Shown here one piece after another: positions 1-64,000 of a DNA stretch of 64,000 bases (within the stretch, counting starts at the first letter, position 1; the number at the start of each line of letters is the position of its first letter). A program made the position numbers and the translations under genes. This DNA is from Mytilus galloprovincialis. Taxonomy: Eukaryota; Mollusca; Bivalvia; Mytilida; Mytilidae. Below the pieces are notes generated by a model, which was not told the DNA's origin, did not search any database, and saw only the letters and a list, made by a program, of their open reading frames with translations. The stretch spans positions 30,285,440 through 30,349,439 of the forward strand of contig NC_134841.1 of the NCBI RefSeq assembly GCF_965363235.1, given 5' to 3'.

Positions 1-359
1 AGCCTTCAAAGTAATGATTGACGACTTTCATCTTCTCTTTTGGGTAAAAACTGCAAAAAGAAGACCGAGAAATTTTTATCATGAACTATTTAAGTCTATA
101 ATGTTGGCGAGTTAATATTGTTTAAGATGCACACAGATCTAGATGAATGGCACGTGCTCGTTCTAGCATCTTATTTTTTTTTAGCTATCAATGTTATGTA
201 TTTCCAAAACTGTTTTGCTATTTTCTTTGATATCTAGCTCCTACTCCATTGTCAAAATAATTGTTGTGTGATTTCATTTATACTTAAGTCGTTATTTATT
301 TCCGTAGTTCTTTGCATTTCCCCTCTTATATTCCGTCCATATAAATAGTTCTTTCTGTT

Positions 360-430
360 TCCGTTTCCGCCGTTTAGCAGCACCCCCCCCCCCCTTTTCT
401 AAATGGCTGGATCCGCCCCTGGAACCCATA
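360..430 (-). repeat. Remnant of a G/C-homopolymer MITE family
   Basis: A C-run followed by CTGGATCCGCCCCTG, the reverse of the GGATCC-containing end seen at 58736-58873. Only a fragment remains. Confidence 0.45.
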
Positions 431-733
431 TACTTAACTCCAAATCAATGTGTGATCAAATGACCTGAATGGAGTATTTGTATCTGTATAATACTGGAAA
501 TGAACTCAAAATACTGAGTAAAACTTATCCGGGAAATGTGTGTGCGCCACTGACTGTAACTAGTCGCGCGATATAACTGCCTTAAAACTTTCCACAGTTT
601 TACAGTTCACGACAGTATTTGGTAGTAAGTTCTAATCACTGCAATGATAGTTTGGGGGAAAAAGAATGTTTATAAATGTCAGTATTTGCTGATAAAAGTT
701 TTATTTGTTAGACGTTAGAAGTTCTGGATGGTC

Positions 734-3700
734 CAATCTAATTAAAAACCGATCTCCAGTGGCGTAGCTAGGTGTTTGTTACGTGTACGCCCGAACCTCG
801 GCGAGGGGTCTAGCTGAGGGCCTAAGTCATAGCATCTGTTGGTAGTTGGTTCAACGTGGCGAAGTCCCCGTAAGCTAACAGGTTATCAAGAATGAGATAC
901 CGTTCCCGTTATTGAAAATTCTCATCAATAGCAACATACTTAAAGAATCTAAATGGTTTATTTTTAATGTTTTAAATTAGTTTATTCATCGTGTTGATTT
1001 GGAATCGAATGGTCATTGGATATAGAGAAAAGTCTTGAACAGTTTCTTTAAAATATGTTCAAAAGTATTTTTACTTTTCTTGGAATATCGACTCAACCCA
1101 ATTTTAACGAAAATCTATTAAGGTTTATAAAATCATGTGAAAAAGTCCGAGATCGTTAAATTGAATAAAGATACCGTAAGTCCTTCTGTCAGATTAATAC
1201 TGAAACAATGGAGGAAAAAATATACTTTCAAAATTTTGATTCAGACATTAATCAGAAAAAAGCTTCTTCCATCATAAAATCCAAAAAAGGTTTGACAAAG
1301 TAATTGATCTATAACAAACTTTTATCCCAGATCTACTTGTGCAACAATTTTTTTTTAATTCTAACAAGTGTGGACACAGATAAGTGTGGATAGTATATTT
1401 GGATGTTTGACAGTGTTTTACTGTATGACAAAAGGAGTTCTATGTTTTTCATATGGTGTTATTAACTGTGTTGCACGATGACAACCAATCTGAGCATTTG
1501 GAGTGTTATTTATTTAATATCCTTTTTTATGAGGCATGGAGGAAACAGTAATTGCATTAGTTACCAAATGATTATGATAGAATATGTTCTACATCTTTGA
1601 TTTTGGATACATTTTGTAGCTAGGAGAGCAACATATAATAGGTGTATTTGTTCACGTTTTTTTATTTTTTCTAAATGGGAGATGATATCTAGATTTGAGA
1701 ACATGATATAAGGAGCCTGTAATTCAGTGGTTGTCGTTTATTTATGTGTTACATATTCGTTTTTTGTTTATTTTTTTAACATAAATAATGCCATTATTTT
1801 TCTTGTTTGAATTGTTTTACATTTGTCATTTCCGGGCCCTTTTTATATAGCTGATTATGCGGTATTGGCTTTGATCATTGTTGATGGCCGTACGGTGACC
1901 TGTAGTTGTTAATTTCTGTGTCGATTTGGTCTCTTTGGTCTCTTGTGGAGAATTTTCTCATTGGCAATCATACCAATCATTTTATATGTTTTTGCTTACT
2001 ATTTGTATGGTTCTATTTATATTACTTTGTGGTGGATCGTCAGTGTCATTAGTACATTTTTTTGTTAAAATGTCAAAATTGTTCCTCAGATTAGAATACA
2101 TTTATTGGTTTTTAATATTAAATGACAATGTCTGACATGTTGCTTGGGGCTAATTGAGCAAGGAAGTAAACTTCTGTGCTGATTTTTATCAATTTTTTTT
2201 ATTATATCTCCTCCAAACCTGGTCGAAGCAAAGTAACATTTTGACCAATATGAAAATGATTTCACCAAAAGAATCTTTGTGATCATGCTTCAAAGACCCA
2301 TAACTGCTCCAAGAGTAATCTGATAGAATTTCAAGCATGTCAAGTGGATATTATCAACATCTACTTAAAAAGTCTTAATATGTTTAAATATCTAACAAGT
2401 TTAATTATTCAAAAGGTATTGCAAAATTATTCCTTTTCATTTTTTTTGGTTATATGGATACAAATATAAGTGATACATGTACCAATACAGAATTTGTTTG
2501 TATGAAAGTGTAGTAATTAACATTTACTGTAACAATGTTAATTCACACAAATTAACAAATTAACAAATGAATGAAAAATGTTGAACATGTATGATGAAAT
2601 CAATTAGGCTAGATAGGCCTTATAATATTTTTTTAACATATTTGAAGGACCATTTACACTCAGGACCGAGTCATCAGTAGGCAGTACAGATGTATTAGAA
2701 CAATCTAGTTTTTAATTCTAAATATGGCAAAATTAAACAGATAATTTCATCATTATGCTCTGGATAATCTTTTTGTCATGCACAGTTTCTGTCCAACTTC
2801 CATACAAAGGTTTGCTTACGGTATTGATATTTAAAATAAACACCTTTTAACCACATACTAATCCTAAAGAGGAAAGGGGGTCAAGAGTGACACCACCGAC
2901 GAAATTTAGAATCGCATATGTCTTGCTTTTTCGACATATAGAAGTCACAGGCTCGACAAAAATGCAAACCACATATCGAATCACAGATTATAATGAATTC
3001 ATTTAAATAGAATAAAAGTTGGTAGAATTCTCTGAAGATTCACAACTAGTAGATTCAGACTTTGAGAAACAAATCTATATAATATGATACCTTTTGTTGG
3101 AAAAGTAAAATTCGTCACTTTTATTCGCAATTGAAAAAAGATTTACAGGGCTGACGTACTATTTATATGTAATTTGTATCTTATTTAGATTAAAATATAT
3201 TTTTTTCAAAATTCAAGTTTTCGCCCGGGCGTTTTGACGTAGGCGTAGCTACGCGCATGATCTCTTACTGCTCCCGTTTTCTGATATGTCGCGTGGGAGA
3301 TCTAACGAAACCCGCTTTGAGGTCACATGTGAGTATATATATATATATGGAAGTGTTTAACGACCTTGACTGGCTATACAGCCCTCGCACGGTCGGCAAT
3401 ATGTGAGTGAACTAGAAGTTATGAATTTATAATGATATGCAAATGATTTGACGACCTATTAATAAGCCAATCAAAAAAGTTTATGAATTATTTTGACTGA
3501 CGATTTCGTCGTATATAAAATGAGTTACATCCCTTTACCTTACGATAAACTTTCAAGATCGTGGAAGACTCAATTTCATTGGTCGAAAAAGACATATCTA
3601 CGAGGTCACTCACATGTGACCTCAAAGCGGGTTTCGTTAGATCTCCCACGCGATATATCAGAAAACGGGAGCGATGAGAGATCGGTTTTTAATTAGATTG
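734..3700. mobile_element. MULE-like TIR element, copy 1, with 9-bp target duplication
   Basis: The outer ends are inverted copies beginning CAATCTAATTAAAAACC (734) and ending in its complement at 3700. The 9-bp direct repeat TGGATGGTC stands at 725-733 and 3701-3709, immediately outside. The same family is complete at 18864-19244, also with a 9-bp duplication. Long TIRs (about 90 bp) plus 9-bp duplications suggest a Mutator-type non-autonomous element. The left TIR is broken after 23 bp by a further insertion. Confidence 0.8.
757..3258. mobile_element. 2.5-kb hAT-like insertion inside the left TIR of the MULE-like element
   Basis: The left TIR of the host element stops at 756 and resumes at about 3259. 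The insert begins CAGTGGCGTAGCTAGG, a typical hAT-style end, and its right end read in reverse is ATGCGCGTAGCTACG. The hexamer GATCTC flanks it (751-756, 3259-3264); an 8-bp alignment has two mismatches. No transposase ORF is visible. Inside, 1845-1990 resembles the dispersed repeat also found at 51.9 and 54.0 kb. Confidence 0.6.
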
Positions 3701-5237
3701 TGGATGGTCTAGTATTAAATTGAATATGATGTTCAGTGGGGATGGCTACCAGCTAGGTCGTTCACTATTTAGTACAGTAATACCAGTCGTTGTTCCACAA
3801 GAGGTTTCCATCCAAGGTCCTTCATCATGGAGGTGACACTGCTGGTACGTCTATAGTCTTTAAAAACAAATTTAGCTGCTCTTCCGTGTATGTTCTCTAT
3901 GCGGTTAATGTCTTTTTGTAGATATTGGTCTCATGCAGTGCCCGAGTAATGTAAGACTGGGCGAACAAACGAGATGTAGGCAGTTTCCTTAAAATGTTTG
4001 TTGCAGTGTTCAACACGGTCCCGTCTGATAAATCCCAGTGTAGAATTGGCTTTGTTGTAGAATTTGTTAATGTGTGATGACCATTTCAAATTATCGCTAA
4101 TAATTACACCTAAGTATGGATTTTGAATTTCATTGACTTGCTCAAATATGTGGTTACTTAGTGTATATAACTGTATGTGACCGGCTTGCCCAGTTGTCAA
4201 GTGAGGTCGATCTTTCTGTATTTGGAGTTGGTCCTTTTGTGTGTTGATGGTATTTTACAGTCCCGAGGCAGTCGTCGGCAACCATACGTACTTGTGATTT
4301 TACACAGAGCGGCAAGTCATTAATATGACATAGAGTATCCACAATATTAAACCGGCAACATAGATCAACATAAGCAAGACAGCCAGCGCAACCTTGAGCT
4401 TTCATAAAAGGTACTTGAATCATGACATATCCCTAATACGATCTGCAATGTAGTATGGTACATCAATCTGGAACACATGTATGAATCAATCGGGAAACCA
4501 TATATGAAATGGGATGAAGACAAATTGGAACGTACTAGTATTCAAAACAGATTCATACGGCGATTTATTAAGAAAAACTACAACAGTCAAGAAACAGGGT
4601 CAGTTGCTAACATGAGACACCAGCTCGAAATGGAGACTGAAGCGCCAACCGTTATTGTAAATGGTTGGCAGATATTATATAAATATCAATTTTAAAGTCG
4701 AAGGTATAAAACTGTTTTGAAGTCCAAACTTTGATTAATCAAGAATAAGATTTGTTGGAATTAAATAAAAGCAGCTTTATTAAAAGCTAATATCATAAAT
4801 AATAATTATGAATCAATTACAATATATCTAAATAGAATTGCAGTGTGCTACAATAGTGAAAATACATGAATAGTAAAATCTAGGTCACTTACTAAAAACA
4901 GTCGATCTGTCTGCGATCTAATTTGAAATGTATGAAGGTTACTATTAAAAGAATAATGCAAATAATCCTGGCACAACAGAGACGCAAAAGGAATTCAGAA
5001 GACACACGTCTGATCCTGATACACAATGTGGTTGAGGGTCTGGTGCTGGCTTTAACAGTCGACAATTTTGTCACACTAGCAAGACCAAAAAAAACCGATC
5101 AAACCCAAAAAATATTCAAATTGTGAAACAAATAATATCACTGAGCGACAAGTAACAATAACTCCAGAGGGCTTAAAATGCAAGACAGCAATAAGTCACA
5201 ATACAAACACTCATTCTTTGAGGAAACAACCATTTAC

Positions 5238-6793
5238 TAAAACAAATAATCCGCAATGCTTTTCAACATTAAAATGGTAGCATGCACTATAAATTTATTA
5301 CATTGGGATACTATACGGCATATTTTGTTTTAAACAATGAACAAAAAGGCAAATATGTTACACATAGAAACAAGCAGTATGCTGGAGTTTCTTATTAACA
5401 ACATAATTATTTGTTAAATTTGGAGGTAGAGTAAGAAATTGTCGGCCTTCCTATCGGGAAACGAACTGTGACAAGTGTGTCTCTTCTTGCCGACTTCTTC
5501 TTATTTTCATATGAATCGGTTTCTTCAGACACAAAACGAGAAGATATATTGAAGATGTTCTTTCCATTACAAAATCCAAACTTTTCTGATTTGGTTCAAT
5601 TAATATGTACCCCAGAGTTAGAAATTAATGATACAACAGACACTGCTTCCACTGTCTCATTTTTAGACTAATACCTCGAATTTGACTTACACGGTCATCT
5701 CAGTACCAGAATCTATGATAAACGAGACGATTTTAATTCTGAAATTATCAATTTCACCCAACTTATTAGCAGTACACTAACTTTACCTGCATATGGGATA
5801 TGCATTGTCCAACTGATTCGGTAATCAAGAGCATACAGCAACTTCTCAGACTTTAAAAATTCACCCGTGTCTGAACAGAAAGTTAATGAACCAGGGGTAT
5901 GTCAAAGAACGTATCATCCTTTTTCTAACAAAACGTTCATCGGAAGCTACCAAAAACTTTTTGATAAATATTCATTATCAACTTCACAAATAATACAAGA
6001 TGATGGTCCCCTGAATTATAGATTCTTGGTATACTAACGTTGTTTATCATCTTAATAAAGTGCTGTATTAGTAGTATTTTTTTATTTGCCTTTATGAATA
6101 TTACTTTTCCTGTTTAGTCTGTTCTTTTGGTGGTATCCATTTGACGTGGCTCTGTACTTATACACTCCGTCATTCTGTTATTGTTCTATGCGTTTGTGTT
6201 TTTGTTTTCTGATCTTTCATTTTTGCTAATATACTTTTCCCCATTTCCATTCTCATTTTTATTTTTCTGTATATCTTTTTGTGTTTCTTGGTTACATATG
6301 ACGTGGCTCTGTACTTACATTCAATCATTGTGTTATTTTTCAATGATCATTTCCGTATTCGTGTCTTTCGTTTTTGCTTATATGCTTTGAATGAGTGCCA
6401 TATTTTGAATTTCTTTCTTCAAGTGACGTGGCTCTGTACTTGTACATCCCTTCATTGTGTCATGGTAAACGTTTGTTTATATATCTGGGTTTTTTTTATA
6501 GTGATTAAGATAATAACACAACGTTGACCTTATGTTTGCTTTTTTAACCTAATTTGTCTGTTTGTTGTTGTCAGTATAATTGAATTTTATACGGACTGTG
6601 ATAAAAGTGAGAGCTTTAGCTAACTATAAAACAAGGTTTAATTCACCGTTTTCCACATAAGCAAATGCCTGTACCAAGCCAGCAATATGACAGTTGTTGT
6701 CAATTCGTTTGGTGTCTTTGGGCTTTTGTTTATGCCGTTTAATTAGAGACTTTCCGATTTGAGTTTCAGTATCTTTGTGATTTTATTTTTTAC
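5238..6793 (+). mobile_element. Penelope-like reverse transcriptase copy 1, 5'-truncated
   Basis: It aligns by eye with 24181-25880. The RT segment carries stops and small indels. The catalytic YIDD motif reads YIED near 5550, so the first catalytic Asp is lost. The region around 5620-5680 corresponds to DTASTVSFLD. A 3' tail follows with three repeats of GACGTGGCTCTGTACTT (about 6145, 6300, 6424) and the shared terminal segment ending TTTTGTGATTTTA at about 6785. Penelope-like assignment is inferred from RT style. Confidence 0.7.
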
Positions 6794-6899
6794 TGGAACC
6801 AACTGCCAGATACAGTTGTGCATGCATATTATGTAGAGACATCCGAGACCGCTAGAAAACCGCCAATAACAACGTCGCTATTCTCCGCCGTGTATTAAA

Positions 6900-7676
6900 G
6901 CCTAATAGGATTCTACACGTACCAATACAGATACAGATTAAGCAAATGTTACAAATTCTACATAAAAACAAACAAATGTACTGGGGAAACTAAAATTTCC
7001 ATTTCCAATAAAAAAAAATGATTATCAAATATCTATGTGACTTTTAAAAGACCACTATGGAAAAATTGGGTACGAAGTATAGGATAGTTGTTTTGAATAT
7101 AAATATAATAAACCAGAAAAATACAACTAGAAGCTGCAAGGATAGTAACAGTGCTTACAAAACTAAAAGTTTAGAATCCTTATATTTTAAAACGGGGAAA
7201 CTCAAGCAGAACTATGCAAAATCTTTTAAAATCAATAAACCATGATAAGGATGTGCATACGGTCCAGTATGATTTAAATGGAAATGAGACATACACAAAC
7301 TAATATAACTGCTAATTATCATTAAGGTTACCATTGGTAATTCATCTTAAACTAATACAATCACAAAGCTTAACATTTAAACTCACCAAAAATTTCAAAG
7401 TCAATAGACTATCACTAGAGGCGAGTTTAGGTGTGGGTGGGTGGAGACATGGTCCCGCCCGCCCTTTTCTGGACAAAAATCGGTTGATTATATATAGGGA
7501 ATCACTGAAGAATGACCGGAGTGGGCCCCCACTTATGATCCGCCACTGATTACCGAGACATGGGGACAAATTCATCTTCATGGAAATGATATATATCAAA
7601 ATGGTAATACAACTGCATAACACTTTTTATTGACCTACCACAAGTTGTTGCCCTTAAACTTAACTTGACAAACACT
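6900..7676. other. Intergenic, mostly featureless, with a MITE at about 7418-7552
   Basis: The stretch 7418-7552 ends GATCCGCCACTG, a hAT-like terminus, and is G-rich at its start; otherwise I see only AT-rich sequence and no supported gene. Confidence 0.4.
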
Positions 7677-7682
7677 AATACA

Positions 7683-7995
7683 GTGTTGACGCCACTGCTG
7701 GTGGAGATTTATTTCCCCGAGGGTATAACCAACCCAATAGTCAGCTTTTTTGTGCTGACATGAATTATCATTGATATGGTTATATTTATAAATTAACCCA
7801 GGCATATATTACCTTAGCTGCATTTGGCAAAACTTTTAGGAATTTTGGTCCTCAATGATCTTCAACTTCGTACTTTATTTGGCATTTTTAACTTGTTTCG
7901 GATTCGAGCGTCACTGATGAGTCTTGTGTAGACGCAACGCGTGTCTGGCGTATATACAAAATTTAGTCCTGGTATCTATGATGAGTTTATTGTTA
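7683..7995 (+). mobile_element. Hammerhead-bearing retrozyme-like repeat, copy A
   Basis: Same order as the copy at 26157-26521: GCCACTGCTGGTGGAG, a GTGCTGACATGAATTATC block, TTTTGGTCCTCAATG, the hammerhead segment, then TTAGTCCTGGTATC. About 40 nt are missing in the middle. Confidence 0.8.
7908..7951 (+). ncRNA. Hammerhead ribozyme, core mutated (GAAA to GCAA)
   Basis: CTGATGA at 7914-7920 and a 4-bp stem II (GTCT/AGAC) are kept, but the second core strand reads GCAA at 7934-7937. That core base is essential in hammerheads, so this copy should be inactive. Confidence 0.75.
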
Positions 7996-8524
7996 CCTTC
8001 CGATACAGCACATACAAGTCAGGCTTATTCAACTTCGCCGAGGCGAGACAAAAAAATCCAAGCGTTTTAAAGTACACATAACAGGTTAGCAAAGAATTAT
8101 AGAAATATAATTTTGTTTCCTCCAAAATATTTGGTAAAAAAGAATTGAGCATACTGAATTTACTTGGTACTTTTGGTGAATTTCACTTTCAAAAAGAAAA
8201 AGAAAAAAGAGTTACTTTCTGAGAAAGAAAAACATCGCTTTGAATTGTCTATCTTTCTGGCTAATCTTCTTTTAGTCAATTTTTACTTCTCGTTTTGAAA
8301 TTTCTAGGATTTCGGTGTTTTTGTTATTTTACTTAATAGTTCTGTCTAATTCTGTAAGTCAATAAAATACACTTTCATTTATCTATAAGGAAGAGAGTTG
8401 TTTTCCTACTTTTTGGACCGGAGGGGGTAATAAAATTATTCTTTTCGCAAAGCTGGAACAAAACTTATAATATATATATGTATATATATTTGTTTAATTT
8501 GAGTGAAATCTTTTATTACTTCTA

Positions 8525-8769
8525 TTATAATTTACTTCCTTCTGTCTTGTATTTGACAGTAAACTCGTCTTTCGGAAGGGATGTATCCCATTTATTTTTC
8601 ATTATCAACAATGCAGCAAGTCGACCTATTTCATCGCAGGACTTTGCTGCATATCCGTTCCCGCCAACAGCTACGCCTAACTGTGAGTGAATGTGATCAA
8701 TGTAGGGTCTACCTGTTGGAGTTTTCACTATAACACAACAATCACCGACATAAGATGACAGCTTTGGTC
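8525..8769 (-). CDS. Paralogue A exon 6 (aa 338-418, stop)
   Basis: 245 nt including TAA. It carries DCCVIVKTPTGRPYID (candidate covalent-FAD cysteine), GGNGYAAKSCDEIGR (FAD-contact loop) and the C-terminus EGSKL. The acceptor is CTTTCAG. Confidence 0.92.
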
Positions 8770-11700
8770 CTGAAAGTAAAACAGAACAACTTGTAGTTTA
8801 CAGGAGGGTTACTTGAAATACGCTTCATATAATATACTAGAACACACCCGTGATATCACGGGTCCGTGACTGAATTAAAGTATATAACTATGCGCAAGCC
8901 TTATTTTAGTATTAGTATTGTCATCTGATAAAGTCATGCCGATTATAAGATACACAGTTTTTCTCTGCTTTCAAGTCTTTCTGTTTGAACCCGTCAAACT
9001 GAAACAATAATATAAATTATTTGGAAAATAAAAGGTCCTGGAATGGAGTATTTTTTAATCAACAGCATTGTCCTATATAAGTTATAAATAAAGTTGAATT
9101 CTTTGCTTCGCTGTTTTACGTCATGCCCACTAACAAATTGAAAACTGTACCTATACGCCTTATTTTTAGTCCAGATTTTTAGTATTCGTATGGTTATCTT
9201 AGAAAGTCTTACTGATTAAAATACTACAATAGGTAACAATTTGACAATTTAGTAGTGTCAACCCTGTGGTTATGACCCGTGTATATAGCATATTAATCCT
9301 GAATACAACGTTTGGTGGTGCGCCTGTCAGATGCGGAACGTACAGATACTATTGGTATCGGTAGCGGACTCGACCCGGAACTTCTTAATTATTGGTAATA
9401 TTAATTACGTGGAAAACAAAAGGGCCTGGAGTGGTGTAATTTTTAATTTACACCTTTGTACTATATTAGTTATATATAAAGTTGAATTCTGTGATTCGTC
9501 GTTTTTACGTGATGACGGCTGACAAATTGAACCTCGTAATTTTAGTATTATAGATGTACAATGGTTAAACTTCTTTAATTACTCACAAATAATACAACTC
9601 ATTGGAGTTCGATAAAACCAATATTCCCGTTATGAATTTTAAATGTTAAAAAAAGAGGGACGAAATGTCTCGTTTATAAGTATAAGTATAATTTGCAGAT
9701 TTTTTTCTTTCAATTTTATTTTCTAAGATTTAAATTACTACCAATGATCATCATTCGCTTCCAAGTATTTCAAAAAATACCTAAATGAAATTTAAAATTG
9801 CAACAACCGGTTATTTTTTTTTTATATGAAGGCTGAATATGGTTCTTTCGAGTTTATCAAGCAATTATGTTCAAAGCAACATACGAATCGATAATGGATA
9901 AATTTCGTGACCGGCAATATTTGAGTTCCTAATAGTTTATAACACATGAAGTAAAAACTACAGGTCAAGTTAAAAGATGTCAGTCAATATCTTGTGTTTA
10001 CACAGTAAAAGGTTAAGATTTAGTAGGACCAATCAGCATCAACAATTTAAGAAGGATCACATGAAAACCATAAAACTAACGCGATGTTGACCATGCCATA
10101 CGGTTCAATATCTGGACCGTTGTGCTATATAGATACGTATCTATGATTATTCTGTGTAGGTCGTGGTGCTGTCTCATTGTGATTTCAAGAGGACCCATGG
10201 TTAATAGACGAAACAGGAGCGGATTTTTTTCGATTTCTGCTTCGATTTTTGCATTGAAGAGTTTATGCATATAACCAGAATTTCTACCAATCACAAATTG
10301 GCGTACGCTCTGTTTGAATCTTTGAACCTGTCACTGCGTTTTCCCCAACCCTCCTTTTTACCTTTAACAATATCTTTGATAATGGTAACTATGTCTTCGA
10401 TCATTTTTTTATCACCTCTACTGCAGTACCAATGTTTTACTTCTGTTGCTGTCCTCAATATCTTAGGATAATCTGCACTGTCGTGACCTAACTTGATGTA
10501 ATACTTTCCTGAGAAGATAATATACGTCTTGAATTTAAACTAACTTATAAAAGTTAAGATCACTTACATGGTGTATGTGTATTTGTGTCTCTGATGTATT
10601 GTTAGTGCATGCCCCGGAAATGGTAAAGGTTCCTTGATTCGAAGCTGTTACTGAATTTACCATCATCTGATTGTCTTAGAGAACATGATTTGAAAAAAAG
10701 TACAACGAAACACAGAAATGGGGAATGTGGCCATGGGACACAGATGATGCCCCCGCTAGCATACAACGCTTTATAGGAAATTAATAGTTATCAAAGGTAC
10801 CAGGATTATAAAGCCAAACAAGTACAAAGTTGAAAAGCAGTGGTGATAAAAAAATTAATGAAGAACGGTAAAAGTGACACTACCCAAATTTGTACTTTAT
10901 CCATCAAACAGGAAAACCAACGGTCTAATCTCCAAGAAAGGAAAAACGAGAAACACTTATGAAGCTCACCAACAAACATCAACTACTGACCATCAGGTTC
11001 CTGACTTAGTACAACCTTTATGGAAAGCCGTAGCTGCCTTATGTGTACTTGTTTTTAGATACGCTTATACTTTTCAATATATGCACATAGTTTTTCTATA
11101 TATGCACATACTTTTTCTCTATATGCACATAGTTTACTTTATATGCACATAGTTTACTTTATATGCACATAGTTTTTCTCTATACGCACATACTTGTTCT
11201 CTATATGCACATAGTTTACTTTATATGCACATAGTTTTTCTCTATATGCACATCTGTTACTTATTCGTTTTTAATGCGCGTAGTATACGGTTGCACTTTA
11301 AATTAAATCGTTTTTCAATTGTGTTCATGTCTCTGGTGGTAACAATGTGTTCTTACAGATGAAATGACCCTATAAGCGCGATTGCAACCGTTCCAGTGCT
11401 CGGTAAATACCCTGTTACTTATTCACTTATACTACGTTTGTTGTACGTTGCACCTTTTAAAAAAAAATTCAATTGTGCCCATGTCTCTTGGTGTAACAAT
11501 GTGTTCTTAGAGATGAAATGACCCTATTAGCGCGCATGTACCCGTTCCAGCTCTCGGTAATTAACCTGTTACCTATTCGTTACCTCTTCACTGATAATGC
11601 GTTTGTTGTACGTTGCACCTTTTAGAAAAGGATTTTCAATTGTGTCCGTGTCTTTGATGGTAACAATGTGTTTTAAAAAATGAAATTACCCTATTAGCGC

Positions 11701-14700
11701 GCATGTACCCGTTCCAGCGCTCGGTTAATACCCTGTTACCTATTCACTTATAATACGTTTGTTGTACGTAGAACCTTTTAGAAAAGGATTTTCAATTAAG
11801 TTTATATCTCTGGTGGTAATAATGTTTTCTAAGAGATGAAATGACCCTATTAGCGCGCATGCACCAGTTCCAGCGCTCTGTTAATACCGTGTTACCTATT
11901 CACTTTTAATACGTTTGTTGTACGTTGCACCTTTTAGAAAAGGATTTTCAATTTTGTCCATGTCTCTTGTGGTAACAATGTGTTCTTAGAGATGAAATTA
12001 CCCTATTAGCACGCATGTACCCGTTCCAGCGCTCGGTAAATAACCTGTTACCTGTTATATAAAATTAAAGTATTTACATGTTTCTGCTTTTGCACATATT
12101 TTCCTTGGAGAACCCTGACAAATATGGTTGAAAATCAAATATGATGAATAAAAGATAAAAATTTGCTCTTCTTAATGAACATTTATCATTGTCATAGAAA
12201 ATTGTAGATTAAAGCAATGTCCCTATTTTTTGGTGGCAGCTTTGTGACAAGTACAACTTTCTCTTAAATGTTAAATTTACTATTCTAATAAATTCAAACT
12301 CTGAATGTTTACACTGCCATTACACATGGAATATTTAAACAAAATCATCCAAAACGTACAAACAAAAATAAGTCTGAACATACTACACTACACATAAAAA
12401 GTATTACAAACGTGTTATAAGCGAATAAGTAACGAATAGGTAACAGGGTATTAACCGAGCGCTGGAACGGGTACATACGCGCTAATAGGGTCATTCAATC
12501 TCTAAGATCACATTGTTACCACCAGAGACATGAACACAATTGAAAATCCTTTTCTAAAAGGTGCAACGTACCACAAACGTATTATCAGTGAATAGGTAAC
12601 GAATAGATAACAGGGTGTCAACCGAGCGCTGGAACGGGTACATGCGCGCTAATAGGGTCATTTCATCTCTAAGAACACATTGTTACACCAAGAGACATGG
12701 GCACAATTGAATATTTTTTTTAAAAGGTGCAACGTACAACAAACGTAGTATAAGTGAATAAGTAACAGAGTATTAACCGAGCACTGGAACGGTTGCAATC
12801 GCGCTTATAGGGTCATTTCATCTGTAAGAACACATTGTTACCACCAGAGACATGAACACAATTGAAAAACGATTTAATTCAAAGTGCAACCGTATACTCC
12901 GCGCATTAAAAACGAATAAGTAACAGATGTGCATATAGAGAAAAACTATGTGCATATAAAGTAAACTATGTGCATATAGAGAACAAGTATGTGCGTATAG
13001 AGAAAAAGTATGTGCATATATAGTAAAACTATGTGCATATGTAGAAAAACTATGTGCATATATAGAAAAACTATGTGCATATAAAGTAAACTATGTGCAT
13101 ATAAAGTAAACTATGCGCATATAGAGAAAAAGTATGTGCATATATAGAAAAACTATGTGCATATATTGAAAAGTATAAGCGTATCTAAAAACAAGTACAC
13201 ATAAGGCAGCTACGGCGTTCCATAAACCTTTATCTGGGCATTTAACATACATACATACATAGACTTCATACCTCAAAATATCAGAAACATAACTTTTAAA
13301 GTCGTATGACGGTCATGATTATATGCAACACACCGTCGTATGATTGAACACCTGCCACCCAAAGATGATATAATTTTGACCAGGACAAAAGAAGAAGTTT
13401 TTCCTTGATGGGAAGTTTTAAGATAAAGCAAACAGTACATTTATTTTTGCTGGGGCAAATTACAAAAAAATCTATGTATGTCTTTAGATACACAAAAAAA
13501 ATAAATCACTATATTCTAATGAAATACCATCAGGATATTTAACAGGTGGCAGCATATAAAATCGCACTGTGTTATCTGGTCGTCGAATAAATTTTGTCTT
13601 CCAATCTGCAGCTCCAGTTCCACAATAAGAAATTGATGGCATATTGCTAAAAATGATTCAATTTTTATATAGAAATGTTTCAACATTCACAATATCCAAA
13701 AGGAAAATTTCAAAAGTTTGTTTACAAAAAAATAACAAAAGCTGCCTGAGATGGCCCTCATCCCTCATTTCCACGATTTAAAGGCGACATTTAAAGTGAA
13801 CCGATTAACTTAGTTGAACATTTGTTTTACTATCGAATATGTCCTGATTTATAACGTGAATTATGCGAGGACCTATGATGCAAAATATCTGCCTGTTTGG
13901 TAATAAATGTGTCCTTTCTCATATCAGACGTTTCTCGTTAACATAACCTACCGAATTCAATTAGTGTTCTGCTCCATGCACCGCTCAGTTATAATACATA
14001 ATTCATGTATCAGAGAAGTATAGAGAGTTGATATAAGATTTTTTTTGTAATGTTGTGCACATCATATGTGATGCCCATTTCTGGCTCCAAGACAGGAGGA
14101 TATGCTTTTATCCATCTGGCCTTGGACCATATCCAGCATTGTTTCTAACAAATCTTTTTTTTCTTATTTGAGCACAAAACAAATAATGTTGGGGCTCTAC
14201 AATATAAACAAATCATTTAATCGACCCGGAACTGACATCCAGTCCACATTTTGATGGGATTGGACTCCTTATGAGTCGGTGGATATTAAATAAACAGTAT
14301 GAATTTTGAAGATAAAATCTAAGAAAAAACAGATCCCGTTCTGGCAAGTTAACTGTGATTTTTATAATTTACCTTTATATTGTCAGTTATTTTATGTTCC
14401 TCATATAACGGACTAACACCATACAATAATATGACAGTTCTCGTCCATTCGTTTTTGATGTGATGTGTTTTGTTATTTGATTTTGCCATGTGATTATGGA
14501 CTTTCCGATTAAATTTCCTCTAAGTTCAGTATTTTTTGTGATTTTACTTTTAACATCAATTTTGTCAATCGTTTTATTTTACCAGTATTCAATTTTATTA
14601 AATAATCTTTGAATGTACATTACTACTTATTCTATAAATGCAGTTTTAATATACAACTATACCTAATGTTTTGGTAATCGTCTGGACTGATTTCGACTCT

Positions 14701-17069
14701 AGCTACAGTGATAGGACGCAAACATACATCAATGTTGACGTATTTCGGCAGGAGTTTCCTGAATGAAGTAAAAGCACCCGTTGCAAGTAATACTTTCTTT
14801 GCATAAATCTTTTGACCACTCTCTGTCGTAACACACATTATATATTCGCCATCAATAACACATCTCTCTACTTCGTTTGCTACCTCTTCAATCACGCGAC
14901 AACCTTGTCTCTTGGCAATTGTAATTTGTGCTTCTATAAGACGTCGTGGACTTATATATCCAGAATTATTATTTTCGTAAATAGTTTCATCAGATTCGGA
15001 GAAATTCAAGTATGGGAAATGTTCTTTCAGTTCTTTGCTTGACCATAATTTCGCATTTATTCCATGGTTCTTGGCACATACCTTGTTGGTCCTCATATAC
15101 TCTTTACCAGCAGAACCACATATAATATATCCAGCTTCATCATAAAAATTTATGCCTACAAAGTATAATTAAGTTAATATACAACGAAGACACAAATGTA
15201 CCATATTTATAACAGGGTTTAAAGTAAAGTAACAAAAATACCAAACTTCAAGGAAAATTCAAAACGGACAGTCCCTAATCAAATGGCAAAATCAAAAGCT
15301 AAAGCACATCAAACTAATGTTCAAGGGTTTTTACCTGGAATGTGTGTGTTATACCATATGTGTAGTAAATTTTAAAATTATTTTTAAAAAGTCAGAAGAA
15401 AATTAAATGAATTGATTGTGAGAATTAACTCAAAGACAGCACACAAAGGTTATGTAGAGTTGATGAACAGGACATTTAATAGATATGAAAAAAAGTTGTG
15501 ATGGGACGAACAAAGGAAAAACAACTTTTAAATACTATCAGAAATACCTGAAAAGTTCCGAAAACTAAGCATCAGAAATTATAACTTTCATGTACAACAA
15601 AGAGATAAAAAATAAATTAAAAAAATACCGAACTCCAAAGAACATTCAAAACGGAGTTCCTTATCTAATAAGTTAATAACAAAGTCAAAATGCATTAACC
15701 GAATGGAAACAACTATCAATCATATGCTGTACTTTATAAAGCCAGGCAGTTCCTTGTGTAGAAAAAGGTGGATTAAACCTGGTTGTATATCTAGCTAAAC
15801 CTCTCACTTGTATGGCAGTCACATAATACTACATTGTATTGTCAACATGTCGGAACAAAACAAAAAGAAGGATGGACGTAGGTTTATCTTTATTCATTCA
15901 ACAAAGGGAAACTAATTCAAACTTATTTGATTAAAGCATTTTTAATCATATGAAACTGAATGCACTAATTACTATACCTGATGAATGTTCTATTTCCCGA
16001 TACCTGGCAATAGATTCTTTGGCAAGACTAGACCAAACAAAATCCGTGTCAGAAGACCTTGTAATTCGCCCCTCATCATAATGGGCACCAAATATATCTC
16101 TTTCAACTGATTCACTTGGGTCCTTGAAAAGTAAAAAAAAAAAAACAATCATTTGATGGATATTTAGAAGTTGTTGTGAAAAAGGAATTTTTGTATGTCA
16201 AAACTGGTACTATGACACTAACATTAACATAATCTGCTTGTTGTAATAGTGAAATTACGTTTGTCTGTTGTGTAGGCAAGACTATCATTAATATATTTAG
16301 CTTGTGAAATTTACTGTTTATTAAAAGTTGAAACATTCAAGACACTGAGGTTTTTTTCTACCCCCAGGTTTATATTCATTGCAATAGCCTTATTGGACAC
16401 ATTTTTTTGAAAGTTTCAGCGATTAATGCTCTTCAAATTTGTATTTGATCTGGACTGTTTTGATTCGAGCGGCTCTTAGTCGCATAAACTAAGACGAAAT
16501 GCACGTCTAGCTTCAATATTATAAGACTGGTATCTTTGTTAAATTTTGGCTGTCATGGGCATGTCAATCTTGGAGTATTATTGAATGATAAGTTTGACCC
16601 TCATATATTGGTTGTAGGCTATAAGCGCAATCGACTTCGCTCGACCGGCGACTGGCCGTATCTATAGATGACATAAATTGCCTGTGATACAAGCAATCAA
16701 GCCCTTGATGAATGAGGCACAGGGACTAGTACTCTGTTAGCAGATTAAAATTTTGTTAATCAATGTGTTTTTATATTTTTTTATCGATAGCATCGTCAAA
16801 TACGTTAATAAAGTAATACAAATAGACAGGAAAAACTAAAAAAAAAATATAAAAAACATTGATTAACAAAATTTTAATCTGCTAACCGAGTTCCTGTGGA
16901 ATGAGGCACACTTTTAGCTATGATTCAGTTAATAATTCGGTGTGAGACAAAACTATGTTACCTCTGGTTCTTTAACTCCGATGAGGCATACTGTCCCTAT
17001 ATTGGTCCCATATCTTGCAGCTGCTGACCCAATACATCCAGCACCAACAATACAAAGGTCAAATACCAT
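8525..17069 (-). CDS. Peroxisomal FAD-dependent amine oxidase (sarcosine-oxidase-like), paralogue A, 6 exons, 418 aa
   Basis: Join on the minus strand: 17069-16962, 16122-15978, 15155-14663, 13646-13528, 10508-10362, 8769-8525 (1257 nt, 418 aa plus stop). All introns are GT-AG, phases 0,1,2,1,1. The protein opens with a hydrophobic strand and the dinucleotide-binding glycines GAGCIG (residues 9-14) of a Rossmann FAD domain. HYDEGRITR follows at 50-58, then YIKLGH near 292-297, whose Lys294 lines up with the oxygen-activating Lys of bacterial monomeric sarcosine oxidase. Cys349 lies where that family attaches FAD covalently, and GGNGYAAK is at 373-380. The last three residues are SKL, a canonical peroxisomal signal. 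Length fits the family (about 390-420 aa). Expected chemistry is oxidation of a secondary amine or N-methyl amino acid with release of hydrogen peroxide; the actual substrate cannot be read from the sequence. Introns hold a foldback element, a hAT MITE and retroelement tails. Confidence 0.9.
8846..9560. repeat. Two diverged tandem units (about 390 bp) with an 18-bp palindrome
   Basis: Unit 1 contains AAAGGTCCTGGAATGGAGT (near 9030) and unit 2 AAAGGGCCTGGAGTGGTGT (near 9420). Both continue into ATAAAGTTGAATTCT and a similar TTTTACGT block. The perfect palindrome ACCCGTGATATCACGGGT is at 8846-8863. It lies in intron 5 of paralogue A. Confidence 0.55.
10362..10508 (-). CDS. Paralogue A exon 5 (aa 289-338)
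   Basis: 147 nt, matching paralogue B exon 5 in length and phase. It begins GKYYIKLGHDS, the motif holding the Lys equivalent to the sarcosine oxidase oxygen-activating lysine, and ends in an amphipathic helix (IVTIIKDIVK). The donor is GTAAAA. Confidence 0.88.
10781..10845 (-). repeat. Retrozyme-like repeat fragment lacking the hammerhead
   Basis: Read in reverse it runs CAACTTTGTACTTGTTTGGC and, after TTTA, straight into TAATCCTGGTACC. It thus joins sequence normally found just before and just after the ribozyme, with the ribozyme segment absent. Confidence 0.6.
10935..11018 (+). repeat. Dispersed repeat fragment (AACACTTATGAA...CTGACTTAG)
   Basis: Shares GAGAAACACTTATGAA and TTCCTGACTTAG with 44738-44805. 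It is interrupted at its right side by the foldback element. Confidence 0.5.
11019..13224. mobile_element. Foldback element with long composite inverted repeats, 2.2 kb
   Basis: The outer arms start TATGGAAAGCCGTAGCTGCC at 11019 and end with its near-complement at 13224. The hexamer AACCTT flanks both sides (11013-11018, 13225-13230). Each arm has an outer minisatellite of about 20-bp units (ATATGCACATAGTTT...), then tandem ~170-bp units containing GTTGCACCTTTTAGAAAAGG, GGTAACAATGTG and CCGTTCCAGCGCTCGG: about five in the left arm, three in the right. A ~350-bp unique spacer (about 12060-12410) separates the arms. No transposase is encoded; small ORFs at 10874-11152 and 13091-13276 are translations of the repeats. 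It lies in intron 4 of paralogue A. Confidence 0.85.
13528..13646 (-). CDS. Paralogue A exon 4 (aa 249-289)
   Basis: 119 nt, equal to its paralogue B counterpart. It encodes NMPSISYCGTGAADW near the start and YMLPPVKYPDG at the end, the latter identical in B. It opens after TTTTTAG and closes at GTATTT in phase 1. Confidence 0.88.
14400..14556 (+). repeat. Solo 3' tail of the Penelope-like element
   Basis: ATGACAGTTCTCGTCCATTC...GATTATGGACTTTCCGATT...TTTTTGTGATTTTAC matches the end of the RT copy at 23400-25880. It lies in intron 3 of paralogue A. Confidence 0.6.
14663..15155 (-). CDS. Paralogue A exon 3 (aa 85-249)
   Basis: The largest exon, 493 nt. It encodes the substrate-domain core: GINFYDEAGYI, the SPRRLIEAQ helix, and KKVLLATGAFTSF, the strand-turn by which DAO proteins re-enter the FAD domain. 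The acceptor is TTTGTAG and the donor GTATAG; it ends in phase 2. Confidence 0.92.
15225..15330 (-). repeat. Solo 3' tail of the Penelope-like element
   Basis: AATTCAAAACGGACAGTCCC is the reverse complement of the tail's GGGACTTTCCGTTTTGAATT segment. It lies in intron 2 of paralogue A. Confidence 0.55.
15615..15850 (-). repeat. Solo 3' tail of the Penelope-like element
   Basis: Longer reverse-oriented tail copy, including GTAGAAAAAGGTGGATTAAA and CCTCTCACTTGTATGGCAGT, the complement of the conserved CTGTCATACAAGTGAGAGG block. Same intron as the preceding copy. Confidence 0.6.
15978..16122 (-). CDS. Paralogue A exon 2 (aa 37-85)
   Basis: 145 nt, the same length as exon 2 of paralogue B. It encodes the conserved segment RDIFGAHYDEGRITR and a helix ending RYREIEHSSG. 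The acceptor is TTTTCAAG and the donor GTATAG; it ends in phase 1. Confidence 0.9.
16400..16540 (+). repeat. Degenerate retrozyme-like repeat with wrecked hammerhead
   Basis: GATTCGAGCGG...AAGACGAAATGCACGTCTAGC keeps GACGAAA and the cleavage-site side, but the CTGATGA strand has decayed. It lies in intron 1 of paralogue A. Confidence 0.5.
16718..16898. mobile_element. hAT-type MITE, 181 bp, with 8-bp target duplication
   Basis: The ends are inverted: CACAGGGACT...GTTAGCAGATTAAAA on the left and its near-complement on the right, with about 32 bp of almost perfect inner match. GAATGAGG is duplicated at 16710-16717 and 16899-16906. It lies in intron 1 of paralogue A. Confidence 0.85.
16962..17069 (-). 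CDS. Paralogue A exon 1 (aa 1-36)
   Basis: Starts at the ATG ending at 17069 and gives MVFDLCIVGAGCIGSAAA, the beta-alpha-beta FAD/ADP-binding motif, so no upstream coding exon is needed. The donor GTAACA follows 16962 on the minus strand (phase 0). Confidence 0.88.
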
Positions 17070-18284
17070 CACAACAACGACAGCCTAGATATTAAACTTA
17101 TACTGTGTTTATCATAATCACGTGATGTTGTATACATAATTACATTTATGTACCAGCAATATATCATATCATCATTTATTGTTTTAACGTATTGAAAGGA
17201 CAGAGTCCTTTAAATTGATAGTGGTATTTTAATTACTTTACTGAGCATGTAAACGAAGCGGCAGGCTCTGTATTTCAACCAAATTGTCTTTTTCTCTGTA
17301 AATAACAACATAGTATCGTAGGCAGTCTATTTATAATTCGCTTATATATATATATATATATATTTATTAACTTGTACAAATTATTAACACGTACTAGACA
17401 TATATCCTGAATATGGTATTAGTATAGATACATATATGTGGGGGAAAAGACTCGACTCGTACCTGAAATTTAAACAAACCATTGATGATATGTACTTCAA
17501 GTATGTATTGTCTATTTCTTTCTAGTCTTATACATTTTAAATTATTTACCTAAACAAAAATTAGTATAATGAATTGGACATAAGTAAATCCTGATTAATA
17601 TTAAATCAGCTCCGAAAAACATTACATAAAAATAAAATGTTAACATAAACATGCAATATTATACAACTTTAACCTTTGCATGAGGTCAATAGGAGAATAT
17701 ATCGACTTTAAAAAGTATATCATCTGAGGACAAAGTATGAGGTCGATACGATAATATATCGACCTAAAATTGGTATATCTACTGTAGTTTCAGACGAATG
17801 TACTTATAATACTAATTGAGTCAATGTTGTTGTGCAAAAAAGAAAAGACGAAAGATGGAACAAATACAAGTAAATATCATTTATCATACAATAGAAGTTT
17901 TTACTGTTCTAACAGCAACTGACCAACTAAAAGTACTGGTATCAAATAAATTAAGCCTTAGAAGTTGCTCACACAAACACGGTGACAACAGACACTGCTG
18001 CTATGAAATGACCTTTTAAATGCACTAAGAGTTATATTGAATACACGCTTTTCTTAGAAATAATATCCGGCTGACATAAAAACATCGTATCTAGTATATA
18101 AATATTTCAAACGCTTTCAATCTTCGGATCAAGTTATAGAAACATAGTAAAAGTAGTAAATTTAGTAAGTGAAACCTGTAAAAAAAACCACGTAATAAAT
18201 TTCATGCGTACGAGGTGCTTTTCTGAATCTCCCTTCATCATGAACGCCTCAAAGCCGAATATTTGAAAGTCAATTGTTCGATTT
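17070..18284. other. Upstream region of paralogue A, no gene seen
   Basis: AT-rich, with an (AT)n run at about 17343-17361 and a short repeated phrase (ATGAGGTC.ATA near 17681 and 17737). It should include the paralogue A promoter, but no recognisable element stands out. Confidence 0.4.
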
Positions 18285-20286
18285 GTTTCTGCGGACAAAG
18301 CTTCAAATACTATAATATTGTGTTTGTATGTAAATCGTATTGCAAAGAGTGTCTTGTAAAATTGTTGGGAATAAATTACACTCAGATAATCCTATATACA
18401 AAGATATATCGTTTGACAAGGAATCATACGTCCTTTGTTGTTCAAAGAAAATTGTATTGAACAGGACGTACCTTGTTTGTATTAAATATATAAGCCTCAT
18501 TACATTCCGTGTATAAGCAACGGTTCAATACTGGCTCATCAGCATGTTCTAAGGACTCGTTCATAAGATTGACAAACACTATGTCCGCAGTCAAAGAAGG
18601 TCTTCAGAAATACGGCGAAACCGTTGACTCATGTAGTGGAATAACCATGATGGATTCTAAAAGACTGTTCAACTGTATAACTTTAAAACTAAATATTTCT
18701 CTGAAATTAGTTCCATAAAAGCCCTTGATAATCAACCCTTTATTTCACCAATTGAAAAATCGTCTTAAGGAAATAATCCACAATGTTTTTCAATATAAAA
18801 ATGGTAGCATATGCTAATTATATAAATGTACTGTTCTTTGATACCATACGGCAAATTGTATTTCAATCTAATTAAAAACCGATCTCTCATCGCTCCTGTT
18901 CCTGATATGTCGCGTCGGAGATCTAAAGAAACCCGCTTTGAGGTCACATGTGAGTGACCTCGAAGGTGTGTCTTTTTCGACCAATGAAATTGAGACTTCC
19001 ACGATCTTGAAAGTTTAACGTAAGGTCAAGGGATGTAACTCATTTTATTTACGAAATCGTCAGTCAAAATAGTTCATAAACTTTTTTGATTGGCTTATTA
19101 ATAGGTCGTCAACTCATTTGCATATCACTATATATTCATAACTTTTAGTTCACTCACATGTGACCTCAAAGCCGGTTTCGTTACATCTCCCACGCGACAT
19201 ATCAGAAAACGGGAGCGATGAGAGATCGGTTTTTAATTAGATTGATTGTATTTATTATTTACATAAGATTTATGAGATCAATCAGACAATTATCAAAAAT
19301 AAGAAAATCAAAGAAGCCAGATAATTTGATTCACATGTATTGATGATGTTCTTTCCATTAAAAAATCTTAATTTTTCTGATTGGTTTCCATTAACATATC
19401 CCCCAGAGTTAGAAATTAAGGATACAACAGACACTGCTTCTGCTGTCTCATTTTTAGACTTATACCTCGAATTTGACACAAGCGATCATCTCAGTACTAG
19501 AATCTATAACAAACAAAGCGATTTTAATTTTAAAATTATAATTTTTCCACATGCTATTAACTTCACCTACATATGGGATATACATTTCCAAACTCATTCG
19601 GTATTCTAGAGCCTGCAGCTACTACTCAAGACATTATAAAACGTCAACAATGTCTGAGCAGAAAGTTGACGAGACAGAGTTTTGTCAAAAAGAGTCCCAT
19701 CCTTTTTCTAAAAAAAATTCAAAAGAACATAGCAAGACCGTGTTGATAAAGATTCAGTATAACTGTTCTGAACTTTTACTGTTGAATAATGTTTTGGTTA
19801 TATTTTTTTTGCGTGGCTCGGCATTAATGAATTTGCTATTGTGTAATTTTTTGTATTCTTGTTTTTTAATTTTTGCGTATGTGCCGAGTCTACAGGTAGC
19901 GTGTCTATACGCAATTTTGTTTTTTGTTGACATAGTTGTTTGTTAGTTATAAGTTACAACACAATGTTGCCTGCTGTACCCCATTTATTTTGGAATTTAT
20001 CCATAATACGACGTTTTGTTTTGCTCACACATTGTTGTCAATATAATGGAATTCTATGCGACTGTCATACAAGGGAGAGGTCTTGCTAGCTTTATATAAA
20101 CCATGGTTTAATCCACAATTTTCTACATCGGGAAATGCCTGTAACAGATTTAGGAATATGACAGTTGTTTTTCGTTCGTTTGATGTGCTTGAGCTATTGA
20201 TTTTGACATTTGGTAAGGGACTTTCCGTTTTTGAATTTTCCTTTCAGTTCAGTATTTTTGCTATTTTACTTTTTGCTTATATACTC
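18285..20286 (+). mobile_element. Penelope-like reverse transcriptase copy 2, interrupted by a MITE
   Basis: It aligns with 23670-25880. The GACAAAGCTTCAAATA block at 18295, the AATAATCCACAATG block near 18770 and the PPELEIKDTTDTASAVSFLD segment near 19400-19460 are recognisable. It continues through YGIYISKLIRYSRAC-like sequence (about 19565-19615) into the shared 3' tail ending at about 20286. Multiple frameshifts are present. Roughly 190 bp of RT, including part of the catalytic region, is missing where the MITE at 18864-19244 sits. Confidence 0.7.
18864..19244. mobile_element. MULE-like MITE, copy 2, 381 bp
   Basis: TIRs of about 90 bp begin CAATCTAATTAAAAACC at both ends and include GGTCACATGTGAGTG. 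A perfect 9-bp duplication ATTGTATTT stands at 18855-18863 and 19245-19253. The interior matches 3420-3610 in the opposite orientation, so it belongs with the element at 734-3700. Confidence 0.88.
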
Positions 20287-20299
20287 CTTGGTGACATTA

Positions 20300-21650
20300 C
20301 ATCTTATCATTAGGCAATACTATACTCTGTAATGCATATTTACAAGGGGCATCGTGCTTTATACAGAGTACCATATTAACAAAGAGAGTAGTTCAAGTTC
20401 AGCATGTTAATTATTGTCAACTAAAGACGACCATTATTGGAGAACAATCAACTTCAAGTTTAATTTGGTACACATGAACACTCATTTTAATTATTTGACT
20501 ACTAAGATGAAAAGAAAAATAAAAATGTTGTCAGGTGCAACCAAAAATAAGAACGATAACCAATTGTATCTTAAGACCATGAAGACAACAATAGTAATTT
20601 GAAAGTATCACTCACTTTCAGTAATTGTCATGCAAATAAGCCTTATTCATTGGATGTTAATCATAAAGCCACACACATTGAAAGCAGTATAGTATGTCTC
20701 CCACAATTACTTCACATTAAGAACTCGTTGAACTTCATTTAGATATCGACTAAATGATATATTAAGTATTTATAATACTAGAGATACTTTCCTTAACAGT
20801 CTGTGAAATAGATACCTAATGTATAGAGTGTACGCTATTATAGATATAAATATAAACACGAAATGTGCATTTTTGTCACTTTGAACTGAGCTTTCTTGGA
20901 AATACCTTGACATGATATATGTTATTGGTTGAAACATTTCCGCGTTCATATTTTACGAAGCTACATGTAAGAAGCGAAGTAAACATTGTAATAGGATTTG
21001 CAGTTACAGGAAGTTTTCATGAAGAAATGAGGATACATGCTTAATTAATTGATCGATAACTGTTTGACGAGGATACGTGTGGATTTTAGACAAATGGTGT
21101 TTATCAAAGAAAAGACTATCATTGTCAACCAAAAAAGACGAATGAACAAACGCGTTACAAACAGCAGTACAAAAAACATCACAAAAAGCAAGTTTTAGAT
21201 TAAGTAAACAAAAGGCATACTAAATTACCGGGTGTTCTGGTAGGCTTCACAGTTCCTGCTAGGATATTCCTAGGCAGTACTTTTACTTAAATCTGGTGTA
21301 ATTCGACGAACGCAGAAAGTTTTCATTTAGATGTGTTCTATTTGTTTGGTAATGGGTTATATTTGTTCAGTTATAATTCCTGGAAGAGCGGTTATTATAT
21401 CTTATTTACCGTTGAAGGCATTTGTTTGTGGACATATATGCTGCATATTGTCGTGAATGCTATTTTATCCTCAACTGAAGAAAAGAGTCGTTTTGATTAA
21501 GACATTTCAATACTCAGATATTTGGCCCTGTCTCTAGTACTAGGTATAAACACAAAAATAGTGATTTTTTGGTTTTTAATTTTCCATTTATAATATTAAT
21601 ATTTAAGCAGATAACTATGCATTGTTAAAACCATATAGAGACATTTCATA
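20300..21650. other. Intergenic between paralogues A and B, nothing recognised
   Basis: No supported ORF, repeat unit or RNA gene; plain AT-rich sequence downstream of paralogue B. Confidence 0.4.
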
Positions 21651-21895
21651 CTATAATTTACATGATTCTTTTCTGAACTTCACTTGAAAAACATTTTTGG
21701 GAATAGTAGAATCCCATATGTTTTTCATCATCATAGTTGCTGCGATTCTTCCAATTTCGTCGCTCGATTTTGCTGCGTAGCCATTTCCTCCAATAGATAC
21801 ACCAAGCTGAGAATGGATTGTATCAATGTACGGTCTTCCTGTTTGAGTCTCAGTTATAACACACCAATCACCGTGGTATCTGTCTAGCTTAACGC
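21651..21895 (-). CDS. Paralogue B exon 6 (aa 341-421, stop)
   Basis: 245 nt including TAG. It encodes GDWCVITETQTGRPYID, GGNGYAAKSSDEIGRIAA and the C-terminus ESCKL. The acceptor is TTCTAG. Confidence 0.92.
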
Positions 21896-24800
21896 CTAGA
21901 AGGAAAACACAAATATAATTCCTATTAGTAATAAGACACCAATCATCGTGCTATCTGGTCCACTTAACGCCTCTAAGAAAAACCAAAAGATTTCTCACAT
22001 GGTTAAAAAAAAAACCACCTCAATTCGCTGTTTATTGCGATCTGCCTTATTGATGCAAATTTCAGAGGTTAAAATAGATATGCCCTCGAATTGTGAAAAC
22101 AAACCAGTTATCTGAACTACGTTTCTGTTATATGATCCGTATACGACTAAACAGAACTAAAACAACAATCAGAAATATAGAATTATTCCAAAAGTTTAGC
22201 AAAAAATGCAAACACAAGTTAGATAACACAAATTTTGAGCAACTCTAACCCTACAATGACCCAGGGATCAACTCCAGTAGTGTGCGAATTACAGATGGGG
22301 AAAATAGTTATATAACGTTACCCTAAATTACAAAACTTTGATATTTTGAATACTAATGCTTGTCTACCTTGGGAAGAGATTACCTTAGCTGTATTAGACA
22401 AAACTTTTAGAAATCTTTGGTCCTCAATGCTCTTCAACTTCGTACTTTATTTTGACTTTTTAACTTTTTTTTTATTCGAGCGTCGCTGATAAGTCTTTGG
22501 TAGACGAAACGCGCGTCTGGTACAAATACAAAATTTTTATCGTGGTATCTATGATGAGTTTATTACAAACAGTTTTAATTTCTCTTTCGCTGCCTTGTTT
22601 CATCAAGAATTAAATCTTAAGAATGGATGAGAATAACAGACCCTTTACAATATTCCTGATCAGCTCTGCTGTAGCATCAACTAATCTGTTATCTCCTCCG
22701 TGACAAAACCATTCTTTTACTTCCTTGGTGGTGGTAAAATGTTTAAAACTGGTATCGTGAAAGTGTCCCAACTTGATATAATATTTACCTAAAAAAACGC
22801 AAAATGCATTAAGATCAAGTTGTAAAAAGTAACCCAATTGGCCATTTGGAATGTTTCTGCAAGTAACTTTTAACACCGTTTTTGTTAGATCTAAACTGCT
22901 TTTGAGGTCACAATATATATCTAGTTAACCGAAAAAAAGAATTGACCTCTTGGTGTCTTTCTTTGGACTGAACATGATTATCGTTTATATATGATGTGGT
23001 ATTTGTCGTCGATGAAATATATCTGTGTTCGTTCTGCAGTTTGCATGTTGTGTCTACTATTATATTATTTGTGCGTTTCTATGTGATGAACAGTCTTGTG
23101 TGTGTCTGTGCTGTATTTCTTTAACGTAGTTTTGTCATTTCATCGATATATTTTTAACATTGTCATAAAAGGAAACTTTAGCCATAAAAACAGGTCCAAC
23201 CCACACTCGTTTCTTAAAATGTTCGGTACCAAGTAATGAATATGGTAGTTGTTATCAAATAGCTCGTTTCTATGTATATTGACGTTTGTTTTTGTTGCAT
23301 TTCAATCTTCCTGTTGTTCCTTTGTTTTTCTCAGATAGTTTATGTGTTTTCCTTGGTTTTAGTTTGTAATCCGTATTTTTTTTTCATCGATTTGTGTCCT
23401 AAGTTTAGAGAACCCCAACACATCAATTGGAACCATAACTTCAAAATAATTATGGATTCCATTGAGGACTACGCCAGAGTATGGGCTAAGCGAGAAGAAG
23501 TTGAACTGGGCACTTTGTCAGAATGGGTTAAAACTATCAGGTCTCTGATAAAACGTCGCATTCACAAGTTGAAAAACTGTGTGAACGATCGACCAAAGTC
23601 CGTTTTCAGAGACAAAGAGGCCATGAAATGTCTATCATCTCTTCATGATAAGTATGTTGTTGTTCCTGTGGACAAAGCTTCAAATAATATTGTCTTTGTA
23701 TGTAAATCGTATTACTACGAATGTCTTGTAAAAGAATTCGGTATAAAGGAGCACTCAGGTAATTCCACATACAAAGACATATCATTTGACAAGGATGAGA
23801 TTTTAGCAAATCATAAGTCCTTCATGGCTTCAATAAACATTACATTGAACACCAAATCGGAGGACTTATCTTGTTTGTATTGGATACCAAAGCTTCATAA
23901 AATTCCGTACAAACAACGGTATATTGCTGGCTCATCTTCATAAAGAATTGTCCATTAGATTGACTAAAATTCTATCCGCAGTGAAAGGGGGTCTTCAGAA
24001 ATACTATGAAACTGTTTACTCGCGTAGTGGTATTAACCATATGTGGACTCTTAAAAATTCTAAAGAACTTCTAGACAATTTTAAATCTCGGTCTTTTTCT
24101 GAAGTTAGTTCTATCAAAACTTTTGATTTTTCAACCCTGTATACCACAATTCCTCATGTGAAATTGACAAATCGCCTAAAAGAAATAATCCACAATGCCT
24201 TTCAACATAAAAATGGTAGCATACGCTATCAATTTATTACTTTGGGATTTCATAAGGCATATTTCGTTAATAGTGACAAACAAAAAGGTAAAACATGCTA
24301 CACAGAAGAACAAGTGGTCAGTATGCTGGAGTTTCTTATCGACAACATATTTGTTGAGTTTGGAGGTAGACTTTTTCAACAAATTGTCGGCATTCCTATG
24401 GGAACGAACTGCGCGCCTCTCCTTGCTGACCTTTTCTTATTTTCATATGAATCGGAGTTCCTTCAGACACTTGTCAAAAACAAGAAGATCAAAGAAGCCA
24501 GGTTATTTAATTTCACTTTCAGATATATTGATGATGTTCTTTCCATTAACAATCCGAATTTTTCTGATTGGGTTCCATTAATATATCCACCAGAACTAGA
24601 AATTAAAGAGACAACAGACATGGCTTCCTCTGTCTCATTTTTAGACTTATACCTCGAATTTGACATACACATGCAGTCATCTCAGTACCAGAATCTATGA
24701 CAAACGAGACGATTTTGATTTGGAAATTATCAATTTCCCCCACCTTAGTAGCAATATACCAACTTCACCTGCATATGGAATATAAATTTCCCAACTTACT

Positions 24801-27800
24801 CAGACTTTGTAAAACGTCACCAGCGTCTGAGCAGAAAGTTGATGAACCAGGGGTATGTCAAAGAACGTCTCGTCCATTTTCTAAAAAAGTTCATCGGAAG
24901 GTACCAAGAACTTGTTGATAAATATTCCGTATCAACTTCACAAATAATACACGATGGTCTTGAAGTATAGATTTTGCGTACTGACGTTGTTTATCATCTT
25001 AATAACGTGTTATATTATTGTTTAATTTGTCTTTATTAATATTACTTTTACTGTTAAGTCTGTTTGTTTTAGATATCCTTTTGACGTAACTCTGTGCTTA
25101 TGTATCCCATCATACTTTGAACAACAAAATTATTTTATGATGTGACTCTGTACCTATGTATCTTGTCATACTTTGAATGACAAAATTATTTTATTTATTA
25201 ATATTACTTTTACTGTTAACCCACTTTTTGTGATATACATTTGACGTGACTCTGTACTTATGTATCCCGTCATACTTTGAACCACACTATTATTTTATTT
25301 ATTGTTATTACTTTAACTGTTAAGTATCTATTTTGCGTGACTGTATTTATGTATCCCGTCATACTTTGAACGACAAAATTATTTCATGTCTACCTGTGCG
25401 AATTTCAAACGCGCAATTTTACACCATTACTCAAAACCCTCCATCCTTGATGGGTGCATTTTACATAGACAAATAAAATCGTATAATATAAGCAAAATGA
25501 GGATGTTATTTGATGAATGCCTTTTTGTGCTTCTTCGTTACATTTGTTGTTTTTATAGTGATTAAGATGATAACACAATGTTGACTGCTGTACCCCTATT
25601 TTTGACATTTTTACCTATTGTGTCTGTTTGTTTTGTTCACGCATCGGTGACAATATAATGGAATTGTTGCGACTGTCATACAAGTGAGAGGTTTAGCTAG
25701 CTATAAAACCAGGTTCAATCCACCATTTTCTACATTTGAAAATGCCTGTACCAAGTCAGGAATATGACAGTTCTTGTCTATGCGTTTTTGATGCGTTTTG
25801 TTATTTGATTTTGCCATGTGATTATGGACTTTCCGAATTGATTTTCCTCTGAGTTCAGTATTTTTGTGATTTTACTTTTGAACACCAGTATACTATTGTT
25901 GCCTTTATTTGTAGGTTCAAATTTGTGGCATGACTGTTAAACAAACATTCAGCAACAGATGCAAAGTGATGAATTGAGGCCTACATAACATGTAAGCACA
26001 TTGCAGACGGCAAATGCCATGTAACTCCCTAAAACACATTCCATTTTCTTTGAACCATTACAAAATTTACCACTGGTTAGTTTATCTTTTCATCCCCAAG
26101 TGATTAACTGTTTTTCCTCTCTCCGCCGTCAATTCAACTCCTTTTCGTAGTGCCTTATTTACTACCACTGGGTCGATGCCACTGCTGGTGGAGATTTATT
26201 TCCCCGAGCACAGTAGTCAGCACTTTTTGTGCTGACATGAATTATCATTGATATGGTTATATTTATAAATTATATGTTTACAAAATTTAGAATTTTTGAA
26301 ATATTAAGGCTTTTCTACCTCAGGCATGGATTACCTTAGCTGGATTTGGCAAAACTTTTAGGAATTTTGGTCCTCAATGCTCTTCAACTTCGTACTTTAT
26401 TTGACTTTTTTTTTTTTTTTTTAACTTTTTTGGATTCGAGCGTCACTGATGAGTCTTTTGTAGACGAAACGCGCGTCTGGCGTATATACAAAATTTAGTC
26501 CTGGTACCTATGATGAGTTCATTTGCTACGATATGAATAAAAATAAAAATCACAAAAATACTGAACTCCGAGTAAAATTCAAAACGGAAAGTCCCTAATC
26601 AAATGGCAAACAAAGGATAAAATACATCAAACGAATGAAAAACAACTGTCATATAACTGACTTGGTACAGGCATTTTCAAATGTAGAAAATGGTGGATTA
26701 AACCTGGTTTTATAGCGCTAAACATCTCACTTTCATGACAGTCGCATCAAATTCAGTTATTTTTACAACGATGCGTGTACAAAACAGAAATCATCGGTAA
26801 AATAGTCAAAATATGGTTACAATAGTCATCACTGTGTTACAATCTCAAGACAAAAAACATATACAAAAACACATCGCTTCATCCTCTTTTGGAATCGTCT
26901 GCGTTCCAGATGATATGCTGAGTGTTTCCGCCACTTGACTGCCCATTATACGAAGACATAGTGTCGTCGGGTCGTTTCCCAGTTGAGATTCTGACTCACA
27001 ATGGGAAAACTTATATAATATAATAAAAGTCAAATTGTTTCCAGTATATTATCACATATTTTGTACTGATATGTACGTTTTTGTATGGCCAAAAATAGCC
27101 GGAAGTCACTTGGTTATCAGCCCTCGAAATCCATATCGAGCCCCCGAATTCAACTTCCGGTAACCTGTCAATCATGTAAACAAGTTGTCATTCGAAGCAG
27201 CTAAACGATCAGGAGAGACTTCTCACAGATCAAATGACGATGCATGTACATTCATACAAATGAACTCGAGAACACAATTGAAAAGAAATTAAGAAAGTTA
27301 CGAATCTGCTGTAGTAGAAAAAAATTATAAAAATCAACAGCGGAAATCACAAAAGTTCCCGTAAAATTTTGACGTCATAAAGAATTTAGAAAATATATGA
27401 CGCCACAATGGAAAAGTGAGTGTTGTATGACATCGAAAGTTCAAGTGGAACATATTTCCTCATCTAAGTAGCGATATGATGTATTCTTCCTCTGTATTAA
27501 TTCGAAATGTAACACTTTAAGTCGTTTAATATTTACAATTCTGAGAATTAATATATTTATTGTTAATTATTTGTTAAACTTTTCACAAAACTTTGTTTAC
27601 TCACTATGATGTTACTTTGTTAACTCACTGAGATGCGAACTTTGTTAACTCACTGTCAGTGATGCATTTTTTTATTTTTTTCGTTAAATGTTTTTTTGAA
27701 TTTTTGTTGAAAATATCAAACATAATTTGGTAGATGCTATCTTTTTTTCTCATGCGTGAAAATATGTGATAAATAGATTATTACATGTCATTTTTAATAT

Positions 27801-30800
27801 GGACCGTGGTATCAACCCACGACCCATATCAAGCCCTCGGGCTAAAGCCCTCTGGCTTGATATGGGAGTCTAGGGCTGATACCAGGGCCAATGTGGAAAA
27901 TGTTATGTAATAATCTATAATTATCAACAGCCTTATCAAACTATTTAGAATATTTAATTTTGTGTCAGCCTAATCTGGATTTTATATGGTCAATAATTTC
28001 CGTTCTTTCACGTTTAATGGGTTTTTATCGAAATTCAGTCCACTTTAAAATGAATATTATACAGCTGTCATTTTTTTTAAGTGATATACCAAGTAAATAT
28101 TACTTCGGCATAGAAATGAAAAACAAAAATTGTATTTTCGTTAGCGATTTAGTAGTTGGACTTATCTTTGAAGCAGTTATTTATTTCTTTTTCAGTCATT
28201 TCCAAGCTAGACGTAAACACATTTAAATACATTACCATCTGGATATTTCACTGGGGGTAGCATGTACCAACTAATATGGTCACCTTCAGAACGAGGGAAT
28301 GATTTGGTCCAATCTTTCGCTCCTTTACCAGAATATAAGACGCTTGGCATTTTCCTGAAAAATGAAGTGTTTTGGTATATTCCAATAGTACAATTTTAGG
28401 ACACAGCAATATCTATTTTTCATTTCGGCTTCCCAAGACTAAAAAATATGAAACAATTCAATTCAGAAAGCTAACGGATTAATGTATAGCAAAACCATTT
28501 ACGAAAAACTAAAATGACAGACATGAACTAACGACAATCACTGACAATCAGTCCCGCACGCAGAAGATGGGGTTTTTAATTATAATGTCTGTTTGTTTTG
28601 TTCACACAATGTTGTCAATATTATGAAATTTTATGCGACTGTCATACAGGTGAGCGGTTTGGCGTCCTGCAAAACCGGGTTGAATCCGCATTTTTTTTCT
28701 TGAAAAATGGCAGTTTTATAAAAATAGTCCGTTTACAAGTATGTTGGCATTTGCTTTTTGTATACATATATAGCAGTTCAGTGTTTCTGATATTCTATTG
28801 TTTCCCTCTCATAGTTGATGTGTTTCTCTCGGTTTTGGTTTTTGACACGGATTTGATTTCGCTGAATCTATTTACTCTTGAACAGCGGTATACTACTGTT
28901 GTCATGGTATACTAATATATTCATTCTGTTTCTTTAAGCTCTCTTAAAGTTTCAAAGGTTTGAGTTATGTAACATGTCTATAGCTTGGGCCGTACCCGAA
29001 TTTATCAGATTTATTTCTCGGTTATTACGCTGTTGTCATATTCTCGAGCAAATATGATTTGTTGTTTTAAGTCTCTTTAAACTTTTCTATCTCAATAGGT
29101 CTACAATATGTATAACTATAATCAACGGGTTCGTTATAATGTGGCTCGCTACGCTCTCGTAAGATTTCAAAGGTTTCGACTCCTTACTTTGAGTTTTAAC
29201 GACTTTGACTCAGGGGTAAGCCTCGCACGGACGGTATGACCTCAACTGACTACATACAGAAGGCTGCTTATATATCATCGTTGAGGATTAGATCATACCG
29301 TTAAATCGGGCAATACTATATTCATTATTTGTTAGTAACAAGCGGTATTCAAACTCTCAGCGATTACCTTTGATGTTTGTTAGTTCTCTGATTATAAGGG
29401 GCGGAACTTCATATGGACCTGACACGATTTACTTAATCCATTCTTATATGTATTCGTTTCCTTCGAATCCGTCACAGAACTAACGAATGAACATACAACC
29501 CAACCACTGTATAACGCCAACTTAAAGAAGTTGGATATCATAAGAAAACTGCAAAAATATCAATTCTAGAGGTAGAGTTGTCAAACTGAATTTTTATGGA
29601 GCAATTTAATATTCGTTATTTTACCTTATTCTTCCCAAATCAGATTCTGACAGTTCAACCTTTGCAACAGTCAAAGGACAGAGGTTAACATCTAGTTGTA
29701 ATTCATCTGGAAGAAGTTCTCTAAACGCGGTGAATGCACCGGTTGCTAATAAAACTTTCTTCGCCAAAATCTGTGAAGCGTCCGTTGAAATACACATAAT
29801 GTATTCACCGTTTCTCTCAATGCGCCTTACGCGATTTGCTACCTCTGGTAAAAGAGTACAACCTTGGGCTGTTGCTTTAGTGATCTGGGCACGGATCAAA
29901 CTTCGAGGACTAATATTCCCAGCGTCTTTGAATTCATAAACTGCATCGTCTGATAGAGAAACATGAAGAAAGGAAAATTTTTCTTTCAATGCTGCATTTG
30001 TTAAGTACGTGGCATCCATTTTCTGTGTCTTCACTACATCTGTTACTTGGTTAAGAAATTTGGACTCCTTCTCTCCTATCATTAAACATCCAATTTCATC
30101 ATAGAAGGGAATTCCTGTAAATAATAAGCATAACTACGTCATTCTCCATTTATAGAAATGATTTTATTACCATTCTGATTTTCTTCTCGTACTTCACTTT
30201 ATTGTTAGACTTTTGATAACTAATTTCTTAATTATCTTCAAAATAAGCGTGTCAATTTTAGGACGCATGAATTGAGTGCACAAGATTTATCATAATAATA
30301 AGATAATGTAACAAATAAACCGAAGGTTGCCGATTCCTCTGAAAAAGTCAACCTTTTTCTGTGCTGTTTCTGTATTGTTTTTTATGCTTCCAAAATGTTT
30401 ATTTTATGGTAACCCTGATCTCTCATGTCGAACTTCGCTAACATGATGTGCTCCATGAATTCAGATTCAAACGTTGATATCATATCACAATATTCAAGCT
30501 AAGTACGTTTTTGTTTATCTTAATGGTGTCTTCTCCCTTAAAATTCATTCACAATTTTAGGTCTTCTGAAAATAAGTCATGTAATCACATCTTTATTAAG
30601 AAATTACAAAAGAAATTTTTAACTTTAACTGATTTGAAATGTTCTAGTATTAATCAAGTTACCTGTGTCTCTTTCTAGTTGTCTGTACATAGCTATTGAT
30701 TTCTGTGCTAACATTGCCCACACTGGATCTGGGTCTGTGCATCGTGTTATTCTTCCCTCGTCATAATGGCAGCCAAATATATCTCTGTTATCATTCACAT

Positions 30801-31936
30801 TTCTACTCTATAAAACAAGTTATTGATTACTGAACACTGTATATATTTTGTTATGTTTGTTGAAGAGCGAAAACTATGTGATTTGTTGGAGAGAGAAATA
30901 AAGGCAACAGTAGTATACCGGTGTTCAAAAGTCACAAATCGATCGAGGGAAAACAATTACGGGTTACAAACTAAAACCGAGGGAAACACATCAATTATAA
31001 GAGTAAAACAAAGGAACAACAGGAACACTGACGTTCAACAAAAACAAACGCCAATATATATATAGAAACAAACTATTTCATAACAACTACCATACTACAT
31101 TTGAAAATGCCTGTTCCAAGTCAGGATTAGGGACTTTCCGTTTTGAATTTTCCTCGGAGTTCAGTATTATAGTGATTTTACTTTTTGTTACAGAACATTT
31201 TAAGAAAAATGGTGGGTTGTTGAACCTGATGTAATGGCTAGCCAAACCACCCAGTTTATGACAATGTTAAAAATATCGCTAAAATGACAACACTACATGA
31301 TAGAAATACAGCACAATCACACACAAGAAAATTCATCACAGAAACGCACAAACAAATAGTATAATAGACGACACAACATGTAAACCGCAAAATAACAACG
31401 AACATATTCCATCAACGACAAATACCACATGATATAAGAAACAGTGGATATGATATTTTTTTATCTGAAAACAGGTCAATTATTTTTTTAAACATAAATG
31501 CCTGTATAGTGATTCTACCTGAGACTATTATAACACATAGTTCCAAATTTAATTGCACTTTAAACTGGACATTGGAAGAGGTCATGGTAAATCAAAGGAA
31601 CTGTTCGTATTGCCAGTTATTACTTTTTCATATCATTTTTGTAATACAGAAAATATTATCAATTAACTCTACATTAGATATCGCATTCGTGTGAAATTTG
31701 AGAAATATTACAGATCATGAGTATCCACCCTTTAAAATGTTGTCATTTTAAAGAGAAAGTGAAGCATCTAATAAGTGTGTTTTGAGTATAAAAGTAACTT
31801 ATATTCATATTCGAACCTTTGGTTCTTCCGGTCCAACCAAACAAACGCTTCCCCATTTCGATGCATGACTTGCAGCTGCAGTTCCAATCAAACCTGCTCC
31901 TACAATACACAGATCATATATCCGTTCTCCGTTCAT
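21651..31936 (-). CDS. Peroxisomal FAD-dependent amine oxidase (sarcosine-oxidase-like), paralogue B, 6 exons, 421 aa
   Basis: Join on the minus strand: 31936-31817, 30807-30663, 30114-29625, 28354-28236, 22788-22642, 21895-21651 (1266 nt, 421 aa plus stop). Exons 2, 4, 5 and 6 have exactly the lengths of paralogue A (145, 119, 147, 245) and all intron phases match, so the pair arose by tandem duplication. Visible motifs are GAGLIG at residues 13-18, HYDEGRITR at 54-62, LLATGAFTAF in exon 3, YYIKLGH with Lys297 in the oxygen-activation position, Cys352 at the covalent-flavin position and GGNGYAAKS. The protein ends in CKL, an accepted variant of the peroxisomal signal. No stop, frameshift or bad splice site was seen, so the gene looks functional. 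Intron 4 (5.4 kb) contains a reverse-transcriptase copy and a hammerhead-bearing repeat. The substrate is unknown; assignment to the sarcosine-oxidase-like DAO group is by motif. Confidence 0.9.
22323..22565 (+). mobile_element. Retrozyme-like repeat, copy B (5' part missing)
   Basis: Matches the 3' two-thirds of the 26157-26521 copy, from GATTACCTTAGCTG through TCTATGATGAGTTTATT. It lies in intron 5 of paralogue B, antisense to the gene. Confidence 0.75.
22480..22523 (+). ncRNA. Hammerhead ribozyme, core mutated (CTGATGA to CTGATAA)
   Basis: Stem II (GTCT/AGAC), GAAA and the CGC/GCG stem III are intact, but the first core strand is CTGATAA at 22486-22492. A G-to-A change here removes an essential core guanine. 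Confidence 0.75.
22642..22788 (-). CDS. Paralogue B exon 5 (aa 292-341)
   Basis: 147 nt, beginning GKYYIKLGHFHD. It ends AGG followed by GTCTGT, a weaker donor than in A but at the identical phase; reading on past it is possible for 15 or so codons. Confidence 0.85.
22925..23400 (+). repeat. Dispersed repeat preceding RT copy 3
   Basis: The same sequence recurs in reverse at about 30898-31445 (for example TAGTTTTGTCATTT / AAATGACA and TTGACGTTTGTTTTTGTTG). It supplies the first ~40 codons of the long ORF at 23272 but is not RT coding. It could be the element's 5' UTR or a separate repeat. Confidence 0.5.
23400..25885 (+). mobile_element. Penelope-like reverse transcriptase copy 3, most complete
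   Basis: Two overlapping frames (23400-23943, then 23924-24700) join by one frameshift near 23930. In order: an N-terminal basic helix region, DKYVVVPVDKASNNIVFVCK (a substrate-strand motif of this RT group), LYWIPKLHK, TFDFSTLYTTIPH, GIPMGTNCAPLLADLFLFSY, FRYIDDVLSI with both catalytic Asp, and PPELEIKETTDMASSVSFLD. The ORF breaks after about 24660. The 3' tail has four ~115-130-bp repeats (TCTGTACTTATGTATCCCG type, 25080-25380) and the conserved terminal segment. It lies antisense in intron 4 of paralogue B. Penelope-like is inferred; no GIY-YIG endonuclease is visible. Confidence 0.75.
26157..26521 (+). mobile_element. Hammerhead-bearing retrozyme-like repeat, copy C (best preserved)
   Basis: Starts ACCACTGGGTCGATGCCACT, continues through GGAGATTTATTTCCCCGAG, GTGCTGACATGAATTATC, GATTACCTTAGCTGG, a poly-T run and the hammerhead, and ends TTAGTCCTGGTACCTATGA. 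Size and layout fit a linearised monomer of the short hammerhead retroelements (retrozymes) described in animals, mussels included. It lies in intron 4 of paralogue B, opposite strand. Confidence 0.82.
26440..26483 (+). ncRNA. Hammerhead ribozyme, type I, intact core
   Basis: Stem I GCGTCA / TGGCGT (6 bp with wobbles), CTGATGA at 26446-26452, stem II GTCT-TTTGT-AGAC, GAAA at 26466-26469, stem III CGC/GCG with no spare loop, then TC and the predicted cleavage after 26477. All invariant core bases are present. The loopless self-complementary stem III suggests work as a dimer or tandem repeat. Confidence 0.85.
26545..26765 (-). repeat. Solo 3' tail of the Penelope-like element
   Basis: Reverse-oriented copy: CAAAACGGAAAGTCCCTAAT, TGACTTGGTACAGGCATTTT and GGTGGATTAAACCTGGTTTT are complements of the tail at 25660-25880. 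Confidence 0.65.
27774..27917. mobile_element. Palindromic MITE, 144 bp
   Basis: Inverted ends TAGATTATTACAT / ATGTAATAATCTA enclose nested inverted blocks (ATATCAAGCC / GGCTTGATAT and CCCTCGGGCTAAAGCCCTC at the centre). It could form a long hairpin. Related GCCCTCGAAATCCATATCG sequence lies at 27118-27160. It is in intron 4 of paralogue B. Confidence 0.65.
28236..28354 (-). CDS. Paralogue B exon 4 (aa 252-292)
   Basis: 119 nt, encoding RKMPSVLYSGKGAKDW and WYMLPPVKYPDG. The acceptor is TTTTTCAG and the donor GTAATG. Confidence 0.88.
28590..28920 (+). repeat. Composite 3' tail repeat
   Basis: Begins like the Penelope-like tail (ATGCGACTGTCATACAGGTGAG), then switches to the dispersed repeat shared with 23225-23400 (GATGTGTTTCTCTCGGTTTT), ending GTATACTACTGTTG. 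It is in intron 3 of paralogue B. Confidence 0.5.
29625..30114 (-). CDS. Paralogue B exon 3 (aa 89-252)
   Basis: 490 nt, one codon shorter than in A. It encodes GIPFYDEIGCL, SPRSLIRAQITKA and KKVLLATGAFTAF. The acceptor is TTTACAG and the donor GTAAAA. Confidence 0.92.
30663..30807 (-). CDS. Paralogue B exon 2 (aa 41-89)
   Basis: 145 nt, encoding NRDIFGCHYDEGRITR and ending QLERDTG. The acceptor TTTTATAG was chosen over a nearby TAG because it keeps the paralogue length and phase. The donor is GTAACT. Confidence 0.87.
30895..31445 (-). repeat. Inverse copy of the repeat at 22925-23400, with an embedded tail fragment
   Basis: 30895-31080 and 31225-31445 read in reverse match 23225-23400 and 22925-23215. 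Between them, 31085-31195 is a plus-strand tail fragment (ATGCCTGTTCCAAGTCAGG...GATTTTACTTTTTG). It is in intron 1 of paralogue B. Confidence 0.5.
31817..31936 (-). CDS. Paralogue B exon 1 (aa 1-40)
   Basis: The ATG at 31936 gives MNGERIYDLCIVGAGLIG. It is four residues longer at the N-terminus than paralogue A. The donor GTTCGA follows AACCAAAG (phase 0). Confidence 0.88.
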
Positions 31937-32089
31937 CACTGTGTATTTAGGTAAATAATGATAATGCATCTATGACGTATTAGTTTAAATAATATAAAAT
32001 ATACTAGTCATCAAAAGAAACTTTACAACATTATGTGTATTATATATCAGATTATTTTTAATTTAATATGATATCTGATTAGTAATCAT

Positions 32090-33560
32090 ATGTCTGTTCT
32101 ATGTTTCATTGGAATTTCAAACAAAGACGAAGAACAGGATATTCAATGGCTGTATTGGATAGCTAAACTACTAAGTGTCTTTACAAACAACGGTATATTT
32201 TTTGGTCCTCCAAATGCTAGATACAAAACCTTTTTCAAAATTATTACCATCAATCTTATCAGCAATCAAAGGCGGGCTTCAAACTTATTGTAACCCCACC
32301 TATTCTAGTGTTGGCGTGAATCAGATATAGATACTACAAATTTCAAAAGATCTTTTAGAGTACATACAATATAAGACTCTATCGTCTTGCAATAGTATAT
32401 TTAAACATTTGACTTTTCTATTCTTTACTCAAATATTCCCCATTCTAAACTAAAATACAAATTGAAAGAGTTGGTCCTGCTTTGTTTCATAAAAAAATGG
32501 CCAACGTAGAAACAAGTATCTTATCTTAGGGAGGAATACATCCTACTTTGTAAAAACTCACTCTGATTCTAACAAAACAAAACTCTGAAACTTACATTAT
32601 CAAGATGCTTGATTTTTTTCTTGCCAACAATTTGTTTCGTTTGGAAGACGTGTTTTTCGATAAACAATCGGCATTCCCATGGGAACCAACTGTGTCCCTC
32701 TTCTTGTCGACTCTTACCTTTGTTCAAACATGAACACCTTGGAGAAAAAGAAAAAGAAGTTACCAGTATTCTTTACTTGTAAGCAGTATTCTTTAACTTG
32801 ACTTTCCGCTACATAGATGATGTTCTCTCACTAAATACGGGTAATTCAATATTTGGTGACCATGTTGAGCGCATCTATCTAATCGAAATAGAGATAAATG
32901 ATACAACGGATACAGTTAAGTCTGCCTCATATTTTGACTTACATCCAGAAATTGACAATGAGGGTCGGTTGAAAACAAAACTTTAAGACAAAAAAGATAA
33001 TTTCAACCTCCCAATTGTGAACTTTTCGTTTGTATGTACAAACATTCAAGCAGCGCCTGCATACGGAGTTTATATCTCCCAGTTAATACGATACTCCAGG
33101 TTTTGCATTTCCTATATTTTTTCCCTTGATATATGGTTAATATTCACATGGAAACTATTAAACCAAGATTCCCAAGTGGTGAAGTTGAAATCATCCCTTC
33201 GTAAATTATAAGAGTTGTTTTGGCCGTTACGAAATATCCGTTTCACAGATGATAGCGGATCTGTTTCTGAATTCGTAACTACATAATCCTGTCCCCTTTT
33301 CCCGAATGCGACATTCCTAATTAGACCGTGGCTTATGACCGGGTGTGTATTAAAATGAGCAACACGACGGGTGTCACATGTGGAGAGGATCTGCTTACCC
33401 ATCCGGAGCACTTGAGATCACCCCAAGGTTTTGATGGGGTTCGCGTGGCTTAGTCTTTAGTTTGTTATGTTATGTGTGTGCACTATATGTATTATTCCAA
33501 CCCAGAACCTTTGATGTGCAGCCTGACATAGAATCATATGTATTATTCCAACCAAGGACC
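32090..33560 (+). mobile_element. Reverse transcriptase copy 4, different subfamily, decayed
   Basis: Degraded WLYWIAKL near 32145, IGIPMGTNC-type coding near 32670, FRYIDDVLSLNTGN at about 32800 with both catalytic Asp intact, then EIEINDTTDTVKSASYFDLHPEID and AYGVYISQLIRYSR at about 33055. Many frameshifts. It differs clearly from copies 1-3 in sequence. It lies between paralogue B and CRTC. Confidence 0.7.
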
Positions 33561-33599
33561 CTTGATGTGCAGCATGACATGTACAAATAAAACAATACA

Positions 33600-34427
33600 T
33601 TGTGATTTGTAACAGAAAAACATTTTTGTTGTACATTGAAATGAAATATTAAAAGTTCAGACAGATGTTATTATGATAGCGCTACACACGTTTCTTGTCT
33701 TTATTTTATATAAGTCCTTTAATTTAATTGTTTTCTGTTAAAATTATTTCAAACTCTACATCTTTTCAGTTGACGAGTATATATGTTTAATGTAAACGTT
33801 ATAGTTTAATGAAACATGTCAGTTTAACCTATTTAATACTTATGGATATGGGGTAAATACATGTATGTAGATATATACGCTGTATCAACCTGAAAATGTA
33901 AACAAAGGATTTAATAGTTAAATACATGTGTGCACCGTATATATATATATATATATATATATACGGTGCACACATGTATGCTTTGTTAATGTTAACCATT
34001 GATTTATATAAGTTGAAAGTTGTGAAAGCAAACCTGTTTGAAGGATTGGTTATGGAAATTTTGACTAATAGACAATCAGTGTTGTAAGATGCTGTGCGTT
34101 ATGACTTCATTTACCCTGTAATAATTTAAGAGTTATAACTTTTTCCTATAGCGTTGTCACTGCTTCAGTTGACTACAAATCGAATTTGTAGAAAATCTTA
34201 CAAAAAAGTATCGGTCCTAATATTAACAGGGTGCATATTTTTTTGAATCGACTGAATCATTGTTTCATTTGGTGCATTTGGTATTCCCATTGGGAAAAGT
34301 GTGATGAACCGTTTTTCGTCAACTTGTTCCAGTTTTTGCATAAAGAAAACATAAAAATAACTCGGAAAGGGGGGGGGATAAATTAAGCTAGCATCGTTCA
34401 TTAACGTTTCACGATATACAAGAAGAA
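33600..34427. other. Intergenic, AT-rich, containing a TA-cored hairpin
   Basis: Only the inverted repeat at 33922-33979 stands out: arms ATACATGTGTGCACCGTAT either side of an (AT)n core. Confidence 0.45.
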
Positions 34428-34580
34428 TTTGTGGCCCTGAATGCTCCTTAACTTCGTACTTAATTTGGTCTTTTTTTAAACTGTTATGGAATCGAGCGTT
34501 ACTGATGAGTTTTTTGTAGACGAAACGAGCGTCTGGCGCAAATACACAATTTCAATCCTGGTATATATGAGGAGTTTATT
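34428..34580 (+). mobile_element. Retrozyme-like repeat, copy D (3' part)
   Basis: From TGGCCCTGAATGCTCC to CCTGGTATATATGAGGAGTT, matching the 3' half of copy C. Confidence 0.72.
34496..34539 (+). ncRNA. Hammerhead ribozyme, core intact, weakened stem III
   Basis: CTGATGA 34502-34508, stem II GTTT/AGAC with one G-T wobble, and GAAA 34522-34525. Stem III CGA/GCG has a terminal A-G mismatch, followed by TC. Catalytic bases are complete, so activity is possible but likely poor. Confidence 0.72.
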
Positions 34581-35489
34581 TCCTACCTGATTCAAAGTTC
34601 AACTACGCTGGTCGCATCTATGTCATTGGACTTGAAAATAAAAGTTACCACAAATACAGTTAGATGTATCATGACTTACAGACAGGTAGAAAGAAATCGG
34701 CAAGGAGAATTTTTTGATAACCGAAATGCGAAATGATGCAAATGAGCTTTCAATTTTATGAAACAACAATCTAGCAACACGTGTACAGGATACATATTTT
34801 CAAGTTGACACGGTATAGCATGGCATTAATTTTAGTTCCTATTAAAAAAGTCAGCGAAAGACGATGGCTACTGTTTTGATGGACGTTTTTTAACCTTGAA
34901 GAAATTACTTAGAAAGTTAACAGTTTATATGAGATGCCCCTCAATTTCTTTCCCAAAAATGTCTGTCTTCTCTTTTTAGATAGAAATATTTTTTAATTCC
35001 GGATTAGGAATAAAAAAAAAATCCTCCGATCAGAACAAATTGAGAATTTTGTTAAGAACCTTCAATACAATATTTGTAAAACAGTTTAGTGCGTCCAGAG
35101 TGATTTTCTATGTTTACTTTCATCGGATCGTTCAAGGATTCGGAAAGGAATCCAGAGTTGATTGTTCAAAGGAGTTGCAATCATGTCATACACTGAAGTA
35201 AAAAGTCGAATGTTATAGGCGCATGTTTGATTATTCGATTGATTGTTCTCTGCTGACTGTCAAGCGACAAGTTGAAATTATAAAAAAATATCTCGGGTTT
35301 TGTTTCAGGTAGATGACGGATTGACAATAATCAAATAAATAGGTTCTGCAGAATAGGTTGACCAGAATGAAGGGCTCGAATTTCCACTTAAACTGGGGAA
35401 GAAGGGTATAGACATGGACTGAAATTTTCTAACATTAAGGATAACAGAAAGAGTCGTTGCATGGGTTACTAGTAATATATCAAAGATAA

Positions 35490-35610
35490 TTCAATACACC
35501 AGACGCGTGTTTCGTCTACATAAGAATCATCAGTGACGCTCAGATCAAAATTGTTATATAGCCAAACAGTACAAAGTTCAAGAGCATTGATGACCCACGT
35601 GAAGAGGGTG
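35490..35610 (-). mobile_element. Retrozyme-like repeat, copy E, minus strand
   Basis: Read in reverse: AATGCTCTTGAACTTTGTAC, TTGAT, GAGCGTCACTGATGA, GTAGACGAAAC, GCGTCTGGTG. The hammerhead portion spans 35497-35540 with CTGATGA and GAAA present, but the first stem II pair and one stem III pair are mismatched. Confidence 0.65.
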
Positions 35611-37290
35611 TAGCACTCTCCCAACACTGGACATCTTATTAAACGTCCACATTCCAATCGAATGATTCTGTGAACTTGTGCATCCGACGATAACCAAACT
35701 AACGCCCTTCTTAAGCATATGTTTACTGCTATATCATGGAGGTCACACATGTCCATACCCAAGTCAACCTCTGAGGTTTATTCAAACAAATAAATAAATC
35801 CAACCTCAACTTAGGTTCAGAAAAACAGGTCGATCGATGGAACGAAGGATAGTCTATTTAGACTACAACTTTGTAAAGGGGATACTTAAATTACGTTATT
35901 GGATCCTATAGTATTGAGTGACATGCTGCATAATCAAACGAACACTAGACACCCCTTCTGTGCGAGTTTTACGGTTGGCGATATAGGTCTCGATGGTCAC
36001 ATTTATATAATTGGTGAGGCAGTAAATCACGGTCTCACTGCAATAATGGAGCCACGCCAAATTCAAGATATGCTTGTCAGTCACTGTCTATATCAGCCAC
36101 TGTCGAAATAAGAAGATATGTCTTTTACTCCACGTCGATAAAAGATATGTCTATCAATCGCCAACAAAAGACTATAATCGTGGCTAAAAGTTTATTGTAT
36201 TTTTGTTTTACTGGTATATATGATGAATTTTCCGTTGCGTATTTAGATTAAGAGTGTCGGATATTGTGAGCAGTAGAAACGAAACGTTCAGTGCTTTGAT
36301 TCTGAAGGTCAGCATGATAACATGATTTGAAATGATTATCACCTTTCGGTTACAGCCGTCCAAAGTGTTTTAAAATCGTCAAGAACTGCACACATTCCGG
36401 GCAAAAAATGAAAAGCAGTTAAATGATGACAGACCCTTCACCGTGAACATGTTCCTGACTGGCCTCGGACTGTTATAAGGATATGACCTATCGGTATTCT
36501 GCCGATATTGGGTGGTGTTTTCGGTAGGATCATTTATTTATATCTATTGCTAAGCATTTTTTTTTTTTGCGTTTTAGTTGGCAGATATTTATCATTTCGC
36601 TTTTTTACAATATATTATTTGTCAAAATAAGCTAAGAAATTTCGCTGATAACTTATTCACTTGCAAGTGAACAATTCGACCTCATTGGATCCGTATTCAT
36701 GTGACCTTTAATTAAATCCCTCAGCTAGAGATTGGTTACGCATGTATTAAATGGGTGTTTAGCCACTATAAATCAGTCCACTCGGGAAATGCATATGAGT
36801 GTCAGCATTGCGAAATGTTGAAAGTGAAACTGCGTTTCTTTAGTATATTTCAGGACCTCCACAATTCGATATTAGAACATTATTTAATCGATAAACAATA
36901 TGAACAAAATATGGCAGAAACAAACTTGAAATGCAGCCAAGACGTCTATGCCTTTGTAACCTAACGGCTAGTGGACGAACTGGCAGTGTGGCCGAAACGT
37001 CTCGATAGCTGTAATCTTAGATTGTATGATAACATTAAATATAAATGAGTTCGAGATTTTAAATCTTTATATATCATTAATGTGACTGAATTTTTAACTG
37101 TTAAAGCCTTTTATTGTTACTGATTTTCTTTTAAATTATGAAAATTCAGCATTATATAGATTAGCAGGTGCTTGTTGTGCTGCCACCTATCAAAGATCAC
37201 ATGTATTACACGGATGGATTTGATTGGATAACAATAGATTAGGCCCCCTGCGAAGTCAAAATCATAACAAGCTTGTCCTTTTCTGCCATC
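35611..37290. other. Upstream region of CRTC, no gene recognised
   Basis: Short ORFs here show no convincing family. The stretch must contain the CRTC promoter and 5' UTR, but I see no full CRE (TGACGTCA), TATA box at a clear distance or other decisive element. 36965-37010 has GGCCGAAACGTC, a phrase met in retroelement tails. Confidence 0.4.
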
Positions 37291-37401
37291 ATGGCGAATC
37301 CACGGAAGTTCAGTGAAAAAATAGCTTTACACAATCAAAAACAAGCAGAAGAAACTGCTGCTTTCGAGGCAATAATGCGGGATGTTACGCCTGTTACGAA
37401 G
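37291..37401 (+). CDS. CRTC: CRTC exon 1 (aa 1-37, CREB-binding domain)
   Basis: The ATG lies in the context GCCATCATGG. It encodes the CREB-binding helix through [15 protein letters not shown]. The donor GTTTGT follows 37401 (phase 0). The 5' UTR lies directly upstream, but its start cannot be fixed. Confidence 0.95.
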
Positions 37402-40400
37402 GTTTGTTATTATAGTCGCTTGAAACGCCTTATCGGTAGCATTCTAATTATGTCGACTAATGAATCGTGTTTTGTCAACATGAAACTAATTTTCGCTGTT
37501 ATTTATTTATATGTAGGTCCCGTCGATGCAAAAGCAGCATCTTCAACTCCAACAAAACATAAGTACACAGTACAGAGCCGGGTCCTTACCAAATGTCAAC
37601 CAGATGGTGGCAAATTCCGGTATAGATCTACAGGTGAGATATTTACGATGTTGACATAACTGTCGTCTCGTGTGATTATTGTTTACATTTTATAGATTAT
37701 GTTAATGAAATATTATTGTTATGAAACATTATTTGAATTGTTATCTTTTATTTGATAGAGTGCATTTCAACATTTGGATGATTTGAGACAGATGCCAAAC
37801 CGGATGGACAGTAGATTCCATGCAGTCAGAGACAAGGGGAGACCACTCGGTCCACACAGACGAGGATTTCCAATTGATAAAGCTAGGGTACACACAGTTT
37901 ATTAACTTTAACTTATATGTTTTTTCACATCTAGCTAACAGGTTCTTTTGGTAAAATGTCTTGTTTGACTCAGGTTGATGTCACACTGACATAATTTTGA
38001 ACACAAGTTGTATATGAAAACTTCTTTGATATTTTAGTCTGGGAAACAGTGATCTGGAAGGATTTTTTCTCTATGGGCCCAGGGCCCCTCAAAATTCAAT
38101 TCAAGGGGCCATTTTAAAAAATAATGGGCCATTTGAATTGACTACAGTGGAAAAAAACAAGCATTAGCCTTTCAAAAAGGCGTAGTCGACTCTTAGCTGA
38201 TGAAAATGGAAAGTGTTCTTGCTTTGTAGATTTATTCATTTACTAGAATAGCCACGTGCATCAATCAACAAATTTTACCACACACGTGAGGTCACACGTT
38301 ATGAAGTAGTATATATCGTTTAACGTTGTTGTTTACAAAACTCCAGAGATTTGACTATTTATAGATAAAAGTTACCTGTGTACCAATATCATGAATATAC
38401 ATAATTAATGACCAGGCAAAATCTAATTGCTAAAATAGAGAGGACAAATCCGATACTCTACGGGATTGAAGGACATTTACTAGGTTTGGATTGTCCTAAC
38501 CAATCAATGAACTTTGATTATTCACGTCTCGTAATATCTTCCAATCAGGTAGCAAGAAAAATTCACGCACTGACTGTCCATCGTTCAATTCTTAATATCG
38601 ACTCCTAGGAGTCGATAATAAAAAGTGTATATTTCGGCAAAGAGATGGTGGTACTTACCTATATGATTCTAAATAATATCATGAATATTGTGCCTGTGGT
38701 TTTGTTATTTCAATTTCAAAGAATGTAAAATAACTTCTTCCAAACCAGACAATATTTAAGATAACCTTTATTTACAATGTTTCTACTGGTACTGTTGTCT
38801 TGTTCATGTTCACGTTTTTTTTTTACATTAAATTTGGGTCTTCGTCGATACCATAATTATTCCAGACGTTCCATATGAGAGGACGTATCTGGCATTTCCT
38901 CTGCACTTATTGTATTATTACTACTTCATCATGATGACAACAATAACAGTAGAGTATCATTAATTGATAAAACAAAACAACAATTCGCTGAAGGCATGTT
39001 TACAAAATGTCAAAACAAGACAAAGCCCAAAAAGTGACAAGGACAGTTAGTCGCCTTTTATGGAGACAAAAACTACATTCATAAAAAGGTTTTGGAGTTT
39101 TTCAATCGAAATAATAGCCAGCTGAACTAACTTTAAAGATAATAATAAGAGACAAATCTCGTCTGTACTAGCCAAATTTCACAAATTTAAACTTGTAAAA
39201 AATCATATCATGAATGATGGTTAATTACGTTTTGTGGGTAATCAGTTACACCCCATGTTTCTATTATTTCCATAGGAAAACACCCGAGATGTCCCAAAAA
39301 TATATAGGTGCTCCTATCATTAGAGGAACATTACACAATTGTGTACACACACATGGCGGCACGGAACACGATCGGAAATCCATTTGACGATATCTAAACG
39401 AAGTGAAAAATATCGTGCGTCACATGGTCGCTTACATAAGTCACTCTATGTGCCATTTCTGGTCGATGTGCGCTATAGGCGCAGGGCGCACGTCCTTCCC
39501 GATCACTGGGGAAAATATCTTTAGTTTCTCAATTCATTATTGAGTCCAGTAAGTCAGTTATTTTTAATAAGCACAATGTTGATTGGATAAAGTTAACTGG
39601 GTAAATGCATATTGCTGCTCAGTATCATAATAAATTAGGACTTTCAACTAGTTTTCAGTAATGTAGGTACTGAGTATTGAAGTTATTTGAACAAATCACA
39701 ATATAGTGTATTGCTGATTTTGGTGCAAATGGTATGTCTATTTCTGTCTGATTTATTTAAAGATGGCTGTGACTTAGGTTGGATAACTGTTTGACATACA
39801 TTCACATTGCATACACATGCATATACATGTACATGTGTACCATGTACACTCCGACAAGATGATTCCAGCAATAGTTCCAGGGCATTAGTTATTATAATTT
39901 GCTGCAATTTGTTTTACTTGGCATAAATGATTTTGCACAACATTACTCAAGATAGAATTATAAGATAAAAAAGTTACTGGAAACTACAATATCTGACATG
40001 CTTGAATTTATGGCCAAATTGTAACAAGACAATTATAAAAATGAACTTCATGTAGGTCACATTAAGGGAAGCAGTGCCAGTAATGCCACTTCAATGACTT
40101 TTATATACATGTATAAGATTTCTTTAAATGGTGTGATTGTCAGATTAAGTTTTTATTAAATCATGGCAAAATGTTGTGTCTTTTTTTGGGGTCTCAAACT
40201 TGATACAAATTCATTGTTATTGTCCTTTTAGGTAAAATTTCTACTGGACAAATAAATCTCAACAAACATTGTTAGAATTAATAGTACTTTTTATTTGATC
40301 ACTAATTGCACCATTTGAATACACCTTTGTAAACATTGATTTTCTATAGCTATCATGTATCTGGTTCTAGAAAAAGGGCACCACTCCTGAACAGAATGAT

Positions 40401-43400
40401 TTAAATTAAGCTAACTTAGCCTTCTTATTTTATTCCCATGTCACTTAATTTTTGCATACAAATTTCCTAAGTGGCATTGAAGGACCTCTTCTGAAGTGAT
40501 AAACAGTTGTAACAGAAAGATTTTTTTTTTCAGACAAATTGTTCCCCTTATGGATCAGCTTACTTGTCACCACCCCCAGACACCAGTTGGAGGAGGTAAG
40601 CAACAATCATTTTCTGTTTTATCAGTTGCTTTAATTTAACTATATACCAGTTTTATAATACTAATTATTGAGTGATCACACACTATATATGCTTGTAAAG
40701 TATTTGAATATAATAAGGTTTGACCTACATATAACACAATCAAATGAATGTTGTTTTTTTTGCTTTTGTGGTATTGCAATGGAATTTTAAGGCACACTTA
40801 TCTTTTATACTTCATTTCGCATGTAAAATCAATGGTAAAGCGAAATCTGGGTTTTATTCAAATGTAAATTTTTTATTTTAATGGGGTAAGAGGTTCTTTT
40901 GTAAAATAATTATTGTTCATTTGCCTTAAAGTCATCATTCCTCTTAGAAGGGTCAATACTGTAACCATCAAATATTAATTTAAACTGAAAAAAAAGTTTT
41001 AAATGGCTTGACCAACCAGACTAGAAATACTAAATATAACATAAATTCAAAACATACAAATGTACCAATGTTACCCAAAATTAGTTCAAAACCAATAACA
41101 ACCAATATACATTTGTAAAGAATTCATGCTCTCTAAGACTAAAGATTTAATCAATTTACATCCGAATTTGGTGTTGAGAAGTCATAGACAGTCTGAAAAA
41201 AACATAGCCTAGTGTGATTCTGAATTATAAGTACATAATATTGACAGGATGTAGGACCATAAATTTTCATAAACGAAAACCATTATACATACATAGTTTA
41301 ATTTATGTTTTAATTAACAAAAGCAAAATCAATGTTTGTACCCATAAAAATCATATTCAGTGATCTTGCTAGTGTTTAATTGATATCTGTTAGGAATAAG
41401 TTTATTCAAAGGATCAATAAGTTTGCACGAATCAATTTTTAATTTAGGTGCTATATATATTATAAACAGCATATTGCAAAATTAATTCAAAACAATATAC
41501 AGTGTATATCTTTTGAGCAAGATCTTTAGCAATATTTGTAGATAATTGTGGCTTCAAAAGGGATAACACTCTTCTGATTTTAGTAAAAGTAAGTCAAGTT
41601 CTGGCTAGAAACTTAAGGCAGTCTTAGAAAAAGTGCACTCTACTTTTCAGTATTTTTTTTACAGCAGCTTATCATTTACATTGACAAAAATTAATATCCC
41701 CTTTATTATGTTTTTGTTAACCTGTACTTAACTTTATTCTGGCTTAAAAAAAAATTGAAAACCTCAGTGCCTTTTCTTTTTAAGTTTAGATATAAAAAAA
41801 AAAGTATGATTTTTTTTATGAATAGTTGGGGGATGTCTATCCTGCTTCATATTGACTAATTATTATAAGAGGATATATTATATGTTGATTCTAAACAAAA
41901 TTCATTGTCATCATAAATTTGTCTAGAATTTAACAAAGGAAGCTAATATAGACAATTCAATGCAAGTTGTGAGAATAAGAAGTTGAAGATCTGGAATATA
42001 TAAAAAAGGCCCTGGCATGGGTATTTTCATATATATCTGTAACTTACAAAATTAATTTTAACCATAGCTAAAGCCAGTACCTGTAAACATGGGTTACTGT
42101 AAGGAATGAATACATTGTAATTTGAAGATTATCTCCCTTTGAAAGTTTGAAATTTGCTGTGTGGTCACTCATAATTTAATTAATGTTGTTTATTTGCTAA
42201 TTTTATCTTTTGTCTTTTCACTCCTTTTTTATCCATAGATAGTCCAAGCTTTTAACAAACATTTGTATTATAGTTATTATTTAATTTTAGTTTAAATATT
42301 TTAGTTCTTTACTCCTCAAGTACATGTAGTGTTAATGTACACATAGCTTTTTATGTTGTTAAACATTCTTTTGTCTTGATATGTAAAACAAAACTATCAT
42401 CATTAATCATTTTAATTACATAAGCCTGATTTAATGTCTGAAATTGTTTACTATTAAAGATAAGTAATGTTCATGCAATAAGCATAAACAATTAACATGT
42501 CTATACAAAATGAGTGAAAAAGAAATAAAGTTAAAATATTATGAATTTGAAAAAGTAAAGATCTATGCACTACATGATTGAGGTTAATTTAATTTTGTTT
42601 TTCCTGTAATCTGCCATTTTTTTTCTGGGAAACATAATAGACTTCTGTCCTTGACCTTTAACCTGCCATCCCCTTTTCAGATTATTCAGACACCTAAATG
42701 GTGCAAATCTTCCACGGTGAGTTTGAAGTTTCGCTTCATTTTCAAGCTATCCTGACTCAAACTACTTACAAAATAATCCTAACATCATACTAACAAAATA
42801 TGAGGTATGAACATCTTTAAATTCTTCAGTGGTAACGATTGCTTCGTCAGATATGTATATAATTTCACTTTTTCAAGTACAAACTGTAAGGCTAATTTTT
42901 TATTTATTTGAGAATGATATGTGAATTAAAGCTTAACTTGAACTTGTTTTGAAATGTGATCAAATAAAAAAATATCCAAAAATTGATATTAAAATATCTG
43001 CTTTTCCAATGAATCTACCAGTACTTTATATACATTGAAATTTATTATTGATGAATTTTATAAAAGAACTAAAGAGTATACAGTATTCTGCTTTAATGAA
43101 AGGACTATTAAAAAAAGCTGCAACTCTGAAGAACAAAGAAGTTCATACCACATGCCATGTAATAGTCCTTTCTGTCTGATTATACTGCAATGTGTACATA
43201 CATGTAGGAATGATGTTTATATGCAGCTTAGAATTACCTGCAGGGAGGTATACGATTAGAGCGCTCGTGCTGGTACTAATGTTTACTGTATCATGTGATC
43301 AAGTCATCCTAAGCTTCAGCTTCAGTGCTATATATGTCGATTTGTGAGAAATGCTTGATCATATTAGGATATTAACTTATAAATATTAATTGTTAAAAAT

Positions 43401-46400
43401 TCATTTACTCTTATTACATATGTCACTTAGTGAGATCCGAGAAAAATCACTATTTCTTCTGTTGTTTCATATATAGTGAATGCTGGGGATAAAAGGTGAT
43501 TCACTCTAATATATCTCTCTGTACACCATATATTTTATATGGCTAGGTGTTAAATCAGAGTGTAATCACCTAGTTTTCACTGGAATTAACTCAACACCAG
43601 TATGGCCTGAATCACTTTGTGTGTACTGTATTTCATGTATATAATCTAATGTAAAGAATGGTCAGTAAATAAGTCTTCAAAGGACATTGTTATTTCCACT
43701 GAAAAAAATGGCAGTGCCTTTATTATAATTTATTATATTTGTTTGGTACAAATTAAGATTCCCTTTGTCCTTGGATCCTCTGGTCCATGGTTAATATACA
43801 ATTCAGAAATTGCTTTTGGATCAGTAAAGTGGCTAAAGTTTTCCAAGTTTGTGGGTTTGTCTGAATACGATACTACTTTACTGAAACATATATAAATTAT
43901 TGCCCTTAATCACCAAGCATTTTACAAATTTATAGTTTAATTTGCATTTGCAAATTTAGTCACATGAACATGTATAACTGTCATGTATTTGTACATCTGG
44001 TGAAAAAAGGTAGTCAAAAGTATGTGTCAAGTAGAAATTAATTTACTAAGATACATTTCATACATGTGATACATGTTCATATAAACATTTATTTTCAAGT
44101 ATCAATTTCTGATATGTTAAAGACTGGACTTTTTTTTATATGTACAGTAAATAGACCTGATACATTAATGTTATAGTATATAACCATCCACATGTATTAA
44201 GTGGTTAACTTTCATGTTTAAAGTTTCTATCATGTATTCAGTGCAGGTTAAATGTATAGTCCTCCATTGTTATTTTTCTCAGTGTACATATTGATAAACA
44301 TGTCCCTTCAGGCTCTACAAATATTAAGTTTGATCTACATGTAGGTTTGAAATAGTGTCGTCATTTTGAAACATATGTATGTTTGTTTGCAATAAGTTCT
44401 GGTTTTCTGATGTACAAATGTAGAACGTATAAAAAGTTGATGATTTACATATTCATTGTACAAATTAAGGTAATCCAATGGTTTGGATTGTTGTTTTGCC
44501 ATAGCTTATGATACTAGTTGTCCACCAAGGAACTTTCACATCATATAAATGTTTAGAATAAATTAATAGGTAAAAATTGTCCAAACTTGGTAGAAAGATA
44601 GGAAGATGTGTTATGAGTGCCTATGAGACATCTCTGCATCCAAGTCACAATTTATAAAGGTAAACCATTATAGGTCAGTCTTGTACTAATGTTTAACCAT
44701 TAAAATGGAAAAAAACGATCCAACTATATAAAAAACAAGTACCGAGAAACACTTATGAACCACATCAACAAATGACAACTACTAAACATCAGATTCCTGA
44801 CTTAGATTCGGAAAAAATGGATGGAAGGTCATCACTTTTGCTGTTTATCATGTAAAATGGTGCATATTTCTTTTCTTGATTGAGTTAAATGATTCCAGGG
44901 GGATACATGTTTATCATTGATATACTCTTTGACATAGTCTTAATACAGTAGATCACATCTCTGTTATTATTTAGCCAGTCTTAAAGACTGACATGTTTAA
45001 AAGTTTCCAGTGCAATTGCCAAATCTTTAATAATAAACCTAAGTTTGTACTAACATTCAAATTCACTGCTACTTGATCAAGTAGTAGACTATGCATAAAC
45101 CCATGGTACAAGTAGTATAACACATGTTTCACTGCTGCATTATTATGTAGTAGACTAAGTCACTATGCATAAACCCATAGTACAAGTAGTATTACAAATG
45201 TACATATGTTTCACTGCTGCATTATTATGTAGTCGACTATGCATAAACCCTTGGTACAAGTAGTATAACATATGGTTCACTGCTGCATTATTATGTAGTA
45301 GACTATCATGACTATGCATAAACCCATAGTACATGTAGCATTACACATGTTTCACTGCTGCAATATTATGCAGTAGACTAAGTCACTATGCATAAACCCA
45401 TAGTACAAGTAGTATTACAAATGTACATATGTTTTACTGCTGCTGCATTATGTAGTCGACTATGCATAAACCAATGGTACAAGTAGTATTACATATTATG
45501 TTTCACTACTGCATTATTATGTAGTAGACTACTGTATGCATAAACCCATGGTATAAGTAGTATTACATATTATGTTTCACTACTGCATGATTATGTAGTA
45601 GACTACTGTATGCATAAACCCATAGTAATATGAAAAATATGTTTTACTGCTACATGATGTTCATGTTCTAGTTTGTATTTAATTGTACTGATAACACTAG
45701 AAAATGTCACCATGTGTTAACCAACAATCATATGACATGTAATTAGCACTGTTCCACCACACCAAGCTTCGACCTAATGAAGGTATGATAAACTTAAGTT
45801 CAAGGCCTAGTTGAACAATGGGTGCAGAAAAACATCTGTCGAAAGAAAAATCTCTGTTGGTGAAACCTCCATTGTAAAGGTGAAGCCCGGTTAATTTGCA
45901 AGTGTTAATTAATATTTTACCTGATGATATCTATATTATAAACACATATACTTCAATATATGGAAATAAGAAGCTGATCATGTGACGACTGTATATTTAT
46001 AGATTGTCGTTGGTCATCTCAACAAGAATGATTTACTTGCTTGAGCCTGTAAGGGAAAATGAGAAAATCAATCTAATTGAGATGACCAATGATAATTTGT
46101 TTATTGCTATTTTGCCTATGACGATGGTGCTTAATTTCATTGACAAAGGCAAGTGCGCCCCTAGTTTCTAGTGAGAATTTTCTTATGACTCTACTGTGCT
46201 GGGAAAGGAGTTTGATTATTAGTCAGTAAGATCAAAGGAAAATTTTGTAAAATAATGATAACCATGCTTATATGTTGATACACATAGGTTAGAATGAGTA
46301 TTTATATTGGAGTAATGGGTAGATTATTAATATGAATAACAGAGCTAATAGTAAAGCATGTTGATGGTATTGGTAGACGACAGGTGTAGCATGTAGAATG

Positions 46401-49400
46401 ACAGTTATCTCCCTTGCATGATGTGGTCCGATAACTCTGTGATGGGGCGAATTGGTTTAATTGGTCTCCCCAAATTGAGTTTACATTTACATTTTATACA
46501 TGTGCCAGCTAGATTAATATGTGTACTATTAAATTTAGATTCCACCACTGCATCAAATGTGATTTCGTATTTTTCCTCTTGAGGCAGATAAAATTTAAAA
46601 TTATTTAAACTTAACTGGGGAGAAATATTGTATAACACAAGATATGGTGGCGGAACCTATTTACTTTGTAATTTTTGAAGATAAGAAGATGAAGTTCTTC
46701 AGACAATATTTTCCATTGATTTTGATTTTTGTTTTGTATCATCTGTGAGACATAAGGCACAGTAAATTATCAAAATATTTTAAACATTGTATAAGGCTAT
46801 GACCAACTGAAGAACAAACTACAGTTTCATTAAAGAAATATAATTAACTTGTGATTTATCAAAACCAAATTCATGAATTTTTATATGACCGCAAAAAATT
46901 TTTTGCGTCGTATAATGGTATCATGTCGTTTGCGTTGTCGTCCAAAGACGCATTTAGTTTCCAGACAATTACTTTTGTTTTAGTGAATGGTTCTCTATAA
47001 ATTTTTACCAGAGGGTTGAATAGCGCTAAAGGAAGGTTGGGGTTGATTTTGGAGTTTATGGTCCCAATAGTGTAGGAATTAGGGGCCAAAAAGGGGCCCA
47101 AAATAAGCATTTTTGTAGTTTTCAAACAATAACTTGTGTTAAGTGTATGAATCTCTTTGAAATTATACCACAAGTTTCCATACCATGAAGGGATGGGTAG
47201 TATTAACTGGGGTTTGTTGCTAATTTTTTTTTGGAATTAGGGGCAAAAGGGCCAAAAAAGGGGGAAATCTAGGTTTTTCTAAGTCAATTTAAAAGCAGTG
47301 CACGGGAGATAATTCAAAAATATTTAACATAGAATGTTGGTTATGTTCTGATTTACCTTCCTTACATTTCTTGTAAATTATGTATAAAGAAATGTCAGGT
47401 TTTGGTCTAATTGCCAAAAAAAAAAGGGGGTGGTAGCAATTTTCATTATTTTTTTTTTTCAAATTTCTCAAATTCCAAATTTTTTAAAAGTTTGAAGAAG
47501 AAATCTTTTATTGCATAATATTGCACATTATATTTGTAAGATCTTGACATTGTTTTGTGTCAGAAACTCGTATTATGTCAAAAATTTGATCACAATCCAA
47601 ATTCAGAGCTGTATCAAGCGGTCATATAAAGCTGCGCCCTGCGGAGCACCTGGTTATTATATTGCTATTTTTATACCCATATCCTAAGAATTGAAGATAT
47701 ACACTATTCACCATGTCTGCCTGTTTCTCTAAAAATATTTCTGTCACACACTTCTAAGGTACTACGTACAGAACAGAATGACTTCATATTTGGTAGGCAA
47801 GTTGACAGTGTAAAATTGTACTGTGAGAGCACTTTTTGAACTCCTAATGCAATTTGCTGATTCTTTAAAATTTTTTAATTTTTTTAATTATTTGATAAAT
47901 TAATTGTGACACGTTTCTCCATCAAAAGTTGATCAGAATATAAATTTCATATATGATCATCAGCTTGACTGAAAATTAATGGTCCATAAGTTCTCACAGG
48001 TGGAAGTTATTCAGGTTACTTCAAAAACTAGTTATATATATCTAGCTTCAGGACACATACATTTGGTCTATAATTAGGTGGTGCCTTGTTACATATTGTC
48101 CTGATTCCATAACCTTATCCTTTGACCTACATTTTGTACACTAGGTAAATGTATTTTTAAATTTATTGGTTACTTGTAATGTATGATAGTCATATGGTTC
48201 ATAATGGTTGTCAAATAAATTTCTAGTCCTAAACTTTGAAGCTCTCTTCCATCTAAATAGCAACAGTGAAAATACATGTACTTGTATATATGTGCATTTA
48301 TGTGTTTATAAATAAATGTACATGTAGATAATGTATTTTGTAAACACTGCATAATTGATACACCATCAGATGAGAAGTGAATTATTATAAATTATTTATT
48401 GTTAGGAATGAAGTGCAATCCAATTTATACAAAAGAACATCAATGATTTTGCACATTCAATTATTTGCATAGTTGTTTAAATATTCTGTATTTTGAAACC
48501 TTCTGGTTATAAATTTACTAGAACTGTGTGTGTATCTATAGTTTTGATCAGTGGTGTAATATTTATTAATGGGTGGTGAAAAGAAGAAATTTAAAAGATT
48601 TTAAAGATTTTATTCAACCATAACATTCTTTGATAAAGTTATCTATCAATAGAGCCATCTGCATGTAAACCTAGCAGTTCATTTACATGTTCCATTTTGA
48701 TAGAATAACTCAAAACAAAACAGCCTTCAATTTAAGCCATTGGTATAGGTCTGGTTTCAGAGGTCTTCATGTTTAGGTATATGCTTGGAATAAATCTTCT
48801 CATGATATAAAATGGATAACTTTGGAATGGCAGAATACGATCTGTGCAATGTGAAAAGTCGGTTAAAATCAGTGCAAACTTCTTGGTATTCTAATTACCA
48901 CTTTGTAGTTGAATTGTGCCATCAAGATGAAGTTAAACCTTTTTTTATTGAGGCGTATTTCATTCATAAATCTCCTTGACATGTGTTTTTGAATGTTTGT
49001 AATCTGTGAATTTTTTACCATGTCATTAGGACAATTTACACCCACACTCTGTGGTGACAGATCAATACTCTATAAAACGACCAAGTCAACTGATTATAAA
49101 ATTACATTCTTTCTTCATCCTTTCAATGTTCAGTTCATTTATATGTGATCTAGGCATGTGAGATATATTTTGATGTAAATTTCTGGCAGCTTGAATATAT
49201 TTTTGGAGGGCAGGCTGTCATAAAAATAGGCTTAAATATTTATGAATTGAAAAAAAAATATATCGGTGAAATTGCACAGTGGTTGATTAAAGTACATTGA
49301 TTATTGTCATACATCTGTTACGATGGTTTATCTTGGTCATTGACCTATGACATGAAATAACTAAATTTAATTATGAATTTTATGGCAATACACAATGAAC

Positions 49401-52400
49401 CTTCATTTATTTGTATTCCATGATTATTAAAATAAAATTATCCGTGATATTTTGTTATTATAAACCATGAGAGACACAAGATCGACTTTATTAAAGATGT
49501 GCAAACTGTTAGTAAACTTCTCTCTAGTGTAGTATTTTTATATTGGCATTATGTTTTCTGGTCTGTGCATCCGTTTGTTTGTTGATCTGTCTCCAGCTTT
49601 AGGTTAAAGTTTTTGGTAAAGGTATTTTTTGATGAAGTTGAAGTCATATAAACTTGAAACTTAGTACACATATTCCTTATGGTATGATCTTTCTAATTTT
49701 AATGACAAATAAGAGTTTTTGACCTCAATTTTACGGTCCACTGAACATAGAAAATGATAGTGTGATTTAGGCATCCCTGTACTATTGACATATTCTTGTT
49801 TATTCTATTTTTATATGACTGCAAAAATTTTTTGCGTTCGTATAATGGTATGATACATTTGTTGTCCTGACAATAACTTTAGTTTAAGTTAATGGATCTC
49901 TATGATATTTTATAAAAAGGTTCAATACCCCTAATGAAAGATTGGGATTGATTTTGGGGATAATGGTCCAAACCATTTTCGAATTAGGGGCCCAAAAGGG
50001 GCCATAACAAGTATTTTTCTACTTTCAGGATATCAACTTGTGTAATAGTATTTCATTTGCTCTGAAATTGTACCACTATGTTTAATACTATAGGTAAAAA
50101 TTTTGGATTGATTTTGGGGGTTGTGGTCCCAAAGGGTTAGGAATTACAGGCAAAAAAGGGGGCCCAAAATAAGCATTTTTGTAGTTTTCAAACAATAACT
50201 TGTGTTTAAGTGTATGAATCTCTGAAATTATACAACAAGTTTCCATACCATGAAGAAATGGTTAGTATTGCTTTTGTGTTTTTTGGCTCAAAATGATTTG
50301 GAATTAGGGGCAAAAAAAGGGAAAAAAAATTGGTTTTTGGTCAATGGACAATTAGACAATTTAAAAGCAGTGTAAGGGAGGTAACTCAAAAATATTTAAT
50401 ATTCTTCAATCTTTTTTTTCTCAAATCCAAATTTTTGAAAAGTTTAAGAAGAAACCTCCAATTGCACAATATTGCGCAATAGATTTGTAAGATCTTGACA
50501 TTTGTTTTGTGTCAAAAAACTCATATTATGTCAAAACATTTGATCACAATCCAAATGCAGAGCTGTATCAAGCTTGAATGATGTGTCCATACTTGCCCCA
50601 ACTGTTCAGGGTTCGACCTCTGTGGTCGTATAAAGCTGCGCCCTGCGGAGCACCTGGTTCTAAATTTGGAGAGATTTCTGACAAAATATCCTGAATTTGT
50701 TTGATAGTTTCTATAAGTATAAACAATGTTGCTGGTCTGTTTGTAAGTTTATGACTTTAATGTAGAAGGTTTTGGTCAGTCAGGTCACACCTAAGATTAT
50801 CCTCACCCCCAAAATTTTGTATTTTACTCTTCTAATAAAGATATAAACAAATATTATGCCTACCCATGTCAGAATGAACATAGAATAAAGATGAATTTTG
50901 TCAAGTCTGTGCACTTTATAGCTTACTATAACAGACTATACTTTAAGGTACCAGTATGGGTTTTGTTCATTGTGGAAGACTGTACAGTGCCATAATGTTA
51001 TTTACAACCTCTTCTTTTGGTCCCTAGTGGGAGGTTGTCATTTTCAATCATACCACATCTCTTTATTTATATAGAACATGACATAGAAGATTTATTTCTT
51101 AATTATCAAATAATAGGTCATCTATATTTGGATCATATATATGTGTCATAGAATAGTTTGACAGAAGTCAAATGATTCTCAATCAGTTTACATGTATGTT
51201 CATCCAGGCCCTTATACGGTTTCAAATTATTGCTGTCTGATATATATATATATATACAGCTTGAAATCCATGTTCTGGTTTTCTTGAAACTGTAATTTGA
51301 CTAGGTTCAAAATATATTTGGCAGACAATAGTTTTAATGCAGACATAATAAGACATTTCTTTATCATTCTTTTTGTTTGTCATGAAAGATTTGTGGAGAA
51401 CAATGCATGTTATGTGAAAGATAATAAATTATACCCGTATATGCCCACTGTGGTCCTAGTTTGGAAATATAATGTAGTGTATTGTTCTGATTTTAGTGTG
51501 AAAGGGGAGAGTATTGAATTAAAAGCATATTTGCAGACTTACACCCCCTTTAAGCTCTTTTAGAAGCAACTCCGTAAAAATTTATCTCATTGTTACATGT
51601 GTAAGTTAAGGCTGATCTCTTTACCAACCAAATAAGGCCTTCAGTTCCTGTGAAATTAAGTACTATTGTCTTCCTCTCCCCAAAAGTCAACCCCAATTTA
51701 CTGATTCATATATTAATTTCTTCAGGTGAAAACAGATTCCTAGTAGAAGTTAAATGCTCAACAATCAATCAATCAGTACTGTTTATCTCCTCTTGGGAAT
51801 AGCATTCTGTTTACATTTTATGTTACTTTTTTGTTTTCAATCACAGTGTTGAAGGCCGTACCTTGACCTATAATGGTTTACTTTTATAAATTGTTATTTG
51901 GATGAAGAGTTGTCTCATTGGCACTCATACCACATCCTCCTATACCTATATTTATTTATATATTATAGAATTAAAATATATTTCATGCTGTTTGGACTTT
52001 GGTCAAGTTAAACATCTGAGTTAATATTTATGGTATATAAGTTGTTAGATTGCTTAATTTTGTGTTTAGAATTTTGAATTTGATGAACCTCAGGGCAGGA
52101 ATAGGTCACTGAGTTTATTTCATCTGTTAAATCCTGGTTAGTTTTCATATATGTAAGATGATATAGATTCACTGTAGTGCGGTGCTCAGTTGTGATTATC
52201 AGTTCTATACTGTTGTAGATCTACTGAAGTGTTGTGCTCAATGGTGATTATCAGTTCCTACAACATGTGAAAGTTTGAAGTGGAATCTGAATTCTTAACT
52301 TTAACCAAACAAATATATCTGAAAAATGCTACTTCATTATAAACCAGTATATACCATACTATCGCTGCTTATGTCTAAAGACTTTATCGAAAAGGATATT

Positions 52401-55400
52401 ATGAAACCTTTGATATAATGATATATACCTAGAATGCATGCAAAATGTACACAGCAGATCACAAAGTCTCACAAGCATGTAACCCTACAGAACCACATCT
52501 GTCAATCTAGACCATACTTCCTTCTTATCCCTAGGTATTGAATGTCAGCACTTGGAGTGAAGTCTGAAAATACACCCCAATAGAACATGGCATTCAATAT
52601 ACACCAATGGCCACTGACCTAGGCCAAAATGACTGAAGGCCAAATGCTAAGGTTTTTTTTTTCAAAAGCCCTTTGCTTGAAAGATTTTTTTCTGATTCCA
52701 TGCTATCTGACACTGCAGTAAAAGGACCTATAACTTATTGATTGAAAAATTGATTATCCAGTGTAAAATATAAGTGTGAATTCATTGATAGGAAGATGTT
52801 TTACACCAAGGCCCATTATTAAATTGTTAAGTAAAGAATATGAATCGTTGCCAGAGAAAAAATACTAAAGCAATGTTTATTTTTAATTAAAATTAGTGTT
52901 TATGAATATGCATAATTATATATGAAAGAATGTGAATAAAGTCAATAAAGAAATGTTCATAGGTGATAGCATAGATGATCATAACTTTTGTTTCTTTTGT
53001 AGAACAAATTCAGATTCTGCCATACACACCAGTACAATGGGGCCTTCAGACTTGGACCATATGAGCAGCCCTACCACACCTCCAGCACATAGAAGAAGTA
53101 TGTATAATAAAAGCTTCTAGTATTCTTAGATCATTGTACCAATCATCTGCGACCCTCAAGCTTTATGTTGGCTTCCAAAATGAATAAAATTTGAAAAAAA
53201 GTATATTTTCAGGTAAAATATTACTGTTTCGAATAATATTGAAGAAACAAAAAACCTCTTACAGTCCCTTCTTACCTTTAACAGTTGTGACTGACCTAAA
53301 TTTGTAGCTTTTTGCAGGATAGGCCATACAAATTGGCACATTTCTCTTATTGTTTCTTTTTTATCACACACTGTGCAGTATAATATTAAATTCGATTATT
53401 TGAATTGATTTTCAAGGAGGCATTTCCCCCAACTTTGTACCCTACTCTTCTTAACAGTCTGGGGGAAGTGGAGGGACCTACCCAAGAGTTGACCTTAAAC
53501 AACTAAAGTTTGCTTGCCAATAACTTTTACCTGCATTAGATTTTTCTTCAAGCAAACTCTCAGATTTTGAGGTTATTTTTGAACGAATAAAGATCTATTA
53601 CCGTTAAAATATTGCATTCCCTGTGTTGATATTTTTAGAAAAAGTTTTGTGTCAAATACAAAAAGCATTATTTGTTTAATGGTAAAAGTAGTATTTATGC
53701 ATGGTTTTTTATTGGCTGGTTAAATTATCATATTATTTATGTTTCATTTGAAACAATTCTAAAGAAAACTGATATGTGATTTGTGATCCTTAACAAACTT
53801 AGACACAGAAAATCTTATATTACCATGTAATTTTCTACTAGACTTAAAACTTAATGTAAATTTTCCACTGATCTGAATTGACAATTTTATTTTTGAATGA
53901 CCTTGGATGTTTTTGTTTGTTTACTTTGTACATTATAAGCAAAGGATACATGTTATTATGTGTGGGCACACATTAGGGAGACAGCAACCAATCAAAATAA
54001 AGCATAATGGTTTACTTTTACAAATTGTGACTTGGATGAAGAGTTGTCTCATTGCCACTAATACCACATCTTCTTATATCTATAGATTAAAATAAAGACA
54101 TTAAAAAGTCTTCAGTGATTAACAATCACATATACCATATGAGTATAGCCTTGAGTCTAGACAAGCATCTATACCTTTACCCTATAGCTCTAAGTCCAAA
54201 CAATTTGTAAACCTATCAAAGAGCAGCCCTCAACTACACATTCCAGATAGACTCATTGTAGATCAGTTAGGATGAAAGTGAGAATAACATTCATTCACAT
54301 TTAGTCTGGTAAGAGAGTCGGCAAGTGGTAATTGTGATGGAATTCTTCAGTGTCAATAAGAAGCCCCTCAATCATCAACGTAACAAGCCTAAATGATATC
54401 TTATAAATACAATACGTGTGTTATGATAGTCATTGCCTGCTGGTCCTCGCATGACAAATGTAATTTATAGGGAAATCCTATGAAATGTGTTCCTCTTGAT
54501 GCTGACATCTGTATCAGTCTTTAAGGTTTCCCCACAGAGTTTCATTGAGATAAAATTGTTCTGGATTTTATTCCCTTTGTATTAACCGATATTATTGAAA
54601 TCAGGAAGTGATTGTTGATAAATGACACAGACTAGAACAATGCTTGTAATAACAATAACTTACAAAATACATATTGATATTTCCATGTGTACATGTATTT
54701 TGTTAACCTGATTAATCATGGATTTAAATCTTTATTATTAAATTAACATGATTTTTTTCAACAAATCAAATGTACATATCATGGAATATATTGATGATAA
54801 TCAAAATAACAAATCTGTAGAACTTATATATATATATTTGTTCTGATTTGATAAGGAATTAAATCTGTTATCCCAGATTAACGAATAGATTTTAATCACA
54901 ATTTCGTACATTTTATCTGTTATCATAAATTATAGAAATCACTGATCAGGAATAAGGAAAATATGATATAACTAATGCTACAGATTTGTATCACTAATTT
55001 ATTCCTTGACAAATTATAACAATTTTAATATTAGATCACAATATTTCTAATTTGTGACATCAAATTCCAAAAATAGTTTAATGAAGATCCTGAATGGGCT
55101 TCAGCAGGTATCAAATATTGTGTTATATAAAACAAATCTGCTTTCATACTACATGCTATCAACATATATGCCTGTGTAGTGAGACTTTTGATTTGATTTT
55201 TTTTTTTTTTACACATTTTTTTAGCACCACTTTTGGGGTTATTTTGTTGCGGCCAGATTTTATTGGTAGAGCAAGCAGGAGTGCCCAGTGTAGACCACAG
55301 ACCTTCAATAGGAAAACTGATGATCCTAGTCCATTAAGGTTGGGGTTGAGTGCACCTGCACGAGGGGGTTGAACTCACAATCTCAGTGTTGACTGGCTAG

Positions 55401-58400
55401 TATTTACAGTAGTAATTACTTAGACCACTCGCCACTGAGGCCCCTGAAGTGTGAAATGATAAATCTCTGAAACTTGTAGCAGAATCTCTACAATTGAAGT
55501 TTTCCTACCCTACTCCTGCCTCTTAGTGTAAAATATGGTGAAGCATTCATTTACTTAAATGATAGGTTTAAATATATTCTTTTACAGTTCTAGAAGTTGT
55601 TGGAGGAGACCATGGCGATCCAATGAAAAATTACTGGGATGCTAAAAAGGTAAATACATATTTTTTAATAAATAAATATAAACAGGGACAAAGTATACTT
55701 TAGAAATAAGATGTGGTGTAAATTACATTTGTACAAGGATATAAGTAATTATAGGGCAGCATACAGCCTTAAACAATGAGAAATACCATACTGTATAGTC
55801 AACTATATTTATACTGCATACAGTGCTATAATTTTTATGGAAACAGCTATTTTAAATCCCTATTTGAAAATACAGAGGGAGCCATGTACAACAACAATCT
55901 ATAAACTCTTATTGCTGTTCATAAAACTTTATTTCTCTATAAAGGTGACAAATGTGAATTGTTGGGGGTTTGAATCATTTTAGATTTAATTTATATACGT
56001 GACTGTGTATATTAACAATAAAAATGAGTGAAATACTAACGGTTTTGTTTTTCACTCATTTTTATTGTTAATATACACAGTCACGTATGTTGAATTATAG
56101 TGTTTTGTTTATATTATGATATTCAGGATTTTGGATTAAAATCAATCGACCAAAACTTACCTGTATTATTACTGATCTATTTTTACACCTTATACATTAT
56201 GTATCAGTATTGTTAAAACTTGTGACACTTGAAGAAGGCCATTTGTTGAGCCGAAATATTTGTCAACACGATTTTATAACAACATTTTCGTATTATTACA
56301 TCTTATATCAGTACCGTTGTGCAAATCTTTAGACTGATATATATATATAAGCCTATAGAAATATAGAAATTCATATTTCGCCAAACATTGAAGTTTGTGA
56401 TTCACCTATATCAACGAAATCAACAAATTTTGGCATCCCCCAAATAAAAATAATCTACAGTAAATTATCTCACATCTTTCTCCTCATAATGTGTGACATC
56501 TTTATGATAGATTACTGTGCTGACTGTCAATAACAAACTAGGATAATAAAAACATTGATATTTACACAGATTTTTATTCAAATCTATTATATATCTTATA
56601 AATAAATTTTACAAACACATTCCAGAGAAATCAATAGTACAAATGACAAGTTTGTATTCAATAAAGTAAAAAAATGTATCTTGTTGATTGTCTATGCTAA
56701 TACACTCATAATATGCGATGAACTCCTATTTCAATTTTTACATTTCATATCCCATGGATAGTAAACAATATCCTTGATTTCTATTTAAATCAAATCTTCA
56801 ATACAAATCTACTATCAAGGTCATTAAGTTCAAAAACGAGCATGAAAAGTACAACTTAATATCCTTTAAATTATCACCAAAAAATCAATAACGTGACATG
56901 ATTTACCATTGATATCTAATAAATCATCTTTTATCATGGAAAGTCATACAATTTTAAACTTTAGGACTCTTTTGTTGTCAAAATAAATATGAAGTTTGTT
57001 TACAAGTGTACTGGTGTGGTTATAGCAGTTACCGATGATTAGTGTGTATAAACATCACAAGTAGAGTTCACATGTCTCCATGCACATTGTTTTTGTCATG
57101 AATAATGTAATTTATTGTGAAGTAAATGTGAAATATAAAAGTACAGTATGAATTAAGTTAGAGTTATATTTCCCCATAACTTGTTTCTGTTTAATGGTAA
57201 CCATATTGCACTGGTAAGCAATTGAAAATATGAATTAAAAAGATTGTTTATAATTCTGTCAGTCTACATGTACCCACTGTTGTCTGTCATTGTACAAGTA
57301 CCCATACTCATTCTGTCAGGATACATGTTCTCACAGTCGTTCTATCAATATACATGTACTCACAGTCATTCTGTCAGTATACATGTACTAACAGTCGTTC
57401 CGTCAGTATACATGTACCCATAGTAATTCTGTCAGTAAACATATACACAGTCATTCTGTCAGTTAACATATATCCCCCGTTGTTCTGTCAGTAAACATGT
57501 ACTCACAGTTGTTCTGTCAGTAAACATATAGGCACAGTTGTTCTGTCAGTAAACATATACCCACAGTTGTTCTGTCAGTAAACATGTACTCACAGTTGTT
57601 CTGTCAGTTAACATATACCCACAGTTGTTCTGTCAGTAAACATATACCCACAGTTGTTCTGTCAGTAAACATATAGGCATAGTTGTTCTGTCAGTAAACA
57701 TGTACTCACAGTTGTTCTGTCAGTAAACATATACACCTAGTTGTTCTATCAGTAAACATGTATCCACAGTAATTCTGGCAGTATACAGGTGGCATCACTT
57801 ATATTGTTTCAAAGTTATGCCCCTTTGCAAAGAGAAAATCACTGAATTTTTCATTTCTGTTATCCACTAAGTTTGCCTCTACCAAATGTTTTGAAACTTA
57901 TACACAATGCACATTACCAGAAAACACAGATCAAGTTTGAAATTGGATAGCATCACTTTAAACATTCTAGAGTTATGTCCCTTTATAATCTTATATGCAA
58001 GAGGGGCATCATCTGTGTCCCATGATAGGATACAGATCCCATCTATTTTTGCTTAATGATGAACAGCACAGACTATGTTGAACAGTAAATTGTTGTTTGC
58101 CTTTTTCTAAAATTATGTTGATGCCTTGTTTTATGAATCTTCAATGGTCTATAAGTTGGTATTCAGCCAGGAAATGCTCTGAATTCCAGGATAGTAAATT
58201 TTATGTAGCAGCTCAAAACAGAAATATACATATGAATGTTATATTAATATCTCATTTCAGTTACAGTCCAGACCCAAGTCTTGTGAAGTACCTAACATTA
58301 AGTAAGTAAACTTTATAATAAAATGCCAGTGGGCTTTCGACAAGGAAGAAAGAGGAATTGTCACAATGTAGATAGTTCCAAGTGCAAGAAATATTCTGTA

Positions 58401-61400
58401 ATATTATTTCCATTGGAACAAATATTACAGTATTCTTCAACAACATGACTCTTTCCAACCTACAAAGTTGGGTAGGAATAATTTTAACAATGGGATTTAC
58501 TTTCATCTAATAAACAAGCATGGTTGCTAAAATTAGTTCTTGATTCTTTATGAATAAATCAAGGTGAGTCTTTCAGACTCTTTACAGCCTCCAGTTTTAG
58601 GTTTTATTGATTCTTTCTGTACATGTATTTGTGTTAATATTTTAATCCGTATAAAGATGGAATACAGAAAGTTTATTATGAGGAGCTGTTCATATCACAG
58701 ATTTACTATTTTAATACATGATACTAAGGGGGGATCCAGCCAAATTTAAAAAAGGGGGTTCCCAACCTAGGAGAAAGGGAAAAGGGGGGGTTCCAACTAT
58801 ATGTCCCCATTCAAATTCATTGATCGTCCAAAAAAAAAGGGGGGTTCCAACCCCTGGATCCACCACTGATACTTATAAGAATAAATAACTGCCTTGATTG
58901 CTTTGTGGTAGCATGCTGGCCTCCAGTGAAGTAGATTGTGGGTAAGGAACCCCAGTCAGGTCAAAAAGACTTGTTAATTGTTATTTGTTGCTGCTTAGCA
59001 CGCAGCATTTAGGAAAGAGTAAAAACTTGTTGGCTGATACTGTGGATTAATTTATTTTTGTGGGTGCCAATTTTCATGGATTTAGGAAAAATTACAAGTA
59101 GGTGGATATTTGATTTCGTGTTTTTTTTTAAATATGCATACAAGCAAATAGGAAATTTGAGATTGTTGTATATTTAAATGTGTGGTTTACCTGTACCCAC
59201 GAATTTCACAAAAATTGGTATCCAACGAATAATAATGAAACCATAGTAGTCAAAATAATGTGCCTGAGGGACATTGCAGACTGTTACATTGTGGACTAGC
59301 ACATTAAAAATCTATCTCTGCCTTTTGATCATATTCCTACCACATAAACAGATACGGTACATGTTCTCTTCCTAAAACTGCCTTTGATTGGCCACTGGAC
59401 ATTAAACAACCATCCATCATTATCATCTAAAAATAAAATGTGGTTTATGATTGGTGCTGTATATAGATGTTTTATGTCTGTTTTTTGTAAATTTTAATGA
59501 TAAAACAAGGAAAATTTACTTCTTACACAACTTAAATCATCAATTGTGTTTTTGCCTGTAAATTTTGTCTTCATCCTCGAAGGAATGTAATGTTATTACC
59601 TACAAAGTATAGAGGATGATTTAATGTTAATCTATTGTGGAAGTTTTTTAGACAGATACACTCCTTGGATTGCGAATTAACTTTAAGAGACCACAATTTA
59701 TATGATATATTTATTGCAGTGTTTCCTCATTGGAAGGATTTAAGATTGATGTTTACGTAATTAGGAATTTTTAATGCCACAGGGCATACATACATTGTAC
59801 TTACATACAGTACATGAATCATGAGTGCAGATGAAATCTAATCAACAAAAGATGGTCAAAATTAAAAGAAAAAAAGAATTGTGTATTTTTCAATATGTTA
59901 ATCTTTTGAAAATGTTAGAATCTAATTAACACTTTTAAATATGTCTTTCAATCATAGAGTCTAAGAAAAAAAGTGAACAAACATAAAAATCATGAGGAAC
60001 TTGTCAGACTAGGAAATAACAGACACTGGTGACCACAAGATACATGTATTTCCTGGTGTGCATACACGTGCTTAATACATACAATTTCTGTAATTAATTG
60101 TACCTTTTTTGTGTGTATTTTTTATGCCCTCGCCATAGTTGAGGGGGCATTAAGTTTTACCCATGTCCATCTGTATGTCCTTAATTGGTTTCCCTTCTCT
60201 AACTTTAGTTTGCCTAAACCTAACATTATGGAATTTATACACAATGCTTAGTACCATAAAACACGGATTAAGTTTGAATTTTGGTGGTGCAATTTTACCA
60301 TTCTATAGATATGCCCTTTAAAATTGAAAAAAAAAATGCTGATTTAACGTTTCCACTCTTTAACTGTCATATGCCTAAACCAATTGTTGTGAAACATATA
60401 CACACTGCTTTTTATCATAAAACACAGATCAAGTTTGAATTTTGGTGGCATGACTAATACAATTCAAGAGTTATGCTCTACAAATTATGGAAAATTGTTG
60501 ATTTTTTGGTTTCTGTTCTCTTTACTTAAGTTGCCTCAACCAAATGTTATGAAACTTATACACAATGTTTATTGCCACAATACACAGATCAAAGTTGAAT
60601 TAAAGTAAGCGTCAATTTTACAGTTCTAGAGTTAAATCCTTATATATTGTTGAATGCAAGCAGGGGCATGATCTGTGTTTCATGGACACATTCCCCATTT
60701 ATTTTGTCATGACTAGATCATAATGAGCAATATTTATACTTGAAATATTTTGTAAGGTGAAAATTTTAATGAATTTATTTTTTTAAAAGTAAATTATTTC
60801 TGTAAAGTATTATTCTACTTTTAGCATTTATCCAACAGAAGAAGAAAATCATATAGGGCAAATGACTCATCTTCCAATCACCAGTAATACTGGTTCCTTG
60901 CCAGATTTAACTGTAGTCCATTTCCAGTCACCTCTTACAACACCAATCGATGCTGAAGAAGCTTATGGCTGTTCTCAGGGAAATCTTTCTCCCACAAGTG
61001 CTCACATGCAGGGTATGTGCCCTCAGCCTGGTAGTCCTACACAACAGAGCCCCAACCAAAGGCGACGGCCAGGTGGCCATCCTAGTCCACTTGTGTTGAG
61101 TGGTGGACCTCAGTCTCCTCAAATGAGAATGCCACACTCTCCTCCAGGCAGTGTAAGTAACAATATTGTCATCGTTTTATTCAGTGTATGTAACAATATT
61201 GTCATGCTTTTATTCAGTGTAAGTAACAATATTGTCATGGTTTTATTTATCATTGTTGTTGTCAGTAGCAAATGTAGCCATGTACATAATTAAAAAAAAT
61301 ATTAAAGTAACGGATGTCTCTTGCATATCAAGTCAGATTCAATATTGAAGCCAAAATTCTGTGGATTCTTTTATTTTGGTGTGTATAAATTAGATTTTTG

Positions 61401-63396
61401 TGGATCAAGAAAAGTTTTAATTTGGAATTCGGAGGAGTTCTTAGTTAATTAGTGGTTTCTTCATATAAAAGACTTGCAAAATTAAAAAAGAGATTCTGAT
61501 GCATGCTGTGTCAGATAGCAGCATCAGAAAGTATTAACTTGTGATTTGGTACTTTTGTGGGTTACCCCTAGGGAAAGGTCATGGATATTTTGTATGCAGT
61601 TGCATTTATACATTGTAACATTGTCACATCTCATTTCCATAGATATTATTTGGCTCTTCCCCTACAGTCATGGTCTATTGACTTTGCAACTTTTGCTTAG
61701 TTTACATGTTAAAGTCAAGAGTTTAGGTCAGCTTAAATTGAACAACTCATTGTTATAGTAGTCAATGTTAATTTGTATGCAATTGTATTAGTATTGTCAT
61801 TTCTCATTTCCACATGGATTATTTGGTCCTTCACCTTTAGTCATGGTTCATTTACTTGAATGTTTTTGCATGGTTTTCCTTTTTAAAGTATTGTCATCTT
61901 AATTTTAATATTTTTGCATTTTACTTAAAGAAAAATACATATAAGCAAGACATGTCTTTGTGTCAAAGGTTTATTTTAATTGTTGTTGTCAAAATATGAT
62001 GTTGTTTGAATTGACTATAGTTAGATTAAAGTATCATGTATTTCGGTGTTAAATGCTTTGTTTTGTAGACCTAGTGTATACAGCGTTTGAATTAATTATA
62101 AAAATTTGAAACATTAATGAGGGCAGTCATTCCAGAATATATATGTATAAAAAGATTCCTTTGACAAAATAAATACACATTGCTAGTCTTTATCTCATTG
62201 ATTATCAGAAATTTACCACCTTTTAAGCTTGATTTTTGATAATAATAATGTTTCATAAATTCTTCACTTTTACATTATCTGACATGTAAAAATTGATTGA
62301 TTTCATTTGCTTGTACAATAAAAATGAAAACTAAAACCAAGCTTTTAATGCAGGTTCCAATTACTCAAATGCACATAAATATTTTAAAATCATGTAATAA
62401 AACATTCTTGGAAATTTAAAGCCAGAAGGATGTACCATATAATTCTGAATATATAGTTTTAAATTGAGAACTGAGTACTGTGTTATTTGAAATTTAAATT
62501 CCTAAATTGATTTATTATTATTTCTATTTCATTCAACAAAGTTTCTACAATAATATTTAATATCAATTTACTAATATTTTAGAAAGATTATTACAGCATT
62601 TCTGAATTATTAAAGAATGAATTGGGTGCTTTTCAATGGACAATGAATACTAGCCTTTTATTGTGTATTATGTTTGCACTGATTATTTTAAGTTTGCAAA
62701 GATGGATGCATGCAGATAAATATTTTGCTAAGCTAACTTTAGTTGTGAAATATTTTTCATTTTGACCAGTCTCCTTTGCTGAAAATCAAAAAAATGCACT
62801 GAGGATTCATTATTCATTGGGTATCAATTTTCGTAGATACCGTGGGTTATTTTAAACAAAGATTTCAAATATTCAAGGAGGTAAAAATTGCATACAGACT
62901 TGTATGTGGAAATTTGGCAAAAATCAAATATCCTCAAAATTTTGGAAATCTCTATCCCAATCGGAACTACTAGAGCCTTTCTGGTTGCACAAAGTTATTG
63001 TACTGCATAGTGAGAATGGCTGAGTAGTTATGATTGACCTCTAACCATGGAAATTGGTATCCCCGTTGGTAAGTTAATGAATCCTCAGAACTCATTCATT
63101 ATCAAAGTATAAAGAAACCTGTGTCCATCCTTGTTGTAGATTCATTGTAGTATTTTGTGTGTGTTTTGTTTGACCTTTAGGTTGTGAACCCTGACCCTAC
63201 ACAACTGCCGCTGGATCCCCACATTAGGCAGCAGCAAATATTGTACCACCTTCAGCAGCAGCAGAGGCGTGGAGCCTCCCATCACCCCAACCCCCAAGTA
63301 TCTCAGTCACACCCATCTCCTTCATCCAATCATATACAGCAGGGGTCTAGGGTGCCACAAGTTTGTGTTACTGCATGTGACCAAAATGAGACCGAG
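37291..63396 (+). CDS. CRTC: CREB-regulated transcription coactivator (CRTC/TORC), 5' part, 10 exons, 399 codons in window
   Basis: Join: 37291-37401, 37517-37633, 37759-37887, 40534-40595, 42681-42716, 53003-53097, 55588-55649, 58261-58301, 60825-61152, 63181-63396. The sum is 1197 nt with one continuous frame. It starts [18 protein letters not shown], the N-terminal CREB-binding helix that is almost invariant in animal CRTCs. SLPNVNQM (exon 2), GPHRRGF..DK (exon 3), [16 protein letters not shown] (exon 4), TNSDSAIH (exon 6), [11 protein letters not shown] (exon 8) and [17 protein letters not shown] (exon 9) are family hallmarks. CRTC binds the CREB bZIP on DNA; SIK/AMPK phosphorylation at the SDSA and RPKS motifs holds it in the cytoplasm with 14-3-3, and calcineurin releases it. 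The C-terminal transactivation domain lies beyond the right edge. A His/Pro/Ser/Gln-rich stretch fills exon 10. Confidence 0.95.
37517..37633 (+). CDS. CRTC: CRTC exon 2 (39 codons)
   Basis: A Gln-rich segment ([10 protein letters not shown]) followed by [11 protein letters not shown], a conserved CRTC motif. The acceptor is ATATGTAG, the donor GTGAGA; phases 0 and 0. Confidence 0.93.
37759..37887 (+). CDS. CRTC: CRTC exon 3 (43 codons)
   Basis: Encodes [15 protein letters not shown] and ends [15 protein letters not shown], the basic PHRR segment shared with vertebrate CRTCs. The acceptor is TTTGATAG, the donor GTACAC. Confidence 0.92.
37888..40533. other. CRTC: CRTC intron 3
   Basis: 2.6 kb, AT-rich. 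It contains a 22-bp perfect palindrome centred on CTAG at 38596-38617 and an alternating ATGCATATACATG tract near 39810-39845. No gene or clear transposon. Confidence 0.5.
40534..40595 (+). CDS. CRTC: CRTC exon 4 (62 nt)
   Basis: Encodes [19 protein letters not shown] then RR, the second Arg completed across the intron. [13 protein letters not shown] is nearly identical to vertebrate CRTCs. A long T-tract acceptor precedes it; the donor is GTAAGC, phase 2. Confidence 0.94.
40596..42680. other. CRTC: CRTC intron 4
   Basis: 2.1 kb of AT-rich sequence; nothing repeated or coding was recognised. Confidence 0.5.
42681..42716 (+). CDS. CRTC: CRTC exon 5, 36-nt cassette microexon
   Basis: Bounded by a strong acceptor (CCCCTTTTCAG) and donor (GTGAGT). 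It is 36 nt, phase 2 to phase 2, with no stop, and encodes [11 protein letters not shown] between two split arginines. The result resembles human CRTC2, where an LFR-containing insert precedes NRTSSDSALH, whereas CRTC1 joins WRR directly to TNSDSALH. Skipping it keeps the frame, so alternative splicing is plausible. Transcript evidence is needed to prove use. Confidence 0.72.
44575..44825 (-). repeat. Dispersed repeat copy (complement of the GTCTCATTGGCACTCATACC family)
   Basis: Reverse reading gives AAATTGTGACTTGGATGCAG, then GTCTCATAGGCACTCATAAC, matching 51845-51965 and 53985-54090. The adjoining 44738-44805 matches 10935-11010. Confidence 0.5.
45062..45655 (+). repeat. Tandem array, about 67-82-bp units, roughly eight copies
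   Basis: The core unit is TTTCACTGCTGCATTATTAT, then GTAGTAGACTATGCATAAAC, then CCATGGTACAAGTAGTATTA. Every second unit carries an extra AAGTCACT and GTACAT insert, hinting at a two-unit higher-order repeat. Confidence 0.8.
46879..47658. repeat. Dispersed repeat, copy 1 (about 780 bp)
   Basis: Begins TATATGACCGCAAAAAATTT and ends AAAGCTGCGCCCTGCGGAGC plus ACCTGGTT. The outer TTATATGACCGC / CGGTCATATAA are inverted. The interior shares AAATAAGCATTTTTGTAGTT with copy 2. ORFs on its minus strand are by-products. Confidence 0.75.
49806..50660. repeat. Dispersed repeat, copy 2 (about 855 bp)
   Basis: Same start (TATATGACTGCAAAAATTTT) and end (AAGCTGCGCCCTGCGGAGCA) as the copy at 46879. It retains an extra GTCCATACTTGCCCCAACTG segment near its 3' end. 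Confidence 0.75.
51003..51075 (+). repeat. Dispersed repeat tail fragment
   Basis: GAGGTTGTCATTTTCAATCATACCACATCTC is a diverged copy of the GTCTCATTGGCA...ATACCACATC tail seen at 51915-51940. Confidence 0.4.
51845..51965 (+). repeat. Dispersed repeat tail
   Basis: GTTGAAGGCCGTACCTTGAC, TAATGGTTTACTTTTATAAA, GAGTTGTCTCATTGGCACTC, ATACCACATCCTCC. Shared with 53985-54090 and, more distantly, 1850-1990. Confidence 0.6.
53003..53097 (+). CDS. CRTC: CRTC exon 6 (95 nt, SIK/AMPK phosphosite)
   Basis: Encodes [19 protein letters not shown] and ends PPAHRR. The Ser after TN is at the position of CRTC2 Ser171 / CRTC1 Ser151, with Arg at -3. The acceptor is TTTTGTAG, the donor GTATGT; ends in phase 1. 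Confidence 0.94.
53985..54090 (+). repeat. Dispersed repeat tail, second copy
   Basis: ATAATGGTTTACTTTTACAA and GAGTTGTCTCATTGCCACTA match 51875-51940. It is in CRTC intron 6. Confidence 0.55.
55195..55443 (-). mobile_element. tRNA-derived SINE
   Basis: On the minus strand it starts AGGGGCCTCAGTGGCGAGTG. An A-box-like TGGCGAGTGGTCTAA lies at 55434-55420 and a B-box-like GAGTTCAACCC at 55376-55366, spaced as in tRNA promoters. It ends in an A-rich tail (a T-run on the plus strand, 55195-55220). The plus ORF at 55094-55372 is a by-product. Confidence 0.7.
55588..55649 (+). CDS. CRTC: CRTC exon 7 (62 nt)
   Basis: Encodes [11 protein letters not shown] and KNYWDAKK. Phase 1 in and phase 0 out fit exons 6 and 8. 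The acceptor is CTTTTACAG, the donor GTAAAT. Confidence 0.85.
55995..56088. repeat. Perfect 39-bp inverted repeat, 16-bp loop
   Basis: Arms 55995-56033 and 56050-56088 are exact reverse complements (39 of 39), starting ATACGTGACTGTGTATATTA. It is in CRTC intron 7, just upstream of a GAAGAAGGC...GCCGAAA phrase at 56232-56262. Confidence 0.85.
56110..57250. other. CRTC: CRTC intron 7, middle part
   Basis: AT-rich, no gene. The retroelement-tail-like phrase at 56232-56262 is the only structured piece noticed. Confidence 0.4.
57255..57790 (+). repeat. 29-bp minisatellite, about 18 copies
   Basis: Unit ACAGTTGTTCTGTCAGTAAA plus CATATACCC, measured 29 bp between successive TTCTGTCA (57483, 57512, 57541). 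The left units are more diverged. It is in CRTC intron 7. Confidence 0.88.
57790..58030 (+). repeat. Dispersed repeat fragment related to 60121-60690
   Basis: ATGCCCCTTTGCAAAG, CCAAATGTTTTGAAACTTAT, ACACAGATCAAGTTTGAA and GAGGGGCATCATCTGTGTCC recur in the longer copy at 60.1-60.7 kb. Confidence 0.6.
58261..58301 (+). CDS. CRTC: CRTC exon 8 (41 nt)
   Basis: A short exon encoding [13 protein letters not shown] plus two nt of Asn. RPKSCEVP is the second conserved CRTC phosphoserine/14-3-3 motif. The acceptor is CATTTCAG, the donor GTAAGT. Confidence 0.92.
58736..58873. mobile_element. Short hAT-like MITE with G-run interior
   Basis: Ends GGGGGGATCCAGCC and GGATCCACCACTG are inverted. Internal GGGGGGTTCCAAC repeats and the conserved CCCCATTCAAATTCATTGAT. 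The flanks share GATACT. Same family as the remnant at 360-430. Confidence 0.6.
58885..59045 (+). mobile_element. Candidate tRNA-derived SINE
   Basis: A-box-like TGTGGTAGCATGCTGG at 58904-58919 and B-box-like GGTAAGGAACC at 58941-58951, followed by TGCTGCTTAGCACGCAGCAT. No clear poly-A tail. Confidence 0.5.
59050..60120. other. CRTC: CRTC intron 8, left part, nothing recognised
   Basis: AT-rich intron sequence without a repeat or ORF I can support. Confidence 0.4.
60121..60695 (+). repeat. Dispersed repeat with three internal ~180-bp units
   Basis: Starts ATGCCCTCGCCATAGTTGAG. Three units each carry TTGCCT.AACC.AA.GTTATG, then AAACTTATACACAATG and ACACAGATCAA.TTTGAATT. It ends GCAGGGGCATGATCTGTGTT near 60660. 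Confidence 0.65.
60825..61152 (+). CDS. CRTC: CRTC exon 9 (328 nt)
   Basis: Begins [17 protein letters not shown], then [18 protein letters not shown], the most conserved central CRTC motif. A Pro/Ser-rich tail follows ([15 protein letters not shown]) and ends HSPPGS before GTAAGT. Phase 1-nt completion on entry, phase 0 exit. Confidence 0.94.
61153..63180. other. CRTC: CRTC intron 9
   Basis: Begins with three near-copies of GTAAGTAACAATATTGTCAT-like sequence (61151-61245), so the donor region itself is tandemly repeated. The rest is AT-rich and featureless. Confidence 0.5.
63181..63396 (+). CDS. CRTC: CRTC exon 10 (216 nt), last in window
   Basis: Encodes [17 protein letters not shown], a Gln-rich helix, then a His/Pro/Ser-rich stretch. 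The acceptor is GACCTTTAG. The donor GTTAGT at 63397 is assumed; an in-frame alternative donor (GTTTGT) lies at 63361. The gene continues past the window. Confidence 0.85.
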
Positions 63397-63457
63397 GTTA
63401 GTAATTCATAGTGTTCCAGATAATATCTGCCTTAATGAAGCGTAAAATTTGTCCTTG

Positions 63458-63746
63458 TAATAGTATTACAGCCGATTGCATTGAGTGTGTTTGTAAAGGT
63501 ATTATCTTTGGTCAGCTTGCTTGTTAGCTGAACCGTGATGTCATTATTAGGTTATGTATACTACCCTCCTTTCAAAGTAACCTAGTCCTACAGACAGATG
63601 AATTGGTTATCTGTCAGACTAGTCTACTCTTAAAGGAGGGTAGTTTATATAATTTAATAATGACTTCACAGTTCAGCTAGCAAGCAAGCTAACCAAAGAT
63701 ACTACCTTTGCCTACACTCTCAATGCATTTGGATGTAATGCTATTA
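63458..63746. mobile_element. Palindromic MITE, 289 bp
   Basis: Ends TAATAGTATTACAGCC and the near-complement of TAATAGCATTACATCC. The arms match over about 110 bp (GTATTATCTTTGGTCAGCTT against the right arm's reverse, ACTACCCTCCTTT near the centre). TTG sits on both sides as a possible 3-bp duplication. It lies just after CRTC exon 10. Confidence 0.75.
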
Positions 63747-63749
63747 TTG

Positions 63750-64000
63750 ATTTTATAAAGTATTTAAAAACCATTTGTATATGTTTAGCATATTATTGCT
63801 TATCTTCTATAAAAAAAAGTGGGGAAATGTTCTAGTAATTGTTTTCTATAGAACCTATCATACATTTATCTAAAATTCAATTCGCAAATCCAGTTAAAGT
63901 TTAGATTATATGTTTGAGATATTCTGTTTTGTTTTTGATCTGTTTTCTGGGAGTGTAGAAAATGTTTTAATCTCATATTAAACTGAACAGTTTTACAAAA
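63750..64000. other. CRTC: CRTC intron 10 (partial), nothing recognised
   Basis: AT-rich sequence to the window edge. Confidence 0.4.

Follow-up and report, generated by a model that had tools for sequence, protein, structure and literature searches.

An intronic hammerhead ribozyme of Mytilus galloprovincialis as part of a probable retrozyme copy, and the insertion ends of its family

A type I hammerhead inside a dispersed repeat

A hammerhead ribozyme with a complete core lies at 26440-26483 on the forward strand of a 64-kb stretch of Mytilus galloprovincialis DNA (the window, meaning the whole stretch analysed), where it is antisense to a flavoprotein gene and within one of its introns. 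Direct reading identified all of the core elements (CTGATGA, GAAA, and GTC), a stem I of six pairs, two of which are wobbles, a three-pair stem II (GTC/GAC) closed by a 7-nt loop, and a stem III that lacks a loop and consists of an A-U pair plus CGC/GCG. The conserved core, three stems, and open stem I that characterize type I members of Rfam family RF00163 are all present. The RF00163 covariance model aligned along its positions 1-45 at a score of 32.5 bits, for which E is 4.7e-6 when 901 nt are searched and 3.4e-4 for the whole window. This is 1.5 bits below the Rfam gathering score of 34, and at that curated score no RF00163 match was reported in the stretch containing the motif. Although the match falls under the gathering score, the covariance-model check and the direct reading both uphold the hammerhead proposed in a first-pass annotation of this DNA, which had also correctly described its type I class and its weak, loopless stem III. 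The match is not attributable to chance, because the motif recurs in homologous repeats, RF00163 matches are found elsewhere in the genome, and none of 14 control genomes searched with RF00163 had a match.

The Rfam alignment places the GTC triplet such that self-cleavage is predicted between C26477 and T26478. The same annotation expected that a monomer would cut poorly, and nearest-neighbour folding of the window ribozyme alone agrees: under a model that ignores tertiary contacts, the competent monomer fold is at -4.4 kcal/mol compared to -14.1 for the best fold (a gap of 9.7), and the pair probability of stem III is about 0. However, a cloned genomic mussel repeat is described in the main text of Cervera & de la Pena 2020 (PMC7229834) as self-cleaving with a kobs of ~0.1 per min, so poor monomer cleavage should not be assumed. 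Since release of a unit needs two cuts, circular RNA is unlikely to arise from the window's single copy alone.

The ribozyme is located near the 3' end of a repeat of ~365 bp at about 26156-26523 (+), a single rather than tandem copy of approximately one full unit with a GC content of 34.8%. This repeat matches 7674-7991 over 26161-26523, and a unit from a tandem array of the same genome aligns from 26156 to 26507. It is dispersed, as had been claimed, with further copies identified in the window by self-comparison and others genome-wide. Five window copies bear a hammerhead, four on the forward strand and one on the reverse. Besides the copy at 26156-26523, they comprise 7674-7991 (+), whose ribozyme at 7908-7951 is broken in the GAAA box (GCAA), and three 5'-truncated copies: 22328-22564 (+), with the core change CTGATAA in its ribozyme at 22480-22523 (25.9 bits in Rfam); 34425-34586 (+), with a complete core and an altered stem III at 34496-34539 (24 bits); and about 35486-35597 (-), delimited as 35494-35595 by self-comparison, in which the ribozyme at 35539 has lost the first stem II pair. 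The core is complete in two of these five (26440 and 34496), and core or stem II lesions are found in the other three. Comparison with a sister unit added a short copy at 10783-10839 (-) from which the ribozyme is deleted (unit positions 227-260 joined to 325-352), and a weak, old copy of 70% identity at 16425-16542 (+). A random genome sample of five 9-kb pieces (45 kb) contained no retrozyme copies, and the window therefore looks rich in them.

These features resemble those of the non-LTR retrozymes of mussels. M. galloprovincialis has been reported to carry ~5000 type I hammerheads, usually in repeats of ~350-390 bp, and the likeness extends to low GC, absence of LTRs, thousands of copies, and tandem arrays (PMC7229834), although the window copy is single and the comparison is with the published description rather than by alignment to the published unit. 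The agreement in unit size, hammerhead type, tandem copies, and low GC supports the link to short animal retrozymes that had been suggested for this locus. Unit sizes of ~365 bp in the window and 352 bp in a tandem array elsewhere (L006), each with a type I hammerhead, are inside the 150-450 bp retrozyme range, and the GC content of the window copy is under the 50% retrozyme criterion. ARAGORN, searching for a tRNA-like head, found no tRNA genes in 26000-26700, where a decayed head could escape it. The LTR retrozymes of plants are likewise ribozyme-bearing, non-autonomous elements with circular RNA (PMC4918200), but they have type III hammerheads, LTRs, a primer binding site, and a polypurine tract (PMC7229834). 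Hammerhead repeats of newt and axolotl share the weak monomer activity that a dimer helps, although these are vertebrate repeats, likened here by description and not by sequence (PMC7229834). We conclude that 26156-26523 is very probably one ageing single copy of an animal non-LTR retrozyme, a non-coding mobile unit of ~350-365 nt with a type I hammerhead, spread via tandem transcripts, circles, and a borrowed reverse transcriptase. The element is of an already known kind and not a special intronic ribozyme.

The retrozyme family and its ribozyme pairs

The assembly around the window (1.385 Gb in 331 contigs) contains at least 37 RF00163 matches, 29 of them above the cut-off, among 74 scored of 224653 first-look candidates; all of these genome counts are lower bounds. 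The unit of the main subfamily is 352 bp, and the family occurs both as single 5'-truncated copies and as short tandem arrays. Tandem copies were found in L006 (3.3 units of 352 bp), L018, L025, and L038, with the window's own subfamily being tandem in L025 (1222-1748) and L038 (4-512, -). A divergent tandem subfamily at L020:1028-1516 has ~68-70% identity to the main unit, its stems changed yet paired. Counted irrespective of the ribozyme, the main subfamily's 22-nt 3' tail has 9030 exact matches in the genome (4427 + 4603), and the reversed pattern has none. Among the first 100 tail places listed, 14 neighbouring pairs are spaced 338-361 bp apart, and 32 of the 99 neighbours, these 14 pairs included, lie <10 kb apart compared to ~7 expected for an even spread.

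Searches of viral contig collections returned no matches, and those of genome contig collections returned two, L001 and L002. The first was rejected as a family member, being a chance match with the rest of the motif absent. The second, at L002:202-272 in a contig labelled as a cyanobacterial MAG, is a piece of a retrozyme that is truncated on its 5' side and has the 3' end of the family; it is most likely animal DNA in a MAG bin.

Covariation was assessed in an alignment of 69 of 78 extracted ribozyme copies (65 distinct), after exclusion of 24 of 102 family hits for poor ribozyme coverage. The alignment omits the truncated or broken copies L002, L007:1226, L013:1656, L014:2364, and L016:1128, as well as four from L039, which duplicates L013. 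Standard pairs occupy 94.9% of the pair cells over the 69 copies, many of which were retrieved with the Rfam model and so are biased towards pairing. Two-sided changes were observed at 7 of 13 pairs in 13 cells, compared to a mean of 2.2 in 500 shuffled alignments, none of which had as many. Slid structures scored much worse than the hammerhead pairing. Nine of the 13 two-sided cells stem from three rows of one divergent subfamily (L020:1128, L020:1476, and L013:2774), the first two belonging to one array. These rows were found by similarity beside other copies and not via the Rfam model. Their pairs are altered in all three stems, with stem III still palindromic; L020:1128 retains every pair, while L020:1476 and L013:2774 each break one stem II pair. 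In the aligned sequences, the relatives covary at type I hammerhead pairs. A hairpin upstream in the retrozyme unit likewise has paired changes.

Insertion ends and the copied RNA

To describe insertion ends, the unit was numbered to finish in its tail, which places the cut site after position 312 of 352. The 3' end lies at unit positions 350-352, or 38-40 nt past the cut site, in 32 of 37 ribozyme loci (31 of 36 without the duplicate L039). The 5' starts scatter over unit positions 51-296 in 35 loci, with L039 and L020 set aside; the chain of the latter (start 4, 2.51 units) enters a neighbouring divergent array, and its own array starts near 178. Copies range in length from 0.20 to 3.56 units, with 23 shorter than one unit and 14 longer (1.18 to 3.56). 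Five loci end outside 350-352: L025 and L030, which belong to the window's subfamily and whose tail reads differently; L005, which looks diverged; and L015 and L027, which end earlier. Because the 37 loci were picked by their ribozyme, copies ending at the cut site are disfavoured in this set.

Eight further arrays were found by the unit rather than by the ribozyme, with flanks unlike one another and unlike those of the 37 loci. They start at 310, 136, 298, 287, 322, 15, 13, and about 1, and six of the eight have their 3' end at the same fixed place (five by BLAST and L089 by eye), while the other two run past the fetched piece. Metazoan retrozymes, where they have target-site duplications, have ones of more than 4 bp. 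Perfect duplications of 7-10 nt were detected in 3 of the 37 loci, scarcely more than chance would give, as random places in the same loci scored 4 to 10 (25 on a repeat). By eye, 7-nt flank matches were seen in two of the eight arrays. Eight of the 37 loci have their 5' start at 224-235, but no preference for this stretch is claimed, since short copies are the commonest. Two individual loci have breakpoints near the cut. In L075, an array starts 2-3 nt ahead of the cut site. On the reverse strand of L037 (2085-2393), a unit is missing positions 269-312, a gap whose far edge falls exactly at the cut site and which is possibly a template jump at a cut 5' end.

A DNA search with the L006 unit had suggested a fixed 5' end for arrays, but this was rejected because the 30 loci concerned (L040-L069) share junction flanks and represent copies of one larger repeat. 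All are linked by like flanks on both sides except L065 (left only) and L049 (right only). L060 aligns with 11 others tested at about 94-98% likeness, seven of them over about 3.3 kb, and arrays of 1.3 to 5.3 units occupy one place inside the larger repeat (e.g., L060:1387-1856). Reading frames in this repeat do not exceed 106 aa in L060 or reach 90 aa in L048. These loci were omitted from the endpoint count, several of the 30 rows being neighbouring units of one array. L006, which is grouped with them by its junction flanks and whose left flank matches L060 over only 37 nt, was counted as one locus. Since L040-L069 hold 1.3 to 5.3 units between shared flanks, tandem number can change at the DNA level, and arrays alone are therefore no proof of copying from circles.

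As read from the genome, fixed 3' ends combined with scattered 5' ends would imply reverse transcription that is anchored at the 3' end and truncated at the 5' end. An end fixed ~40 nt past the cut would require, in place of the ribozyme-cut linear unit, a re-closed circle or uncut RNA as template. We therefore consider, with opinion evenly balanced, that target-primed reverse transcription, anchored at the 3' end, inserts mussel retrozymes by starting at one fixed site ~40 nt beyond the cut and proceeding over 0.2 to 3.6 laps of a cut-spanning RNA, the template being a closed circle or an uncut multimer and not a ribozyme-cut linear monomer. The model put forward in PMC7229834 has a circle primed and then copied by the reverse transcriptase of a LINE, a Penelope-like element, or another element. 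The parts of that paper considered here do not describe fixed 3' and scattered 5' ends, and 'truncat' and 'tail' have 0 occurrences in its main text; a literature search covering few subscription papers found no paper on the insertion ends of animal retrozymes. In PMC7761336, retrozymes of this kind are seen as a possible new SINE family. If true, fixed-end insertion would be genomic evidence for a step only proposed in the parts of PMC7229834 considered here.

A SINE-like route could produce much of the same pattern. Here, target-primed insertion would proceed from uncut linear transcripts, with ribozyme cutting and circles being a side path or a limit on the element. A fixed 3' end lying ~40 nt past the cut and the 23 of 37 copies below one unit need no circle, and the unfavourable monomer fold predicted by the folding model points the same way. 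However, the 14 of 37 insertions longer than one unit need a template that crosses unit junctions, although tandem parent transcripts could supply one. Circles are also abundant in mussel tissues, where they are described as the main retrozyme RNA form (PMC7229834). We regard the SINE-like route as possible but doubtful.

The reading that we favour is copying from circles, taking cleavage and circle formation from print (PMC7229834) and the ribozyme motif, repeat family, tandem arrays, fixed 3' ends, and scattered 5' ends from the present observations. Transcripts of tandem copies would be cut by their own ribozymes into unit RNAs, which a host ligase would close into circles. A reverse transcriptase from another element would then prime at one site located ~40 nt past the cut, copy from less than one lap to several, and leave 3'-anchored, 5'-truncated insertions. 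The window copy at 26156-26523 would be one such insertion of about one lap. While the window locus itself is ordinary, the family's many insertions in one genome preserve in their ends both the identity of the RNA template and the starting point of its copying.

PMC7229834 leaves the autonomous mover of metazoan retrozymes undecided, with LINEs and Penelope-like elements as candidates. A 3' tail shared with an autonomous element would identify the mover by computation alone. Of 15783 RVT_1 candidates in the genome, 150 were scored and gave at least 150 places, four of which were selected as having unlike match ranges and frame lengths. Their 3' stretches end in short tandem repeats, and the retrozyme tail was found in none of the four. 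Tail copies without an upstream ribozyme are few in the window and fetched loci, and look like decayed retrozymes or loose matches. Thus, a partner reverse transcriptase with a shared 3' tail was not found among these four places, the window, and the fetched loci.

The host intron and alternative origins

The hammerhead might instead be a terminal remnant of a Penelope-like element. Such elements are present in mussels (PMC7229834), and their pseudo-LTRs carry minimal type I hammerheads that, like the one in the window, have a very short stem III and are proposed to act as dimers (PMC7761336). According to the same source, theirs lie in the pseudo-LTRs of coding elements, whereas the repeat examined here recurs as a short unit of 352-365 bp in single copies and arrays. 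In a Pfam scan of 19001-34000 (three reverse-strand frames) and of another six reading frames, no match to a Penelope-type protein, which would have an RT with GIY-YIG, was found. We consider this origin improbable.

The intron containing the retrozyme copy runs from 28235 to 22789 on the reverse strand (5447 nt), with GT..AG ends that were read directly and flanking exons paired with those of a tandem paralogue. The gene encodes a sarcosine-oxidase-like FAD oxidoreductase and is one of two tandem paralogues with the Pfam domain DAO, at 8528-17084 and 21654-31969 (-), in which six exon pairs were recognized; exons were inferred from the tandem paralogue and not from RNA. DAO was detected on the exon at 29621-30133. 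In PDB searches, one exon of the first paralogue hit monomeric sarcosine oxidases, while the same exon of the second, the host of the element, had no matches. Exon 5 of the second paralogue is without the GTAA donor found in the first. The annotated position, antisense inside an intron of an intact flavoprotein gene, therefore stands with respect to the intron, which encloses the forward-strand element, but the description of the gene as intact is put in doubt by exon 5.

The same intron holds a decayed LINE-like element at 23263-25879 (+), with an RVT_1 match (E = 0.0016) below the cut-off. A 3' fragment of the same family at 26540-26848 (-), an 81% match to 25562-25879 in inverse orientation, lies tail to tail with the retrozyme copy. 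Further pieces of this LINE-like family are located at 5237-6790 and 18283-20273.

The surprise implied by an intronic antisense location does not hold up against five copies in 64 kb on both strands (four + and one -), three of them with lesions. Two of the five ribozyme-bearing copies are in neighbouring introns of the same gene, and three are beyond the exons found. The intronic antisense position of the retrozyme looks incidental. Being single and antisense in an intron, the window copy most likely has no effect on the host gene, and its ribozyme is most likely intact through less decay by chance, not through retention for a local function. Recruitment of an intronic antisense ribozyme to regulate the flavoprotein gene is extremely unlikely, for while the ribozyme is complete and intronic, it is on the strand opposite to the gene, one core-lesioned copy sits immediately 3' to the next exon, another lies 3' to the final recognized exon of the tandem paralogue, and nothing distinguishes the copy at 26156-26523.

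Two other features of the window were recorded. A near-perfect AT-rich palindrome at 33918-33983 had many microRNA matches below their gathering scores and is probably a simple repeat. Exons of a CREB-regulated transcription coactivator are present at 37243-37659 and 60793-61293 (+), with the Pfam TORC N and middle domains.
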